From: Pectobacterium actinidiae
GTDB taxonomy: Bacteria; Pseudomonadota; Gammaproteobacteria; Enterobacterales; Enterobacteriaceae
NCBI RefSeq assembly: GCF_000803315.1
Contig: NZ_JRMH01000001.1
Coordinates: 310,001 to 374,000 of the forward strand
DNA: 64,000 nucleotides
Direction of reading: 5' to 3'
Shown here: positions 1 through 64,000 of the stretch, one piece after another
Numbering within the stretch: the stretch's first letter is position 1
How the letters are laid out: each line of letters starts with the position of its first letter
Notes under the pieces: generated by a model
Database searches by the model: none
What the model was told of the DNA's origin: nothing
What the model saw: only the letters and a program-made list of their open reading frames with translations
Translations under genes and position numbers: made by a program

Positions 1-1620
1 CCGCTGTCATCGCTCCAGCAGTCGATGTTGTATCACCGTCTACGCTGTCCGCAGGATGATGCCTATCATCTGCAAACGCCGATTCGCTATGCGCAGGCGC
101 TGGATGTGGAAGGCTATCGTCAGGCCTGGCAGCGCCAGATTCAGCGCTTCCCGGCGCTGCGTGCCGCGCTGGAAAGTGAATGTGCCAGCGTACAGGTGCT
201 TGTGAAGCAGGCAGAACTGCCTTTCTACTATCAGGATGTGGCGCAGGAGGCCGATCCGCATGCGGTCATCGAGCGCTATCGTCAGCAGGATTTACGCACC
301 GGATTTGATTTATCGCAGCCGCCGCTGTTGCGCATCGCCTGTTTCCGTGTGGACGAGCAGGACTATCGGGTGATCCTGAGCTGTCACCATAGCATCATCG
401 ATGGCTGGAGTGGGCCACAGCTGCTGGGTGCGGTGCACCGAGATTATCTGCTGCTGATGCGCGGTGAAACACCTGCGATTCAGGTAGATCGTGCCTATGT
501 GGATCATGCGCTGCACGCCGTGGCGCAGCAGCCTGCCGTCGACGCTTTCTGGCAGCAGCGGCAGCCGCTGCTGGCGCAGACGAACGATGTCGCTATGCTG
601 TTTGCGGCGGCGGGGAAACGCGCCGATCTCAGTCAGCATTTGACGCAGGTTGAACCGCAGGTCACCGGCGTGAGCCTGAACGAACAGGAGCAGGCGACGT
701 TAACCGCCTTTGCCCGTGAAGTCGGCGTTACGCACAGTATTATCGCGCAATATGCCTGGCACCGACTGTTGGCGCGCTCGACCGGCGATGTGGTCAGTAT
801 TGTCGGTAACGTGCTGTCGGGTAGGGAAAGTCCGGTGGAAGACGTGGCGAGCAGCGTGGGTCTGTACATCAACAGTCTGCCGCTGGCGCTGAGCTGGCAG
901 CAGCCGGTATCGCTGCAACAGCATCTGGTGCAGTTGCAGAATGAACTGATGGCGATGAACCAGCATGCCACGCAGTCGCTGATTGCGCTGACGGCCGGAC
1001 GCTCACGTCTGTTCAACAGCCTGTTTATTTATGAAAACTATCCCGGTGCGAAAGCTGAGCGTGACGAACGCGCTGACGATCCGCATCGGCTCTATCCCGA
1101 GTTTTCAGCCGCCTATGAAAAAGTCGAGATGCCGCTGAACCTGGTGGTGCGTGAGCAGGTGGGCTGCATGCTGCTGCGCTTCGAGTTTGACGCCGATGTG
1201 CTGGACAGCGCGCAGGCGCGGCGGGTGCTAATGCGCTGGCGTGATGAGGTGGTAGCGCTGGTGAATAGTGCGCCGCAGCAGCCAGCAGAGATCGTTGCGC
1301 ACAACAAGGTGACCGATGCGGCGGTGAAGCAGGCCGTCACGCCGGATAGCCGCACTAACCCGCCTGATACGCCGTTTGCTCAATCGCTGCTGCGCGTGTG
1401 GGCGCAGACGCTGAGACTCAGTGAATCCGGCCTCTGGTCGCAGACGCTGTGTGAAAGTGGCGTCGATTCGCTCCAGCGTATTGCGCTGGCACAGGCATTA
1501 AGTCGTGCGTTAGCGCAGCCGGTGAGTGTGGCGTTATTACAACGCTATCCTTCACCGCAGGCGCTGAGCGGGTATCTGGCACAGTCGAGGGTTACCGCCA
1601 ATGAGGAAACGCTGTCATGA
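1..1620 (+). CDS. NRPS condensation-thiolation protein, 5' end outside window
   Basis: The reading frame is open from base 1. The codons before the first ATG (base 25) encode PLSSLQQS, which runs into MLYH as a typical condensation-domain C1 motif, so the protein starts upstream and is truncated here. The condensation active-site motif CHHSIIDGW lies about 120 residues after that ATG. The last 90 residues form a carrier (T) domain with ESGVDSLQ, whose serine would take phosphopantetheine. The C domain would join an upstream acyl or peptidyl group to an amino acid loaded by a partner. The next gene overlaps by ATGA, so translation is probably coupled. That neighbour supplies an adenylation domain and ends without a carrier domain. 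Substrates are unknown. Confidence 0.85.
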   Translation, partial: PLSSLQQSMLYHRLRCPQDDAYHLQTPIRYAQALDVEGYRQAWQRQIQRFPALRAALESECASVQVLVKQAELPFYYQDVAQEADPHAVIERYRQQDLRTGFDLSQPPLLRIACFRVDEQDYRVILSCHHSIIDGWSGPQLLGAVHRDYLLLMRGETPAIQVDRAYVDHALHAVAQQPAVDAFWQQRQPLLAQTNDVAMLFAAAGKRADLSQHLTQVEPQVTGVSLNEQEQATLTAFAREVGVTHSIIAQYAWHRLLARSTGDVVSIVGNVLSGRESPVEDVASSVGLYINSLPLALSWQQPVSLQQHLVQLQNELMAMNQHATQSLIALTAGRSRLFNSLFIYENYPGAKAERDERADDPHRLYPEFSAAYEKVEMPLNLVVREQVGCMLLRFEFDADVLDSAQARRVLMRWRDEVVALVNSAPQQPAEIVAHNKVTDAAVKQAVTPDSRTNPPDTPFAQSLLRVWAQTLRLSESGLWSQTLCESGVDSLQRIALAQALSRALAQPVSVALLQRYPSPQALSGYLAQSRVTANEETLS

Positions 1621-3719
1621 CAGGGAACGATGAAGCCGTAGGGAAACCGCTGGCGGATATCCAACAGCCCACGGCCTTCGGGCAGCGGGTGGGAGCCGCA
1701 CACGGTGAACAGCGGCACAGCAGTGAGCTAATTAAGCATTATCCCGCGTCGCTGGTGAGCGCAGCGTGGAGCTGGTTACTGTACAAATACAGCGGTGAAG
1801 AGCAAGTGTGTGCGGCGCTCGTCACGGCCGATCTTCCTGACAACGTGAGGCCGTTGATCGCGCATTTTCAACAGCGCGATCGTCTGGTTAGCGAGTGGAT
1901 CGCCGCAGTGGGATCGTCGTGCGATCCGCAGTCTGCGTCAGAGATTCTGACAGCAGACACCCAGCATACGTTGTTTAGCAGCCTGCTGATCGTGGGGGAT
2001 ATCGCATCGTTACCCGCTGTGGCGCAAAACGTGGCGCTGATCGTTCAGGTTCAAAACGATTGGGTCATTCTGACCGCACCTGACGGACAGTTCGATAATC
2101 GGCAGTTACAGCGCATTACACGCCATTTCACACAGCTACTTGATGGTCTACTGACCGCACGCTGGGAACGGCTGGCGCAGATTCGTCTTAGTCCGCGGGT
2201 GGTGCCGTTACCGCATCAGGCGACGACGCACGCGCTGCACGATGAACTGCTGGCGCGCCTTACGCAGGAAGCGCGTCAGGATGGCGTGGCGATTGCCTTT
2301 CAGGCGCGCGACATTCGCTATCGGGAACTGCTGCAACGCGTGGCGCTGATTCAACAGGCGCTGGCTGCACAGGGGGTGACTGCCGGTCAGCGCGTGGGGC
2401 TGCACCTAAGTCGTCAGCCTGACACGGTGGCGGCGCTGCTGGCCTGCCTGTTTTCTCAGGTAACGTTTGTGCCGCTGGAGCCGGATTTTCCGGGGGAACG
2501 GTTACAGGCGATTCAGCAGGAGGCGGCATTAGCGGCGGTCTTGCAGGACGGTTATACCGGTGGCTCGCTGGCGTTTGACTGCCCGATATTGAACCTCTGC
2601 GATTTACCGTATGCAGCCAGTGATTCCACGGCAAGCGTACAGTTATCGCGAGTTGGTGGACCGGAAACGGCGGCCTACATGATGTTTACCTCCGGTTCGA
2701 CGGGGAAACCGAAAGGCGTTGTGATTGGTCAGCGGGCGCTGCAAACCTTTATTCATGCCAGCACAGAGCGGCTGGCTTTAACGGATAAAACCAACTGGTT
2801 GCTGATTACCACGCTGGCGTTCGATATCTCCATGCTGGAAGTGTTTGCGCCGCTGTGGGTCGGCGGTGTGCTGCATCTGACCACACATGAAGAATATAAA
2901 GATCCGCAGGCGGTCGCGGCGTATTTGCAGGCTCGGTCGGACATCAACGTATTGCAGGCCACGCCCGCGTTTTGGCGCATGATGTTCAAAGCGGGCTGGC
3001 AGGGTAAACCCGATTTGGTCGCGCTGTGCGGCGGCGAAGCGCTGGATCTGCGACTGGCGCAGCGTCTGGTTAGTCGTTGCAGGACGCTATGGAATTGCTA
3101 TGGGCCAACCGAAGCGACAATTTGGTCGCAGATGGCGCAGATCGATGGAGCCGCGTTGGAGAACCAACACACGGTCGCGCTGGGCAACACCCTGGCGGGC
3201 TACCAGCACGTGGTGATCGATGACGATCGCCATCCGTTAGAGGAAGGGATGGTTGGCGAACTGTGCATTCTCGGTGAAGCGCTGAGTAGCGGATATTGGC
3301 AGCGTGACGATCTGACGCAGGATCGTTTTATTCAGCAGGTGGAGTCTGGTCAGCGAATGTATCGCACCGGCGACAAAGTCCGGCTGCTGGCGGACGATCG
3401 TTATCAGTATCTTGGTCGCTTCGACGATCAGGTGAAATTACGAGGATTTCGCATCGAGCTAGGAGAGATCGAGGCGCAATTGAAGCAGATCGAACACGTG
3501 CAGGATGCGGCCGTCAAACTTCAGGGAGAAGGAGATGACGCTGTGCTGGTTGGCTACGTGGAATATAAACCGGGCTCAGAGATGACCAAACTGGCGCTGC
3601 GCAAACAGCTGCATCAGTTTTTACCGGCTTATATGGTGCCAGGGCGCATTGTGGTACTCGACAAGCTGCCGAAAACCGGCAGCGGTAAAGTGGATCGCAA
3701 ACGCCTTACGGACGTCTGA
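1617..3719 (+). CDS. NRPS adenylation protein, probably glycine-activating
   Basis: Starts at the ATG of an ATGA overlap with the preceding C-T gene. Residues about 200-700 form a complete adenylation domain, with MFTSGSTGKPKG (A3), NCYGPTEATIW (A5), YRTGD (A7), FDDQVKLRGFRIELGE (A8) and the catalytic lysine motif KTGSGKVDRK (A10) near the end. Aligning the pocket to GrsA by eye gives DILQLGCIWK, very close to the known glycine code DILQLGLIWK. No carrier domain follows A10. The first ~195 residues resemble only the C-terminal half of a condensation domain (AWSWLLYKYSGEEQV, then an FDNRQLQRI-like stretch) and lack HHxxxDG. This looks like a vestigial half-domain. Glycine is an inference from the code. 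Confidence 0.82.
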   Translation: MTGNDEAVGKPLADIQQPTAFGQRVGAAHGEQRHSSELIKHYPASLVSAAWSWLLYKYSGEEQVCAALVTADLPDNVRPLIAHFQQRDRLVSEWIAAVGSSCDPQSASEILTADTQHTLFSSLLIVGDIASLPAVAQNVALIVQVQNDWVILTAPDGQFDNRQLQRITRHFTQLLDGLLTARWERLAQIRLSPRVVPLPHQATTHALHDELLARLTQEARQDGVAIAFQARDIRYRELLQRVALIQQALAAQGVTAGQRVGLHLSRQPDTVAALLACLFSQVTFVPLEPDFPGERLQAIQQEAALAAVLQDGYTGGSLAFDCPILNLCDLPYAASDSTASVQLSRVGGPETAAYMMFTSGSTGKPKGVVIGQRALQTFIHASTERLALTDKTNWLLITTLAFDISMLEVFAPLWVGGVLHLTTHEEYKDPQAVAAYLQARSDINVLQATPAFWRMMFKAGWQGKPDLVALCGGEALDLRLAQRLVSRCRTLWNCYGPTEATIWSQMAQIDGAALENQHTVALGNTLAGYQHVVIDDDRHPLEEGMVGELCILGEALSSGYWQRDDLTQDRFIQQVESGQRMYRTGDKVRLLADDRYQYLGRFDDQVKLRGFRIELGEIEAQLKQIEHVQDAAVKLQGEGDDAVLVGYVEYKPGSEMTKLALRKQLHQFLPAYMVPGRIVVLDKLPKTGSGKVDRKRLTDV

Positions 3720-3728
3720 CCGTAAGAG

Positions 3729-3788
3729 GGGCAGCGCTGCTGCCCGAGTAACATGATGCCGCGATTTCTCCGCGATGAGCGGCTTTTT
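3729..3788 (+). terminator. Tandem hairpins ending in a T-run after the NRPS locus
   Basis: A 7-bp hairpin (GGGCAGC/GCTGCCC, 3729-3745, loop GCT) starts 10 bases after the NRPS stop. A second stem, GCCGC (3758-3762) with GCGGC (3779-3783), is followed directly by five T. The second structure is the more terminator-like, although its loop is long. Confidence 0.4.
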
Positions 3789-3839
3789 AGTCACATTCTA
3801 TGTGAATACGGATAAGGTTTCGTGCGCCACAATACCGCG

Positions 3840-4116
3840 ATTTTCATGCTACCTCGTAGCACGCGCCCGACACAGGGCGGCTCAGTTGCCGTCGCCCTGT
3901 GAACCCTGGCTTCCGGCTAAATTATGTCGCTGCGCGATGCCTTCGTCGGTATCAGGCTTAACGGACCGCTTGCGACACGTTCCCGACGTGGCGCAAGCTT
4001 TCGCCGCGTCCATGCGGCTCATCCTAAGCCTGCTATCTCCTCAGCATAATTTTTTACGCCGGGTAACGATCATCCCCCTGTCCCATCGCTATATTATTTT
4101 ATATAAAACAGCATGA
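3840..4116. repeat. Probable dispersed intergenic repeat, not a gene
   Basis: This stretch is open in one + frame (from 3775). The translation (around LPSPCEPWLPA and GLTDRLRHVPDVAQAFAAS) resembles, from memory, spurious ORFs annotated over dispersed intergenic repeats in Pectobacterium- and Yersinia-like genomes. It has no ribosome-binding site, an odd composition, and sits between convergent genes. I read it as an intergenic repeat. A copy-number search of the genome would settle this. Confidence 0.3.
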
Positions 4117-4137
4117 TGAGAAGGGGGAAGTCGCGGT

Positions 4138-5331
4138 TTACTGGTGCTCCTGATGGGCGTCATCGCCAAACGTGATAGCGCGTCCACGTGCATCCATTTG
4201 CGCTTTATCGCGGTTGAAGCCCATCTTCGCGCGGACGCCACCCAGCATACCGCCCCGTTGATAGATTTCGTTCGCGCGGTCTTGGTTGTACTGGCTGTCG
4301 GGGGTAATTTCCAATGCGCGATCGATCCACACTTTAGCCAGATAGCTATTCTGGGTCACGCCCGCGCCGTTGCGGAAAGCGTACGCATAGTAGGCCGCTG
4401 CATAGTCGCGGTTTTCATCCATTTCGTCGTCCCACAATAGGGGAAGGACCTCATCCACACAGCGCTGCTGATCTTCAGGAATATCACTAAACAGTAAGTG
4501 CGTACTCAATACCCTTGCTGAGCGTTCCCACACTTCTCTGCCCAGGTTAGGGCTACGCAGTACGCTGAACAGCAGTTTACTCACTCGCTGATATTGTTCC
4601 GGCGTCAGCGTGTCATTTTCATTGACCAGATTATAGGCCACGTTATACATGCTAACGACATGGCCTTTCTCCGCCGACACGTTCTTCCAATAGCGTGATT
4701 TTTCGTGATCTTCATAAGGTGAAGCATCGCGGCCGTACATACGGGAGAGGTAACCGGAATAGAGATCACCGAGTGAGGCCATGGAAGACACCTCGCCCCA
4801 ACTTGCCGCTTCGTGTAATAGAAAGACGCCTGCTTCTTCGGAAACGGACTCGAACAGGTTGGCAGCAGCTTGACCAAAATTGACATCGGATTCGATGGTG
4901 CGACAACGGGCGAGTAAGGCATCGCTATCGAACTGCCCTTGAGCGATGCCATAGAAACCAAATTTGCTGGCGAGCGCCGCGATAGTGGTTTCATACGCTG
5001 AATCTGCCCATGCCTGACAGCGTTCCAGAAATTTTGGCATCAAATTAAAGCTATCTTCGATACCGGCAAAATTGATGCAGCTTACTAAGGTATCAAGCGC
5101 ACCTTCATCCGGGTGTGATTCAGGAAGGTCAACTTGCCAGGCCTCAACCATCAGGTCATAGGCCAACTGCATATCGGCTTTATTCCAGTGGATATCGCCA
5201 TTTTCGTTCGTTCGAGCATAGGTGCTGAGGAAACTGGCATATTTGCGTAGTACCTTGGCACGAACATCCGCATCAAGCTCAAGCGTAAGATGTGCTCGTT
5301 GGCGAGCGGTTTTAAGGCGAACAGATAACAT
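4138..5331 (-). CDS. Sel1-like repeat protein
   Basis: A 397-residue protein with no signal peptide or membrane segment. The middle and C-terminal parts contain Sel1/TPR-like helical repeats, for example LHEAASWGEVSSMASLGDLYSGYLSRMYG followed by KNVSAEKGHVVSMYNVAYNLVNE, then an AAAYYAYAFRNGAGVTQNSYLAKVWIDRALE stretch. Sel1 repeats are protein-binding scaffolds and the specific role here cannot be read from sequence. It is a single gene, convergent with the upstream NRPS and divergent from nothing obvious. The first codons (MLSVRLKTARQRAH) follow an AT-rich gap. It is most likely resident chromosome rather than part of a cluster. Confidence 0.7.
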   Translation of the reverse strand: MLSVRLKTARQRAHLTLELDADVRAKVLRKYASFLSTYARTNENGDIHWNKADMQLAYDLMVEAWQVDLPESHPDEGALDTLVSCINFAGIEDSFNLMPKFLERCQAWADSAYETTIAALASKFGFYGIAQGQFDSDALLARCRTIESDVNFGQAAANLFESVSEEAGVFLLHEAASWGEVSSMASLGDLYSGYLSRMYGRDASPYEDHEKSRYWKNVSAEKGHVVSMYNVAYNLVNENDTLTPEQYQRVSKLLFSVLRSPNLGREVWERSARVLSTHLLFSDIPEDQQRCVDEVLPLLWDDEMDENRDYAAAYYAYAFRNGAGVTQNSYLAKVWIDRALEITPDSQYNQDRANEIYQRGGMLGGVRAKMGFNRDKAQMDARGRAITFGDDAHQEHQ

Positions 5332-5456
5332 AGATGTGCCATCAATAATGATGGCAGTGTTCTATGTTACAGCATGACTCAGCCTGATAGTCGGTGAGGA
5401 GCGAAAGGCGGGCTCGCAAGCTTAATGTGGGAGAACGAAATGGCGTATTGAATAGC

Positions 5457-5720
5457 TCAGTGACCGTGAACAGTCAAGCCTACCAACCGGGTAACAATAG
5501 GGCGGACAATCAGTATGCAAACAAAAGCGGCAGGCATGGCAACCTGATAGGCATTCATCACATTTTCCATGTAATGTGGCCCCATTCCAAATTCGGCCAG
5601 AATGATGACCAGACACATCAGAAATGCCATGATGGTCGCCATATAAAGAGCAAATACGTAGGGTGAAGTGTGCTTAGGGAAGCGGAATTTCGGGGTATTT
5701 TTAGTAACAGCATTAGTCAT
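5457..5720 (-). CDS. Small DUF2798-type inner-membrane protein
   Basis: An 87-88 residue protein with two hydrophobic segments, around residues 20-45 (FALYMATIMAFLMCLVIILAEFG) and 57-80 (YQVAMPAAFVCILIVRPIVTRLVGL), so probably a two-helix inner-membrane protein. The pattern fits DUF2798, whose function is unknown. Two adjacent ATGs exist (5723 and 5720) and I use the second. It is divergently transcribed from the LysR-type regulator gene beginning at 5849. In enterobacteria DUF2798 genes are commonly paired with such a regulator, so regulation by that neighbour is likely but is an inference. Confidence 0.65.
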   Translation of the reverse strand: MTNAVTKNTPKFRFPKHTSPYVFALYMATIMAFLMCLVIILAEFGMGPHYMENVMNAYQVAMPAAFVCILIVRPIVTRLVGLTVHGH

Positions 5721-5731
5721 CAAGTTATCCT

Positions 5732-5777
5732 GGTTAACAACGGTGAGTGAAACGGTTGCTAACCTATCAAGCTAACC
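5732..5777. promoter_or_regulatory. Candidate LysR operator between divergent genes
   Basis: The gap between the DUF2798 gene and the lysR gene holds a palindrome GGTT-GCT-AACC (5754-5764). A second TAACC (5773-5777) lies 13 bp further on, and an inverted half-site GGTTA occurs at 5732-5736. Repeated half-sites in a divergent LysR intergenic region are typical operator architecture. Binding is inferred. Confidence 0.35.
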
Positions 5778-5848
5778 AAGATGGTAGTAGAGCAGCTATG
5801 CTTTAATCATTATTAAATAAAAGTAACGAATCAAGCGTTGAGGATAAG

Positions 5849-6751
5849 ATGGATGTGTTAGGGCTGATTAGCAATTTTATCCGCGTGGTGGAAAACGGCA
5901 GTATCGCCGCGGCAGCACGAGCTAAAGGTATGAGTCCAGCGGCGGTAAGCCAGAGCCTTTCCCGGCTTGAGACACATTTGGGTGTGCGCCTGATATCGCG
6001 CACCACCCGTAGCATGACATTAACCGAAAACGGTAAACGTTATTTCGAGAAAGTACGTCATATTCCACATGACATCGAGCTCGCTTCACAGGCTGCTGCG
6101 AGTGAAACCAAACTGCAAGGTCCGCTTTGCATCGCGACGACTGCCGCATTTGGTCGGTACGTTATCGCTCCACTGATGCCTGCTTTCAAAGCGTCTTTCC
6201 CCGATATTGATATCGAACTGATAAGTACCGATCGCAACGTCAACCATCGGTTGGAAGGCGTTGACGTCAGTATCCGAATCGAGGCACAACTGAACGATCA
6301 GTTGATTGCCAGAAAAATCGCATCGCTGCCCTTTATATTCTGCGCGGCTCAGGCCTATCTGGATCGTGCGGGCATCCCTCAGACACCCGAAGAACTCAGC
6401 CAGCACGCCTGTCTGGTTTTCCGCTATCCCACAGATGGACGTTTTCTTCCCTGGACATTCATGGTCAACGGACAACCTGTTAACGTGAAGCTCAACCCTA
6501 AATTTATCAGTGATGATATTGATATTATTGCAAAAATAGCAGCAAACGGAGGCGGCGTTACTCGTCTGGCAAGCTTTGTTGCTCAGCCGTTGATAGACAG
6601 TGGTCAACTCACGCCTTTGTTCTGCGCAGACCACGGTAACGGTAACCGCATAGAGTCTTTACCGATGAATATCTATGCCTGTGTCAATGAACGTTCGGCA
6701 CTGAATTCAAAGGTAAGAGCATTTATCGCGTTTTTAGAGGCTGAGATTTAA
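5849..6751 (+). CDS. LysR-family transcriptional regulator
   Basis: 300 residues, the usual LysR length. The N-terminal winged helix-turn-helix is clear: FIRVVENGSIAAAARAKGMSPAAVSQSLSRLETHLGVRLISRTTRSMTLTENG (about residues 9-62). Residues about 90-300 are the periplasmic-binding-protein-like effector domain (LCIATTAAFGRYVIAPLMPAF onwards). A GAGGA ribosome-binding site precedes the ATG at 5849. It is divergent from the small DUF2798 membrane gene, its likely target, and the intergenic half-sites described separately could be its operator. The inducing ligand cannot be deduced. Confidence 0.85.
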   Translation: MDVLGLISNFIRVVENGSIAAAARAKGMSPAAVSQSLSRLETHLGVRLISRTTRSMTLTENGKRYFEKVRHIPHDIELASQAAASETKLQGPLCIATTAAFGRYVIAPLMPAFKASFPDIDIELISTDRNVNHRLEGVDVSIRIEAQLNDQLIARKIASLPFIFCAAQAYLDRAGIPQTPEELSQHACLVFRYPTDGRFLPWTFMVNGQPVNVKLNPKFISDDIDIIAKIAANGGGVTRLASFVAQPLIDSGQLTPLFCADHGNGNRIESLPMNIYACVNERSALNSKVRAFIAFLEAEI

Positions 6752-6804
6752 GGCGAACGAAGACGCAGCGATTTTCTGGATAAATACAGTTAATGTAGGA
6801 TAGT

Positions 6805-6832
6805 TTTTTAAATTAGTGGTGCCAGACTCGGA
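6805..6832. repeat. tRNA-Phe-3'-end-like repeat, left copy
   Basis: Bases 6817-6832 read TGGTGCCAGACTCGGA. This differs at one position from the copy at 29533-29548, and by one substitution and one missing C from the tRNA-Phe 3' end. The twelve bases before it (TTTTTAAATTAG) match 10 of 12 bases before the right copy. Together the two copies bracket the GNAT gene and the whole PKS-NRPS cluster. Confidence 0.45.
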
Positions 6833-6871
6833 CAAACGCCGGAGGCGTTGAACCGCGTTTGTCGCGCTGGC
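6821..6871. repeat. Imperfect palindromic repeat, left copy
   Basis: The ends pair as GCCAG/CTGGC and the inner arms as GACAAACGC/GCGTTTGTC around a loop of about 15 nt. A related copy (roughly 80% identical by eye, sharing CCGGAGGCGTTGAA) lies at 29435-29487, after the cluster. It is probably a REP-like intergenic element. It overlaps the tRNA-3'-like repeat. Confidence 0.5.
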
Positions 6872-6911
6872 CCTGATTGTTGAAACTATTCGCCAATGCT
6901 CTACGTCGCCT

Positions 6912-7421
6912 TTATTCGAGTAATTTATAGAAAAAGGTTGTGCCATCCAGTGTACCTGCGGAGCTGCGGGCAAACTGCGGGATTTGGCCCGCTTCCTGAT
7001 AGCCTAATTTACGATACAAAATGGAAGCGGTGTCATTGGTGCGAGTATCCAGAACCAATAAGGTGCGCTGATGAGCCTGTGCCTGACGCTCCACTTCAGC
7101 CATTAATTGCTGCGCAATGCCGCGCTGGCGAAATGCCGTATGCACCATCAGTTTTTCCACTTCAGCACGGTGGATGCCGTTTTTCTTTGGACAATAGCTA
7201 ATCTGCACTGCGCCTGCGATGCGTCCTGCTTCACGTGCAATCAATAACGTACGACCGCCTTCTGCCAGATCGGCGGCAACCCCCTGCCAGTAACGTTCTG
7301 CTTCACCGGCTTCCAGTGGTGCAAGGAAGCCGATGGACGCACCACTTTCCACACAATCATTCAATAAGGTCACTAATTCATCACGGCTTTCCGATAGCGT
7401 ACTCAATTGCTCAATTTTCAT
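6912..7421 (-). CDS. GNAT-family N-acetyltransferase
   Basis: 169 residues, normal for a single-domain GNAT. The acetyl-CoA pyrophosphate-binding motif is VEKLMVHTAFRQRGIAQQLMAEVERQA (about residues 88-114, RQRGIA as the Q/RxxGxG/A signature). It is followed by LLVLDTRTNDTASILYRKLGYQEAG, typical of motif B. The ATG at 7421 has GAGGACAT just upstream. The substrate is unknown. It is transcribed away from the biosynthetic cluster and separated from it by a long AT-rich promoter region. It could be a resident gene or a cluster-associated resistance gene, and I lean to the former. Confidence 0.8.
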   Translation of the reverse strand: MKIEQLSTLSESRDELVTLLNDCVESGASIGFLAPLEAGEAERYWQGVAADLAEGGRTLLIAREAGRIAGAVQISYCPKKNGIHRAEVEKLMVHTAFRQRGIAQQLMAEVERQAQAHQRTLLVLDTRTNDTASILYRKLGYQEAGQIPQFARSSAGTLDGTTFFYKLLE

Positions 7422-7837
7422 TATGTCCTCACGGCTTTCATTGAATAATTACCAAGGTGCTAAATAACAACGTCTTGTCTATGTCACGTGCCAGCGCTAT
7501 CTGGCTGTTCAATGTTTGTCACCTAACCGTACCTTCGGTCTCAGGCAGGCTTTGGTAGAAGAATACAAACACCGTTGCGATGATTGTTAGCAAAAGAATC
7601 AGAAATTCGACCCAAAAGCAGCGCAATATTTTTTTAATGATTGTTAAGTAGGGATGATGCGCTAGATTTTATTTCATAAGGTTAATTTATATTTAATAGC
7701 ATCCTAACTATCTGGTTTTTTATTTTTTCCCTTTTATATGAGTATTTTAATAAATAACACGATAAATGTTATATAAAAATCCTTTATTTTTATGTTGATT
7801 AATTGTAGTTTTTTTAAACTTAAAGTTAAGGGATGGT
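7422..7837. other. AT-rich divergent intergenic region
   Basis: About 415 bases between the GNAT gene and the PKS promoter, with strongly AT-rich sequence from about 7600 onward. No coding signal was seen on either strand. Such regions upstream of enterobacterial biosynthetic clusters often bind H-NS and regulators. That role is inferred from composition only. Confidence 0.4.
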
Positions 7838-7860
7838 TATAATACAACTTACCAGAGGAA
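7813..7860 (+). promoter_or_regulatory. Promoter and RBS of the PKS-NRPS operon
   Basis: A perfect -10 hexamer TATAAT lies at 7838-7843, with only weak -35 candidates (TTAAAC-like, 7814-7819, 18-bp spacer). This suggests an activator-dependent promoter. AGAGGA (7854-7859) sits 8 bases before the GTG start at 7868 and supports that start. The predicted leader is very short. Confidence 0.5.
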
Positions 7861-7867
7861 GTATCCT

Positions 7868-10800
7868 GTGTCTCAACTGAACGGTAATGAAGTTGCCATT
7901 ATTGGTATGAGTGGTCGGTTCCCCGGTGCGCCTGATCTTGCCGCGTTTTGGCAAAATCTTTGTCATGGACAGGAGAGCATCACGTACTTTGATGATGCGA
8001 CATTGCGTGCAAATGGGGTGGCAGAGAAACAGCTGGCCGATAGAGATTACGTTCGCTCTGGGTTTTGTTTGGATGGCATTTCGCAATTTGATGCCGAATT
8101 TTTTCAGCTCACTCCGCGTGAAGCGCAGATCCTCGATCCACAACAGCGGCTCTTTCTGGAATGTTGCTGGCATGCGCTGGAACACGCTGGGCATGTGCCT
8201 GAGCGCTATGATGGACGCATTGGTGTGTATGCTGGGGTCTTTTCCAGCAGCTATTTGTTGAATATCTATAGTCAGCCCGGTTTGATCGCTTCTTTGGGCG
8301 AAATGGCGGTGCGCCATGGCAATGAGAAGGATTACCTCACCACCCGACTCTCTTATAAGCTCAATCTGCGTGGCCCGAGTCTCGCGATTCAGACCTCTTG
8401 CTCAACCTCGCTAGTCGCCGTGCATACTGCGGTACAGAGCCTGTTAGCAGGCGAATGTGATATGGCGATTTCTGGTGGTGTATCCGTGCTGGCCGATCAG
8501 GAAACGGGCTATCCGTGGCAGACGGGAGGCTTGCTGTCACCGGATGGGCATTGCCGCCCCTTTGATGCCGATGCCGCAGGTACGGTATTTGGTAATGGTC
8601 TCGGTGTGGTGGTGTTAAAACGGCTGGAAGAGGCTGAACGTGATGGCGACACCGTCTACGCGGTGATCAAAGGCAGCGCCATTAATAATGACGGGGCAAA
8701 TAAAGTTGGCTTTACCGCTCCCAGCGTACAGGGTCAGGCTGAAGTGATCGCTGAGGCGCTGAGCATGGCAGAGGTATCGGCAGAAACCATTCAATTGGTG
8801 GAAGCGCACGGTACGGGTACACCACTTGGCGACCCGGTTGAAATTGAAGCACTGACCCGCGTTTGGCAGTCGCAAACATCGCGTAAAGGCTATTGCGCAC
8901 TCGGATCAGTGAAAGGCAATGTGGGGCACTTGGGGGCGGCGTCGGGTATTGCCGGGCTGATCAAAGCCACACTGGCCTTACACCATAAGCAACTTCCGCC
9001 GACCATCAATTTTACCCGTCCTAATCCCAATATCCCTTTCGAACAGACGCCGTTTTATCCTCATACCACCCTCGCGCCTTGGGGAGAAACGGACGCACAT
9101 CCACGTCGTGCCGCGGTCAGTAGTTTCGGTATGGGGGGAACCAATGCGCATCTGATTCTGGAAGAAGCACCGAAAAAAGCATCACAGGCAGGCTCTGACG
9201 ATGAGGTGTGCCTGCTGACGCTATCAGCCCGCAGTAAGGCTGCATTACAGCAAGCGGCTGATGAACTGGCAGAGCATTTACACCAGCAGCCCACGGCCCA
9301 CTTACAGGATGTGGCCCACACGCTGCGTGAGGGGCGACAAATCTTCGACTGGCGAGCAACCATTACCGCCAGCACCATCGAAGAGGCACAAGAAAAACTC
9401 CAACGCGGGCTCAATAAACCTGCGCAGGCGTTGGCGTCACCCGACGTGGCGTTACTGTTTCCGGGGCAGGGATCGCAGTACTGGGGAATGGCTCAGCAAC
9501 TCTGTCAGACGTTACCCACGTTTCGTGATGAAATTAGCCACTGTTTCAGCATGTTACGAGAACAATGTGGCCTTGACCTACACCCTCTGATGGCGCAAAG
9601 CACACCAGATGATGTGCAACTGGCATGGTTAAACAGCACGGCGGTGACGCAACCTGCGCTGTTCTGTATTGAGTATGCGATGGCGCGCACCATACAGGCG
9701 CAAGGGGTGAAGGTCAGCCATATGCTGGGACACAGTGTAGGCGAGCTGGTGGCAGCGACGCTATGTGGTGTGTTCACCCTTGATGCGGCTCTGACTCTGG
9801 TGGCAACACGTGGTCAATTAATGCAACAGGCAGAGCCGGGGAGAATGTTATCCGTATCGCTGGCGGAAGCGCCGCTTACTGCTTTGCTGCGCGACTGGCC
9901 CGCACTTTCACTGGCGGCGGTTAATGGACCTGAGTTGTCGGTAGTCGCGGGCCCTGAAGAGGAGATTACTGCCCTTCAGCAGGCACTAAACGATTCTGGT
10001 GTGAACACCCGACTGCTGATGACTTCGCATGCCTTTCACTCGGCGATGATGGATCCGGTACTGGACGCCTTTGAAGCCGCGGTTGAAAAATGCCAGCGTC
10101 ATTCCCCTGTAGGGCATTGGATTTCTAACCTGACAGGGCGAGAAATTACGCCAGATGAGGCGATTAGCCCACGTTACTGGCGCGACCACTTGCGTAGTAC
10201 CGTGCAGTTTAATCGGGGACTTCAGCAATTGCTGGCTCGCCCTGATGTGGTACTGGTGGAGTGCGGACCTGGCACGGTACTTACCAGCCTGGCACAGTCT
10301 CAAATGCGGCTACTTAACCCGCAGCGCGCAGTGGCACTTTCTCGTCATCCCAAAGAAAAAAGTGGTGATATGCACGCCTGGTTGGCAGGCATTGGCCTGC
10401 TGTGGTCTCACGGCGTGTCGCTTAACTTGCCGGAAACGCACGGGCAACGTATCGCTTTACCGGGTTATCCGTTTCAGCGGCAACATTACTGGATTGAACG
10501 TATTTATCCCCATCACGCGCCAACGGCGGTCCCTGCGGTAGAAATGGAGGCTACGCCCGTTAGCGTTACTGATGATGCGGGAACCGTCGTTCAATCCTAT
10601 GTGCAGGTTGAAGGGACTGAGGGACGTGTGGCCGCCATCTGGCGGGAATTGTTCGGTATGGACAACATCCAACATGACGATGACTTTTTTGCTCTCGGTG
10701 GCACGTCGTTAGTGGCGATTCAGCTGATTTCACAGGTGCGGGAGTTGTGGGGCGTCGAGCTCAGTATTGAAGTGTTATTTGAGGATCCCACGATTCGTGG

Positions 10801-10945
10801 CATTGCTGCACAAATTGACACTGCGCAGGCCGGGCAGCCATCCATTGAGGCTACCACCGAAGCAGAAGATCCTGAGATGGCGGAGCTATTACGCTTGACA
10901 GAGGGGTTGTCACTGGAAGAGCTCAACGCAAAGTTGAGCGGGTAA
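7868..10945 (+). CDS. Type I polyketide synthase module (KS-AT-ACP)
   Basis: 1025 residues starting at GTG. The ketosynthase begins immediately (EVAIIGMSGRFPGA) and has the active-site cysteine in QTSCSTSLVAVH (about residue 177), then EAHGTGTPLGDPVE and KGNVGHLGAASG. The acyltransferase has GHSVGE (about residue 621) and an HAFH motif, which indicates malonyl-CoA. The ACP carries GGTSLVA (about residue 943). There is no ketoreductase, dehydratase or enoylreductase, so one malonate unit would be added and left as a beta-keto group unless modified in trans. An acidic helical tail (LLRLTEGLSLEELNAKLSG) follows the ACP and may be a docking segment for the next protein. First gene of the cluster. 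Confidence 0.9.
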   Translation: MSQLNGNEVAIIGMSGRFPGAPDLAAFWQNLCHGQESITYFDDATLRANGVAEKQLADRDYVRSGFCLDGISQFDAEFFQLTPREAQILDPQQRLFLECCWHALEHAGHVPERYDGRIGVYAGVFSSSYLLNIYSQPGLIASLGEMAVRHGNEKDYLTTRLSYKLNLRGPSLAIQTSCSTSLVAVHTAVQSLLAGECDMAISGGVSVLADQETGYPWQTGGLLSPDGHCRPFDADAAGTVFGNGLGVVVLKRLEEAERDGDTVYAVIKGSAINNDGANKVGFTAPSVQGQAEVIAEALSMAEVSAETIQLVEAHGTGTPLGDPVEIEALTRVWQSQTSRKGYCALGSVKGNVGHLGAASGIAGLIKATLALHHKQLPPTINFTRPNPNIPFEQTPFYPHTTLAPWGETDAHPRRAAVSSFGMGGTNAHLILEEAPKKASQAGSDDEVCLLTLSARSKAALQQAADELAEHLHQQPTAHLQDVAHTLREGRQIFDWRATITASTIEEAQEKLQRGLNKPAQALASPDVALLFPGQGSQYWGMAQQLCQTLPTFRDEISHCFSMLREQCGLDLHPLMAQSTPDDVQLAWLNSTAVTQPALFCIEYAMARTIQAQGVKVSHMLGHSVGELVAATLCGVFTLDAALTLVATRGQLMQQAEPGRMLSVSLAEAPLTALLRDWPALSLAAVNGPELSVVAGPEEEITALQQALNDSGVNTRLLMTSHAFHSAMMDPVLDAFEAAVEKCQRHSPVGHWISNLTGREITPDEAISPRYWRDHLRSTVQFNRGLQQLLARPDVVLVECGPGTVLTSLAQSQMRLLNPQRAVALSRHPKEKSGDMHAWLAGIGLLWSHGVSLNLPETHGQRIALPGYPFQRQHYWIERIYPHHAPTAVPAVEMEATPVSVTDDAGTVVQSYVQVEGTEGRVAAIWRELFGMDNIQHDDDFFALGGTSLVAIQLISQVRELWGVELSIEVLFEDPTIRGIAAQIDTAQAGQPSIEATTEAEDPEMAELLRLTEGLSLEELNAKLSG

Positions 10946-11000
10946 TCACGTGGCAGGGATGCAGCCAACAATAACGATTTCATGACGTAACGACAGGTTA

Positions 11001-11038
11001 TCAGGCGCATCACTCCCCTGAGGGGGACCCTTGCCTGA
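11001..11038 (+). other. Nested hairpin between PKS and NRPS genes
   Basis: The 129-bp gap contains an outer stem TCAGGC (11001-11006)/GCCTGA (11033-11038) and an inner stem TCCCC (11014-11018)/GGGGA (11023-11027). No T-run follows, so this is unlikely to be a strong terminator. It could be an RNA processing or attenuation structure within the operon. Confidence 0.4.
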
Positions 11039-11074
11039 CGCCGCCTTATCGATACTGCTGATAGAGAGATAATT

Positions 11075-14000
11075 ATGTTACAACCCTTGCCACTCACGCG
11101 TATCAGCCGCCAGCAAGCGCTGCCACTGTCCGCCGATCAGTACCGCATTTGGTTTATGCATCAGCTCCAGCCAGATCTGATTCATTTTAATATCAATATG
11201 GCATTTCACCTGCGCGGCGAGCTGCAATTTGCCCGTTTTCAGGAGAGCCTGAATGCCGTAGTGGCGCGTCATGAGTCGCTGCGAACGACCTTTGTGATGC
11301 TATCGGAAGAAAAGCAGCCACAGCAGTGTATTCATCCACAATTAACGCTCGATATTCCGTTAACCGACCTCAGTACACAGCCCGTGACTATGCAGGAGCA
11401 GGTAGCACAGGAACACATGGAAGCGATAGGCAATCAGGTTTTTTCATTGGAACACGGACCGTTATTGCGCGCACATATCTGGCGGCTCACGGATGAGCAT
11501 CACCTGCTGTTGTTTACTATCCACCACATCATTGCCGATTTCGATTCGCTGAAATTGATCATGCGCGATCTCTTTGCTTTCTATAACCAGCAGGGAGACA
11601 CACTGGCGCCGCTGTCACTGCAATATGCCGATTACGCCGCCTGGCAGCAGACGCGTTTACAGAGTGAAGAGTACGTTAGCCAACTGGAGTATTGGAAAAA
11701 TCAACTGGGTGGCGAAACGCCAGTGCTCAAAATGCCGATGGATCGCCCGCGTCACAGCGTGATGACGAATAACGGAGCCATCGTACGTCATACGTTTAGC
11801 GCGGAGCTAACAGAAGCGCTCGTGGCGTTGAGTAAAGCACAAGGCGTGACGTTATTTGTCACGCTCTATTCCGCCTGGCAGGTATTGCTGCAACGCTACA
11901 CCGGGCAGGATGATATTCCTGTGGGTACGCCAATCACCACCCGTAATCGGCCTGAATTACGTCAGTTGGTTGGCCTGTTTATTAACACGCTGGTGTTGAA
12001 GTCAGACCTACAGGGAAATCCCGATTTTATTACGCTGCTGAAACGTAATCGCAAAATCGCGTTTGGCGCATTTGCCCGTCAGGACGTTCCCTACGAAAAA
12101 CTGGTTGAAGCGCTGAAGCTGAAGCGCAACCTGAGCCACAACCCATTCTTCCAGACCATGGTGATGCTGCTTGAAGCCGAAAAGTATGACCAACTGGCAC
12201 CGGGGCTGGCGATTGAACCTTTTGAATTTAAAAAACGCACGACCACTTTTGAGCTGACGCTGACTTTTTCACTGGTTGAACAACAGTTACACCTGGCTCT
12301 GGATTACAACACCGATCTGTATGACCGTGAGACAGTCACGCGTCTGTTGCAGCATCTTGACGCATTAATGCAGGGGATTGTTGCCGATCCACAGCGGTCG
12401 ATTGCGGATTATCCGATTATTTCAGAACGAGAGCGGCATCAATTACTCACTGAACAGTGCCGTGGGCCTGTCGTCACTGACAATCTGGAACATTGCGTGC
12501 ATCGTCTGTTTAGCGACGTGGTGGCACGTACGCCGAATCAGATAGCCGTACGCCATCGCCAGCAGCAGCTCAGCTATCAGCAACTGGATGAGCGTGCCTG
12601 CCAGTTTGCACGCTGGTTACAGTCGCAAGGCGTCGGACGTGGAGCCATCGTGGGCCTGGTCACCGAGCGCTCGTTGAATATGATGGTCGCCCTGTTAGGC
12701 ATTCTGAAAGCGGGTGCTGCTTGGTTGCCGATTGATCCGGCGAATCCGGACGAACGAATTAAGTACATGCTGAACAATGCGCATGTGTCACTGGTATTAC
12801 TGGGGGAACAGGTTCAGCTAGCCTGCCAGCAGCCCTGTTTTGCACTCGAGGATATCGACAGCCGTCTGGCTGATTTCTCTCGTGCGCCACTGCTGTGCCT
12901 GAATGTGCCTGATGACCTGATGTATGTCATCTATACCTCGGGTTCCACCGGTCAGCCGAAAGGGGTGATGGTCAGCCACCGTAATGTGGTGAACCATTGC
13001 GCTAACATCATTAAGCGCTTCGATCTCCAGCCGCATGACCGGGTATTGCAGTTCACGTCGATTGGTTTTGATGTGTCGATTCAGGAGATCTTTCCTACGC
13101 TGTTACGCGGCGCGACGCTGGTACTGTGGAAGGAAAAGCGCCTGGAAGAGAGCGGTGAATTTCTTAGCTGGACTGCTCGCGAAGAAATCAGCGTGATGAA
13201 CCTGACTACCGCACACTGGAACAACATTGTTGCCGATCTGCGTCACAGCCGAATCCCTGTGCCAGATCACCTGAAAGTGGTGATTGTTGGCGGCGAGCAG
13301 GCGGCGGGGGAAGTGTGGAATAACTGGCAACAACTGACACGCTGTTCCATTCGTTGGATCAATGACTACGGCCTGACCGAAACCACGGTGACTGCCAGCA
13401 TGTTTGAGCCATCAGCGGATTACGTTGCCTGTGGGGCGATGCCTGTTGGCACAGCGCTGGATAACGTCGAAATTTATATCCTCGACAGCCAGATGCAGCC
13501 TTTACCTGTGGGCGTTTTTGGCTCGCTTTATATCGGTGGCGCAGGTGTAGCAATGGGCTATATCAACCAGCCTGAGCTGACTGAAGAACGCTTCCTGACG
13601 AATCCTTTTGCTTCGGGCAAGTTGTTTAAAACTGGCGATCAGGCACGCTGGCGTCGCGACGGCCTGTTGGAATTTGCCGGACGTGACGATCAGCAGGTGA
13701 AAATCCGTGGTCATCGTGTAGAGCTGGCGGAAGTAGAGTCGATGCTGACGAAGCATGCCAGTGTAAAAAAGGCGCTGGTTCTGGCACAAGAAACCGCGCA
13801 TGGCGGGCAGCAATTAGTGAGTTGGTTGGTGGTGGATCAGGCTACCTATCAGGAAGCCGCTTTGCGTGAGTGGTTAACGGAAACATTACCGGATTACATG
13901 GTGCCAGCCTCTCTGGTCACACTCGACAGCATCCCTCTCACCGTAAACGGTAAGGTCGATAAAACGCGCTTACCTGCGCCAGTTTTTGTAGCCGAGAGCG

Positions 14001-15040
14001 GGGAAGCTTTCCAGGCACCACAAAGTGCAATAGCGCAGATGCTGGCGGAGTGCTGGCAGTTGCTGCTGCAACGCCCAGCTGTCGGTCTGCAAGATAACTT
14101 TTTTGCTATCGGTGGTGATTCACTATTGGCTACTCAGGTCGCGACGCACATTAAGGCTCGGATCCAGCATGCCATCCCACTACGTCTGCTATTCGAATAC
14201 CCACGTTTAGGTGATTTGGCGCATGAGTTGGAGCGCATCATTGCAGAAGGGCAGAGTGTTAACGATCGCTGTATGGTGAAAATACAGCAGAAAGGCAGCC
14301 AAACCCCACTTTTCTATGTGCATCCGGTCGGCGGCAATGTCAGCTGTTACTTCACGCTGGCTCGACACTTAGGGGAAAACCAGCCTTTTTATGCGCTGCA
14401 ATCTCACGCATTGATCGATCCCAATTCGCCTTATGACACCGTCGAGAGTATGGCGGCTTTCTACCTCAATGAGATTCGCCAGATTCAGCCGCACGGTCCT
14501 TATCGGTTAGGGGGCTGGTCAATGGGAGGGTTTATTGCCTATGAAATCGCGCGCTTGTTGCAGGAGGCTGGGGAAACAGTACAAGAACTGTCGATGATCG
14601 ATACCTATCTCACCAAAAGCCGCGTTTCTACTGATGAAATCGTGTTATTCAACTTTGTGCTGCAACTGGCCGCTGTGCCGGGACGGAAGATTGATGAGGA
14701 GATGTTGCTAGCATGGCAAGGGAAAAGCTATCGCCATGAGGATGTTTGCCAGCAATTACGTGCCCACGGCTTAGTGCCGCAGGGAACGAGCGATGCAGAA
14801 ATTCAGCGCCTGCTGGATGTGTATACCCACACCGTACATGCCTTCAAACGTTATCAGCCACAACCGACGCGCAAGCTGGCCTTGGATCGCGTCGTGCTGT
14901 TTCGTGCCCGTGATTCACATGAGGAATTGGGCGTTTGGGAGCAATTAGTGGAACGGGTCGACCTGCATCATGTCGACGCCGATCACTTTGGCATCGTGCA
15001 TCACCCGAAGGTTGGGGACGTACTGCGTCAGACAGCTTAA
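11075..15040 (+). CDS. NRPS module C-A-T-TE with terminal thioesterase
   Basis: 1321 residues. The condensation domain has HHIIADFDS (about residue 150), where the usual glycine of HHxxxDG is phenylalanine. The adenylation domain has YVIYTSGSTGQPKG (about 618), NDYGLTETT, YINQPELTEERF and LTVNGKVDK. The pocket code by eye is DVQNIGDVTK, which I cannot assign. The carrier domain has GGDSLLATQ (about 1012). The C-terminal thioesterase has GWSMGG (about 1147) and a late catalytic histidine region (DADHFGIVHHP). The TE makes this the probable last module, releasing the product by hydrolysis or cyclisation, even though the gene comes before the three-module NRPS. It likely accepts the chain from the PKS encoded just upstream. 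Confidence 0.9.
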   Translation: MLQPLPLTRISRQQALPLSADQYRIWFMHQLQPDLIHFNINMAFHLRGELQFARFQESLNAVVARHESLRTTFVMLSEEKQPQQCIHPQLTLDIPLTDLSTQPVTMQEQVAQEHMEAIGNQVFSLEHGPLLRAHIWRLTDEHHLLLFTIHHIIADFDSLKLIMRDLFAFYNQQGDTLAPLSLQYADYAAWQQTRLQSEEYVSQLEYWKNQLGGETPVLKMPMDRPRHSVMTNNGAIVRHTFSAELTEALVALSKAQGVTLFVTLYSAWQVLLQRYTGQDDIPVGTPITTRNRPELRQLVGLFINTLVLKSDLQGNPDFITLLKRNRKIAFGAFARQDVPYEKLVEALKLKRNLSHNPFFQTMVMLLEAEKYDQLAPGLAIEPFEFKKRTTTFELTLTFSLVEQQLHLALDYNTDLYDRETVTRLLQHLDALMQGIVADPQRSIADYPIISERERHQLLTEQCRGPVVTDNLEHCVHRLFSDVVARTPNQIAVRHRQQQLSYQQLDERACQFARWLQSQGVGRGAIVGLVTERSLNMMVALLGILKAGAAWLPIDPANPDERIKYMLNNAHVSLVLLGEQVQLACQQPCFALEDIDSRLADFSRAPLLCLNVPDDLMYVIYTSGSTGQPKGVMVSHRNVVNHCANIIKRFDLQPHDRVLQFTSIGFDVSIQEIFPTLLRGATLVLWKEKRLEESGEFLSWTAREEISVMNLTTAHWNNIVADLRHSRIPVPDHLKVVIVGGEQAAGEVWNNWQQLTRCSIRWINDYGLTETTVTASMFEPSADYVACGAMPVGTALDNVEIYILDSQMQPLPVGVFGSLYIGGAGVAMGYINQPELTEERFLTNPFASGKLFKTGDQARWRRDGLLEFAGRDDQQVKIRGHRVELAEVESMLTKHASVKKALVLAQETAHGGQQLVSWLVVDQATYQEAALREWLTETLPDYMVPASLVTLDSIPLTVNGKVDKTRLPAPVFVAESGEAFQAPQSAIAQMLAECWQLLLQRPAVGLQDNFFAIGGDSLLATQVATHIKARIQHAIPLRLLFEYPRLGDLAHELERIIAEGQSVNDRCMVKIQQKGSQTPLFYVHPVGGNVSCYFTLARHLGENQPFYALQSHALIDPNSPYDTVESMAAFYLNEIRQIQPHGPYRLGGWSMGGFIAYEIARLLQEAGETVQELSMIDTYLTKSRVSTDEIVLFNFVLQLAAVPGRKIDEEMLLAWQGKSYRHEDVCQQLRAHGLVPQGTSDAEIQRLLDVYTHTVHAFKRYQPQPTRKLALDRVVLFRARDSHEELGVWEQLVERVDLHHVDADHFGIVHHPKVGDVLRQTA

Positions 15041-15092
15041 ACCTGTGTGGCATTGATGCCGCATATCACCGATGGTTAGTCAGGAGACGGTT

Positions 15093-15653
15093 ATGATTTT
15101 TGTACTCAAGCTGGTGGTCTATTTTCTACTTTGGACCCTGTGGTCCTACACCATGCACGTTATTGCACACACCAATTTTAAGTACAATTTTATTCGCTAT
15201 TTCCATCTCAAACACCATGCCTACAACTACGGCGACAGCCAACTACCACCGTGGCATGACTATTTATTCTGGTTTGGTGACTGGAAATCATCAATGGACG
15301 TATATATCACCTTTACCATTCCATTGATTATTCTAACGATTTTTGAACCTGTTCATGGTGGGATCCTGCTGGCATTCCACTACATCTATGAGGTGTTTCT
15401 TTCACGTAACGTGTTGGACCACAATCCGAACATCACTGGCAAGATTACCCGCTTCATTCCTATCGGTAAGTTCCATCTTTGTCATCACCATAATGTGAAG
15501 TGCAACTTCTCTTTCTATATCACGTTGTGGGATTACCTGTTTCGCACCAACGACGCCTGGGTACTGAGGAGGCGTTATGAGCGACAGAAACAGCGTCAGC
15601 AGGAACAGGTTACCCCAACTTCCGACACCCCACAGACAGACGAGAGAGCATAA
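15093..15653 (+). CDS. Fatty-acid-hydroxylase/sterol-desaturase family membrane enzyme
   Basis: 186 residues from the ATG at 15093, chosen because AGGAG lies 6 bases upstream; an in-frame ATG at 15072 has no such site. Hydrophobic helices (FVLKLVVYFLLWTLWSYTMHVIAH; ITFTIPLIILTIF) alternate with the histidine clusters of di-iron membrane hydroxylases: HVIAH, HLKHH, HDYLFW, and HLCHHHN near the end. Family members hydroxylate or desaturate lipid-like or carrier-bound substrates. In this operon it probably tailors the product or its acyl part, but the substrate is unknown. The stop codon overlaps the next gene's start by one base (TAATG), so translation is coupled. Confidence 0.75.
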   Translation: MIFVLKLVVYFLLWTLWSYTMHVIAHTNFKYNFIRYFHLKHHAYNYGDSQLPPWHDYLFWFGDWKSSMDVYITFTIPLIILTIFEPVHGGILLAFHYIYEVFLSRNVLDHNPNITGKITRFIPIGKFHLCHHHNVKCNFSFYITLWDYLFRTNDAWVLRRRYERQKQRQQEQVTPTSDTPQTDERA

Positions 15654-16840
15654 TGAGCGATATTCAGGATAAGTTAAGTCGTCTGACCCCTGAGCAGCGC
15701 GCGCTGCTCCTGAAGACGATCAAAGCCGAACGTGGTGTCACGACCACAGATATGCCGCAAACGGCCAGTGAGAAGGGCATGAATTTCTCGCTGATCTTCT
15801 TTTCGGGCGATGGCGGGACTGAGAGTGAGCATAAGTATGATTTGCTACTGGAATGCGCCCGCTTTGCTGACAGTCATGGATTTAGCGCAGTGATTACCCC
15901 CGAGCGTCACTTTCAGCCCGTGGGCGGACTGTTTCCCAACCCTTCTGTGCTTAATGCTGCGCTGGCGATGATCACCAAAAACATTCAATTGCGTGCTGGC
16001 AGTGTGGTATTGCCACTGCATAACCCGCTGCGTGTAGCCGAAGAGTGGTCGTTGGTGGACAACTTATCACAGGGGCGCGCCGCGATTTCTTGTGCTACGG
16101 GCTGGCATCCGGCGGATTTCTTAATCAATCCCGAGGCGTATGAAAATCGCCGCGCGACCATGTTGGAAAATATCGCACTGATCCGCCAACTGTGGCGTGG
16201 TGAGTCGGTACAGCGTCAGGATATTGCGGGCAACACGGTAGAGGTCAACATTCTGCCGCGTCCCATTCAGAAAGAATTGCCGATGTTTCTCACCTCGTCT
16301 GGTAATCCCGATACCTGGCTAAAAGCGGGCGAACTGGGGATGCATGTGCTCTGTTCCCTGACCAACCATACGCTGGCTGAGTTGAAAACGAATATAACTG
16401 CTTATCGCGATGCACGGGCGAAACACGGTTACGATCCTGAAAGCGGTATTGTGTCGGTGATGGTGCACACGTTCGTTGGTGAGCACGATGATGTGGTGAA
16501 AAATCAGGTACGTGAACCGCTACGTGACTTCCTTAATGGCTATATCAATCAGAACGATACCCTCAATCCCTACAAAGATCGTCAGCAAACGGTGCGCAGC
16601 GCGATTGATAACGATCGTGAGGCCTTACTGACCTATGCTTTTGAAAAACACTTCAATCAGACTTCGCTAATGGGGTCGCCCGAGAAGTGCGCGCGTATGG
16701 TGCATAAGTTGCAGGAGGCAGGGGCAAACGAGATCGCTTGTCTGGTGGATTTTGGCCTTAGCATGGAAACCGTGCTCGCAGGGTTGCAGCCGCTGGCAGC
16801 GCTAAAAGCACAGTGTGCTCATAAGAGCGTGAACGGGTAA
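15653..16840 (+). CDS. Luciferase-like flavin monooxygenase, MupA/Atu3671 type
   Basis: 395 residues. After a short N-terminal helix (LSRLTPEQRALLLKTI, resembling NRPS-associated linkers), residues 45 onward form the luciferase-like fold: FFSGDGGTESEHKYDLLLECARFADSHGFSAVITPERHF, then NPLRVAEEWSLVDNLSQGRAAISCATGWHP. This matches the subfamily of FMN-dependent monooxygenases found almost only in NRPS/PKS clusters (named from MupA and Atu3671). It probably oxidises a carrier-bound intermediate. It is coupled to the preceding hydroxylase gene and lies seven bases before the phosphoesterase gene. Confidence 0.82.
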   Translation: MSDIQDKLSRLTPEQRALLLKTIKAERGVTTTDMPQTASEKGMNFSLIFFSGDGGTESEHKYDLLLECARFADSHGFSAVITPERHFQPVGGLFPNPSVLNAALAMITKNIQLRAGSVVLPLHNPLRVAEEWSLVDNLSQGRAAISCATGWHPADFLINPEAYENRRATMLENIALIRQLWRGESVQRQDIAGNTVEVNILPRPIQKELPMFLTSSGNPDTWLKAGELGMHVLCSLTNHTLAELKTNITAYRDARAKHGYDPESGIVSVMVHTFVGEHDDVVKNQVREPLRDFLNGYINQNDTLNPYKDRQQTVRSAIDNDREALLTYAFEKHFNQTSLMGSPEKCARMVHKLQEAGANEIACLVDFGLSMETVLAGLQPLAALKAQCAHKSVNG

Positions 16841-16847
16841 ACGTGCG

Positions 16848-17732
16848 ATGCGGATCCTGGCGCTCTCCGATATTCATGTCGATCAGGCGGAAAATCTCGC
16901 CTGGCTGATGCAGCTCTCGCGTGACGACTATCGTGAGGATGTGCTGCTGCTGGCTGGTGACGTTTCCCATGATTCTGCACGCTTTGCCGATGCACTCAGC
17001 ATGCTGCGACAGCGTTTTGCGCAAGTGTTTTTCGTGCCGGGTAATCATGACTTGTGGTTGATGCGTCAGGAGGCAGGGGACTCGCTGGCAAAGTTCCATT
17101 ATTTGCTGGCGCTGTGTCAGAAATTGGATGTGCGCACCCAGCCACAGACGCTGAACCTTCTTGGGAAAACCGTGACGATACTGCCGTTGTTTTCCTGGTA
17201 TATGCGTCCAGAAGAGGGGGAGGAAAGTTTGTATGTCCCCTGTACGCAGGAGCAGCATGTCAGCCACTGGTGTGATAACTATTTGATCCGCTGGCCTGAT
17301 TCCGTTGGTATCAGTCCGGCACGCTATTTTTTACAGCTTAATGAACCTTACCTTGCCGCGTGTCCCGCCGGAGAGGTGATCACGTTTAGCCACTTTCTCC
17401 CTCGTAGTGAATTGATGCTCTCGTCACTGACTGATGAGGCAGTAACTCGCGTGACCAGCGGTAGCGGATTTAACTTCAGCCGAGTGGCGGGTACGACGCT
17501 GCTTGACCAGCAACTGCGCCGTGCGCGAGCCACGCGGCATGTTTATGGTCATCAGCATCGCAACCGCGTTCGGTCACTGGCTGGCGTGACCTATTTATCG
17601 TGTTGCCTCGGCTATGTTGCTGAACGCAACGCACAGCGTATCGATCTGAGTCAGGGAGCCCCGCTGGATGTTTTCAGCCGCTCAACTTGTCATCAGCATA
17701 TGGAAGAGTCAGGACAGGTGAACATACGATGA
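16848..17732 (+). CDS. Calcineurin-like metallophosphoesterase
   Basis: 294 residues with the full set of metal ligands: LSDIHVD (DxH) at the N-terminus, LLAGDVSHD (GD), FVPGNHDLW (GNHD, about residue 65) and VYGHQHRNR (GHxH) near residue 232. It is probably active. Its place inside the biosynthetic operon, between the monooxygenase and the exporter gene and overlapping the latter by ATGA, suggests it acts on a phosphorylated pathway intermediate or activates a phosphorylated product. No kinase gene is seen in the cluster, so this is only an inference. It has no signal peptide, so it is cytoplasmic. Confidence 0.82.
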   Translation: MRILALSDIHVDQAENLAWLMQLSRDDYREDVLLLAGDVSHDSARFADALSMLRQRFAQVFFVPGNHDLWLMRQEAGDSLAKFHYLLALCQKLDVRTQPQTLNLLGKTVTILPLFSWYMRPEEGEESLYVPCTQEQHVSHWCDNYLIRWPDSVGISPARYFLQLNEPYLAACPAGEVITFSHFLPRSELMLSSLTDEAVTRVTSGSGFNFSRVAGTTLLDQQLRRARATRHVYGHQHRNRVRSLAGVTYLSCCLGYVAERNAQRIDLSQGAPLDVFSRSTCHQHMEESGQVNIR

Positions 17733-18943
17733 AAGCAAGTAACAAAGCTATTTATATTGGCATTATGACTTCCTGTATGCTGGATTCAGTCGCGGTTGGA
17801 ATATTGCTGCCAGTTATTCCTCTGCTGGCGATTGAGATGGGCGCAAACGCGGTGATCATTTCTGCGCTGGTTTCGATTCAGTTTATATGCGGTGCGCTGG
17901 GATCTCCGATCCTTGGGCGAATTTCGGATCATATGCCGCGCGGGGTATTGCTGCTGATCTCGCTGATCGCCATTGCACTATGTTACTGGGGACTGGCATT
18001 TACCTCATCGCTACTGATGTTGTTTGTGTTACGTGGGGTGATTGGTTTTATGAGCACCAATCTGGTGATTCTCGAATCCATTATTTCGCAACTGACCGAT
18101 AACAAAGAGCGCAGCGCGGGGATCGCTCGGTTACGCTTAGGATCGACCGCCGGGTTGATCCTGGGGCCTGGTCTCGCCGGGCTTCTGGGACACTTCCAGA
18201 TTATGCAGGGGTTGCATGAACTGTTGGTGCTTTCTGCCTGTATGTCGAGTCTTGTACCGCTGGTGATCGCCTGGACGCTGCGTGGTCAACTGACAACCAA
18301 TCTAACGGCTTCCCGTCCCAAAAACCCCTACCGCAATGTACTGAAACTCTTTTTTGCCAATGCCAATATTCGCGATTTTGCGCTGATTAAAGCGCTGATT
18401 GCGGTCTGTTTTTCGCTGCTGATGACCATCGCACCGCTGTGGGCCGTGCACGCCGTGGGTTGGACCACTATCGAGCTTTCGATGTTGGTTGCCGTCTTTG
18501 GTCTGTCACTCTTTTTCATCCAGGTGGCAATTGCCACCAATCGGGCTCGTTGGTTGACCAGCAATCTTTCGCTGTTTCTCGCTTGTCTGGTTGTAGTGCC
18601 AGGCTTTGTGATGCTGATTGTCGCACCGAGCGGGTTGGCGCTGTTTCTCTGCTGTGTCGGTTTAGGGCTCAGTTCCGCAGTGGTAAATATTGTGGTGCCT
18701 TCCACCATCAGCAAGATGGCTTTCTTTGACGTTGGTGCAGTGCTTGGGATGGTCTCCACCACGGTGCTGGTCGCCAGTACCGTCGGACCCATGGTGTTTG
18801 GTGTCGTCTATCAAGCATGGGGAGGGGGGCTTACCTGGGCATGTGGATTGCTTTGTGCACTGGTCGCCTGCTGGCTGGCAATGAAATATGTCGGTAAATC
18901 CAGCGAAATTGACGAGTCGTTACCAGGGCGTGAGTTGCCGTAA
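17729..18943 (+). CDS. MFS transporter, likely product exporter
   Basis: 404 residues from the ATG at 17729, which overlaps the phosphoesterase stop as ATGA; a longer frame from 17687 starts inside that gene. About twelve hydrophobic segments are visible. A first-loop MFS signature, GSPILGRISDHMPRGVLL, follows the second helix, as in drug:H+ antiporters. In an NRPS/PKS operon this would export the finished compound and may confer self-resistance. It is followed after 38 bases by the large NRPS gene. Confidence 0.85.
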   Translation: MKASNKAIYIGIMTSCMLDSVAVGILLPVIPLLAIEMGANAVIISALVSIQFICGALGSPILGRISDHMPRGVLLLISLIAIALCYWGLAFTSSLLMLFVLRGVIGFMSTNLVILESIISQLTDNKERSAGIARLRLGSTAGLILGPGLAGLLGHFQIMQGLHELLVLSACMSSLVPLVIAWTLRGQLTTNLTASRPKNPYRNVLKLFFANANIRDFALIKALIAVCFSLLMTIAPLWAVHAVGWTTIELSMLVAVFGLSLFFIQVAIATNRARWLTSNLSLFLACLVVVPGFVMLIVAPSGLALFLCCVGLGLSSAVVNIVVPSTISKMAFFDVGAVLGMVSTTVLVASTVGPMVFGVVYQAWGGGLTWACGLLCALVACWLAMKYVGKSSEIDESLPGRELP

Positions 18944-18981
18944 GTGCAGCCAATTTAACCTTTTAATTGTGGCAGGTGAGC

Positions 18982-21900
18982 ATGGAACAACTGGAACAAC
19001 TGGAACAACTCAGCCCGATACAGACCGATATTTGGCTGGATATTCGTGTCGGCAGTGAACAGAATTACGGTATTGGTGCCCACTGGAAAGTGGCGGATAA
19101 GCTCAGTCTGTCAGAGCTTAAACGTGTCCTTACATCGTTAGAGATGGCGTTGGCTCCGCAGGTCAGTGCTTTGAATGCAGCGTTGGGCGTGACGCTGAAG
19201 CAGAGTATCCATTTTAGTCAGCAGCACTGTATGGCGGCGCAATCGGCGGACATTGCCCAACGGTGGATTCGCGATCCCTGGGATTTCAGTCAGCAGTTGG
19301 TTCGCGTACTGCTGCTGGAACTGGACAACGGTGAACAGCATCTGGTGGTGGGAAGCCATCATCTGGTATTTGATGGTGCGGCAATTGTCCTTTTTTCCCG
19401 AGCACTGTGTGGTGAAGTACCCGATGTGGCGGCAGGGCAACAGCCCTTTGTGTTACTGACCGATAGCCTGCGTCAGCGTTTTGACTGTCAGGATACGCTG
19501 GCATTTTGGCAGCAGCATGCGGCTTTATTAACGCAAACGGGTGAAGACAGCGGTCAGCGTCATCCACAGGAAGCGACCACGTTAATTGATGTGCCGATCC
19601 CATGCGAGGGGGTGGACGCCGTTTGCCGTGCCGCACGTATTACCCAGCCGTTCTACTTTAAGTCGCTGTTCGCCTGGGTTGCGGGGCAGTTATACGGCTA
19701 TGATGAGGGCATTGCGCTTCAAGAGATCGTCAATCACCGCAGCGCTACATCGGCACAATTATTCGGTAACTTTTCCAGTCTGGTACCTTTTGTGCTGCCA
19801 TTTGGCTCGGCTCAGCACTTTAGTGACCTGCTGCAACAAGGTCGTGAATTTCAGCGTCAGCGCAAGGGGTTTGAAGCGCTGACTCAACTTACCTCTCGTC
19901 ATCAAGGGCTAACCAGCAACGGTCTGCGATTTATTTATAACTTCCATGACTATTCGCGGGCGTTATTGCAAAGCAGTCGCCTGGAGTTAGTGAATAGTTG
20001 GACCAGTGAAGATGGCGGTGCCTTACAGTTTTATCTTTATTATCGTAGTGACGGTGCTCTGCATGCCAAATGTTCCCACCCACAAGGGGTTGTCGCTGCA
20101 CAACAATTTATTGACTGTCTGATTCAGGTTCACCAGCAGCTGCTAGCGGGAACGACGGCGCTGGATAGGTTGGTGTTGGTCAGCGAGGCCGATCGCGCGC
20201 AGTTATTGCGCTGGAATTCGACCGAAAAGGCCTTTGATGATCGGCAAACGTTACACGTACTGTTCGAGCAGCAGGCGCTACGTACACCTCAGGCGATTGC
20301 TGTACAGGATGATGATAACCAGTTGAGTTATCAGCAGCTTGACTCGCAGTCCAGTCAATTGGCGCATTACTTGCGTTTACAAGGTGTTGGGCCAGACTGC
20401 CGGGTGGGGATGTTTCTTGAGCGCTCCTGCAACATGCTGATTGGCATTCTTGGCATACTGAAAGCTGGGGGAGCCTGGCTGCCTTTGGATAGCGAATATC
20501 CTGATGCCCGATTGGCTTATATGCTGACAGATGCGCAATCTGAGGTGGTGCTAACGACGAAGGCGCTGGCTCCGCGCTTGCGTTTGTTGCTGGCTGAACA
20601 ATCCGCTCATGTGGTTGTGCTTGATGACAGCGATACCTTGGCTCAGATAAAGCAGCAGTCAACGGCTGCGCTGTCGATGGAAACGCTGGGGCTCACCTCA
20701 CGCCATCTAGCCTATGTAATTTATACCTCTGGATCGACAGGGAATCCGAAAGGCGTGATGCTGGAGCATCGCGGTGTGGTGAACCGCCTTGCGTGGATGC
20801 AGTCGGCCTTTAAGCTGACCGCTGACGATACCCTGCTACAGAAAACGCCGTTTGGCTTTGATGTTTCGGTATGGGAACTCTTGTGGGCGGTGTTAGTGGG
20901 GGCGAGGTTGGTGTTTGCTCGCCCTGGTGGACATAGAGATCCAGGATATCTGCATCAAGTAATGGCGCAGCATCGTGTCACGCTGGTGCACTTCGTTCCT
21001 TCTATGTTACGGCTGTTTATTGACAGTAAGGCGACGAATTCCCTGCCCGATCTGAAAACCATCGTTTGTAGCGGTGAAGCCCTACCAGTAGAAACCTGGC
21101 AAGAGACCTTGAGCTACCTGCCACAGGTCGCACTATGGAATCTTTATGGACCGACGGAAGCGTCGATTGACGTGACCTGGTGGTGTGGTGAAGCTGGCCG
21201 ACGTTACCGTACCATTCCTATTGGCAAACCGATTGATAACACGACGTGTTATGTGGTCAATCGTCGTCTACAACTGTTGCCGCCTGGGCTGGCGGGCGAA
21301 CTTTGTCTTGGCGGCGTGGGTATTGCCCGTGGTTACCTAAATCGACCTGACCTGAGTGCTGAACGTTTCCTGTCTGATCCATTTTGTGATCAGCAAGACG
21401 GCGTGTTGTACCGCACTGGTGATTTAGTGCGCTACCAGCCGGATGGCAATATTGAGTACCTTGGGCGTATTGATGACCAAGTAAAAATTCGGGGTCTGCG
21501 CATTGAACTGGGGGAAATTGAACAACAGATGCTATCACTGCCGTTCGTTAGCGCGGCGGTGGTGGTGGCGCGTAAAGATGCGCACGGTGAACAGCATCTG
21601 CTGGGTTACTATAGCCTCAATTCAGGCGTGGCAGCGCCAACCCATCAAGATGCAGAGATGCGCGCGGTGTTGCATAAGCAATTACCCGATTATATGGTGC
21701 CAGCGCTGCTGATTGCGCTGGACGTTATGCCGCTGTCCGCTAATGGAAAAATCAATCGTAAGGCATTGCCGGAACCTCATTTCACGCGAGATACCCAGAG
21801 TTATATCGCACCGCAAGGTCGCGATGAGTGCGCGTTGGCAACCATTTGGGCTACGTTGCTGCCAGTAGAGGAAGCGGTAATCGGAGCCAGCGATAGCTTT

Positions 21901-24900
21901 TTTGCTCTGGGTGGTCATTCGTTGTTAGCCGTGCGCTTATTGGCTGAGATTCGTGAGCATATGCAAGTGGAGTTGACGATCCGTGACCTGTTTGAGTCGC
22001 CTCACTTGTCGCAGCAGGCTGCGCTGATTGCCAGTAAACGAGGGGGGGAACTGCTTCCGCCAGTGCTGCCGCAGCCGCGTGATCTTCTGGGTACCGATAT
22101 AGGCTTCCCACTCTCTTTTTCCCAACAACGTCTGTGGTTGCTCGATCAACTGATCGCTGACGGTAGTCTCTACAATATTTCTGCGCTGCTACGCATCGAA
22201 GGGGATTTTCAACCGACGCTGGCTGAACAGGCTTTCCGCTTATTGATCGATCGCCATGAGCCACTGAGAACGGTGTTCGGTGTAGAGAATGACGATGCGC
22301 GGCAGGTGATTCGCACGGTATTTAGCTTCCAGTTAGATCAGGTTGATCTCAGCCTGCTTCCAACAAGCCAGCAACAGCAATCTATTCAGGAAGCTGCCGT
22401 ACGTGATGCACGTCAACCATTTGATTTATCTAAAGACGTGCTGCTACGCGCGGCCTTTCTGCGCACCAGTGCAGATGATGGCGCTCTGTTGGTCACCGTC
22501 CATCACATTGCGGCAGATGGGTGGTCGATGGCTGTGCTTATTGAGGAATTCCGTACGTTGTATCAGGCGTTATTGGTCGGGGACGTTCCGTCGCTACCAG
22601 CACTGCCTGTTCACTATACCGATTACGCCCACTGGCAGCGTGAATGGGTGCAGCGGCCTGCTTATCAGGCTCAGCTTGCATGGTGGCGACAGCAACTGAT
22701 GGATTTGCCGTTAGTACATAGTCTGCCGCTTAGTCACCAGCGACCTTTACAGCAGAGCAGCAGCGGTGAACGTTATTGCTTCTCGTTGACAGCGGAAACG
22801 ACTCAGGCATTACAACAGCTAGCCAATGAGGAAGGTGCTACGCTATTTATGCTGTTGCATGCCACCTTCGCACTACTGCTGTCCCGTCATGGCAGCAGCC
22901 AGGACATTGTGATTGGTGTACCGGTCGCTAACCGTTCTCATTCGGTGCTGGCGCCGCTGGTGGGCTTTTTTGTTAATAGTCTGGTACTGCGTGTCGAGTG
23001 CGATCCTGATCTTGAATTCCGCCACTTTTTACGTCAGGTGAAAGCCGTCAATATTGATGCGCAAATGCATCAGGATGTGCCGTTTGAACAGCTGGTCGAG
23101 GCGTTGAATCCTGAACGTAGTACCCGCCATACGCCGTTATTCCAAATTATGTTCAGCATGGATAACGATCTACTGCAACCGACACCCGTCGGTAATTGCC
23201 ATTTTGTCCGCCTGCCGCATCCGGTCACCCCTGCTCGTTTTGAGTTGTTGCTGAACGTGGTGGAGCAGCAGGGCGAATTGAAGTGCCAGTTTGACTACAA
23301 TACGGCGCTGTTTGAGGCCGACTATATTGCCCAACTCGCACAGCGCTTTGGTGAATTGATCAATAGCCTGTTACGTCATCCAGAAATGGCGCTTGGTGCG
23401 TTGCCTATGCTCAATGCCGGGCAACAGCAGTGTCTTCAGCAGTTCAATCCCGCGCCCCATCACTGGTCAGAAACGCCATTGCTACCCCAGCAAATCTTGC
23501 GTCAGGCCGCATTAACGCCACAACGTATCGCGGTGGAATGGGGCGACCGGCAATTGAGTTATCTGCAACTGTGTCAGCAGGCGAGCCAGTTGGCACATTT
23601 CCTGCGGGAGCAAGGCATTGGTTCAGGTTCGCTGGTTAGCCTGGCGATGCCGCGTAGCGGTGAGGTGATGATTGGGTTGCTGGCGATTGTGATGACAGGA
23701 GCGGCCTATGTACCGATTGATCCAGATTATCCGACCGAGCGGATACGCTTCATGCTGGAAGACAGCGGTGCTCGCTGGTTGCTGACTCACCGTTCGGTGG
23801 TCGATACGCTTCACGCCAGTTTACCCCTTGAGGTACAGGTATTAACGCTGGACGATCCTGCTTTACGACAGACGCTAAGCGTTTATTCGACGCAACCGCC
23901 TGTATTTGCGCAAGTCCCCGCCGATCGGCATCTGTTATATGTTATTTACACTTCTGGTTCGACGGGGCGTCCGAAAGCGGCTCAGGTGACGCATCATGGT
24001 GCGAATAACCTGCTGCACTGGTACGTTGGCGAGCTTCAGGCTGGAGAAGACGACCGGCCGCTAATTATAAGTTCTCTGTCTTTTGACCTTACGCAGAAAA
24101 ATCTCTGGTCGCCGCTACTACAGGGCGGATGCGTGGTGTTCTCTACGGTTGCGCAGTATGACGCAGAGAAAATTGTGCAGGAAATCGCTCTGCACCAGGT
24201 GACACGCATTAACTGTGCGCCAAGTGCCTTCTATCCGTTGGTGACAGAACGTGAAATGTGGACGCATCTGGTTAGTCTGCAACAGCTGTGGCTCGGTGGA
24301 GAGAGTATTGCGATGAATATCCTGCAACCGTGGTTGCAGCACAGCGGTTGTGCGCTGATTAACTCCTATGGTCCCACTGAGTGTACGGATGTGGTGTCAT
24401 GGCATCGCGTTGCGCCTGAAGAGGATAATCCCCCTATTGGGCGACCAATTAGTAATACCCAACTTTATGTCCTCAACAGCCACCTTTCATTTTGTCCCGT
24501 GGGTACGCCCGGTGAACTTTGGATTGGCGGCGCAGGGGTAGGGTTAGGCTATTTGGGACGGTCGGAACTCACTGCCGAGAAATTTATTGCCGACCCGTTC
24601 AGTGATGATCCACAGGCGCGGCTCTATCGTACAGGGGATCTGGCTCAATGGCAGGCTGATGGTAGCGTTGCTTATTTGGGGCGGCTGGACGATCAGGTTA
24701 AAATTCGAGGGTTCCGCATTGAGCTGGGAGAAATCACTCAACATTTGCTGCAACATGAGCATGTTTCCGCCGCCACGGTCATCGCCAGAGAAGGGAAAAC
24801 GCCTTCATTGGCAGCCTTTGTCGTTGCGAGCGATCCGGTACTGACGCCAGCATTGTTGCGTCAGCATCTTCTGATATCGCTGCCCGGTTGGATGGTGCCT

Positions 24901-27900
24901 GCGCAGATTCTGTTACTACCAGCCTTGCCGCTGACGCCGAATGGTAAAATTGACAAAAAAGCGCTGCTGGCGCTGCCAATGCCTGAAACAACGTCAGACA
25001 TCATGACCACTGCCCGTACGCCTGTTGAAGCGGGTGTTGCGGCGATCTTTGCCGAGGTTCTTGGTGTCAGTCAGGTCGGTGTTGATGACAACTTCTTCGA
25101 GTTGGGTGGACATTCACTGTCTGCAACTCAGGTTTTGGCGCGCCTGCGCCATCGTTTTGCGCCGGATCTGGCATTACATACGCTGTTTGAAAACCCTACG
25201 GTGGCGACATTGGCCGCTGCACTCGGTGAGCGTTTACCTCTTCCGTCTGCACTGACCATTCAGCCTCAGCCGGAAAATGCCCCGCGGGTGCTCTCCTTCG
25301 CGCAACAGAAAATCTGGTTTATGCAGCAACTGATGCCGGACAGCAGCGCTTACAACCTATTCAGTGCGTTGCAAATGGAAGGGGAATTGAATATTGCTGC
25401 ATTGCAGCAGGCATTTAACCAATTGCGCGCACGTCATGCGGTGTTACGCACCCGCTTCGCGGACGAGGACGGTTCGCCAACGCTGATGCCCATCGCAGCG
25501 CAGCCTGTTGAGCATCACGATTTGCGTATGCTCACGGCTGCCGAGCGACAGTCACGAATTGAGGGTCTGGTAGATGCCGCCGCGAATCGACCTTTCCGTC
25601 TGGCAGAAGATGCGTTGCTGCGTGTGAGTCTGCTGCACTGCGAGGAGCGGCGATACGTGCTGTTGCTGACGCTACATCACATTATCGCTGATGGCTGGTC
25701 GGTCGGTGTGATGATTGATGAACTGGTGCAATATTACCGTCAGGCGCTGTCCGAACGTACCGTGGCGTTACCAGAACTGGCGATTAATTACAGCGATTAT
25801 GCCGCCTGGCAGCGTGAGCAACTCAGTGGCGAACGAATGCAGCAACTTGAGCAATATTGGTTGAAGCAACTGAGCGGCGACCTACCCCTATTGCAACTGC
25901 CTGCCGATTTTCCTGAGGACGAAAGTGTGGGATCGCAAGGCGACAGCCTGACCCTGTCGTTGGATAGCAGCACATTGCGCCGTTTGCATCAGTGCTGTCA
26001 GCAACATAATGCCAGCCTGTTTATGCTGTTGCTAAGTGCTTTTGGACTGTTGCTGAGTCGCGTTACGACACAACAGGATCTGGTCATTGGTGCCCCCGTT
26101 GCGGGACGCACATTGCCGGAAACAGAACCGCTGCTGGGCTGCTTTATTAATCCGTTGCCCCTGCGCTTGAAAGTGGCGGGTGAGGCAACGTTCAGCTCGC
26201 TGCTGACGCAGGTACGGCAGGTTTGCCTGGATGCCTGGGCTCACCAGGAAATGCCCTTTGAGCGATTGACCGAGCTTCTGCGTCCAGAGCGACGACTGAA
26301 TCAAAATCCGATCTTCGACGTGATGCTCAATATGCTCAATGCGCCGCAGGGAGATAAGCAGCTTGATGGCATCACGGTACGTGAACTGAAGTTGACGCAG
26401 CCGCAGGCGAAATTTGCGCTGACCCTCTATGCGCAAGAGCGTGAAGGGGAGTTGATGCTGGAGTGGGTCTGGCCGCAAGCGCGCTACGGTCGTGGACAGA
26501 TACACGCGTTGGCGGAGCAGTTCATTACACTGCTGGAACAGATTGCGGATAATGTTGATCAACCGTTGCAACGCTACTCGTTGCTGACTGCGAGTGCGCG
26601 ACAATTTTTACCTAACCCTCAGGAAACGCTGCCATCTGCTGCGATCACCACCGTTCCGGCGCTATTTGCCGACAGTGCCCGACGGTTTGCGACGTTGACC
26701 GCGATTGAGCAGGGGGAACGGTTGTGGCGTTATCAGGAGTTGGCGGAAACCGCCGCTTACTATGCCGCACAGTTGCGCACAACGGGCATGCAACCCGGTG
26801 AGGTGATTGCCATCCACGGAGCGCGCAGTTTTGGCCTGATTGCGGCGATGTTGGCAGTCATGCAGGCGGGCGGCGTGATGCTGTTATTGGATAAAAATCT
26901 GTCGCTGCCTCGTCGTGAGGCAATACTCCATGAGGCGAAGCCGCAGCAACTGCTGTGTGTGGTTTCCCCTGATGCCGCCATTACTGATATTTGCGACGAT
27001 CGGCGCTGGCGACAGGTGACGCTGATCAATGCGTTGGCTACCCAGCATGCTGAGGTTATTTCTCCAACCGTTGACCCATTGGCGGCGTGTTATCTGTTTT
27101 TTACCTCCGGTACTACCGGTACGCCGAAGGGGATTATCGGTCAGCAACAGGCGCTGGCTCATTTCTTACAATGGCAACGAGACACCTTTGCCATCGGGCC
27201 AAACGATCGCTGTGCACAACTGACCGCACTCAGTTTCGACGTGGTACTGCGCGATATTCTGACACCGCTTATCAGTGGCGCAACGCTCTGTTTGCCGCCT
27301 GTTGAGGAAGACCTTTCTGCGGGAACGCTGTTCCCTTGGTTCCGACGTCAGCGCATTACCAGCTTTCACACCGTGCCGACTATCGTGAAATCCTGGCTGC
27401 TGACGATTGACCAGATTGCTGCGCTGCCGGATCTCCGACGGCTGTTTTTCGCCGGTGAGTTACTTCCGGCTAACCTGGTGCGCCAATGGCAAACTCTGGT
27501 CAGCGCGGAGGGGGAGATCATCAACCTATATGGTCCGACGGAAACGACGCTGGCGAAGAGTTTCTATCGTGTGCCTGCGGTTGGCCGCTTGCCACAGGCG
27601 TTACCGGTGGGACAGGCGATAAGCGCCAGCCAGATTTTGGTGCTTGACGCACAGCGCCAACAGTGTGGTATCGGTGAACCGGGCGAGATCGTTATCCGTA
27701 CTCGCTTTCCGTCGTTGGGCTATTTACACGGTGGGCGACAGGCTCCTGCCTTTATCCACAATCCGTTTTCCGAGCAACCGGATGATATTTGCTATTTTAC
27801 TGGGGATGTAGGACATGTGCGCCATGATGGCGTGGTTTGCCTCATGGGGCGCCGCGACGATCAGGTGAAAATCCGCGGTATGCGGGTAGAGCCCGGTGAG

Positions 27901-28497
27901 ATTGGCGCGGTACTGTTAAGTCATCCTGCGATTCAGGATGTTGCCATTACGGTTTTTAGTGATGCGCAGGATGAGAAACGTATTGCCGCTTATTATGTTG
28001 CCGCACAACCTGTGCCGGAAATAGAGACATTACGCCAACATTTACAGGCTCGTTTACCAAGCTATATGTTACCAGCGGCTTGGGTTGCGATTGATCGCCT
28101 GCCAATGACGCCGAACGGTAAATTGGATCGCCGTCAATTGCCTGACCCTCGAGCGGCGATAGCGTCGGGAAGAAGCCAGGGTTACGTTGCACCGTCGAGT
28201 GAACTTGAACGGCAGTTAGCTACGGTGTGGGCTAGCGTATTGAAGATCGACGCTCCTGGCGTGAAAGACAACTTTTTTGATATTGGCGGCCACTCTCTAT
28301 TGTTATTACAGGTAAAAAATCAGTTAGAGGCCGTATTGCAGCGTGATATTCCAGTAGTCGCGCTGTTTCAGTATCCCACTATTACTGCGTTGGCGGCCTG
28401 GCTTGGCGAACAGGTTCCGCAACAAGATCTGATGGCGGAGGCCGATGCGCGTATCAGTAAACGTCGCGAGGCATTGCAGCGCCGCCGACGTCGCTAA
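18982..28497 (+). CDS. Three-module NRPS (C-A-T)x3, first module serine
   Basis: 3171 residues from the ATG at 18982, preceded by AGGTGA; an upstream in-frame TTG at 18967 has no ribosome-binding site. Condensation motifs: SHHLVFDG (about 126), VHHIAADGW (1173), LHHIIADGW (2231). Adenylation cores: YTSGSTG (578 and 1652) and FTSGTTG (2705). Carriers: GGHSLLA (975), GGHSLSA (2041), GGHSLLL (3102). Pocket codes by eye are DVWHVSLIDK for module 1, a recognised serine code; DLKNWGSDVK for module 2; and DVRHFALLAK for module 3, the last two unassigned. There are no epimerase, methylation, reductase or TE domains. The protein ends in a basic tail (SKRREALQRRRRR), so the chain must pass to another protein, presumably the PKS and then the TE module. 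Confidence 0.93.
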   Translation: MEQLEQLEQLSPIQTDIWLDIRVGSEQNYGIGAHWKVADKLSLSELKRVLTSLEMALAPQVSALNAALGVTLKQSIHFSQQHCMAAQSADIAQRWIRDPWDFSQQLVRVLLLELDNGEQHLVVGSHHLVFDGAAIVLFSRALCGEVPDVAAGQQPFVLLTDSLRQRFDCQDTLAFWQQHAALLTQTGEDSGQRHPQEATTLIDVPIPCEGVDAVCRAARITQPFYFKSLFAWVAGQLYGYDEGIALQEIVNHRSATSAQLFGNFSSLVPFVLPFGSAQHFSDLLQQGREFQRQRKGFEALTQLTSRHQGLTSNGLRFIYNFHDYSRALLQSSRLELVNSWTSEDGGALQFYLYYRSDGALHAKCSHPQGVVAAQQFIDCLIQVHQQLLAGTTALDRLVLVSEADRAQLLRWNSTEKAFDDRQTLHVLFEQQALRTPQAIAVQDDDNQLSYQQLDSQSSQLAHYLRLQGVGPDCRVGMFLERSCNMLIGILGILKAGGAWLPLDSEYPDARLAYMLTDAQSEVVLTTKALAPRLRLLLAEQSAHVVVLDDSDTLAQIKQQSTAALSMETLGLTSRHLAYVIYTSGSTGNPKGVMLEHRGVVNRLAWMQSAFKLTADDTLLQKTPFGFDVSVWELLWAVLVGARLVFARPGGHRDPGYLHQVMAQHRVTLVHFVPSMLRLFIDSKATNSLPDLKTIVCSGEALPVETWQETLSYLPQVALWNLYGPTEASIDVTWWCGEAGRRYRTIPIGKPIDNTTCYVVNRRLQLLPPGLAGELCLGGVGIARGYLNRPDLSAERFLSDPFCDQQDGVLYRTGDLVRYQPDGNIEYLGRIDDQVKIRGLRIELGEIEQQMLSLPFVSAAVVVARKDAHGEQHLLGYYSLNSGVAAPTHQDAEMRAVLHKQLPDYMVPALLIALDVMPLSANGKINRKALPEPHFTRDTQSYIAPQGRDECALATIWATLLPVEEAVIGASDSFFALGGHSLLAVRLLAEIREHMQVELTIRDLFESPHLSQQAALIASKRGGELLPPVLPQPRDLLGTDIGFPLSFSQQRLWLLDQLIADGSLYNISALLRIEGDFQPTLAEQAFRLLIDRHEPLRTVFGVENDDARQVIRTVFSFQLDQVDLSLLPTSQQQQSIQEAAVRDARQPFDLSKDVLLRAAFLRTSADDGALLVTVHHIAADGWSMAVLIEEFRTLYQALLVGDVPSLPALPVHYTDYAHWQREWVQRPAYQAQLAWWRQQLMDLPLVHSLPLSHQRPLQQSSSGERYCFSLTAETTQALQQLANEEGATLFMLLHATFALLLSRHGSSQDIVIGVPVANRSHSVLAPLVGFFVNSLVLRVECDPDLEFRHFLRQVKAVNIDAQMHQDVPFEQLVEALNPERSTRHTPLFQIMFSMDNDLLQPTPVGNCHFVRLPHPVTPARFELLLNVVEQQGELKCQFDYNTALFEADYIAQLAQRFGELINSLLRHPEMALGALPMLNAGQQQCLQQFNPAPHHWSETPLLPQQILRQAALTPQRIAVEWGDRQLSYLQLCQQASQLAHFLREQGIGSGSLVSLAMPRSGEVMIGLLAIVMTGAAYVPIDPDYPTERIRFMLEDSGARWLLTHRSVVDTLHASLPLEVQVLTLDDPALRQTLSVYSTQPPVFAQVPADRHLLYVIYTSGSTGRPKAAQVTHHGANNLLHWYVGELQAGEDDRPLIISSLSFDLTQKNLWSPLLQGGCVVFSTVAQYDAEKIVQEIALHQVTRINCAPSAFYPLVTEREMWTHLVSLQQLWLGGESIAMNILQPWLQHSGCALINSYGPTECTDVVSWHRVAPEEDNPPIGRPISNTQLYVLNSHLSFCPVGTPGELWIGGAGVGLGYLGRSELTAEKFIADPFSDDPQARLYRTGDLAQWQADGSVAYLGRLDDQVKIRGFRIELGEITQHLLQHEHVSAATVIAREGKTPSLAAFVVASDPVLTPALLRQHLLISLPGWMVPAQILLLPALPLTPNGKIDKKALLALPMPETTSDIMTTARTPVEAGVAAIFAEVLGVSQVGVDDNFFELGGHSLSATQVLARLRHRFAPDLALHTLFENPTVATLAAALGERLPLPSALTIQPQPENAPRVLSFAQQKIWFMQQLMPDSSAYNLFSALQMEGELNIAALQQAFNQLRARHAVLRTRFADEDGSPTLMPIAAQPVEHHDLRMLTAAERQSRIEGLVDAAANRPFRLAEDALLRVSLLHCEERRYVLLLTLHHIIADGWSVGVMIDELVQYYRQALSERTVALPELAINYSDYAAWQREQLSGERMQQLEQYWLKQLSGDLPLLQLPADFPEDESVGSQGDSLTLSLDSSTLRRLHQCCQQHNASLFMLLLSAFGLLLSRVTTQQDLVIGAPVAGRTLPETEPLLGCFINPLPLRLKVAGEATFSSLLTQVRQVCLDAWAHQEMPFERLTELLRPERRLNQNPIFDVMLNMLNAPQGDKQLDGITVRELKLTQPQAKFALTLYAQEREGELMLEWVWPQARYGRGQIHALAEQFITLLEQIADNVDQPLQRYSLLTASARQFLPNPQETLPSAAITTVPALFADSARRFATLTAIEQGERLWRYQELAETAAYYAAQLRTTGMQPGEVIAIHGARSFGLIAAMLAVMQAGGVMLLLDKNLSLPRREAILHEAKPQQLLCVVSPDAAITDICDDRRWRQVTLINALATQHAEVISPTVDPLAACYLFFTSGTTGTPKGIIGQQQALAHFLQWQRDTFAIGPNDRCAQLTALSFDVVLRDILTPLISGATLCLPPVEEDLSAGTLFPWFRRQRITSFHTVPTIVKSWLLTIDQIAALPDLRRLFFAGELLPANLVRQWQTLVSAEGEIINLYGPTETTLAKSFYRVPAVGRLPQALPVGQAISASQILVLDAQRQQCGIGEPGEIVIRTRFPSLGYLHGGRQAPAFIHNPFSEQPDDICYFTGDVGHVRHDGVVCLMGRRDDQVKIRGMRVEPGEIGAVLLSHPAIQDVAITVFSDAQDEKRIAAYYVAAQPVPEIETLRQHLQARLPSYMLPAAWVAIDRLPMTPNGKLDRRQLPDPRAAIASGRSQGYVAPSSELERQLATVWASVLKIDAPGVKDNFFDIGGHSLLLLQVKNQLEAVLQRDIPVVALFQYPTITALAAWLGEQVPQQDLMAEADARISKRREALQRRRRR
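18985..19011 (+). repeat. Three tandem 9-bp repeats at NRPS N-terminus
   Basis: GAACAACTG occurs three times in a row (last base differs in the third copy), encoding E-Q-L three times right after the start codon. Copy-number change would keep the frame and only lengthen the N-terminus. Confidence 0.75.
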
Positions 28498-28508
28498 CAG
28501 GAGAAAGA

Positions 28509-29303
28509 ATGTCACCGTGGTTTCACACATTACTGCCGCGTCCCGCGGCAGCCTTGCGATTAATCTGCCTGCCATTTGCCGGGGGGAGCGCCAGCCATTA
28601 CCAACCCTTTGCCAACGGATTACCCCCGTGGGTTGAACTTTGCGCTGCTCAACTACCGGGACGTAGTACGCGCCTGCGCGAAGCGCCTTGCCTGCGGGTA
28701 GCTGAAGTTGTTGAGGCGTTGCGGCAGCACATTCCGCTTGATAAACCGTGGTTATTGTTCGGTCACAGCCTGGGATGCCGTTTGGGTATGTCATTAATGC
28801 AGGCATTACAGGAAAATGGGCAGCGTTTGCCTCTCCATTTTATTGCTTCAGGCTGTCGACCGCTGCATCTGATTCGTGACATATCGCCGATGTCATCGCT
28901 TTCAGACGCTGCATTTATCCAGCGTCTGCAAGGGTACGGGGGGACGCCGCCGGAATTGCTGGCTCATCAGGAACTGATGGCGTTGGTTTTGCCTATGCTA
29001 CGGGCTGATTTCCGCTTGGTAGAGGATTACCACTTATCCTCTGTCACACCATTACCACTACCCGTGACGATAATGGGGGGACGCCAGGATCAGAATGTTC
29101 CCGTGATGGAGCTGCCACAGTGGCAGACGTTGTTTACCGATCCTGCGACGGTACGGCTATTTGACGGTGGGCACTTTTTTATTCAGCAGCAGAGACAAGC
29201 GGTGCTCGAGTCGCTTACGCAAATTTTGCAGCGCTATCATGTTGACGAGAGTATTGAAGATACTTCCTGTGTTCGCTCACCAAGTCTACTCACGCGAAAA
29301 TAA
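28509..29303 (+). CDS. Type II (editing) thioesterase
   Basis: 264 residues, the usual size for external thioesterases of NRPS/PKS systems (GrsT family). Visible features are LICLPFAGGSASHYQPF, AAQLPGRSTRLRE, the nucleophile GHSLG (about residue 84), and a late histidine in DGGHFFI. It would remove wrongly loaded or stalled acyl groups from carrier domains. It starts 12 bases after the NRPS stop with AGGAGA upstream, so it is the last gene of the operon. The remaining 3' end of the operon runs into the terminator at 29495-29525. Confidence 0.9.
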   Translation: MSPWFHTLLPRPAAALRLICLPFAGGSASHYQPFANGLPPWVELCAAQLPGRSTRLREAPCLRVAEVVEALRQHIPLDKPWLLFGHSLGCRLGMSLMQALQENGQRLPLHFIASGCRPLHLIRDISPMSSLSDAAFIQRLQGYGGTPPELLAHQELMALVLPMLRADFRLVEDYHLSSVTPLPLPVTIMGGRQDQNVPVMELPQWQTLFTDPATVRLFDGGHFFIQQQRQAVLESLTQILQRYHVDESIEDTSCVRSPSLLTRK

Positions 29304-29434
29304 CACGCTGGCCGCATCGTCGTCCTGCGTCAGGAACCGAACTTACCGGCATGGAACGACGTTCACTCGTTCATGGTGTTTTCACTCATTAACTTATGTG
29401 GTTAGCGTTCGCTGGGGAAGAGCAAATGCCTGCT

Positions 29435-29487
29435 GCCGGACTCGTATAAACACCGGAGGCGTTGAATTGCGCGCTTGTCGTGCTGGC
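29435..29487. repeat. Imperfect palindromic repeat, right copy
   Basis: Related to 6821-6871: it shares GCCxGACTCG at the left, CCGGAGGCGTTGAA in the middle and TTGTCG-GCTGGC at the right. Its stem is less perfect. It lies between the type II thioesterase gene and the tRNA-type terminator. Confidence 0.5.
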
Positions 29488-29494
29488 GACAAAA

Positions 29495-29525
29495 GCAAAA
29501 AACCAGCCGTTAGGCTGGTTTCTTT
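29495..29525. terminator. Bidirectional terminator, likely original tRNA-Phe terminator
   Basis: Perfect 8-bp stem AACCAGCC (29501-29508)/GGCTGGTT (29513-29520) with loop GTTA. On the minus strand the stem is followed by four more T, and on the plus strand by TCTTT. It lies just downstream, in tRNA orientation, of the degenerate tRNA-Phe 3' end at 29533. It was therefore probably the tRNA's own terminator before the islands inserted. It can also end the NRPS operon. Confidence 0.7.
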
Positions 29526-29532
29526 AAATAAG

Positions 29533-29551
29533 TGGTGCCGGACTCGGAATC
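29533..29551 (-). repeat. Left attachment-site copy (tRNA-Phe 3' end)
   Basis: TGGTGCCGGACTCGGAATC matches the 20-base tRNA-Phe 3' end at 63896-63915 except for one missing C. It is taken as the outer left att site of the island array. The flanking terminator supports a displaced tRNA locus. Confidence 0.65.
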
Positions 29552-30009
29552 ATACTCACGATTAACTTGCTGTTAATTATCTATTTTGTTGATATTTATC
29601 GTAAACAGCGCCCCCATGAAAGCCCCCATAAAAAATCGCTTTGTTTTTGTGATGGTTATCACGAGGAATCGGTGTTTAGGTTAACTCCATTTATTTTAGA
29701 AATTTTAGTGTGGACGATATGCTGAGTTTTGATATATGAATTCTATCTTCTTTAAAAAATGTGAAAAAAGTCAGTAACAGCTAATGTTTCTGTATTGGTA
29801 TCAATCTTGCTTCAGTGGTTTTTTTATGGAATCTGGCGGCCTTAAGCAGACAGAGATGCTATGCTTAACATAGTTCAGCTTAATATGTAACTTTTGGTCA
29901 TTTATAATTGATTCGACAGTGAAAATTGGTCCGATTTCCTTTGTGGTAAGCTACGCTCTTGGGACGCTTTTAGTACACTAATTAGAATTCGGATAGGCCT
30001 AAAGATTTA
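29552..30009. other. AT-rich non-coding left end of island 1
   Basis: About 460 bases with stop codons in all frames and no long ORF. It presumably contains the promoter of the druA operon, since TTGGGA at 29959-29964 is a weak -35 candidate, but no convincing -10 was found. No RNA gene was recognised. Confidence 0.4.
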
Positions 30010-31242
30010 GTGGAGAACGAGACGAAAATGCCTAAAGGCACCGCAACAATAGTTAGTGTTAACCCGCGCGAAGCTAAACTAAAAAGAAAATTGCGGGAGC
30101 ACTTACAATCCTTAGGATTTACCAAATCGGATGCAGGGGAGCTACAGGCTCCAGGAAATACTAAAGATGTGATTCGCTCCCTCCATAGTGCTCAACGAGC
30201 AGACAGGCTTTCTGCAAATCAGGATTTCATTTCGCTTAAGTCAGTAAAGCTGATGAAATTTTTTGCATCTGGTAAAGAGATTGATCCAGAAAATATATCT
30301 CCTGTTCTTGAGCGAGTCTCATCTGGAACCTGGCAAGGCGATCTTTTTAGGCTGGCGGCGCTATCATGGTCAGTGCCGGTATCAAATGGATTTGGGCGGC
30401 GTCTCCGTTACCTTGTTTGGGATGAAAATAATGGAAAGTTGATGGGGTTAATTGCTATTGGTGACCCCGTGTTCAACCTTGCCGTCCGGGATAAATTGGT
30501 TGGCTGGGATTCGCATGACAGAAGTTCCCGACTTGTCAATGTGATGGATGCTTACGTACTTGGTGCCCTCCCTCCTTACAATTTTCTTCTTGGGGGAAAA
30601 CTAATCGCCTGCCTGCTTCGTAGCCGCGATCTCTATGATGACTTTGCAAGGGTGTATGGCAATACCGTTGGTGTTATTTCTCAAAAAAAGAAAAAGGCGC
30701 GTCTCCTGGCTATCACGACTACATCGTCAATGGGGCGTTCGTCCGTGTATAACCGATTGAAGCTTGGTGGAATTCAGTATTTAAAATCAATTGGTTACAC
30801 TGGAGGCTGGGGGCATTTCCATATCCCTGACAGTTTGTTCATTGAATTACGTGACTACCTGCGCGATATGGATCATACCTACGCAGATCATTATGCGTTC
30901 GGAAACGGTCCCAACTGGCGTTTGCGTACAACTAAAGCAGCTCTAAGTGCGCTAGGTTTTAGAGATAACTTGATGAAACACGGGGTTCAACGCGAGGTGT
31001 TCATTAGCCAGTTAGCTGAAAATGCCACCAGCATTCTGCAAACTGGCAAGGGTAAGCCGGATCTTACTTCATTGCTTTCAGCAAAAGAGATTGCCGAACG
31101 TGCTATAGAGCGATGGATGGTTCCCCGATCGATACGCAACTCTGAATATCGCGATTGGGAATCAAGCAATCTTTTTGATTTACTTAGTATTAATACGTTA
31201 AACTTGGACCAGATCTTGGAGAGAACAAAGACAGTTGGCTAA
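30010..31242 (+). CDS. druA: Druantia anti-phage protein DruA (DUF4338)
   Basis: 410 residues from GTG at 30010; an ATG seven codons later (30028), after GGAG, is an alternative start. The body, including AALSWSVPVSNGFGRRLRYLVWDENNGKLMGLIAIGDPVFNLAVRD and a central DAYVLGALPPYNFLLGGKLIACL, is characteristic of DUF4338, the DruA family. Family identification is from memory of these signatures. It heads five same-strand genes ending in a giant DUF1998 helicase, the known order of type I Druantia. Its molecular activity in defence is not read from sequence here. AT-rich relative to the NRPS region, consistent with horizontal transfer. Confidence 0.88.
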   Translation: MENETKMPKGTATIVSVNPREAKLKRKLREHLQSLGFTKSDAGELQAPGNTKDVIRSLHSAQRADRLSANQDFISLKSVKLMKFFASGKEIDPENISPVLERVSSGTWQGDLFRLAALSWSVPVSNGFGRRLRYLVWDENNGKLMGLIAIGDPVFNLAVRDKLVGWDSHDRSSRLVNVMDAYVLGALPPYNFLLGGKLIACLLRSRDLYDDFARVYGNTVGVISQKKKKARLLAITTTSSMGRSSVYNRLKLGGIQYLKSIGYTGGWGHFHIPDSLFIELRDYLRDMDHTYADHYAFGNGPNWRLRTTKAALSALGFRDNLMKHGVQREVFISQLAENATSILQTGKGKPDLTSLLSAKEIAERAIERWMVPRSIRNSEYRDWESSNLFDLLSINTLNLDQILERTKTVG

Positions 31243-31261
31243 CCTTGGCTTAGGGGGTTGA

Positions 31262-32914
31262 TTGGACTACGCCATTAATAAAATAACTGGGATATTAGTA
31301 TTGGCCATCCGAGCATCGAAATATGGTCAATATACGTGTCCGGTTTGTAAAAAAGGCGTCATCCTCCGACGGGGGAAGGTAAGAGTCCCTTATTTTGCTC
31401 ATTTGCCTGGATATGGCACGCTTGAATGTGAGAATTTTATTCTAGGTCATTCTTCGTTGCCAGTAAAAGAAAAGCTCAACGTTACTGTAAAGCGGCGTAT
31501 GGAGTTACGCTTGTTGATCTCAACCGGAAGAGAGAACCAGAGATGGTCATTAGAACTGGCATTACCCACATGTAATTTATGCCGAGCTAGGATCTCTCTG
31601 GATGTGGGGGGGAGAAGCCAAACGCTTGATATGATGAGTATGGTAAAGCGTCGCCAGATTGGTGCTGAGCTTTCAGTGCGGCCTTATCGTATTATTTCCT
31701 TTTCTGGTGAGCCAGACCCTGAGTTTGTTGCTCAAGTGGAAATGGAGTGTCAGGGGCTGCCTTCAGTAGGGGCCGCTGTGTTCACCGCTTTAGGTCGTGG
31801 TACATCTGGAGGATTTCCGCTGGCGCAGGAATTAAGATACACCGATACCTTCGCCTTTCTTTGGCAGCAGCCTGCACAACCTGATTTCCCTGATGAACTG
31901 GAAGTCGAAAGACTGGTTAGCAGGCAGGGATGGAATTTGGCCCTTGTAACAATTCCTGAAATTCTTTCTCAGGAGAATATTGCGTGGCTCAAATGTTTCA
32001 CATCCCTCCCTGTCGTTCCTGCCAGATCTTCTGTTACTGCGATTTGGCCATTCTTAACTCAAAACACAAGTGTTAATCAGATCGAATGTTTTCATTCGAA
32101 TACAGTATTGTTGTCTGCGAACAGGGTTTTAACGACATCGCGAGAGGATGGGCCGACTATGCACGCACAAGGTGCCTCCTCAATTCTCTCTGCGGTTGGA
32201 GTAGAAAAATCACCTGCATTCTTTACTCTTAATCCTGGTGACAGTGAGTTAGTGGGAGTGTCTTGCGCTAGCGACCTGGATGTAAAAATATTTCTTGCCT
32301 TCTCTTCCCATGTTGAATGTTTTAATAAATATCCATCAGTGGATTTGGTTTTTACCAAACAAAAAGGAGAACAAGAGATTGTTTCGTTACATCAGCGTAG
32401 ATGTGCTGTTGTCACAACTGAAGCCAGACTGTTGGGATATAAATTAGAATACCTGTCAATGCCGCCTGGGGTGGAAGGGATAGCAAAAATAGAGGGGCTC
32501 ACCGAAAATAATAACATTAAGCTTTTTTCGGGTAATAGTGTTGCCCCCCATGACAAAAATATGTGCTTACTACACGCGGATGCTTTATCCAAATTGGCTC
32601 TTTATCTGGCAGATACAGAATGTTATCTGGAAATAGAATTTGGTGGGCTGGGGAGATTATCTCTCTCTGGCTTTTCCCGGTTAGCCTCAACCGTCGGGAC
32701 AAATAAAAAATTATCTCCAGTCCTGCGTTATCGACTATTCAGTTTCATACTTCAGATGCGTCTTGTAACCCCCGATTTTACTGTAAATAGTGATGATTCT
32801 TCATTAATTGAGGCATTGGCCAACTTACAGCCAGAACCGCACCTGTTACCCCATTACCGCGCATTGGTAAAGGAAGTTATTACCAGTGGGTTTGAATTTA
32901 ACCGCTTGAGATAA
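31262..32914 (+). CDS. druB: Druantia type I protein DruB
   Basis: 550 residues starting at TTG (31262), with AGGGGG a few bases upstream and 19 bases after druA. The N-terminus has YTCPVCKKGVILRRGKVRVPYFAH (about residues 22-45). This is a CxxC plus HFAH-like pattern similar to the zinc-binding N-terminus of CoiA-type competence proteins. Two further cysteines (CNLC, about 104-107) may form a second metal site. The rest is not recognised. Assignment as DruB rests mainly on position between druA and druC in a five-gene type I operon. Confidence 0.75.
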   Translation: MDYAINKITGILVLAIRASKYGQYTCPVCKKGVILRRGKVRVPYFAHLPGYGTLECENFILGHSSLPVKEKLNVTVKRRMELRLLISTGRENQRWSLELALPTCNLCRARISLDVGGRSQTLDMMSMVKRRQIGAELSVRPYRIISFSGEPDPEFVAQVEMECQGLPSVGAAVFTALGRGTSGGFPLAQELRYTDTFAFLWQQPAQPDFPDELEVERLVSRQGWNLALVTIPEILSQENIAWLKCFTSLPVVPARSSVTAIWPFLTQNTSVNQIECFHSNTVLLSANRVLTTSREDGPTMHAQGASSILSAVGVEKSPAFFTLNPGDSELVGVSCASDLDVKIFLAFSSHVECFNKYPSVDLVFTKQKGEQEIVSLHQRRCAVVTTEARLLGYKLEYLSMPPGVEGIAKIEGLTENNNIKLFSGNSVAPHDKNMCLLHADALSKLALYLADTECYLEIEFGGLGRLSLSGFSRLASTVGTNKKLSPVLRYRLFSFILQMRLVTPDFTVNSDDSSLIEALANLQPEPHLLPHYRALVKEVITSGFEFNRLR

Positions 32915-32925
32915 GGTGCCTTCTC

Positions 32926-34809
32926 ATGAGTTACCACTACAGCCAAGAAGCAAAGGAACGGATCTCTAAGTTAGGTCAATCAGCAGTTATTGACTTTATC
33001 GGGGAAGTTTCCCCAGTTCTTCGCCGTAAAGTCTACACTCTCATGCCTAAAGTTCAGGGATTCAGAGTCGGGAGTCCAGCAGAGCTCAAAGAGAAACAGA
33101 AACGACTCATAGGATATATGTTCCAGACGCATTCCTCCCCTGAGGAAATCTATGCATGGAAAAGCTTTTCTCTTTTTTGGAAATTTTGGGCTGAAGAGCA
33201 CATTGGTAAACCATTCCCGATGTATGATGACTTAGAGCCAACTGCTAACTCCGGCTTAACTTTCATTAGGGAACTTGCAGACTCTTTCCCTAAAGTGGCG
33301 AGAGAAGATATTGAACGTTTGTTTATTTTTAGCGGTTTTGTTGACGATTCGAATATTACGGCAGCATTTGGGCTTTTTCGTCCAGCGACTGTTCTTGCTC
33401 GTGACAATCTAGTTGATACCCTTCCCATTCGTTTGGATGAACTTGAAGAGCGTATTGATTTCGCTGAAATGATGGTGAAGGATAGTGCTAACAGTATTAA
33501 ACGTCTTGAATCTACAACAGGTTCGTTTGCCTCAGAGTTAAAAAAATCCGTTAGAGATATCAGCCATAATCTAAAAATAATTACTGAGATACAAAACTTA
33601 CTAAATGTGCAAACTAAACGTTCTGATACCATAATGAAGGCTATTGAAGAACTCTATGCTTTTAATAAAGAGATTAGTTGTACTATAGAAAGCATTGATT
33701 CAAAAATAGATTCTTACTCATTAGCTGTAGGCGAACTTTCGTTACGTGAAAAAGTACTGAATAACATGACTGAGGAAATTTCCGAATTACAAACCTCATT
33801 CAATACTCTTTGTGAAAAAGAAAATAAATTGACTGATTCAGGTAGCGAAAATAGTTATAGAGACCTTTCTGAAAGAATCGACTATCTTGAGAAAAATATA
33901 TCTAAGAATGGTTCTGACTCAGTAATGAATCAATGCGTTAAATTTTACGAAAATAAATTACCGGAACCATATGGAAATATTTTATCGTATGACTGCGCAT
34001 TTAATATGATTGCATCAAACCTTCAGGCTGTTGGTTTGATTAAAGGTTCCTCTTTTACTGTGGCTCGATTAACATTGGCGGCATTTATTTCAGGGCAGAT
34101 AGTTCAGTTCTGTGGTTCTCTGGCCGATATTGTAGCAGACGCGATTGCAACTGCTGTAGGTGCTCCAACTTATCATGAGTGGAGAATTCCGGTAGGCCTT
34201 ATTTCAGATACGGCCGCGTTTGATTTTATTGAGTCTACAGCTGATTCATCTCGTTGCCTAGTATTGAAAGGTGCTAACCTTTCAGCATTTGAAATTTATG
34301 GAACTGCAATCAGAGATATTGTCGTCCAGCGTCAATTATATCCAACAAGTTACGATCATCTTGCATTAATTGCGACCTGGAAGCATGGGCCTGCTGTATT
34401 TCCTGATGGTGGAACGTTAGCTGAATTAGGTCCGGTTATTGATACAGATACCCTAAAAACGCGAGGTATATCTGCTAGGTTACCTGGGCTAAATTCCGGC
34501 GGTCTTGCAAAGGATAAATGGGATGAAATTGAAGGACTCAAATCTGATGGCGCTGGTGAATATATGGATGAGTTGAGAGATCTGCTGGATGAAACTGGAT
34601 TTAATGGTGGTAATTTGTGGCGAAGGATGGTCAATCATTTTTACTCGTCTCTTATGAAGATGCCTGATGGAAATCATATTTATGATCTTCATTCAGTCTT
34701 GTCTTTTTATACTCTCCCCTGGGCCAGAATTAAAGGTGGTCCCGTTAATGAAATCGCTGACATTGCCGCTCGTGAATTAAAAGAGCATAGTGAAAAAATA
34801 TCAGCTTGA
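32926..34809 (+). CDS. druC: Druantia type I protein DruC
   Basis: 627 residues, 11 bases after druB. Residues about 175-345 are rich in charged and leucine heptads (DELEERIDFAEMMVKDSANSIKRLES; ISELQTSFNTLCEKENKL), predicting a long coiled coil. The C-terminal third is globular without a recognised enzyme motif. No membrane segment was seen. Identification depends on operon position and size relative to known type I systems. It overlaps the open frame of the next gene, although the next gene's better start lies 10 bases after this stop. Confidence 0.72.
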   Translation: MSYHYSQEAKERISKLGQSAVIDFIGEVSPVLRRKVYTLMPKVQGFRVGSPAELKEKQKRLIGYMFQTHSSPEEIYAWKSFSLFWKFWAEEHIGKPFPMYDDLEPTANSGLTFIRELADSFPKVAREDIERLFIFSGFVDDSNITAAFGLFRPATVLARDNLVDTLPIRLDELEERIDFAEMMVKDSANSIKRLESTTGSFASELKKSVRDISHNLKIITEIQNLLNVQTKRSDTIMKAIEELYAFNKEISCTIESIDSKIDSYSLAVGELSLREKVLNNMTEEISELQTSFNTLCEKENKLTDSGSENSYRDLSERIDYLEKNISKNGSDSVMNQCVKFYENKLPEPYGNILSYDCAFNMIASNLQAVGLIKGSSFTVARLTLAAFISGQIVQFCGSLADIVADAIATAVGAPTYHEWRIPVGLISDTAAFDFIESTADSSRCLVLKGANLSAFEIYGTAIRDIVVQRQLYPTSYDHLALIATWKHGPAVFPDGGTLAELGPVIDTDTLKTRGISARLPGLNSGGLAKDKWDEIEGLKSDGAGEYMDELRDLLDETGFNGGNLWRRMVNHFYSSLMKMPDGNHIYDLHSVLSFYTLPWARIKGGPVNEIADIAARELKEHSEKISA

Positions 34810-34819
34810 GGGGGATATA

Positions 34820-35863
34820 ATGGAATGGAGAGCCGTGTCACGCGAGAAATCTCTGGAAATAGTTTCGGCTGCGATAAATTGCCGGTTCTCTGGCGAGGGG
34901 GTGAGAATTTCAACTGTATCTGAGTGCTTACGGAGTGTGCTGCATCAATATTCTGTATCCGATATCAAGGAGGCCAGGCAAGCTGTAGCCTCACTTCGAC
35001 TCACCAGTGCGGTAAGACGTAAGCTATCGCCTTTATGGCCAGACATTACAGATACTGGCGATGCTATACACCCGGGCATTATGGCGATACTGGACAGCCT
35101 GGCTGAATTGGGCGACGTGATTAGGTTACAGGGTGGTAAGTGGCTGACGGCACCTCTGCATGCGGTACGGACTAATAATAAGATGGCAATCTTACTTGGA
35201 GGGGATCCTACATATGCGCTTTCAACAGGTATGGTTACAAGAGCTGTTAGCAGGGTTCGCCTGGTTGAGCAAGAGGTTTGCGAAGGCATGGCGGAACTAT
35301 GGGATGCAAATGAGTGGATCGGTGCTCCGGTAGAAGGTAATGAAATATGGTCATTAAAGTTATTGGATAAAACCATATCCCGGTTTACCGATGCGCCTAA
35401 TGATGTTGGAGAAGCCACAGCATATGTGCGAGGTAAATGGATCCCCTTGCCAGAGCTACTTTCCCATGAAAAGAAGATCCTCTTATGTAGAACGTTTATT
35501 AGCACTGGTTTTTCCTATTTTTTGGGTGAATTTGTCGCGGGGCGTCTATGGAAAATGAGTTCCATTGAATCTTCTGATGATGTCAGAAGGCTACGCTTCT
35601 ATCTTGATATAAAAGAAAATTGTCCATTGAAAGTTAAAATTAAAATATCTCATGGGTTAGCAAGACTACGATTAGCTCGACGACTACCAGGAAGAGAATC
35701 TAAGGCACTTTTGCTCGGCTGGCGAGACTCAGGCCCTGAAGGCGAGCACTCATGGATAACGCATCATGTATTCCCTGAAGAAGTATTACCAATAGTACGT
35801 TGTGCTTTTGAGGGACTCGGTATTATTTTAATTAATGAATCTACGCGACGGCATGAAATATGA
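34820..35863 (+). CDS. druD: Druantia type I protein DruD
   Basis: 347 residues from the ATG at 34820, chosen because GAGGGGG lies about five bases upstream; the open frame extends back to a GTG at 34790 inside druC. No domain was recognised. It contains a WLTAPLHAVRTNNKMAILLGGDPT stretch and a basic region RLARRLPGRESK near the C-terminus. The stop overlaps the druE start as ATGA, implying coupled translation. Named by position in the type I Druantia order A-B-C-D-E. Confidence 0.72.
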   Translation: MEWRAVSREKSLEIVSAAINCRFSGEGVRISTVSECLRSVLHQYSVSDIKEARQAVASLRLTSAVRRKLSPLWPDITDTGDAIHPGIMAILDSLAELGDVIRLQGGKWLTAPLHAVRTNNKMAILLGGDPTYALSTGMVTRAVSRVRLVEQEVCEGMAELWDANEWIGAPVEGNEIWSLKLLDKTISRFTDAPNDVGEATAYVRGKWIPLPELLSHEKKILLCRTFISTGFSYFLGEFVAGRLWKMSSIESSDDVRRLRFYLDIKENCPLKVKIKISHGLARLRLARRLPGRESKALLLGWRDSGPEGEHSWITHHVFPEEVLPIVRCAFEGLGIILINESTRRHEI

Positions 35864-38800
35864 TTAATAAAAATAAGGTATCTGAGCGTTCGGGTATACA
35901 TGAAACAGCGAAAAGTCTGGCTGATAACCTGAGGCAATATATTGAGGCGCAGTATCATATCCGTGATGAAGGGTTGATAGACGAACGCCGCGCGTTATTG
36001 CAGCAAGCCGAAACTATTGCACAAATTCCTTATATAGAAGCAACACCAGTCTATGAGCCAGGGATACCGTACAGTGAACTGCCTATTCCCAAAGCGGCAA
36101 GTAATGTACTGGCTCAGCTATCAGAAATGGGGGTTGGTCTTTATCCGCTCCCCTATGAACACCAGTCACAGGCACTTGCGTCATTTCTTGGGGATGAAGC
36201 CTCTGATCTGGTCATTGCTACAGGCACGGGTTCCGGTAAGACGGAAAGCTTTCTGATGCCAATTATTGGCAATTTGGCGATTGAAGCCGCCGAGAGGCCT
36301 GAATCTGCATCCCTTCCGGGTTGCAGGGCAATATTATTATATCCAATGAATGCGTTGGTGAACGATCAACTGGCTCGTATCAGGCGTCTTTTCGGTGATT
36401 CTGAGGCATCTAAAGTACTGATGGCTGGAAGATATTCTCCTGTACGCTTTGGTGGTTATACGGGAAGGACTCCTTATCCTGGCCGCCGAAGTTCAAAACG
36501 AGACGAGCAATTCATCAAGCCTCTTTTCGATGAATTTTATAGCAAGCTTGCAGATAATGATTCCGTACGGACAGAACTTGAGCGTATTGGCCGCTGGCCA
36601 AGCAAAGATCTCGATGCCTTTTACGGACAAGGCGCATCCCAGACTAAAACCTACATATCAGGTAAAAAAGTGGGAAAGCAATTTGTTGCGAACAATTGGG
36701 GGGAAAGGTTAGTTACACAGGCAGAGGATCGTGAACTGATGACTCGGCATGAGATCCAGCATAGCTGTCCAGAACTGCTGATAACGAACTACTCAATGCT
36801 TGAATATATGCTGATGCGGCCTATTGAGCGTAATATTTTCGAACAGACCAAAGATTGGCTCAGGGCTGACTCCCGAAATGAGCTTATTCTTGTACTTGAT
36901 GAAGCGCATATGTACAGAGGAGCCGGAGGAGCAGAGGTAGCGCTTCTCATTCGTCGTCTTTGTGCCCGTCTGGATATTCCCCGGGAACGCATGCGTTGTA
37001 TTCTGACCAGTGCGAGCCTTGGTTCCGTTGCGGATGGCGAGCGTTTTGCCCGGGACCTAACGGGTTTGTCCGAAACATCGCCACGGAAATTTCGCATAAT
37101 TGAAGGTACACGGGAATCACGCCCTCTCTCACGAGTTGTTACCAATAGAGAGGCCGAAGCACTGGCGGATTTCGATCTGAATTCATTTCAGTGTGTAGCT
37201 GATGATCTGGAATCCGCGTTTGTGGCAATAGATACTCTCGCTGCACGAATTGGCTGGCAAAAGCCGACAATAAAAAATCGTAGCGCACTACGTCATTGGT
37301 TATTTGATAACCTTACTGGTTTTGGGCCTCTTGAAACGCTCATTGAAATAGTTTCAGGTAAGGCGGTGAGGTTGGATGTTCTAAGTAAAAAACTTTTTCC
37401 AAACTCCCCTCAGGAAATCGCGGTGCGAGCGACTGACTCACTACTTGCATTGGGATGCTATGCTCAGCGAAATTCAGATAACAGAGTGCTAATTCCAACC
37501 CGTATGCATCTTTTTCACCGGGGACTCCCTGGGCTATATGCCTGTATAGATCCTGAGTGCAATCAACGGCTAGGCAATCACAGTGGGCCAACCATTCTTG
37601 GCCGCCTGCATACGAAACCATTAGATCACTGTACATGTGCATCAAAAGGGCGAGTCTATGAATTACTCACCCATCGTGACTGCGGTGCAGCCTTTATTCG
37701 TGGATATGTCAGTTCGGAAATGGATTTTGTCTGGCACCAACCTAATGGGCCACTATCAGAGGGAGGGAATATTGATCTTGTTCCTGTAGAAATATTAGTT
37801 GAAGAAACTCCTCATCCACATAGCGATTATCAAGACCGATGGCTACATATTACAACTGGACGTCTTTTTAAACAGTGTCCTGAGGATGATTCTGGATATC
37901 GTAAAGTTTTTATACCTGACAGGGTTAAATCGGATTCGGAAATTACATTCGATGAGTGTCCTGTCTGTATGCGCAGGACAAGAAACGATCAGGATGAGCC
38001 TTCCAAGATCATGGATCATGTGACTAAAGGCGAAGCACCTTTCACCACTTTAGTCCGCACGCAAATGTCTCGTCAGCCTGCTAGTCGTTCAACTGATGTC
38101 AGACACCCCAATGGCGGTAAAAAAGTCCTTATTTTCTCGGATGGCCGACAAAAAGCAGCCAGGCTTGCCCGTGATATTCCCAGAGACATAGAGCTTGATC
38201 TGTTTCGCCAGTCCATAGCCCTTGCTTGTTCTAAACTGGAAAAGATCACTCGGGACCCACGACCAACGGCGGTTCTTTACCTCGCTTTTCTGTCAGTCCT
38301 TTCTGAGCACGATCTGCTGATTTTTGATGGTGAAGATTCCAGGAGAGTTATAACAGCTCGTGAAGAGTTTGATCGCGATTGTGACAGCGATCTGGAGCAA
38401 GCTTTTGATGATAATTTCAGTCCTCAGGAACCACCGTCCCGATACAAGATGGCGTTGCTTAAGCTTTTATGCAGTAACTACTATTCTCTTTCGGGAACGA
38501 CTATAGGTTTTGTTGAGCCATCACCGCTTAAAAGAAAAAAATTGTGGGAGGCTGTTCAGGCTAAGAAGATCAATATTGAGAGCAAAGATGTTCATGCGCT
38601 GGCTGTTGCCTGGATTGATACCTTACTCACTGAATTTGCTTTCGATGAGTCTATTGGTTCGACATTACGGAGTAAAGCGGCTGGTTTTTACAAACCAAAC
38701 TGGGGCAGCAAAGGGCAGTTTGGAAAGGCCCTTAGAAAAGCACTTATGCTTCATCCCGGGATGGGGGAATTTTCAGTTGAGGCCCTGGAGGATATCTTCC

Positions 38801-41370
38801 GTACTCAACTGACATCAGGGAAAGATGGAGCGAAGTTTCTTTCTCCCAACTCACTTCGCCTGCACGTCAATCTTTTGCATATCTGGAAACAATGTCCTGA
38901 CTGTACGGCGCTTATGCCATTTGCTTTAGAACATTCCATTTGTCTTGTTTGTGGTAGCAACAATGTCAAAACTGTCGATCCGTCGGAAAGCAGTTATATT
39001 AATGCCCGAAAAGGATTTTGGCGTTCGCCGGTAGAAGAGGCGTTCGTTTCAAATTCGCGACTTCTGAACCTTAGCGTTGAGGAGCATACCGCCCAGCTAT
39101 CGCACAGAGATCGCGCCAGTGTTCATGCTACTACTGAACTCTACGAGCTGAGATTTCAGGATGTCCTTATCAATGATACTGACAGACCTATCGACGTGCT
39201 TAGCTGTACGACGACAATGGAGGTGGGCGTTGATATTGGCTCTCTGGTTGCTGTGGCATTAAGGAATGTTCCGCCACAACGAGAAAATTACCAGCAACGA
39301 GCGGGGCGGGCGGGGCGTCGTGGTGCTTCTGTTTCAACGGTGGTGACATATTCTCAAAATGGCCCTCATGACAGTTATTATTTCCTTAATCCTGAACGTA
39401 TTGTCGCAGGTCCCCCTCGAACGCCAGAAGTGAAGGTAAACAACCCTAAAATAGCCAGAAGGCACGTACACTCATTTTTAGTTCAGACTTTTTTCCACGA
39501 GTTAATGGATCAGGGAGCGTATAGTTCCGGAGAAAAAACATCCATGCTGGAAAAGGCGCTTGGTACAACGCGAGAGTTTTTTCATGGGGCAAAGGATACA
39601 GGTCTCAACCTGGAGGGTTTCAATTACTGGGTGACAGACCGTGTTTTGTCCACCAATGGTGATCTGAGAACGAGTGTTGCGGCATGGCTTCCTTCTGTTC
39701 TTGAGACTGGCGGCCTTACACCTGGTGACTGGTTTGCTAAGGTAGCAGAAGAGTTTTTAAATAGACTCCACAATCTGGCTGAAAATGTTCCACTGCCTGT
39801 CGTTTTTGCAGGTGAAGAAGACGAGAGCGATGATGAGAACATTATTGGGGCAAAATTTGAACAGGAGGAGTTGCTCGAATTCTTGTTTTATCATGGTCTG
39901 TTGCCGAGTTATGCATTCCCTACCAGTCTCTGTAGCTTCTTGGTTGAAAAAGTCGAGCGAAATTCCAGAGGTACTTTTGAGGTACGCACGGTACAACAAC
40001 CTCAACAGTCAATTTCTCAGGCTCTCAGTGAATATGCCCCAGGGCGATTGATTGTTATTGACAGGAAAACCTATCGCTCAGGTGGTGTTTTTTCCAATGC
40101 ATTGAAAGGAGAAATTAACCGGGCCAGAGTGCTTTTCAATAATCCTAAAAAATTTGTTCATTGTGATAAGTGTTCTTTTGTTCGCGATCCTCATAAATAT
40201 CAGAGTGACGACAGTATTTGTCCCATTTGTGGTGGCATGCTGAAAGAAGAAATAATGATTCAGCCCGAGGTATTTGGGGCTGAAAATGCCAGAGAACTTA
40301 ATGAGGACGATAGAGAACAAGAAATTACTTATGCAACAGTGGCTCAGTATCCACAACCTGTTGATCCTGAAGATTTTGAATTCAAAGCAGGTGGAGCCCA
40401 CATTCTTTTTACCCACGCAACAGATCAGAAACTGGTGACGGTCAACCGGGGTAAGAATGAGGGGCAATCCAGTGGTTTTTCAGTATGTACTGAGTGTGGT
40501 GCAGCCTTTGTTTTTGATTCTTACTCTCCTGCAAAGGGGGCGCATGAAAGACCTTATAAATATATATCAACCAAGGATACACCACGCTTGTGCTCCGGCG
40601 AATATAAACGCGTTTTTCTTGGGCATGATTTCCGTACAGATTTGCTCTTACTACGGTTAACAGTCGCATCTCCGCTTGTCACTGATACTTCAAATGCCGT
40701 CGTTCTACGGATGTATGAAGATGCATTACATTCAATCGCTGAAGCACTCCGGCTTGCCGCCAGTCGTCATAAACAATTAGATCTTGATCCTGCCGAGTTC
40801 GGTTCTGGTTTCAGGATCTTGCCCGCTATCGGGGAAGACGCTCAGACATTGGATCTGTTCCTGTATGATACTTTATCCGGTGGTGCTGGTTACGCTGAAG
40901 TTGCTGCCACTAATCTGGATGATATTCTTACAGCAACGCTTGAATTACTGGAAGGCTGTGAGTGCGATACGTCCTGTACTGATTGTCTCAATCATTTCCA
41001 TAATCAACATATCCAAAGCCGTCTTGACAGGAAATTAGGTGCATCTTTACTTCGTTATGCTATGTATGGTGAAGTGCCATGCTGTTCTTCCCCCGCTGTA
41101 CAGGTAGATAAACTGTCGCAATTACGGGCTAGTCTGGAGCTGGATGGTTTCCAAAGTTCAGAGGGCGGCACACAAGAAGCGCCAATGATTGTCGGGTTAA
41201 ATGGTCACTCTGTTACACTTGGATGCTATCCAGGTCTTATCGATCGGCCTGACTTCATGCACGACGTCTGTAAGGCGAGAAATGTCGGAGAATATCTGGC
41301 GCTGAATGAGTACCTTCTTCGTTCTAATCTTCCCGAAGCGCACCAGAAGGTCAGGAATCTCTTACGATAA
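35860..41370 (+). CDS. druE: Druantia helicase DruE (DUF1998)
   Basis: 1836 residues, a superfamily 2 helicase and the hallmark of Druantia. Motifs: ATGTGSGKTESF (Walker A, about residue 120), LVLDEAHMY (DEAH, about 346), ILTSASLGS (motif III), and QQRAGRAGRRGA (motif VI, about 1147). Paired cysteines occur in several zinc-like clusters (CPDC, CLVC; CDKC, CPIC). The C-terminal CECDTSCTDC near residue 1700 fits DUF1998, the MrfA-type metal-binding region. It probably translocates on nucleic acid during anti-phage defence. Starts at the ATGA overlap with druD. It is the last gene of the operon and converges with the DUF4411 pair. Confidence 0.92.
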   Translation: MINKNKVSERSGIHETAKSLADNLRQYIEAQYHIRDEGLIDERRALLQQAETIAQIPYIEATPVYEPGIPYSELPIPKAASNVLAQLSEMGVGLYPLPYEHQSQALASFLGDEASDLVIATGTGSGKTESFLMPIIGNLAIEAAERPESASLPGCRAILLYPMNALVNDQLARIRRLFGDSEASKVLMAGRYSPVRFGGYTGRTPYPGRRSSKRDEQFIKPLFDEFYSKLADNDSVRTELERIGRWPSKDLDAFYGQGASQTKTYISGKKVGKQFVANNWGERLVTQAEDRELMTRHEIQHSCPELLITNYSMLEYMLMRPIERNIFEQTKDWLRADSRNELILVLDEAHMYRGAGGAEVALLIRRLCARLDIPRERMRCILTSASLGSVADGERFARDLTGLSETSPRKFRIIEGTRESRPLSRVVTNREAEALADFDLNSFQCVADDLESAFVAIDTLAARIGWQKPTIKNRSALRHWLFDNLTGFGPLETLIEIVSGKAVRLDVLSKKLFPNSPQEIAVRATDSLLALGCYAQRNSDNRVLIPTRMHLFHRGLPGLYACIDPECNQRLGNHSGPTILGRLHTKPLDHCTCASKGRVYELLTHRDCGAAFIRGYVSSEMDFVWHQPNGPLSEGGNIDLVPVEILVEETPHPHSDYQDRWLHITTGRLFKQCPEDDSGYRKVFIPDRVKSDSEITFDECPVCMRRTRNDQDEPSKIMDHVTKGEAPFTTLVRTQMSRQPASRSTDVRHPNGGKKVLIFSDGRQKAARLARDIPRDIELDLFRQSIALACSKLEKITRDPRPTAVLYLAFLSVLSEHDLLIFDGEDSRRVITAREEFDRDCDSDLEQAFDDNFSPQEPPSRYKMALLKLLCSNYYSLSGTTIGFVEPSPLKRKKLWEAVQAKKINIESKDVHALAVAWIDTLLTEFAFDESIGSTLRSKAAGFYKPNWGSKGQFGKALRKALMLHPGMGEFSVEALEDIFRTQLTSGKDGAKFLSPNSLRLHVNLLHIWKQCPDCTALMPFALEHSICLVCGSNNVKTVDPSESSYINARKGFWRSPVEEAFVSNSRLLNLSVEEHTAQLSHRDRASVHATTELYELRFQDVLINDTDRPIDVLSCTTTMEVGVDIGSLVAVALRNVPPQRENYQQRAGRAGRRGASVSTVVTYSQNGPHDSYYFLNPERIVAGPPRTPEVKVNNPKIARRHVHSFLVQTFFHELMDQGAYSSGEKTSMLEKALGTTREFFHGAKDTGLNLEGFNYWVTDRVLSTNGDLRTSVAAWLPSVLETGGLTPGDWFAKVAEEFLNRLHNLAENVPLPVVFAGEEDESDDENIIGAKFEQEELLEFLFYHGLLPSYAFPTSLCSFLVEKVERNSRGTFEVRTVQQPQQSISQALSEYAPGRLIVIDRKTYRSGGVFSNALKGEINRARVLFNNPKKFVHCDKCSFVRDPHKYQSDDSICPICGGMLKEEIMIQPEVFGAENARELNEDDREQEITYATVAQYPQPVDPEDFEFKAGGAHILFTHATDQKLVTVNRGKNEGQSSGFSVCTECGAAFVFDSYSPAKGAHERPYKYISTKDTPRLCSGEYKRVFLGHDFRTDLLLLRLTVASPLVTDTSNAVVLRMYEDALHSIAEALRLAASRHKQLDLDPAEFGSGFRILPAIGEDAQTLDLFLYDTLSGGAGYAEVAATNLDDILTATLELLEGCECDTSCTDCLNHFHNQHIQSRLDRKLGASLLRYAMYGEVPCCSSPAVQVDKLSQLRASLELDGFQSSEGGTQEAPMIVGLNGHSVTLGCYPGLIDRPDFMHDVCKARNVGEYLALNEYLLRSNLPEAHQKVRNLLR

Positions 41371-41425
41371 AGATGACATAGAGGTGTCGCTGAATATTCA
41401 GTGACACCTGGCGAAATTATTTAAT

Positions 41426-41917
41426 TCAGGAACTCAAAACAAACCGCGCGTTTAACTCACGCAAAAACTGGAAAGTATTTATACAAGGCACGCCAAACTG
41501 CTGGCAAATATTCGGAACTTTAACTTTTTTAGTATTGAGTGCGACAAATGATTCATGTGTAACAACAACGGCTCCGATGGATTTTGCTTTGGCGATGATC
41601 CACGGATCGGCTTTTGCTAAAAAGTTATCACGATTACCAGCGTTGTAATCGCCCGTCATGACGGCTTGAACAACCTCAGTGAAAATCTGCTGAGTGTGGG
41701 CATCATCATTGCTTATGAAATGAGCCGGGCGTGCTTTTGCCCATTCCGCCAGCTCGTCATTGCCGTCTTTCAGTTCACGGCCAATCATATCCACACTGGC
41801 AATTGTACCCTGTTGAAACTGAAGATCGAGCCAGTCCCAGTAAGCGGGACATATATCCATTCCGTAATACTGATTTTTGGCCTGAATATAAGTATTTGCA
41901 TCCAGCAGATATCTCAT
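41426..41917 (-). CDS. DUF4411/PIN-like putative toxin
   Basis: 163 residues. The start MRYLLDANTYIQAKN is PIN-like (D in LLDAN). Further acidic residues occur in DMIGRELKDG and in DPWIIAKAKSIGAVVVTHES, the usual late aspartate of PIN nucleases. The family matches DUF4411, commonly encoded with an ImmA/IrrE-type partner. It overlaps the upstream partner by four bases (ATGA on the minus strand), a toxin-antitoxin-like arrangement. Ribonuclease activity is an inference from the fold. Confidence 0.75.
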   Translation of the reverse strand: MRYLLDANTYIQAKNQYYGMDICPAYWDWLDLQFQQGTIASVDMIGRELKDGNDELAEWAKARPAHFISNDDAHTQQIFTEVVQAVMTGDYNAGNRDNFLAKADPWIIAKAKSIGAVVVTHESFVALNTKKVKVPNICQQFGVPCINTFQFLRELNARFVLSS

Positions 41918-43056
41918 ACACCAAGTTCCTTCGCGAAAACAGGAATTTTAGCTGGTTTCATACCATCAAGAAGCGTACTTGCCTCACGGAGTAAAAGCTG
42001 GCCGCTCAGCGCTTGCCCAACCACCGCACGGGAAAAAGGTAAACTGATTTGAGCTTTTTTCGTCCGGTAATAGCCAGGGCCACCGTCGTTTTTTTCACGC
42101 TCCAGCCATGCGGCTTTTAACTCAGCAATAAAGTGATCGTAGTCGTCATACTGAATAAATCCCAGAGTCAACGCACGGCGTGCCAGCACCCAACGACTGA
42201 CCCGGAAATGCAGTTCCAAATGAAGGAGGTTTTCCTGCCACAACTCAAGATCTCGTTGCCAGAGGTGGCTGAACTCTTCAGCAGGAACCAATAATTCAGC
42301 CGCGACCGCGTTACATAAAACTTCTTCTTTGCGGGAAGTGCGGCTATCACCATCAGAGATACCGGACTGCCCAATCCATATATGGCACAGCTCATGGATT
42401 AGGGTAAATAAGCGAGCGCCGGGGGCGTCAGCATGATTGATGAAAATAACTGGCGCATACTCATCGGTAATGGCGAAGCCGCGAAATTCTTCAACCAGAA
42501 GAGGACGAGTGAAGTGGCCCAGGTTCGCCTGCCGCATGACTAAAATACCGAGGGATTCAATGCGGTTAACCAGATCCCGATAGTAATCATCACTGTTGCC
42601 GCGTTCGGGATACAGGCTAATCCCGAGTGCCTCTCTGATATCTTCAACAAGAATGTTGACATCAGTACGGGCAGAAAAACGCCCGACAAAGGGATTAGGC
42701 TCTGCCAGTTGTTGTTTCAGATACTCCCTGTACCATTCCTGACGCTGAAGCATGAGTTTAACTAAATCCAGCAGTTCGGCACTGGGCTGACTGACCGGTT
42801 TACCCTCAAGCGTTCTTAAATCGGGGATCGGAAGCGTTTCAACGGGAGGCTTTAATAAGAACAGATAGCCAAAAGGGACGTGGGTCTTATCAGCGAACTG
42901 CATGGCCTGATTAAATGTTAGCGCTTGCTTGCCGGACTCCCACTTCAGCAGACGGTCTTCAGCGATCATAAGCTTATGGGCAAATTCAGACACAGAATAA
43001 CCAGAACGCTCACGCGCCCAGGTCAGCATTGCTGTGTTGATGTTTGCAGTGGCCAT
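41914..43056 (-). CDS. HTH-XRE and ImmA/IrrE metallopeptidase-domain protein
   Basis: 380 residues from the ATG at 43056 (AGGA upstream); the frame is open to 43086. Residues about 10-65 form an XRE-type helix-turn-helix (ERSGYSVSEFAHKLMIAEDRLLKWESGKQALTFNQAMQFAD). The C-terminal half has the zinc-peptidase motif TLIHELCHIWIG (HExxH). It is translationally coupled to the DUF4411 gene. It likely regulates the pair and may act as antitoxin, either by repression or by proteolysis of a partner. Which of these applies cannot be seen. Confidence 0.82.
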   Translation of the reverse strand: MATANINTAMLTWARERSGYSVSEFAHKLMIAEDRLLKWESGKQALTFNQAMQFADKTHVPFGYLFLLKPPVETLPIPDLRTLEGKPVSQPSAELLDLVKLMLQRQEWYREYLKQQLAEPNPFVGRFSARTDVNILVEDIREALGISLYPERGNSDDYYRDLVNRIESLGILVMRQANLGHFTRPLLVEEFRGFAITDEYAPVIFINHADAPGARLFTLIHELCHIWIGQSGISDGDSRTSRKEEVLCNAVAAELLVPAEEFSHLWQRDLELWQENLLHLELHFRVSRWVLARRALTLGFIQYDDYDHFIAELKAAWLEREKNDGGPGYYRTKKAQISLPFSRAVVGQALSGQLLLREASTLLDGMKPAKIPVFAKELGV

Positions 43057-43214
43057 AACACGATTCCTGGTGATTTTCTCTGTCATTATAAATGAATAGT
43101 CCGCTTAAAACCCATTGTTTTAGTGCATGTTGGTTTCTTTACTTGACAAACTCCTTGCCGTTCATTCCCTGTCGCGGTATCTTTTACCCGTACCTGCAAA
43201 ATCAGGTGCCGGGA

Positions 43215-43399
43215 TTGGAACCCCGATGAACCTCACTGGCGACGAGACGCCAACGCGTCTTTTTTTATGTCGCGCGTTTAGCTACACCCAAATTATGGTG
43301 GGCTGGGCGGGGGCACCGCAAGGTGCGCCGGTTTCAGTGAGGCCGGTAGTTCCAACCCCGTTCAGTCCACCACCCTGAGATTGGAACCTCTGGTGGTGG
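43215..43399 (+). ncRNA. C4/CI-type antisense RNA region of P4-like elements
   Basis: The core (43297-43371, 75 nt) is closed by GGTGGGCTG/CAGTCCACC. It contains a GCACC-GCAA-GGTGC hairpin with a GNRA loop, and single-stranded GTGAGG (43337-43342) and GTTCCAA (43349-43355). These are complementary to upstream CCTCAC (43231-43236) and TTGGAAC (43215-43221), and to downstream TTGGAAC (43381-43387). Downstream GGTGGTGG (43392-43399) can also pair with CCACCACC (43367-43374). This is the architecture of phage P1 c4 and P4 CI RNAs, which control downstream gene expression by pairing in the same leader. Boundaries are approximate. Confidence 0.65.
43245..43267 (+). terminator. Intrinsic terminator in the antisense-RNA leader
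   Basis: AGACGC-CAAC-GCGTCT (43245-43260) is a perfect 6-bp stem followed by TTTTTT. It lies between the upstream target-like sequence and the C4-like RNA core, as in the P4 immunity leader, where early transcripts are terminated. Confidence 0.75.
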
Positions 43400-43432
43400 T
43401 TATAAGTTAACTTCTCACTGGAGGCTGCCACT

Positions 43433-43894
43433 ATGGCTACAACCCTCAACCAGACTCACCCGTTACTTAGCGTTCCTTTCAGCGCCGCCACGGATTTCAT
43501 CCTACTGGCCGACCATTGTGAAAAGTGCGCAGATACTCAGGCGGAAAGCTACGATCCTGTACTGAAGATGGCTCTCTGCGGTCGGCTTGCAGCCGCTCTT
43601 GCGCTGCTGAAACCGGGCCTACGCGATCCCATTCCAACTCACCTGATAGACAGCCTGACCGTTGATACCTTGCCCACAAATTCTCCCCGTTTTGCCCCCG
43701 ATTCGGATACGCTTTGCGATTACTGTTTTACCCTGACTCAGCTTCTGCTTTGCCGGATGTTTCCGCCACAAGCGGAAGAACAATTGCGCTGGCTTCTGGC
43801 GGAACTGGTTGATTACTTTGCCGCTGAACTGAAAGCCCCGCGCTGGATACGTACCGCTGACGGCGTGAAGTGTATTGATGAGGAGGCGGCATGA
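43433..43894 (+). CDS. Hypothetical protein of P4-like islands
   Basis: 153 residues, with GGAGG upstream of the ATG at 43433. No enzyme motif was seen. It has several cysteines (DHCEKC, LCDYC, LLCRM) and helical content, and ends in ...GVKCIDEEAA. It directly follows the C4-like RNA leader, so it is probably the gene controlled by it. It is coupled by ATGA to the small HTH gene. From memory similar proteins sit at this position in P4-like satellites and islands, but I do not know the function. Confidence 0.65.
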   Translation: MATTLNQTHPLLSVPFSAATDFILLADHCEKCADTQAESYDPVLKMALCGRLAAALALLKPGLRDPIPTHLIDSLTVDTLPTNSPRFAPDSDTLCDYCFTLTQLLLCRMFPPQAEEQLRWLLAELVDYFAAELKAPRWIRTADGVKCIDEEAA

Positions 43895-44112
43895 ACCAAC
43901 AGGATTGGCATCCCGCCGATATTATTGCGGCGTTGAAAAAACGGGGAACAACACTGGCGGCGGTTTCGCGTAACGCAGGGCTGGCTTCTTCCACGCTGGC
44001 GAATGCGCTGACAAAACACTGGCCCAAGGGAGAACGGCTGATTGCGGAAGCGTTGGGCGTTTCGCCTGCGGAAATCTGGCCTTCCCGTTACCGCAAGCCA
44101 GAGGAGCACTAA
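43891..44112 (+). CDS. Ner/Nlp-type small HTH DNA-binding protein
   Basis: 73 residues. DWHPADIIAALKKRGTTLAAVSRNAGLASSTLANALTKHWPKGERLIAEALGVSPAEIWPSRY matches the Nlp/SfsB/Ner family of Mu-like repressors over nearly its whole length, including the ending IWPSRY. It overlaps the preceding hypothetical gene by ATGA. It probably regulates island genes. Transcription likely ends at the 17-bp hairpin downstream. Confidence 0.85.
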   Translation: MNQQDWHPADIIAALKKRGTTLAAVSRNAGLASSTLANALTKHWPKGERLIAEALGVSPAEIWPSRYRKPEEH

Positions 44113-44124
44113 AGTAAAACAATC

Positions 44125-44168
44125 TCTCCCGTCCCGTTATCGGCGAACGCGGATAACGGGACGGGAGA
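44125..44168. terminator. 17-bp perfect hairpin after the Ner-like gene
   Basis: Arms at 44125-44141 and 44152-44168 are fully complementary (TCTCCCGTCCCGTTATC and its complement) around a 10-nt loop. No T-run follows on the plus strand; on the minus strand TTGTTTTAC follows. It may terminate transcription or insulate the adjacent non-coding region. Confidence 0.5.
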
Positions 44169-44412
44169 AGGCAAGCGAAGCGCGGCAGCTTGTCATTCAT
44201 AAAATGACGAAAAAATCAACAAACAACTCTATAAAAGCAAAAAACAGTTTTCCCTTTCTGCCTTGTTGCCACGGGTGTAAGTTTGCACCTGCACAAAATG
44301 CTTTATGACCTGAGAGAAGCGCCTGATGAATCAGGATGGTCAATCCCTTACCGGCGGCTACCTTTGCAAACTGCCGGACCGTCTAACAGACGGTTAAGGT
44401 CATCCTTCACTT

Positions 44413-44605
44413 CTGCACCAGCCTATAAACGTGACGGGCAACGGCCTGCATTGCCGTAAGGCTTTGCTGCCGCGTGACCGCTATCTTGCACCAGAATTTC
44501 AATTCTCAATCACTGCGCCAGTCCAGTGCGTCACTTTAACCGCGCAAAGCGGGAAAGTGACGCACCAGCGCCTTTTGACTGCACCAGAGAATTCAACTGC
44601 GCCAA
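44413..44605 (+). repeat. CTGCRCCAR repeat array, left
   Basis: Copies at 44413 (CTGCACCAG), 44486 (TTGCACCAG), 44513 (CTGCGCCAG), 44560 (ACGCACCAG), 44579 (CTGCACCAG) and 44597 (CTGCGCCAA), all in the same orientation. The mirror array lies at 45779-46031, on the other side of the recombinase gene. Confidence 0.65.
44526..44565. repeat. 12-bp inverted repeat within the array
   Basis: GTGCGTCACTTT (44526-44537) pairs perfectly with AAAGTGACGCAC (44554-44565). The spacer holds an inner CCGC (44540-44543)/GCGG (44549-44552) stem. The right arm overlaps one of the nine-base repeats. Confidence 0.65.
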
Positions 44606-44887
44606 CGCACGGCGGGATTCTGACACCTTAATTCAACCCACTTTCACTCACAGGAGAACTTGAACCGATACCGGAGGGGGATCAGGACGATCCGGGGGAT
44701 AACCCGCGCAAGCGGGCGGCTGCTCAGAGAGCACCACCGAAGCCCCGCAATACCTCAACGGCTGCCGCCCCGGCGCTCAGGTATCGTTCGCAGCCCCGAC
44801 AAAAATCAGGGGCTATCGGCCTATGCGCCGGGGAAGGTTGTATCTGTTTTGGATTTTGCGGCAATCATGAAAAGGGGACATGTAAAA

Positions 44888-45769
44888 ATGAGTCTTCTGG
44901 AGCAGGAAATGAAAATGCTGGCGCGGCAGGCGGGCGGCAGTCATAAAACCGTCCACGATCGCATGGCGCTGGCGCAGCGATTTTGTGAGCGCTTGCTGGA
45001 ACAGAATGTACAGATCCGCCGGGTGGAGCAACTGAAAGCGCGGCATATTGAGAATTACGTTCGGGAACGACTGGATCAGGGCATAACGAAACGTAGCCTG
45101 CAAAACGAGATGGCGGCGATCCGCTGTCTGTTGAAGCAGGCCGGGCGTGATCGGTTAGCAGCCAGTGAACGGCTGTCCAATAAATCGCTCGGCTTGTCCG
45201 GCGCATCCCGCAACGGCACCCGGCGGGCGATTACGGCGGAGTATTATCGGCAGGTGCTGGAAATCGCTCGCGCAAAAGACGCCGGGATGGCGGCGGCGTT
45301 GGAACTATCAAGGTTGATGGGCCTGCGTTCACAGGAAGCGGTGCAGTGTGCGCAATCGCTTAGGACGTGGAAACAGGCGCTGGAGCGTGATGAAACCCGG
45401 CTGACCATCGTTTTCGGCACCAAAGGCGGACGGTCCCGCGAGACAATAATTCTGGATGCTGGCGCAGTCAGAAAAGCGCTGGAAAATGCGTTAGCTGTGG
45501 CGGAACAACGCAACGGCAGGCTGATTGATAAACCCGATCTGAAAAGCGCGATGAAGTACTGGCACGGTCAGGCTTCGCGTATCGGCTTGACTGGCGCATA
45601 TTCCCCGCATTCATTGCGCTACGCCTGGGCGCAGGATGCCATTCGTCATTATCTGGCGCACGGATTCAGCGAAAAAGAGGCGCTGGCGCTGACGGCGATG
45701 GATTTAGGCCACGGCGACGGGCGCGGGCGTTATGTGGCGCAGGTTTACGGACGGCGGGGAGAGGAGTGA
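44888..45769 (+). CDS. Tyrosine recombinase, integrase-domain (PF12834/PF12835-like)
   Basis: 293 residues from the ATG at 44888 (AGGGG upstream, MSLLEQEMKML typical of the family); the frame is open back to a TTG at 44660. The N-terminal half is a SAM-like core-binding domain (HKTVHDRMALAQRFCERLLEQN). The C-terminal half is the catalytic domain, with R in LMGLRSQEAVQ, K in VFGTKGGRSRE, HSLRYAWAQ (HxxR), GHGDGRGRYVAQVYG and the likely nucleophile Y near the end. This family is distinct from the P4-type integrases. It lies between two inverted arrays of a nine-base repeat, possible binding sites. Confidence 0.78.
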   Translation: MSLLEQEMKMLARQAGGSHKTVHDRMALAQRFCERLLEQNVQIRRVEQLKARHIENYVRERLDQGITKRSLQNEMAAIRCLLKQAGRDRLAASERLSNKSLGLSGASRNGTRRAITAEYYRQVLEIARAKDAGMAAALELSRLMGLRSQEAVQCAQSLRTWKQALERDETRLTIVFGTKGGRSRETIILDAGAVRKALENALAVAEQRNGRLIDKPDLKSAMKYWHGQASRIGLTGAYSPHSLRYAWAQDAIRHYLAHGFSEKEALALTAMDLGHGDGRGRYVAQVYGRRGEE

Positions 45770-45778
45770 GTTTCCGTG

Positions 45779-46031
45779 CTGGTGCAGCCGTTGATGAATG
45801 TTCGATCATTGAGTCAGCCAAAAGGAAAAAGGGCTAAAGGGTAAAGGATGCTAAGAGTAACAGCGCCAAACCGGAAAAGGCTAAAGGGCTGAAAAGGCCG
45901 TGATTGGCGCAGTTCGATGTTCGTTCGACGGAGAATCTGGTGCAGTCCTGCGATTTTCCCGGCATCAGTGAACGGGGGCAATGATACGCCCCAGCGCTGG
46001 TGCAAATAAAAAAGCAGATCCGCTGGCGCAA
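45779..46031 (-). repeat. CTGGYGCAR repeat array, right (inverted)
   Basis: Copies at 45779 (CTGGTGCAG), 45904 (TTGGCGCAG), 45937 (CTGGTGCAG), 45997 (CTGGTGCAA) and 46023 (CTGGCGCAA). These are the reverse complement of the motif in the left array. The array fills the gap between the recombinase and the convergent P4-type integrase. Confidence 0.65.
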
Positions 46032-46064
46032 AGATCTGCTTTTCGGCGTCAATCAGTCGCGGGT

Positions 46065-47324
46065 TCAGGCAACCTGAATATGTCTCTCAAAACGGTAAGC
46101 CGGTATGAATTTCTGCCGACAGGCATCAAGATAGTCCGACCACCATTGCATCATCTGCGTGCGTTCGTCGAGGTGCTCCGCCTTGTGGATATAGGCGGCG
46201 CGAACGTGGTTACGCTCTTGATGGCTCATCTGCCGCTCCACTGCATCTTTTGACCAGCGGCCTGATTCAATCAACGCGCTACAGGCCATCGTGCGGAAAC
46301 CATGACCGCAAACGTCCACCTGCGTGTCATAGCCCATCGTGCGCAGCGCCTTGTTGATGGTGTTTTCGCTCATCGGTTTGCGCGGGTCGTGGTCGCCGGG
46401 AAACAGCAACTCACTGCTACCGGACAGCAGTTTTAGCTGCTTCAGTACAGTTACCGTTTGTGTTGACAGCGGCACCAGATGCGGTGTTTTCATCTTCGCG
46501 CCGCGCTCTGAATAACGCACGCCCGGAATGGGTTCACGTTGCGCGGGGATGGTCCACATTGCGCCATCCAGATCGATCTCCGTCCAGCGGGCAAAGCGTA
46601 GCTCGCTGGAGCGAATAAAGATCAGCAGGTTAAGCTGCACCGCCAGACAGGTTAGTAATCTGCCGGAATAGCCTTCGATCCGTTCCAACATCTCCGGCAG
46701 CTTCTCCAGCGGTAGGGCGGGGTAGTGGTTTTTTGGCGGCGGCGCAATGGCTCCGGCCAGATCGTTGGCGGGGTTGCTGGCGATGAGTCCTTCCTGTACC
46801 GCATAGCGCATGATCGCAGTGGTGCGCTGCTGTATCCGCGCGGCGGTTTCCAGATTGCCTTTTCTCTCCGCCACCCGCAGCGGGATTAGCAGATCGGCCG
46901 TTTTCAGGTCGGTAACGGGGAATTTACCGATCAGCGGAAAGACGTGCAGTTCCAGCGAGCGCAGGGCTTTGGCGGCATGGGCCTCACTCCAGCGGATATT
47001 ACCCGCCACCCACTTGCGGGCGATCTCTTCAAAGGTATTGCCGTTTTTTCTCGCCTGCTTGTCCTGCTGTTTTTTTACGCCGGGATCGGCACCTGCACTG
47101 AGTACCGCACGGGCTTCCTCGCGTAGCTTACGGGCATTTGCCAGCGTGACGGTGGGGTAAGCGCCAAACGCCAGCTTTTTCTCTTTGCCGCCGAAGCGGT
47201 ATTTGAGATGCCAGAGTTTAGAACCGTTGGGTTTAATCAGCAGGTACAGACCCTGCGCGTCGCTGAGTTTGTAAGGTTTATCGAACGGCTTGGCGTTGCG
47301 GATGGCGGTATCTGTCAGAGGCAT
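46065..47324 (-). CDS. P4-type integrase of island 1
   Basis: 419 residues. The N-terminal arm-binding domain (TDTAIRNAKPFDKPYKLSDAQGLYLLIKPNGSKLW, DUF4102 type) is followed by the tyrosine-recombinase core, with R in RSSELRFARW, HGFRTMA (HxxR), MSHQERNHVR (H) and Y in RAAYIHK. All catalytic residues are present. The start is 164 bases inside the att copy at 47488, and it points away from the tRNA side. It is very similar to the integrase at 62475-63734, especially in the last 100 residues. It would insert and excise island 1 at the tRNA-Phe 3' end. Confidence 0.95.
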   Translation of the reverse strand: MPLTDTAIRNAKPFDKPYKLSDAQGLYLLIKPNGSKLWHLKYRFGGKEKKLAFGAYPTVTLANARKLREEARAVLSAGADPGVKKQQDKQARKNGNTFEEIARKWVAGNIRWSEAHAAKALRSLELHVFPLIGKFPVTDLKTADLLIPLRVAERKGNLETAARIQQRTTAIMRYAVQEGLIASNPANDLAGAIAPPPKNHYPALPLEKLPEMLERIEGYSGRLLTCLAVQLNLLIFIRSSELRFARWTEIDLDGAMWTIPAQREPIPGVRYSERGAKMKTPHLVPLSTQTVTVLKQLKLLSGSSELLFPGDHDPRKPMSENTINKALRTMGYDTQVDVCGHGFRTMACSALIESGRWSKDAVERQMSHQERNHVRAAYIHKAEHLDERTQMMQWWSDYLDACRQKFIPAYRFERHIQVA

Positions 47325-47394
47325 GGTGGGGGCTCCATAGTTTATCGAACCGGCAGGCCCCCAATTAAGCCCCCAAAAACTACGGATGTCAAAA

Positions 47395-47425
47395 AATCTG
47401 GTAGTACCTGTTGGTACTCCAGATT
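47395..47425 (-). terminator. Terminator between att site and integrase 1
   Basis: Arms AATCTGG..AGTACC (47395-47408) and GGTACTCCAGATT (47413-47425) pair with a single bulge and loop TGTT. Read on the minus strand, the stem ends in TTTTTT. It would block read-through from the tRNA side into the integrase gene, or act as a regulatory hairpin in its leader. Confidence 0.6.
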
Positions 47426-47487
47426 CTTATCAACTTACTGATTTTTCAACGTTCCCGGACGCATAAGGACATCCTGAAACTAAATTA

Positions 47488-47507
47488 TGGTGCCCGGACT
47501 CGGGATC
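47488..47507 (-). repeat. Internal attachment-site copy between islands
   Basis: TGGTGCCCGGACTCGGGATC differs at one base from the tRNA-Phe 3' end (63896-63915). It marks the junction of the two islands and lies just outside integrase 1. Confidence 0.85.
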
Positions 47508-47743
47508 ATTCAGCTTTCTATTAAGTTGAAATATAGCATAAATTTTAATCGTGGCTGTTGTCAAGACCCGTAGGTTGACCCGTGTTTTTATATATAGATC
47601 AGAATGATGGGTAAAATACCATAAAGAAATGTCCGGTTCGTTCCCTCGGTTCGATTCCCTATATCACCTGTAAATCATAATGAGATAAGCCCAACTTGAG
47701 CTGTATAATTACTCTACCGAAGAGAAGGTTGGTGGATGACATT
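47508..47743. other. AT-rich left end of island 2, no gene
   Basis: About 235 bases without coding signal. GGTTCGATTCC at 47648-47658 resembles a tRNA T-loop, but no tRNA can be folded around it. Confidence 0.4.
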
Positions 47744-47968
47744 ATGCCGGCAGAAAAATACGTTTCTGATAAACGTGTGGCATTAAATTTACGTACCGAG
47801 CCCGATGAAAAAGCCGTTACTGAGGAAGCGTTGATCGATCAGCGCATCATCATGACAGATCCCGATGCTTACCAAGAGTTTCTTACACGATTGGATCAGC
47901 CTCCTGCACCAAATGCCGCGCTTTGCAACACCATGCAAACACTTGCACCGTGGGAACAGAAAAAATGA
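47744..47968 (+). pseudogene. Internally deleted TacA-like (DUF1778) antitoxin
   Basis: 74 residues from the ATG at 47744. The N-terminus MPAEKYVSDKRVALNLRTEPDEKAV is that of DUF1778 ribbon-helix-helix antitoxins. The C-terminus, EEALIDQRIIMTDPDAYQEFLTRLDQPPAPNAAL, is their toxin-neutralising tail. The roughly 25-40 residues that normally separate these parts are missing, with the frame kept. It overlaps the remnant toxin start by ATGA, as in intact tacAT operons. It is probably a non-functional relic, though a short residual antitoxin cannot be excluded. Confidence 0.65.
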
Positions 47969-48039
47969 GCTCAGTCCCTGAGCCACCCCACGCCGCATTG
48001 GAAGGTTCATGCGAGCAGAGACCTAAATGCGCTCTCTAA
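47965..48039 (+). pseudogene. Truncated start of a TacT-like GNAT toxin
   Basis: ATG at 47965 overlaps the antitoxin stop (ATGA). The peptide MSSVPEPP... stops after 24 codons. TacT-family toxins start with similar x-PEPL sequences in the same overlapping position, so this is probably the remaining 5' end of the toxin gene. The rest is absent. Confidence 0.45.
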
Positions 48040-48085
48040 TTTGTTGTATTGTCTTTCCCTTTGACCAATAGGGAAGACAAGAGTA

Positions 48086-49210
48086 GTGAAAAAACGTATA
48101 AAAAAGATACTGTTAAGTAAAGCGTTGGATAAGTATTTTTCCACGGTTTCGCGACATAAACGAGGACAATTGCAGGAGTTCTATCGAATCAATGTTATCA
48201 AGCGTTCGCGTTTGGCTAACAGAAATATGGATGAAATTTCATCCATAGACATTGCAGAATATAGAGATAATAGATTATCGGAATTTAACGCCAGAACGCA
48301 AAAGCCGATAAGTGCGAATACTGTGCGACTGGAATTAGCATTGTTATCGGCGCTTTATAATCTGGCAAAAGTTGAGTGGGGCACATGCTCTATAAACCCT
48401 GTTGAAAATGTTCGCAAGCCTACCGTATCGTCAGGCCGTACCCGAAGGTTAACCACTCAGGAAGAACGACAGCTAACCAGATACTTCAAAGATAAAAATC
48501 CTGAATTATTGGCTATTTTTCAGATCGCATTGGAAACGGGAATGCGGCAAGGCGAAATTTTGTCGTTGAGATGGGAATATACCGATCTTCGCCTCGGCGT
48601 TGCCCATTTGCCTTTGACGAAAAATGGGACATCGCGAGACGTTCCATTATCATCAAAAGCACGGCAAATTCTGTGTGGTCTAGGTGAACGGCCACATCAT
48701 GAGAATGGCTATATCTTTAGCTACACGTCGAGTGGCTTTAAAAGCGCATGGCGTGTGGCTTTGAAGGCTCTGGCTATCGACGATCTACATTTTCACGATC
48801 TCAGACATGAAGCAATCAGCCGATTCTTTGAACTGGGAACGTTAAATGTTATGGAAGTGGCGGCGATATCAGGTCATAAATCAATGAATATGTTGAAACG
48901 CTATACCCACCTTCGTGCAACACACCTCGTGAGCAAACTGGATGCACATAAGAAACAGGCTAAAAAACTAGCATCCATCTTTGTTCCTTACCCAGCGGAT
49001 ATTGATGTCGATGATACAACGGTTACATTGAAATTCTCCGATCTTGATAACCTGTCTGTGACGGCTTCAACGCATGATGATGCCCTGAAAATTGCCTCTG
49101 TGGAATTACTTCGATTTCAGGCTATAGCAGCGAAAAACGGTAAGAGACTTCCGCCACCCGGCGCTATCTCAGTCAATTCAGTTGATAGGGTTCTTATCAG
49201 CCCACTTTAG
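48086..49210 (+). CDS. Tyrosine recombinase fused to a HicB-like domain
   Basis: 374 residues from a GTG at 48086. Residues about 10-290 are a complete tyrosine recombinase: R in [14 protein letters not shown] in [20 protein letters not shown] (HxxR), [15 protein letters not shown] (H and nucleophile Y). From about residue 300 the sequence [41 protein letters not shown]...NGKRLPPP has the beta-strand pattern and final PPP of the HicB partial RNase-H fold. HicB domains normally bind HicA toxins, and no hicA gene is adjacent. The gene is followed by the inverted-repeat-flanked segment upstream of mod, which suggests it may act on that segment. Confidence 0.8.
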
Positions 49211-49319
49211 CAATGTAGATAACTTTTATATGACGATGTTGAGCTAAATATCGTCATTTTTTATGTCGGGATCTCGACTAATCAGACTGTCTATCCAGAC
49301 GACGTGTTTTACATATCAC
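49211..49319. other. Gap between recombinase and inverted-repeat segment
   Basis: 109 bases, non-coding, containing the recombinase stop and AT-rich sequence. No strong hairpin-terminator was seen, so read-through into mod is possible. Confidence 0.35.
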
Positions 49320-49461
49320 ACTGATAATCCGGTGTGTTTTAGTGATTGTTGTACATAACATATGAATGTTACGAGTCATTGAGTCGATAGCAAAACTTAA
49401 TTTAGCACTTCAGAGCGAGGATGCCTGCTGATTCTGACTGATGTCACACCGGATTATCAGT
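49320..49461. repeat. 17-bp inverted-repeat pair flanking the mod1 5' region
   Basis: ACTGATAATCCGGTGTG at 49320-49336 is the exact reverse complement of 49445-49461. The 108-bp segment between them would contain any mod1 promoter, and the right arm ends at the base before the second candidate start codon (ATG 49462). It shares the core AATCCGGTGYGT and a following TTTTAG with the pair at 59088-59261. It is a candidate invertible switch or paired operator. Confidence 0.7.
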
Positions 49462-51528
49462 ATGGCAAATGAACGTATTACTGAATATAGCGCTAAACAG
49501 AAAGAAAATGCGGAACAACGTTGCAGTGTTGATGCTTTGGCCGAGGGCCAGAAGAAGGAGTCTCGTTCATCACTTTCTGATATCAGCAACGACCTCTTTG
49601 AGATCCCGAGCACAACTCCGAATTTTCGCACCGAACTGGCTGGTCAGCTTGCCGAACTGATTCCAGAGGCTGTTGCTGATGGTAAGCTGGATGTTGAAAA
49701 GCTCCGTGAGCTGCTGGCCGATGATGCGTCTGACAGTAATGAACGCTTTGGATTGTTCTGGCCGGGCAAAAAGCGCGCGCTACGTGCCGCACAAGCCCCG
49801 ACTACCGCCACCCTAAAACCAGATTTCGTCAATTCTAAAGAATGGGACACGACGCAGAATGTGTTTATCGAGGGAGACAACCTTGAGGTACTGAAGATCC
49901 TGCAACGACACTATCACAACAAGGTCAAACTGATTTATATCGATCCTCCTTATAACAAAGGTAAAGATTTTGTTTATCCGGACAATTACAGAGAGGGGTT
50001 GGACAATTATCTGGAGTGGACGCGGCAGGTGAACGAGGAAGGTAAGAAAGTTTCCACCAACAGCGAGACCGAAGGGCGTTATCACTCCAACTGGCTGAAC
50101 ATGATGTATCCGCGCCTGAAATTAGCCCGTAATCTGCTTACCGATGATGGGGTGATTTTTATTTCGATTGATGATCATGAACAGGACAACCTGAGAAAAT
50201 TATGTAATGAAGTCTTCGGTGAATCAAATTTGATTGCGGTTGTTCCAACCATTATGAATCTCAAAGGAAACCAAGACGCTTACGGATTCGCCGAAACTCA
50301 CGACTATGTTCTCGTCTATGCGAAAAAGAAAGAAGAAAGTGTTTTAGGTAAATTCCCTCTTGACGAAGAGGCTATCGAGGAGGACTGGGAGGAGGATGAG
50401 CATGGACTATTTAAGCGTGCCGATACTCTTCGCCGTACTGGGCAGGATGCGAGTCGTGAGCGTAGGCCAAAAGGCTGGTTTCCTATCTTCATTGCACAAA
50501 ATGAGGAGGTTTACGCTACGGATGATGATAAGCCAAATAAGTCGAGTGATGAAGTTGTCTGGCCAATCAACGATGATGGATTTGAATTATCGTGGACTTG
50601 GGGGAAGACAAAAATAAATTCAGAGAACTTTAATCTTGTGGTTGTTCGCCGTTCCGATGGGAGGCCAAATATTTACAAGAAACAGCGACCAGGAATTGGC
50701 GACGTTCCATCTAGTAAGCCGAAGTCAGTAATGTATAAACCGGAATACTCAACCAGTACGGCTACAACCCATCTTAAGACACTCTTCGACAAGAAGAAAT
50801 TATTTGAAACGCCAAAGCCTATTCCGTTCATAAAAGATGTTGTAAAAATCGGATCTCCAAATGGCGGCATAGTGCTGGATTTCTTCGCTGGTAGTGCCAC
50901 CACCGCCCACGCCGTAATGCAACTTAATGCTGAAGGCAACGGCAAGCGTCGTTTTATCATGGTGCAACTGCCGGAACCTACTCCGGAAGATTCCGAAGCA
51001 CACAAGGCAGGCTTTGCCACTATCGCTGATATCTCGCGCAAGCGCATCGAACTAGCGGGCGAGAAAATAAAATCCGATGTTGCAGAAAGCCAAGTGGATA
51101 CGGGCTTTCGCGCCTACAAACTGGCGGACACCAATTTTACCAAATGGCGTGTCACCAGCGATATCGAACCTGACAAGCTAACCCAGCATTTGCTCGACCT
51201 GCGTGGTAGTAGCGTTGATGATGCCAGTCCCGGTGACCTGCTTACTGAGCTGCTGTTAAAACTCGGCTATTCGTTGAACGAACATCTCAGTATGCAGACT
51301 ATCGCCGGGCTGGACATCTATGCCATCGCTGGCGATACCGATAAGCCACGCCTGCTAGCCTACTTAAACGAGCGAACCAAACCCACACTGGAACAATTGC
51401 GGGAACTGGTGAATACCGAACCTACGCGCCTGATCATTCTGGAAGATGCCTTCCACGGCGACGACGAACTGAAAACTAATATTGCTCAATATGCTAGGAG
51501 CAAAGGTATTGAGCTGAGGACGGCGTGA
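49441..51528 (+). CDS. mod: Type III-type DNA methyltransferase (Mod)
   Basis: 695 residues from the ATG at 49441; ATG 49462, just outside the inverted repeat, is an equally possible start, and neither has a good ribosome-binding site. The catalytic motif IYIDPPYNKGKDF (DPPY, about residue 168) comes before the AdoMet-binding motif VLDFFAGSATTAH (about 480), the beta-class order of type III Mod subunits. Its N-terminal ~100 residues and the region between motifs would hold target recognition. It methylates DNA and specifies the site for the complex. It overlaps the res gene by one base (TGATG). Confidence 0.9.
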   Translation: MSHRIISMANERITEYSAKQKENAEQRCSVDALAEGQKKESRSSLSDISNDLFEIPSTTPNFRTELAGQLAELIPEAVADGKLDVEKLRELLADDASDSNERFGLFWPGKKRALRAAQAPTTATLKPDFVNSKEWDTTQNVFIEGDNLEVLKILQRHYHNKVKLIYIDPPYNKGKDFVYPDNYREGLDNYLEWTRQVNEEGKKVSTNSETEGRYHSNWLNMMYPRLKLARNLLTDDGVIFISIDDHEQDNLRKLCNEVFGESNLIAVVPTIMNLKGNQDAYGFAETHDYVLVYAKKKEESVLGKFPLDEEAIEEDWEEDEHGLFKRADTLRRTGQDASRERRPKGWFPIFIAQNEEVYATDDDKPNKSSDEVVWPINDDGFELSWTWGKTKINSENFNLVVVRRSDGRPNIYKKQRPGIGDVPSSKPKSVMYKPEYSTSTATTHLKTLFDKKKLFETPKPIPFIKDVVKIGSPNGGIVLDFFAGSATTAHAVMQLNAEGNGKRRFIMVQLPEPTPEDSEAHKAGFATIADISRKRIELAGEKIKSDVAESQVDTGFRAYKLADTNFTKWRVTSDIEPDKLTQHLLDLRGSSVDDASPGDLLTELLLKLGYSLNEHLSMQTIAGLDIYAIAGDTDKPRLLAYLNERTKPTLEQLRELVNTEPTRLIILEDAFHGDDELKTNIAQYARSKGIELRTA

Positions 51529-54500
51529 TGAACAGTCATTCTCAAAATACGGGCTTTCAATTTGATTCGCATCAGCAATATCAGCTTGATGCCATCAACG
51601 CTGTGGTGGATTTGTTCGATGGCCAACCAAAGGATGCCGACAAGATCGCGATTGCCTTGCGTGGCAGCGTTGCCAGCCGTGAAGGTGAGCTGGATTTAGG
51701 CATCGAGCAGGTAATTGGTGCTATCGGCAATAATCTGGTGCTGGATGAAGACACTATTCTTGCTAATTTACAAACGGTACAGGATCGCAACGGGTTGGAG
51801 GTCAGCGGAAAGCTGGTTGATGGCAAACTGGATTTCGACATCGAAATGGAGACCGGTACGGGCAAAACTTACGTTTATCTGCGTACCGTTTTCGAACTGG
51901 CAAAGAAATATGGCTTTACCAAATTTATCATTCTGGTTCCCAGCGTCGCCATTCGTGAAGGCGTGAACACCAGTATTCGCCTGATGTGCGAGCACTTCCG
52001 TAGCCTCTATCCGGCGCAGCCTTTCGATGCGAATGTCTACAGAGGCGACAAGGCCGAGGAAGTACAGGCTTTTGCTACTGCAACCAACGTGCAAATACTG
52101 GTGATGACGATTGATGCGATACGTAGTGACAAGAATAAAAATGAAAAAAAGAATGCGCGCATCATTCACAGACCGTACGACAAGCTTAATGGCTTGCGTC
52201 CGTTGGATTACCTGAAAGGCACGCATCCTGTTGTGATCATGGATGAACCACAAAATATGGAATCACTGCTATCGCAGTCTGCTGTGGGTGATTTTGATCC
52301 TGTATTCACACTACGCTACTCAGCTACGCATAAGCAGCGGCGAAACCTGGTCTATCGGCTCGATCCGGTTGACGCGCACGATCTCGGTTTGGTGAAACAG
52401 ATCGTCGTGGCTGAAGTCGCACAGCACGGTGCGGATGTGGCTCCTTACGTCAAGTTGCTCGAAGTGAAAGACACGAAAGCCGCGAAGCTTGAACTGGCTT
52501 GCCGCAAGGCCGATGGCTCTATCGCGCGTCGTAGCAAAAAGGTCAAACCGCATCAGGAATTGTCAGACGTCACTGGAAATCCTGCTTATGCAGGCTGGCG
52601 TATTAATGCGTTGAGCATCGCCGCTTTCGGTGAACCAGCCAGTATTGAACTGACGCCGAACGGAAACCTGCTGCATGAAGGCGAATCCCTCGGGGGCGCA
52701 ACGGGCGCGATTTACAAGGAGATGATTCGGGAAACCGTGCGTGAGCATTTGCGCAAGGAAGCCATGTTGCACCCGAAGGGGATTAAAGTATTGAGTCTGT
52801 TTTTCGTAGACAAAGTGGCGAGTTTCCTCGGCGACGGGGTCAATAACGAAGACGCAAACGGCGAGTTTACCAAGTGGTTCGATGAGGTGTTCAGAGAAGA
52901 GCGTAGCAAGTCTGACGTCTACCAAAAATTACTGCCGCAGGATCCTGGCGAGTTACGGCGGGCGTATTTTTCCCAATTGAAAATGCGTGGTGGCACGACC
53001 TTTGTGGATTCATCTGGTACGACGGTCAAAGATGATGACGCTTACAAACTCATCATGCAAGATAAGCAGCGCTTGCTGGATGGTGATGAGCCTGTGCGCT
53101 TCATCTTTAGCCATTCCGCACTGCGCGAGGGTTGGGACAATCCCAACGTGTTTCAGATTTGTACGCTGCGTGAAATGGGCGCGGACACGGAACGTCGGCA
53201 AACGTTGGGACGTGGTCTGCGCCTGCCGGTTGCGAAAACAGTAAAAGGCTATGAGCGTGTTTCCGATCGTAGCGTTGCACAACTCACGGTAGTTGCTAAC
53301 GAGTCTTATGCTGCGTTCGCTCAGAACCTGCAAGCTGAATACCGGGAGGCGGGGGTAGCCATCGGACAGGTACGCCCTAATGAATTTGCCAAGTTGATGA
53401 AACGGGATCCTCATGGTGCGATGACCGATGACATGCTGGGGTTCAAGATGTCTTCTGCCATATTCAAGCATCTGGAAAACGCAGGATTCATCAAGGATGG
53501 TAAGACAACTTCCATGTTTCTGCCGGATGCAGCAGGGTTCTCACTACATTTGCCTGCTGAGTTCAGGCCCTACGAAACAGATATTATCCACTGCATCCTG
53601 AATGCGGGTATTGAGAAATATGTGAAGCCTGTAAGTGCGCGGGCAAAACGGAAATTCAACAAAGAGCTCTACGCCTCGCCGGATTTTGAGAGGCTTTGGA
53701 GCGCTATCAGCCAGAAAACCACTTATCGGGTGACAGTTAAACACCCTATGCTGGTTGAGACGTGCATAAAGGCGATCAAGGCTGAACCGAAAATCCAGCC
53801 GTTACGTATTGATGTCACTCGTGCTGGTGTCAGGGTGCTACGTGGCGGCACGCAAGGGCTAGAACTAGGGGCACGAACTGTCGATCTCAAAGGCAGTTAT
53901 GACCTGCCGGACATTATCGGTGAGTTGCAGCAAGGTACGTCTCTTACACGCAAGACGCTGGTGGATATTCTCATTGGTAGCGGAAGATTGGATGAGTTCA
54001 TTGCCAATCCGAACGACTTCATGGCGATGGTACGCCGTTGCGTAGAGGGTGAACTACAGCGCGTCATTGTTGAAGGCGTTCAGTATGAAAAGATCGGCGG
54101 TTCCATCTATGAACTCCGCGAGTTGCAAGCCGATGGCCTTGCCGAAAAGGATTTCTTCAAAGAGCATTTGTACCGCGTCGAACATCCTGAGAAAACCGAT
54201 TTTGATTACGTCGTGTTTGATGGCGGGCCGGACAGCCCGGAGCGAAAGTTCGCTGAGTTTCTCGATCACCGCGAGGATATCAGGCTGTTTATGAAGCTTC
54301 CGCCAAGATTCCAGATCGACACGCCGGTTGGCCCTTATAACCCCGACTGGGCTATCATCAAATCCGAAGAAGGTGAGGATCGAATCTACATGGTGCGTGA
54401 AACCAAGAGCACGATGGATGAACAAAAAAGGAGACCCTCCGAAAATGCCAAAATCAAGTCTGCCGAGGCACACTTCAGAGAAATTGGCATCGAGTATGCG

Positions 54501-54530
54501 GTTTCAGTACCTGAACAGTGGAATATCTGA
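51528..54530 (+). CDS. res: Type III restriction endonuclease subunit (Res)
   Basis: 1000 residues from the ATG at 51528 (GAGGA upstream; a GTG at 51525 is in frame). Superfamily 2 helicase motifs: METGTGKTYVY (Walker A, about residue 108), VIMDEPQNME (motif II), SHSALREGWDNPN and RRQTLGRGLRLP (motif VI). The C-terminal nuclease has YNPDWAII followed by RETKST (about 939-960), the PD-ExK pattern of Res subunits. With Mod it would cleave unmodified DNA after ATP-driven translocation or sliding. Converges with the second res gene across the hairpin at 54591-54622. Confidence 0.92.
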   Translation: MNSHSQNTGFQFDSHQQYQLDAINAVVDLFDGQPKDADKIAIALRGSVASREGELDLGIEQVIGAIGNNLVLDEDTILANLQTVQDRNGLEVSGKLVDGKLDFDIEMETGTGKTYVYLRTVFELAKKYGFTKFIILVPSVAIREGVNTSIRLMCEHFRSLYPAQPFDANVYRGDKAEEVQAFATATNVQILVMTIDAIRSDKNKNEKKNARIIHRPYDKLNGLRPLDYLKGTHPVVIMDEPQNMESLLSQSAVGDFDPVFTLRYSATHKQRRNLVYRLDPVDAHDLGLVKQIVVAEVAQHGADVAPYVKLLEVKDTKAAKLELACRKADGSIARRSKKVKPHQELSDVTGNPAYAGWRINALSIAAFGEPASIELTPNGNLLHEGESLGGATGAIYKEMIRETVREHLRKEAMLHPKGIKVLSLFFVDKVASFLGDGVNNEDANGEFTKWFDEVFREERSKSDVYQKLLPQDPGELRRAYFSQLKMRGGTTFVDSSGTTVKDDDAYKLIMQDKQRLLDGDEPVRFIFSHSALREGWDNPNVFQICTLREMGADTERRQTLGRGLRLPVAKTVKGYERVSDRSVAQLTVVANESYAAFAQNLQAEYREAGVAIGQVRPNEFAKLMKRDPHGAMTDDMLGFKMSSAIFKHLENAGFIKDGKTTSMFLPDAAGFSLHLPAEFRPYETDIIHCILNAGIEKYVKPVSARAKRKFNKELYASPDFERLWSAISQKTTYRVTVKHPMLVETCIKAIKAEPKIQPLRIDVTRAGVRVLRGGTQGLELGARTVDLKGSYDLPDIIGELQQGTSLTRKTLVDILIGSGRLDEFIANPNDFMAMVRRCVEGELQRVIVEGVQYEKIGGSIYELRELQADGLAEKDFFKEHLYRVEHPEKTDFDYVVFDGGPDSPERKFAEFLDHREDIRLFMKLPPRFQIDTPVGPYNPDWAIIKSEEGEDRIYMVRETKSTMDEQKRRPSENAKIKSAEAHFREIGIEYAVSVPEQWNI

Positions 54531-54590
54531 GTGTCTGCTGTAGCGGTATAGCGGTATGGGTCTGTGAGGAATAGGCTGGATAATCAGTGT

Positions 54591-54622
54591 GGTAAACCTG
54601 CTTCTTTGACGGCAGGTTTACC
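54591..54622. terminator. Bidirectional hairpin between convergent res genes
   Basis: GGTAAACCTGC (54591-54601) pairs perfectly with GCAGGTTTACC (54612-54622). T-runs are weak, but the position between the ends of two convergent operons fits a shared terminator. Confidence 0.65.
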
Positions 54623-54633
54623 AGATTTCTGTA

Positions 54634-57267
54634 TCAGGAGGCTATATGAGATACGGCCTCACGAATTATTGACCAGTCTTTATTTTCAACCCAGACAAAG
54701 AGGCATCGACCCTCACTGCGTCTGGCCCACAGTTCTCCGATTCGTTTCTTTTCTCGGCTATCTCGGGTATCACTGATATGCGATCCTTTATACTCAACAG
54801 CAACGAGTGGGCCATTGCTCATTTGTATCAAAAAGTCAGGATAGAATCGGTCTGAGGCCGTTTGCAACCAGAAAGAGGTTGGTTTTTTCTCCACATTACG
54901 TAACCACCAATCGACACCCTCGAGCCTGTTGGCAATAAATTCGGCACATTCAAATTCTTCTCCAACATCTTTCAGATTACCGATAACGGGATAGAAATGA
55001 CGTTTGAGATGAATAAACCCTGCATAACGAAAATCGTAAGCATATCGCCCAGGCTCCAACGACACGGCATGTTCGTCTAGCACTGCGAATTGTGATTCGT
55101 CATCAAACAAGTCGTTGAAGATGCGTTGCTTGGCGAGCACTAGCCCTGCTGCCATTTTTCGTTCCAACGCACCGCGCAAACGAAACTTTCGGTAGGCCAA
55201 TTCGTCCAGAGAGAACTCTCTTTTTTCCAACAAATAATCAACCACTACATTGATCCATGCGACCTTTTTGTCCCGTTCGGAATAAGGGAAAGGTAGATTG
55301 CGGTCCAGCCAATAGATCAGATCAGTAGCTTCCCAGCCATGTTCTTTACCGAATAATGCCAGTTGATTATCTAATCGTTCATAAACACTACATTCGATTT
55401 TCTCTAATTGAGAAATATTTAATGCAGCGCGATACATGGTTTCTACATCATGGGTAAATTCGCTATCAGAAAGCACTGGGTCAAAATCCTCTATTTCCCA
55501 GTCAGCATCTAAAAGTGGAGTTTCATCAAACACATCAAAGAACCCAGATTGCCGGTATGTGAGTAAAGGTATATGCGCAGTATGTCCCCGATCTGCGGGT
55601 GTTATTTCCTTTTGTAGTGACGCATTTTGTCTGGATGACGCCATTTCAAGCCGGTTGAGAACGTCTTTAGCAATTTCTGGATGCTTGAATGTGTCGGCCA
55701 ATTGTTGGATCTGTTTATTATTAGCGCCACCTTTTAATGTCAGAGTACCGCTCTCTGGTGAGATCTCTAGCTTGTCACGAAGTGATTTCGGTAATGTTTC
55801 CAAAGCGCTTTCATCTGGAAGGACGAGACTATTATCGGATTCGGGTAAAGGAATAACCAAATCGCCTTGGGGCGCGAAGAGATCTCCTGTTGATGGCGGT
55901 TCTCCATGGGTTTGAATCAAACTTTGTGTTTCGAGCCGTTCAAAACCACTTTGAACTAATCCATCACGCAATCCCTGAACTGTTGCCGCAAATTCTGATG
56001 ATACGACGTAGGCATAACAACGATTAAGTGCCTCATGTAATTTTCTTTTAACATGCGGCATACGTAATATTCGGCCGAGGATTTGTTCTACCGCCGTAGC
56101 GGAAGTAGTATTGCGGAAAGAGAATAGCACATACGCAAAAGGGCAATCCCATCCTTCACGTAGTTTATCGACAGTAATGATGAACTGAGGATAGTCAGGA
56201 TCCCCCGGTTTTTTACCCGATAATTCATCTTGAGCTCCTGTCGCTACAGCGATGGTATCAGCGGGTATGTTGAAATCATTAATCAGATGTTGTTTAACGC
56301 GCTCCGGCGTAAATGTCTCTTGCTCTTTTGCTTGGCGCTCGGCTTGTATCAACATCACAACAGGTTTGATTACTTCACCGGTTTGCTGGAATTCCTGAGC
56401 AGCCTCTTCTTCCAACTGCCGTAGTCGGCTAATAGCTTCTGCCATAGACCGCTGCCATTCTGGATGAACAGTGAGCTCCAAAGGTAACTTCAGCATATCT
56501 TCCGCTTGCAAGGTTGCAGCGGAGACACTCTTGAGGACATTGGATGGTTGATTCGCACGGTCAGGGGTTGCGGTCAACTCAAGTATGCACGCGGGGTTAA
56601 AGCGGACAAGAGTGTCGACAGCCAAGGGTGTTCCCTGATTATGCGCTTCATCAACAATAACAAAAGGGTGGCGTAGCCGGATGACATCCATGAGTGAATG
56701 TTCCCCCTTTTGTTCTGACGAAGTACCAGAGAAATGCGGCATTAGGCTGCCGTTTTGACGATAGACTCTCAAACCATCGTCAGTATCTCGCTTAAAACTC
56801 TGCATCGTGGCGACGATAATTGTGTTTCCGGTATTTAACGTGGCTGGTTGTATATATAAAGCTTCTTGAATATCCAACACATGTACTGAACCGAACAGAT
56901 CACGCATATCTTGGTATAGTAGTTCCCCGGGCGTTTTCAGTGAGTGGAGTGTTTGTTCACGAATGGGATCTGATGGAACCAGCCATAAGATTAGGGCGTG
57001 CTCTATACCAAGAAAATATTCGTTAACGCGTTTTATCGACTGACCGGCGATACGGGTTTTCCCGCCACCGGTTGGAACCCGTAAACAAATATAAGGTATC
57101 GCTTCTGCGCCAGGTAAGGGGGAATAAGGCAGTGCTCGGCCGAAACCTTTGAGTGTTGATTCGCGAAAAGCCTCTGCTGGATCTTGCAATTCTCTACAGC
57201 GGGAAAGATACGAAGAGAAATCATCAAGAAGTTGTTCCTGATATGATTTCAGACTGTTCAGAGCCAT
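54634..57267 (-). CDS. Second type III-like restriction/helicase subunit (Res)
   Basis: 877 residues. Helicase motifs: RVPTGGGKTRIA (Walker A, about residues 64-74), VIVDEAHNQG (DEAH, about 202), LTATPDRAN (motif III) and AVEQILGRILRMP (motif VI). The end, YPDFLIQ...VAVEYKGSHI (about 835-850), is a PD-ExK nuclease pattern. The sequence is clearly unlike the first Res, so this is a different lineage rather than a duplication. It overlaps the upstream methyltransferase gene by ten bases, so the two are coupled. Probably the cleavage subunit of a second restriction-modification system. Confidence 0.87.
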   Translation of the reverse strand: MALNSLKSYQEQLLDDFSSYLSRCRELQDPAEAFRESTLKGFGRALPYSPLPGAEAIPYICLRVPTGGGKTRIAGQSIKRVNEYFLGIEHALILWLVPSDPIREQTLHSLKTPGELLYQDMRDLFGSVHVLDIQEALYIQPATLNTGNTIIVATMQSFKRDTDDGLRVYRQNGSLMPHFSGTSSEQKGEHSLMDVIRLRHPFVIVDEAHNQGTPLAVDTLVRFNPACILELTATPDRANQPSNVLKSVSAATLQAEDMLKLPLELTVHPEWQRSMAEAISRLRQLEEEAAQEFQQTGEVIKPVVMLIQAERQAKEQETFTPERVKQHLINDFNIPADTIAVATGAQDELSGKKPGDPDYPQFIITVDKLREGWDCPFAYVLFSFRNTTSATAVEQILGRILRMPHVKRKLHEALNRCYAYVVSSEFAATVQGLRDGLVQSGFERLETQSLIQTHGEPPSTGDLFAPQGDLVIPLPESDNSLVLPDESALETLPKSLRDKLEISPESGTLTLKGGANNKQIQQLADTFKHPEIAKDVLNRLEMASSRQNASLQKEITPADRGHTAHIPLLTYRQSGFFDVFDETPLLDADWEIEDFDPVLSDSEFTHDVETMYRAALNISQLEKIECSVYERLDNQLALFGKEHGWEATDLIYWLDRNLPFPYSERDKKVAWINVVVDYLLEKREFSLDELAYRKFRLRGALERKMAAGLVLAKQRIFNDLFDDESQFAVLDEHAVSLEPGRYAYDFRYAGFIHLKRHFYPVIGNLKDVGEEFECAEFIANRLEGVDWWLRNVEKKPTSFWLQTASDRFYPDFLIQMSNGPLVAVEYKGSHISDTRDSREKKRIGELWARRSEGRCLFVWVENKDWSIIREAVSHIAS

Positions 57268-59018
57268 GTTTTCACCGCCAGTTCATAAGGAAGTTGATGG
57301 AAGGTAATGCCTAACTGATTGAGTTTCTTCTTATCAAACCGGGAGCGAGCGGCATATACGACTCGCGTACCGGAAAAATGTGGTGGGGTGATTTCATCAA
57401 GAAACTTCAGGGAACGATGATTAAGAACATTACCGCCAATATCTGAGCGATCTTTCAATATGCCGTTGTACAGAAGAAACACGGCTTTTTCCTGATGTAC
57501 ACCGAGGAATGGTGTGGCTGGCTGTTCCTTGGCTAAAGGTGATACTGTTAAGCCTGAGCCGGTTTCCATAAACCAGATAAATTCACGTAGTTGATTGAAT
57601 GTCACATCATGGCGAATAGGACCATTCGGTAGAAATAAAGGCTCCTTGGAAAGACGAAAATATTGAAAACCGCTGCCTAGTCCAGCTACCGAGTTGCGTT
57701 TCTTTCCAGTTAAGGGTACGTAACCGTCAATAGCTTTACGAATGCGCTCGCGTGTTTTATTTATCGCAACATTATTATCCATTTCTATAAGAATGAAATT
57801 TATTGGTTTTTTGTTTCCTTGGTTTAATTGAAGTACAGCGTGGGCGGTTGTTCCTGAACCAGCGAAACTATCAAGAACTACATCTCCCGGTTGAGAAACC
57901 ATTCCTATTAAATCAGCAACTACGGCTGAATCTTTTGGAAAAGGGAATGCTCCTGGACCGAGTATTTTTTCAACTTCAAGAGTTGCACCTCGACCATCTT
58001 TGTAAAAAACACTAAGCATCGGCTCTTCATCGATTTCGGACAAATAACTTTTACGATTAGGTATTGTTGTATGGTCTTTACCGAAATGAATACGTGGCGG
58101 AGAATCGGCCAATGCAGCTTTGGTTTTATTCTCTTCCCAACGCCAACCAGTTGAAGGTATAGCACAAGGTTGTTGAGTGATTGGATGAATAATAGGATAA
58201 CGAGGTCTATTTTCTCGCCCATCATCAGGGCCGTGAAAGTTATCAGGGAAATATAATCCCCTCTCATCTGACCAGTTATAATGTTTATGAGCCTTACGAG
58301 GATCATCTTTTGATAATGAACGATACCACGACATCATATCATTTCTTATTTTTATATGATCATTTAAGTGTTTTTTTCTTAAATTATTATAATGCTCTAA
58401 TACTTCATCAACCCCCGGCTTTTTTCTACGCCAGCGAGTTTTTTGTTTTTTCAAGAAGTCTTTGTTTTTAGAAAATGCGACTATATATTCGTGAGTTACT
58501 GCAACAAGTTTCGCATCTCCTTTTTTCCCTTTTCCCCAGACTATGGTTGCTATTTCATTAGGTGCACCAAATATTTCTCTCATCAGAGATTGAAGATTTC
58601 CTATTTCATTATCATCAATAGATACAAAAATAACACCATCATCACGAAGAAATTGTTTTAACAATACTAACCTAGGATACATCATGGATAGCCAGCGGTC
58701 ATGACGATCTAAAGTTTCACCTTCTTTACCGACAACCTCCCCTAGCCATTTTCTAATTTCAGGGCTATTGACGTTATCGTTGTATACCCAACCTTCATTT
58801 CCAGTATTATAAGGTGGGTCGATATAAATACATTTAACTTGGCCTGCATAACGTGGTAATAATGCTTTCAGTGCCTGTAAGTTATCACCTTGAACAATAA
58901 TATTCCCACTATCGTCTTGTCCATGAGATAAATCAGCATCATGTTCAAGCAAACGAAAGGGAACATCTTTGTGATGCTTAATAACGGCTTCTTTGCCGAT
59001 CCAATTTAACGTTGGCAT
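57258..59018 (-). CDS. Second DNA methyltransferase, type III Mod-like
   Basis: 586 residues starting at the ATG at 59018. CIYIDPPYNTGNEG (DPPY, about residue 67) precedes VLDSFAGSGTTAHAVLQLN (about residue 395), again the beta-class order. The region between carries the likely target-recognition part (RWRRKKPGVDEVL...). It pairs with the overlapping downstream helicase-nuclease gene. Its upstream region contains the second 17-bp inverted-repeat pair (59088-59261). More AT-rich than the first mod. Confidence 0.88.
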   Translation of the reverse strand: MPTLNWIGKEAVIKHHKDVPFRLLEHDADLSHGQDDSGNIIVQGDNLQALKALLPRYAGQVKCIYIDPPYNTGNEGWVYNDNVNSPEIRKWLGEVVGKEGETLDRHDRWLSMMYPRLVLLKQFLRDDGVIFVSIDDNEIGNLQSLMREIFGAPNEIATIVWGKGKKGDAKLVAVTHEYIVAFSKNKDFLKKQKTRWRRKKPGVDEVLEHYNNLRKKHLNDHIKIRNDMMSWYRSLSKDDPRKAHKHYNWSDERGLYFPDNFHGPDDGRENRPRYPIIHPITQQPCAIPSTGWRWEENKTKAALADSPPRIHFGKDHTTIPNRKSYLSEIDEEPMLSVFYKDGRGATLEVEKILGPGAFPFPKDSAVVADLIGMVSQPGDVVLDSFAGSGTTAHAVLQLNQGNKKPINFILIEMDNNVAINKTRERIRKAIDGYVPLTGKKRNSVAGLGSGFQYFRLSKEPLFLPNGPIRHDVTFNQLREFIWFMETGSGLTVSPLAKEQPATPFLGVHQEKAVFLLYNGILKDRSDIGGNVLNHRSLKFLDEITPPHFSGTRVVYAARSRFDKKKLNQLGITFHQLPYELAVKTWL

Positions 59019-59087
59019 TAGTCAGGATCCTGTCCAGTTTTATTATGCTGAGGGCAGGAGTCAGGTCGTGTAATACCGGTCAGCGGA

Positions 59088-59261
59088 TATTCAATCCGGT
59101 GCGTTTTTTAGGTAAAAAATAATTTTTAAGCCATTGTATTTAAATGACATTTAATCAATGTGGTTGAATACCCTCGAGAAGTGTTAAAATCATACTGTTT
59201 ATCATATAGCTGGCTGAGGGGCTGGCTGGAAGTGGAATGACGTCACGCACCGGATTGAATA
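59088..59261. repeat. 17-bp inverted-repeat pair upstream of mod2
   Basis: TATTCAATCCGGTGCGT at 59088-59104 is the exact reverse complement of 59245-59261, around a 140-bp AT-rich segment. A possible minus-strand -10 (TACAAT, 59138-59133) lies inside. The core AATCCGGTGYGT is shared with the pair at 49320-49461. The near arm is 70 bases upstream of the mod2 start. Confidence 0.7.
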
Positions 59262-59447
59262 GAAAGTTGTTTTTTATCCACATATCCATGAGTAAATATC
59301 TTGATAAGGCTGTGTCCATCAAAAGCGCGGAGTAATGGTGTTAGCTCATAGCCAAGTTATTAAATTTAATAGAGTTTCTGGAGTACTAGTAATGTTCAGT
59401 CGAGAGGCGCTAAACGTAAAATTCAATGCGAATACTCCGAACCCCTC
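59262..59447. other. Non-coding gap between mod2 promoter region and ccdB
   Basis: About 185 bases with no ORF or strong hairpin recognised. Confidence 0.35.
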
Positions 59448-59753
59448 TCAAATCCCCCAAAACATAAGATTGATAGCATCCTTGATCTCATCCGCGTAGT
59501 CGCCAAGATCCGCAATCACTTCACCAATCACCTCAACAGGAACACTCGACAGCTCTGTGGTCATCAGCCGATAATCTTCGCCGTCGATGCCGATCAGAGG
59601 GAACAGCGTTTTATTCACTTTCTCAGACAGGTGATGTGATTCGATAAGCGGAATGACCATACGCCGCTTGGGTGTCTCGACAATATCGCTTTGTACATCG
59701 ACAAACATTTTGTAGTGACTGGCGCGTTTGTATTGATAAACAATGAATTGCAT
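59448..59753 (-). CDS. ccdB: CcdB gyrase-targeting toxin
   Basis: 101 residues from the ATG at 59753 ([24 protein letters not shown]), the standard CcdB start and length; an in-frame TTG at 59762 overlaps ccdA. The C-terminus [12 protein letters not shown] keeps the W-G-I that CcdB uses to poison gyrase. It begins two bases after the ccdA stop. Likely functional. On an island it stabilises the element by killing cells that lose it. Confidence 0.95.
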
Positions 59754-59755
59754 GA

Positions 59756-59974
59756 TCACCAATTCCTGTTTTCATCTGCAAAGGAGCCATTCTGCGCGAT
59801 AAATCGGGCGACTTCTTCCATCCCTTCGCGGTTTTCCTTCTTCCACTCTTCAGCCTTGATACGGCGGGCTTCTTTGCCAATGGCGTCATTCACCAGCCCG
59901 GAAATATTGACTCCGGCGGCACTCAGAACCTGATAATTGTCTTTGTCCACGGTAACGCTGACGCGGTGTTTCAT
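59756..59974 (-). CDS. ccdA: CcdA antitoxin
   Basis: 72 residues, the normal length. The N-terminal ribbon-helix-helix ([40 protein letters not shown]) binds the operator, and the C-terminal tail ending FADENRNW wraps CcdB. GAGGA precedes the start. The palindrome AAGTATATACTT overlaps its promoter. Confidence 0.95.
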
Positions 59975-60002
59975 GATAGTGATCCTCTTTTATGCACACT
60001 CT

Positions 60003-60032
60003 AAGTATATACTTCGCATGGTTGTTCAGCAA
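60003..60032 (-). promoter_or_regulatory. ccdAB promoter and operator
   Basis: A perfect 12-bp palindrome AAGTATATACTT (60003-60014) contains the minus-strand -10 TATACT (60009-60004). TTGCTG (60032-60027) lies 17 bp further upstream as a weak -35. A CcdA-CcdB complex bound to the palindrome would block this promoter. Confidence 0.6.
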
Positions 60033-60776
60033 TTAGCCAAGATTCAAATCCAAACCCCTCAACTCATCAAATGTATAAACCCGAAAAACATTGCGGTGCT
60101 TCGCTTCCAACGGGATACGCTGATGGCTGACGATGGCGTATTTCACGCTATTGAATATCCGTTCAATAGCTCGCTTTATCTGCGGATCGGGCACGATATA
60201 GAAGACGTACATCCAACGTTTTTGAGTACGAGTTATCAAATGTTGGGTGATTATCGCCTGATAACGGGCTTTGGTTTTTAGATGGCGCTCAGTCTCAACG
60301 GCGATGACGGTTCCGTCTGGTAACGTTATCACCCCAGCCGGGCGATGATATACCTCATAGCGGCTGAGGAATGTTGAATCAGCGCCGCTGATCCACCCAT
60401 AAGCGCCTTTCTTCTCAAGAAGGAGCCGCGCTAGCTGACGATCAAGGCGCTGTATCAGTGTCCAGCCAGTGACTTTCGAGGGCTCAAACCGTGCAGGAAA
60501 ACCATCCTCATGGGGTGTGGCAACAACGGCTAATCCGCCATTGGTGATCCCCCACAGAGAGATTTTCACCATTCTGGTGTTTATTTCATGCTTTTGGATC
60601 AATCCCATGTCGATGGCTTTTGCCAGCAGCAGATAAAGCGGCTTGTGATTTTTATAATCAAAAAGCTGCATCAGGGTTTTAAAATCGCTGTAGGTTTCTT
60701 CTTTCAGAAAGGTGAGCAGACATCGCATTTTTTCGTGACTACGCGCCCGGCGTTCACGGTAATCGTAAATAAGCAT
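60033..60776 (-). CDS. MobC-like replication-relaxation mobilisation protein
   Basis: 247 residues from the ATG at 60776, chosen because AAGGAGG lies just upstream; the frame is open to 60863. The protein begins MLIYDYRERRARSHEKMRCLLTFLKEETYSDFKTLMQLF. It has winged-helix-like features and basic segments, and HRPAGVITLPDGTVIAVETERHLKTKARY in the middle. This resembles the MobC/replication-relaxation family that helps relaxases open oriT. No relaxase gene is present, so the island may be a remnant of a mobilisable element or may borrow a relaxase. Identification is by resemblance only. Confidence 0.5.
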   Translation of the reverse strand: MLIYDYRERRARSHEKMRCLLTFLKEETYSDFKTLMQLFDYKNHKPLYLLLAKAIDMGLIQKHEINTRMVKISLWGITNGGLAVVATPHEDGFPARFEPSKVTGWTLIQRLDRQLARLLLEKKGAYGWISGADSTFLSRYEVYHRPAGVITLPDGTVIAVETERHLKTKARYQAIITQHLITRTQKRWMYVFYIVPDPQIKRAIERIFNSVKYAIVSHQRIPLEAKHRNVFRVYTFDELRGLDLNLG

Positions 60777-61242
60777 GCATCCTCCTTCACATTTTATTTG
60801 GCTGGTTCTCTCTTTTGGCTTTATCGCCTCATTGCATGGGCGCATACCTTCGCCCACTGGCATGAGTCGACGTCATGAGGCGATCTCGTGGGGATAAAGA
60901 GGTGGCAGCTTTGCAGCCATGCGCCGGAAAACACATTTTCCGGCACAGAATGGCGTGCGCCAGTTCATGCGGGCTGGACGCCCTTATTGCCTGTCGCATG
61001 GGGATAATGTCGCGGCTGGACGCCACGCCAAAACCCCCAACGTCAACGGCGGCACACCGTCGCGCGCTACGCGCGACTACCCCCTTTGAGACGCCGTTTT
61101 TAGCCCACTTTTTCTTTTGCCCGTTCCGGTCAGCGAAAAAATGGGAAAACGCCTTCAAAGTGGGTAGTCGCGCCTCGCTACCGGCTGGTGGCCGGAGACT
61201 TAGCCGCGACGGTGTGCGGGGCTGAAGCCCCCCAAATAAACC

Positions 61243-61263
61243 GACGCGTGGGCGCGTCTTTTT
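61243..61263 (+). terminator. Intrinsic terminator
   Basis: GACGCG (61243-61248), loop TGGG, CGCGTC (61253-61258), then TTTTT. It implies a rightward transcript from the upstream non-coding region, possibly a small RNA comparable to the P4-type leader of island 1. Confidence 0.65.
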
Positions 61264-61396
61264 GCTCGCTGGGGCGGCAAAATTTATTCGGCTCCCCCCG
61301 GCCTGCTCGGTTTCCCTTGGGGGAAACGCTCACGGGTGGGTTCGGGCGACGCAAATTAGCAATTTCTGTGAAATTGAATTTACTCGCCTCACGCCA

Positions 61397-61431
61397 CGGA
61401 TGAATGCCCGCGAGGCGCAGGCATTCATCCG
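61397..61431. repeat. 12-bp perfect inverted repeat
   Basis: CGGATGAATGCC (61397-61408) pairs with GGCATTCATCCG (61420-61431) around an 11-nt loop. There is no T-run, so it is not an obvious terminator. It is a candidate oriT or protein-binding hairpin near the MobC-like gene. Confidence 0.55.
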
Positions 61432-61625
61432 CCTAACCCCGTCGCGTCCTGCGTCGTGGCTGAATGGCCTGTTGAGCGCGGTCAGCGTTGCGAAAATAAA
61501 ACGTGTTGGCATGTCTTCTCCCCACAGGAATCAGCCAGTAGAGGAGACTATCGGGAAAGGGGGAGGATGACTGCGAACAACTCAATATCTGACGGGAAGA
61601 ATTATGGTTATTCAGCGTCGGAAGC

Positions 61626-61655
61626 AAAAAAGCTCTGACCTAACGGCAGAGCTTT
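61626..61655 (-). terminator. Terminator after the 61681 gene
   Basis: AAAGCTCTG (61629-61637)/CAGAGCTTT (61647-61655) stem with a T-run on the minus strand (61631-61626). It ends transcription of the hypothetical gene at 61681-62022. Confidence 0.7.
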
Positions 61656-61680
61656 AATCAGGCTGGTGATGTTCAGATGG

Positions 61681-62022
61681 CTATCTGGCGGTGAGTGAAT
61701 GTGCGCGTTTGTGCATCGTGGTAAGGGCAGGGATAAGTAGACTGATTGCGGTTAACCCGTGTCCCAACTGGCATAAGCTTTCTGGTGTCGATTCGCACAC
61801 GTCATTATCGGCAAAGGTAATCAGCGCATCGCCAATGAAATTCAGGCAATGGCAAAGCCCGGCCTGTGTTTCGGCGCAATACTCAGTGACCAGAGAGAGT
61901 TCGTCATTGTCCATGTTTGAAAAATCCAGATGAGCCAGCGCGGCACTCATGGCGGAGTAACGGTTCTCATAATCCGGCAGTGATTGATAAGACGCGCCCG
62001 TGTTACTATCGGTGTCAGCCAT
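61681..62022 (-). CDS. Hypothetical island protein
   Basis: 113 residues from the ATG at 62022, with GAGG upstream; an ATG at 62037 is in frame but overlaps that site. Mostly helical and acidic in the first half (DYENRYSAMSAALAHLDFSNMDNDELSLVTEYCAETQAG). A moderately hydrophobic C-terminal part (GHGLTAISLLIPALTTMHKRAHSL) may be a helix pair rather than a true membrane segment. No domain was recognised. It is divergent from the ribbon-helix-helix gene and shares its operator region, so the two are probably co-regulated. Confidence 0.6.
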   Translation of the reverse strand: MADTDSNTGASYQSLPDYENRYSAMSAALAHLDFSNMDNDELSLVTEYCAETQAGLCHCLNFIGDALITFADNDVCESTPESLCQLGHGLTAISLLIPALTTMHKRAHSLTAR

Positions 62023-62110
62023 AGCATTAGTCCTCATAATGTTGTGGTCAGAAGCCCGGTTAGTGTTCCTAGCACTGCCGGGCTTCGCTCTTTACTGTTG
62101 CAAAACACCA

Positions 62111-62162
62111 TGTAATTGCGGTGTAATTACAACTATACCATGCTATGGAATTTGTAATTACA
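62111..62162. promoter_or_regulatory. TGTAATTACA operator array in divergent promoter
   Basis: Two identical perfect palindromes TGTAATTACA at 62122-62131 and 62153-62162, plus a degenerate copy TGTAATTGCG at 62111-62120. The last one ends directly at the start codon of the ribbon-helix-helix gene. This is typical of autoregulation and would also control the divergent 61681-62022 gene. Confidence 0.6.
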
Positions 62163-62333
62163 ATGTCAAGTGAAAAAACAAAAACAGACCAGTATCAAAT
62201 TCGACTGTCCCATGAGTTTCGTGCGCAGTTAGAGGAACAAGCCCATAAGGATGGCGACAAGACATTGGCTACGTGGATCAAGCGTGTTCTGCGTAAGGAA
62301 CTCCAGACGCGCGGTATTGAACCAAAAGGCTGA
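62163..62333 (+). CDS. Ribbon-helix-helix DNA-binding protein
   Basis: 56 residues from the ATG at 62163; an in-frame ATG at 62145 lies within the operator array. TDQYQIRLSHEFRAQLEEQAHKDGDKTLATWIKRVLRKELQTRG fits the Arc/CopG fold: a short beta strand (YQIRL) followed by two helices. Such small proteins in islands act as autorepressors or relaxosome accessories. The palindromes right in front of its start support autoregulation. It does not obviously pair with a toxin. Confidence 0.7.
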   Translation: MSSEKTKTDQYQIRLSHEFRAQLEEQAHKDGDKTLATWIKRVLRKELQTRGIEPKG

Positions 62334-62415
62334 ACGGTGGTTTGAGTCAGTCGATGTAGCAAATACTAACGTGTAAGAAACGTTTGGCGGAATGCCCGAA
62401 TGATTTTACGACAAC

Positions 62416-62458
62416 GCTCCTGACGGGTTTTCTATCACATAGAAAGCCCGTCAGGAGC
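62416..62458. terminator. 20-bp hairpin at the end of integrase 2
   Basis: Arms 62416-62435 and 62439-62458 are complementary over 20 positions with one G-U pair, loop CAC. It lies 16 bases beyond the integrase stop on the minus strand. Probable terminator for the integrase gene, also facing the ribbon-helix-helix gene. Confidence 0.7.
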
Positions 62459-62474
62459 CAACAAGCGCAGCGCG

Positions 62475-63734
62475 TTAGCCAGCCGAATGACTCCGCGCAT
62501 AGATATACGGTGCGACGTAGCCCTCACGGTTGACGTCCAGATAATCCGACCACCACTGCATCATTTCGATTCTGGCTTCCAGATGTTCCGCTTTATGTAC
62601 ATACGCCGCCCGTACACCGTTGCGTTCTTTGTGGCTCATCTGCCGCTCAATGGCATCCTTTGACCAGCGTCCGGACTCGTTCAGGGCGCTACAGGCCATG
62701 GTTCTGAAGCCGTGGCCGCAGATTTCGGTTTTGGTGTCATAGCCAATCACGCGCAGCGCCTTGTTGATGGTGTTTTCACTCATCGGCTTGTTCAGGGTAT
62801 GTGCGCCGGGAAAAACGAAGACCGATTCGCTAGAAATCGCCTGAATCTTTTTCAGCAGGGTGACTGCCTGCCGTGACAGCGGCACCAGATGTTCATCCTT
62901 CATCTTTGCGCCACGCTCTGAGAACCGCACGCCGTTTACCGCTTCGCGCTGGGCGGGCACGCTCCAGATATGCGCTTTCAGGTTGAATTCATCCCAGCGG
63001 GCAAAACGTAGTTCACTGGAGCGCAGGAAAACATGCAGATTCAGCTCCAGTGCCAGACGGGTGAGCATCCGGCCTTTGTAGTTCTCCATCTTCTCCAGCA
63101 GTTCAGGCAGGCGTTTTAGCGGCAGGGCGGGATGATGTTGGGTCGCCACCGGGGTCACGACGCCGTCCAAATCGTAAGCCGGATTGTATTTGATGACGCC
63201 CTGTTGTACGGCGTGGCGCATGATTTTGGTCAGATGCTGGCGCACTCGTCCGGCGACGTCATGCACCCCTTTATCGTCAATGGCCTTAACCAACTGCGCG
63301 AGATGGCGGGTTTCAACCTGCGCGATATCCATCGAGCCAATCGCGGGGAAAACGTAGCGTTTCAGGCAGGTGAGGATTTTATCGGCGTGGGCTTCCGACC
63401 AGAGTTTCAGGCTGCTGGTGTGCCACGTCTGAGCGAGATACTGAAAGGTGCGGGATTCATCAGCTGTGAGATTGTTCGTTTTGCGAAGCTGAGAAGGGCT
63501 GATGCCGGATGCCAGCAATTTACGCGCCGCATCGCGCTTTTCGCGGGCTTCCGCCAATGTAGTTTGCGGGTAGGGGCCAAAGGCCAGACGGTTTTCTTTA
63601 CCGCCGAAGCGATAGCGGAAATACCATAGCTTAGCGCCGCTGGGTGATACCGTGAGGTACAGGCCTTGCGAGTCGGTGAGCTTGTAAGATTTTGCGAGAG
63701 GTTTCGCGGATCGGACTTTGCTGTCAGTTAACAT
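62475..63734 (-). CDS. P4-type integrase of island 2
   Basis: 419 residues from the ATG at 63734 (GGGAG upstream, MLTDSKVRSAKP typical); the frame is open to 63755. The N-terminal DUF4102-type arm-binding domain (YKLTDSQGLYLTVSPSGAKLWYFRYRFGGKENRLAFGPYP) precedes the catalytic core, with R in RSSELRFARW, HGFRTMA, MSHKERNGVR and Y in RAAYVHK. Intact. It lies directly next to tRNA-Phe, as expected for the island that integrates there. It is strongly similar to the integrase of island 1, explaining why both use the same site. Confidence 0.95.
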   Translation of the reverse strand: MLTDSKVRSAKPLAKSYKLTDSQGLYLTVSPSGAKLWYFRYRFGGKENRLAFGPYPQTTLAEAREKRDAARKLLASGISPSQLRKTNNLTADESRTFQYLAQTWHTSSLKLWSEAHADKILTCLKRYVFPAIGSMDIAQVETRHLAQLVKAIDDKGVHDVAGRVRQHLTKIMRHAVQQGVIKYNPAYDLDGVVTPVATQHHPALPLKRLPELLEKMENYKGRMLTRLALELNLHVFLRSSELRFARWDEFNLKAHIWSVPAQREAVNGVRFSERGAKMKDEHLVPLSRQAVTLLKKIQAISSESVFVFPGAHTLNKPMSENTINKALRVIGYDTKTEICGHGFRTMACSALNESGRWSKDAIERQMSHKERNGVRAAYVHKAEHLEARIEMMQWWSDYLDVNREGYVAPYIYARSHSAG

Positions 63735-63895
63735 ATGAGGGTCACTCCCGTTCATCGAACTGAATGACCCGCAATCTGACCCACAAATTCCCCGATACGA
63801 AGGGATAAATCAAAACGCATCGGAAAAGATTTTTACGCCAACTTATTGAATCGCAACAACATAGGGATTGATAAGGAGGCATAAAAAAGGAAAGA

Positions 63896-63971
63896 TGGTG
63901 CCCGGACTCGGAATCGAACCAAGGACACGAGGATTTTCAATCCTCTGCTCTACCGACTGAGCTATCCGGGC
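63896..63971 (-). tRNA. tRNA-Phe (anticodon GAA), island target
   Basis: 76 bases including an encoded CCA end. Read on the minus strand it begins GCCCGGATAGCTCAGTCGGT, has the anticodon loop TTGAAAA and T-arm GGTTCGATTCC, and folds as a standard cloverleaf nearly identical to E. coli tRNA-Phe. The 3' 20 bases (63896-63915) serve as the attachment site and were restored by the integrating island. Confidence 0.97.
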
Positions 63972-64000
63972 AACGGGGCGCATTAAACCGTATTGGCCGC

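What the first reader, a model, noticed from the sequence alone, without database searches (positions are those of the whole stretch)
48086..59261. Recombinase-HicB fusion next to paired inverted repeats at two mod genes: possible phase-variable double R-M switch
Seen: a 17-bp perfect inverted-repeat pair (49320-49336/49445-49461) brackets 108 bp at the 5' end of mod1, just downstream of an intact tyrosine recombinase. A second 17-bp pair (59088-59104/59245-59261) brackets 140 bp upstream of the divergent-origin mod2. Both pairs share AATCCGGTGYGT followed by TTTTAG on the inner side of the left arm and have the same geometry. Known: tyrosine recombinases such as FimB/E invert promoter segments between short inverted repeats. 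Inference: the fused recombinase may flip both promoter segments and switch two restriction systems. Alternatives are operators for a shared regulator, or terminal repeats of a ~10-kb R-M cassette (49320-59261).
Basis: partly seen in the sequence, partly recalled or inferred. Interest (0 to 1): 0.8.

Follow-up and report, generated by a model that had tools for sequence, protein, structure and literature searches.

The report
Shufflon-type switch on restriction-modification genes
In Pectobacterium relatives and in E. coli, a stretch of about 90-110 bases in front of a DNA-methylation gene of a predicted restriction system is found in both orientations; a recombinase of the kind that shuffles conjugative pilus tips likely flips it, which would turn the defence system on and off.

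Summary
In detail: two perfect 17-bp inverted-repeat pairs bracket 108 bp before mod1 and 140 bp before mod2, beside an intact tyrosine recombinase. The recombinase is a homologue of Rci, the pilV-shufflon invertase, and the repeats look like Rci sites: TCCGGT right arm as in shufflon sites, but other 7-bp cores (CTGATAA in pair 1, TATTCAA in pair 2; shufflons mostly TTGCCAA/GTGCCAA). Segment 1 is inverted exactly between its arms in relatives: of 18 loci with the segment next to a methylase, 10 have the window's orientation and 8 the opposite. Two E. coli plasmids with identical 40/60-bp outer flanks differ there only by this inversion. The module precedes two unrelated methylase types: type III mod (window) and type IIG. 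For pair 2 all 3 genomes have one orientation, so its inversion is inferred. That Rci does the flipping, and which orientation is ON, is inferred; weak hints favour the opposite orientation as ON for mod1, so mod1 may be OFF in this assembly. The 'HicB fusion' is the ordinary C-terminal domain of Rci, whose predicted fold is HicB-like. New variant of a known kind: phase variation by inversion, linking shufflon recombinases to R-M control.

The parts
48086..49210 (+). Rci-family tyrosine recombinase (374 aa)
   Evidence: Pfam Phage_integrase E 1e-25; 64% identical to the site-specific integrases beside pilV in E. coli; R154, K179, H237/R240, H264, Y273 invariant in 12 sequences
48980..49207 (+). 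C-terminal domain of the recombinase, predicted HicB-antitoxin fold; part of the family, not a special fusion
49317..49336 (+). Terminator-like hairpin formed by the left arm and followed by TTTT, between recombinase and mod1 in this orientation
   Evidence: position changes with orientation in relatives
49320..49339 (+). Rci-type site 1L: core CTGATAA (49321-49327) and right arm TCCGGTGTGTTT (49328-49339)
49337..49444 (.). Invertible segment 1, orientation A in the window
   Evidence: Found inverted between the arms in G014, G402, G308, G151, G415
49366..49393 (-). Weak promoter-like TTGCTA-16-TAACAT, conserved in relatives; points away from mod1 in the present orientation
   Evidence: score no better than shuffles
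49442..49461 (-). Rci-type site 1R: core CTGATAA and right arm TCCGGTGTGACA
49462..51528 (+). mod1, type III DNA methyltransferase; likely start ATG 49462 (MANERITE...)
   Evidence: PADLOC MTase_III E 2.7e-179; start inferred from relatives
51525..54530 (+). res1, type III restriction subunit
   Evidence: PADLOC REase_III E 5.4e-253
54634..57267 (-). res2, type III restriction subunit
   Evidence: PADLOC REase_III E 6.9e-109
57258..59018 (-). mod2, type III DNA methyltransferase
   Evidence: PADLOC MTase_III E 5.9e-216
59088..59106 (+). Rci-type site 2, mod2-proximal: core TATTCAA and right arm TCCGGTGCGTTT
59105..59244 (.). Putative invertible segment 2; same orientation in window, G395 and G415
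59164..59190 (+). Best promoter-like sequence of segment 2 (TTGAAT-15-TAAAAT with TGn), pointing away from mod2 now
   Evidence: score about one s.d. above shuffles
59243..59261 (-). Rci-type site 2, distal: core TATTCAA and right arm TCCGGTGCGTGA

Best explanation
The 108-bp segment at 49337-49444 is an invertible element, found in both orientations at the homologous place in related genomes, that the adjacent Rci-family tyrosine recombinase likely flips and that would act as an ON/OFF promoter switch for the type III methyltransferase gene mod1. Shown: the two site pairs; the Rci family membership; the TCCGGT motif shared with sites beside other Rci genes, pilV shufflons among them; exact inversion of segment 1 between its arms in nature; the same kind of segment in front of two unrelated methylase types (type III mod1 and type IIG), including in E. 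coli. Inferred: that Rci is the agent; that strand exchange lies in the 7-bp core, so that pair 1 (CTGATAA) recombines with itself and not with pair 2 (TATTCAA) or with shufflon sites (TTGCCAA); that the start codon (ATG 49462) stays outside while the segment swaps promoter direction; that the opposite orientation (B) is ON for mod1, so mod1 would be OFF in this assembly. Segment 2 before mod2 is taken as a second switch of the same enzyme by analogy of its sites only.
For: Rci identity: the two E. coli hits opened lie beside pilV, 64% identity, catalytic residues invariant in 12; the Pectobacterium relative opened (L010) lies beside a Shufflon_N protein, E 5.6e-44. Site motif: 25 shufflon-type sites in 9 loci read TTGCCAA, GTGCCAA, CTGCCAA or CTGTCAA plus TCCGGT..TGG; switch sites read CTGATAA or TATTCAA plus TCCGGT (sites were collected by exact CAATCCGGT or AATCCGGT, so part of this agreement is built in). 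Inversion: plasmids CP057134 and NZ_CP055049 have outer flanks 100/100%, inner 53% as is, 100% when inverted, methylase 99.9% over 1500 nt; G409 vs G402 98/100%, 50% vs 100%; window vs G014 52% vs 90%, vs G415 52% vs 97%; E. coli NCTC9112 (A) and 2015C-3121, STEC2018-553 (B) carry the same methylase accession WP_001368214.1. Same-orientation controls: window/G393 and L082/L083 100% as is, 53% inverted. Specificity: the pattern AATCCGGT-N90-120-ACCGGATT hits 14 of 392 family genomes, 6 of them this switch; the pattern read backwards hits 8. Plasmids CP057134 and NZ_CP134667 carry one Rci homologue each (66%); NZ_CP055049 has an annotated tyrosine recombinase beside pilV.
Against: No sigma-70 promoter in either segment scores clearly above shuffled sequence, and the better-scoring strand differs between Pectobacterium segment 1, E. 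coli and segment 2, so the ON orientation is unsettled. Segment 2 was never seen inverted (0 of 3). The core differs from shufflon cores at 3 of 7 bases (pair 1) and 3-4 of 7 (pair 2), and cross-recognition by this Rci is untested. In G308 the only Rci found (E up to 1e-40) lies about 30 kb away at the shufflon. In the 30-35 kb read around two chromosomal E. coli loci no shufflon recombinase is annotated, only an 'integrase domain-containing protein' that I did not compare. In Brenneria alni mod1 is detached from segment and recombinase, and mod2 has lost its segment. G415 has a base change in one right arm. Three of 13 recombinase loci scanned (L016-L018) show no paired sites in the DNA held, which for L016 and L017 is cut off just upstream of the gene.
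Confidence: 0.8

Rival explanations
1. Segment inversion is real but done by another recombinase in the cell (XerCD, island integrases, or a plasmid-borne Rci), and the adjacent gene is a bystander.
For: In G308 and in two chromosomal E. coli loci no Rci gene is adjacent.
Against: Nine loci with a segment 1-type element (G000, G393, G409, G395, G402, G344, G014, G415 and G290, the last detached from mod1) have Rci directly beside it; the sites share the TCCGGT arm of shufflon sites.
Confidence: 0.12
2. The repeats are operators for a shared regulator, and orientation differences are neutral.
For: Two pairs share the AATCCGGT motif near two methylase starts.
Against: Operators do not explain exact inversion between the arms with 100% identical inner sequence nor the match with shufflon recombination sites.
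Confidence: 0.05
3. The outer arms 49320 and 59261 are terminal repeats of a 10-kb R-M transposon or cassette.
For: R-M cargo varies between islands at this slot; Brenneria alni has a rearranged arrangement; in E. coli O157:H7 PV15-279 the 40-bp flank left of the E. coli switch is followed, from the first core bases on, by other DNA.
Against: Pair 1 and pair 2 have different cores; the pair 1 type occurs without pair 2 in the stretches read of G409, G402, G308, G151 and E. coli.
Confidence: 0.04
4. Inversion switches translation, not transcription: the segment end next to the gene alters the start region (in orientation A an upstream in-frame ATG, 49441, lies inside the segment).
For: ORF start 49441 in the segment; open frames run into the segment in B for G308 and G151.
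Against: In G014 (B) a stop lies in frame just upstream, and MANERITE from ATG 49462 is the common start of both orientations.
Confidence: 0.12

Closest known systems
Rci/sfx shufflon of plasmid R64 and relatives (Katalinic et al. 2025, PMC11852207: abstract, introduction and results read)
   Same: Recombinase family with extra C-terminal domain; asymmetric sites with conserved core and right arm, variable left arm; head-to-head sites with right arms inside the inverted segment
   Different: Here a single short non-coding segment before a methylase, not alternative pilV ends; cores CTGATAA and TATTCAA instead of the shufflon cores
fimS-type and RecV-type invertible promoters (fimS recalled; RecV passages seen in PMC5903667)
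   Same: Short inverted repeats around a promoter-sized segment, tyrosine recombinase, several loci for one recombinase
   Different: Recombinase is Rci-type and targets are type III and type IIG R-M genes
Mycoplasma pulmonis HvsR with vsa and hsd loci (passages in PMC2268961)
   Same: One recombinase credited with rearrangements at a surface locus and at an R-M locus with distinct sites
   Different: Unrelated organisms and enzymes; hsd locus there, a short segment before type III and IIG genes here
Phase-variable type III mod genes / phasevarions (passages in PMC11868660) and hsdS invertons (passages in PMC11892184 and PMC5903667)
   Same: Reversible variation of an R-M methyltransferase system
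   Different: Known type III cases vary by simple repeats (recalled) and hsdS cases by coding inversions; here a non-coding segment before the methylase inverts

Membership tests
Rci shufflon invertase | Tyrosine recombinase catalytic residues | tested here: met
   R154, K179, H237, R240, H264, Y273 invariant in 12 sequences; naming of the residues recalled
Rci shufflon invertase | Additional C-terminal domain absent from Cre/XerC/XerD | tested here: met
   About 75 residues, aligned in all 12 members; own fold
Rci shufflon invertase | Right arm TCCGGT... of the site | tested here: met
   All four window sites and the 25 shufflon-type sites; sites were found by searching AATCCGGT/CAATCCGGT, so deviating sites such as the G415 distal arm are missed by it
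Rci shufflon invertase | Shufflon core, (G/T/C)TGCCAA | tested here: not met
   CTGATAA and TATTCAA in the window
Rci shufflon invertase | Catalyses inversion between its sites | not testable with these tools
   Natural inversions seen, agent not shown
Shufflon | Several segments that exchange alternative 3' ends of pilV | tested here: not met
   One segment per gene before methylases; none of the five genes tested in 48086-59018 is a PilV
Invertible-promoter phase switch | Both orientations occur at one locus | tested here: met
   Segment 1: 10 A and 8 B of 18 loci; segment 2: one orientation in 3 of 3
Invertible-promoter phase switch | Promoter inside the segment | tested here: inconclusive
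   Scores not clearly above shuffles
Invertible-promoter phase switch | Expression depends on orientation | not testable with these tools
   No transcript data at hand
Type III restriction-modification | Mod and Res subunits in one operon | tested here: met
   Two pairs, overlapping ORFs
HicB antitoxin | HicB fold in the C-terminal domain | tested here: met
HicB antitoxin | Partner HicA toxin gene | not tested
   No hicA search was made

The most novel reading that the evidence does not exclude
Rci-type enzymes run an addressable set of inversion circuits: the 7-bp core of the site is the address (TTGCCAA pilus tip, CTGATAA first R-M switch, TATTCAA second R-M switch), so one recombinase flips each without crosstalk, and in genomes such as G308 and the IncK2/Z plasmids the pilus-shuffling recombinase also switches a restriction system in trans, coupling choice of mating partner with defence state; the module, start codon and first eight codons included, is passed between unrelated methylases.
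Probability: 0.35. Interest if true: 0.87.

Novelty: new variant of a known kind. Interest (0 to 1): 0.77.

Why it matters
It would join two well-known systems that were kept apart: shufflon recombinases, known for pilus-tip variation, and restriction-modification defence. A defence that flips on and off in part of a population could explain how cells keep costly R-M systems and still take up plasmids, and would make methylomes vary within a clone. Because the same kind of segment is found in both orientations in E. coli plasmids with identical flanks, the switch can be tested directly in laboratory strains. The three core sequences suggest a natural set of orthogonal sites; Katalinic et al. 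(PMC11852207) sought fully orthogonal enzyme/site pairs and report that they did not obtain them.

Tried and rejected
Operator and 10-kb transposon readings: set aside for the reasons in Rival explanations. Promoter calls: consensus scans and a position-weight score (frequencies recalled) gave nothing significant; I do not assign ON/OFF firmly. The read-through argument for B = ON is weakened by a second terminator-like hairpin between recombinase and segment in both orientations (49230-49257). Viral contigs: two patterns, 0 hits. Segment 1 against E. coli: no match; segment 2 against plasmids and E. coli: no match. Six E. coli type III mod genes (5 of the 302 records and 1 of the 64, taken from listed rows) have neither a repeat pair of 11 bp or more in the 300 bp upstream nor the MANER start. 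Of 571 E. coli genomes, 6 cover at least 80% of the query; of the rest 54 are listed, each with the same 43-bp match to the outer flank, and 511 are not listed. In one search, 3 of the 10 matching genomes (G396, G406, G408) match the left flank only. Whole-model structure search did not show the C-terminal domain; the domain alone did. Rows dropped before the 18-locus count: G290 (segment present in orientation A, but mod1 detached) and NZ_CP007394 (backbone match only). Redundancy in the 18: L082/L083, L086/L087 and G000/G393 are near-identical pairs. One comparison with G415 failed because its altered arm was not found and was redone.
Full report
What is there. The two repeat pairs are exact and placed as described. 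They stand before two convergent type III R-M operons, mod1-res1 and res2-mod2, on what looks like an island with an integrase and tRNA-Phe at its right end. The genome belongs to the same genus as G308, whose contig length equals that of Pectobacterium peruviense NZ_LXFV01000006.1, so the genus is very likely Pectobacterium.

The sites. PMC11852207 describes sfx as a 12-bp variable left arm, a 7-bp core and a 12-bp right arm. Laid out this way, 25 shufflon-type sites in 9 loci read TTGCCAA, GTGCCAA, CTGCCAA or CTGTCAA plus TCCGGTnnnTGG. (PilV was verified for three of the nine loci: L010, L020, L021.) The window's pairs read CTGATAA-TCCGGTGTG and TATTCAA-TCCGGTGCG. The search words contained AATCCGGT, so the constancy of TCCGGT is partly built in; the differing cores are not. 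The core is identical within each pair and differs at 5 of 7 bases between the pairs. Within the perfect 17-bp repeat, then, the part shared by all sites is the presumed Rci arm, and the part private to a pair is the presumed crossover core. This would keep the two switches apart; it is an inference.

Natural inversion of segment 1. I call the window's arrangement A. In the 392-genome family sample, DNA of segment 1 with flanks matched 6 genomes; in the genus, 7 of 25 genomes hold the segment and 3 more match the left flank only; in the genus of G344, 2 of 9. Orientation A: G000, G393, G395, G409, G344. Orientation B: G014, G402, G308, G151, G415. Brenneria alni G290 has A beside its recombinase, but mod1 lies about 10 kb away. 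In E. coli, 6 of 5,426 genomes hold a type IIG methylase behind the same kind of switch, 3 in A (NCTC9112, 2013C-3033, SCU-171) and 3 in B (2015C-3121, STEC2018-553, plasmid of SWHEFF_58); two further PLSDB plasmids are A. In all, 10 A and 8 B of 18. Re-orientation test: L082 vs L084 inner 53% as is, 100% inverted, with flanks 100/100%; G409 vs G402 50% vs 100%; L085 vs L088 55% vs 97%; window vs G014 52% vs 90%; window vs G415 52% vs 97%; controls in equal orientation 100% vs 53%.

Cargo. In the same island slot, beside a recombinase gene 96-99% identical, the segment stands before type III mod1 (window, G393, G395, G344, G014, G415) or before a methylase that begins like the type IIG one (G409, G402; judged by the first 30 residues and the conserved start). 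G308 and G151 have the IIG type with a specificity subunit, about 30 kb from their nearest Rci. Mod1 and the IIG enzymes share their first eight residues, MANER[I/V]TE. Of 17 mod1 homologues read (of 120 listed), 9 have MANERITE, 3 a related start, and 5 begin about 40-45 residues later (start sites as annotated). The start region therefore seems to travel with the switch; six E. coli type III mods lack it. The middle of mod1 differs between several islands, as expected of exchanged target-recognition domains.

Segment 2. It occurs in G000, G395 and G415 with 91-94% identity, always in the same orientation. Segment 1 is A, A and B in these three, so the two are not locked together. Brenneria alni has lost segment 2. 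Its status as a switch rests on the sites.

Which way is ON. No strong promoter was found. In the 8 segment 1 sequences scored from Pectobacterium and relatives, the better strand (TTGCnA-16-TAA[C/G]AT or a one-base shift of it, 7.5-7.9 bits against 4.5-6.1) points to the gene in B; shuffled sequence averages about 7. The T-rich arm makes a terminator-like hairpin that faces the gene in A and not in B, though another such hairpin lies upstream in both. These lean to B as ON, so mod1 would be OFF in this assembly. E. coli segments, and segment 2, score the other way round. I hold B = ON for mod1 at about 0.6.

Known and new. Inversions in R-M genes are well known for hsdS (passages), and one recombinase serving a surface locus and an R-M locus is known from HvsR (passages). 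Invertible promoters for methyltransferases are mentioned as a possibility (passage in PMC10333322). I found no paper that joins Rci-type sites to R-M promoters in searches (open-licence papers only; listings and the passages named above; subscription papers are not held).

Noticed in passing
window 48980-49207; family-wide: The C-terminal domain of Rci-family recombinases has a predicted HicB-antitoxin fold.
   Followed up: partly
window 49462-49485; L082 8032; L124; L126: Unrelated methylases (type III Mod1, type IIG) share the first eight residues MANER[I/V]TE directly after the site; 5 of 17 mod1 homologues read lack this N-terminus.
   Followed up: partly
L142 390-450 (E. coli O157:H7 PV15-279): The 40-bp flank left of the E. 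coli chromosomal switch also occurs without the switch in other E. coli (54 listed rows), and in the one opened other DNA begins within the first bases of the core: perhaps the module was inserted at the core.
   Followed up: partly
L076/L077 (Brenneria alni contig): Recombinase and segment 1 are split from mod1 by about 10 kb; the right site now abuts a different ORF, and mod1 has a new upstream in-frame ATG.
   Followed up: partly
window 7868-28497: Hybrid PKS-NRPS gene cluster: KS-AT-ACP, C-A-T-TE, three C-A-T modules, luciferase-like monooxygenase.
   Followed up: no
window 31262-41370: Large DEAD-box helicase with MrfA Zn-binding domain (1836 aa), next to a CoiA_N protein and an unassigned ORF; perhaps another defence operon.
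   Followed up: no
window 46065-47324 and 62475-63971: Two integrases with Arm-DNA-bind_3 domains, the second next to tRNA-Phe; the recombinase/R-M cargo lies between them.
   Followed up: no
window 59448-59762 and 60033-60863: CcdB-like protein and a MobC-family replication-relaxation protein.
   Followed up: no
mod1 in G344, G014, G393, G415, G290; mod2 in G395, G415, G290: The central part of the gene does not match the window's while both ends stay about 88-97% identical, as in swapped target-recognition domains.
   Followed up: partly
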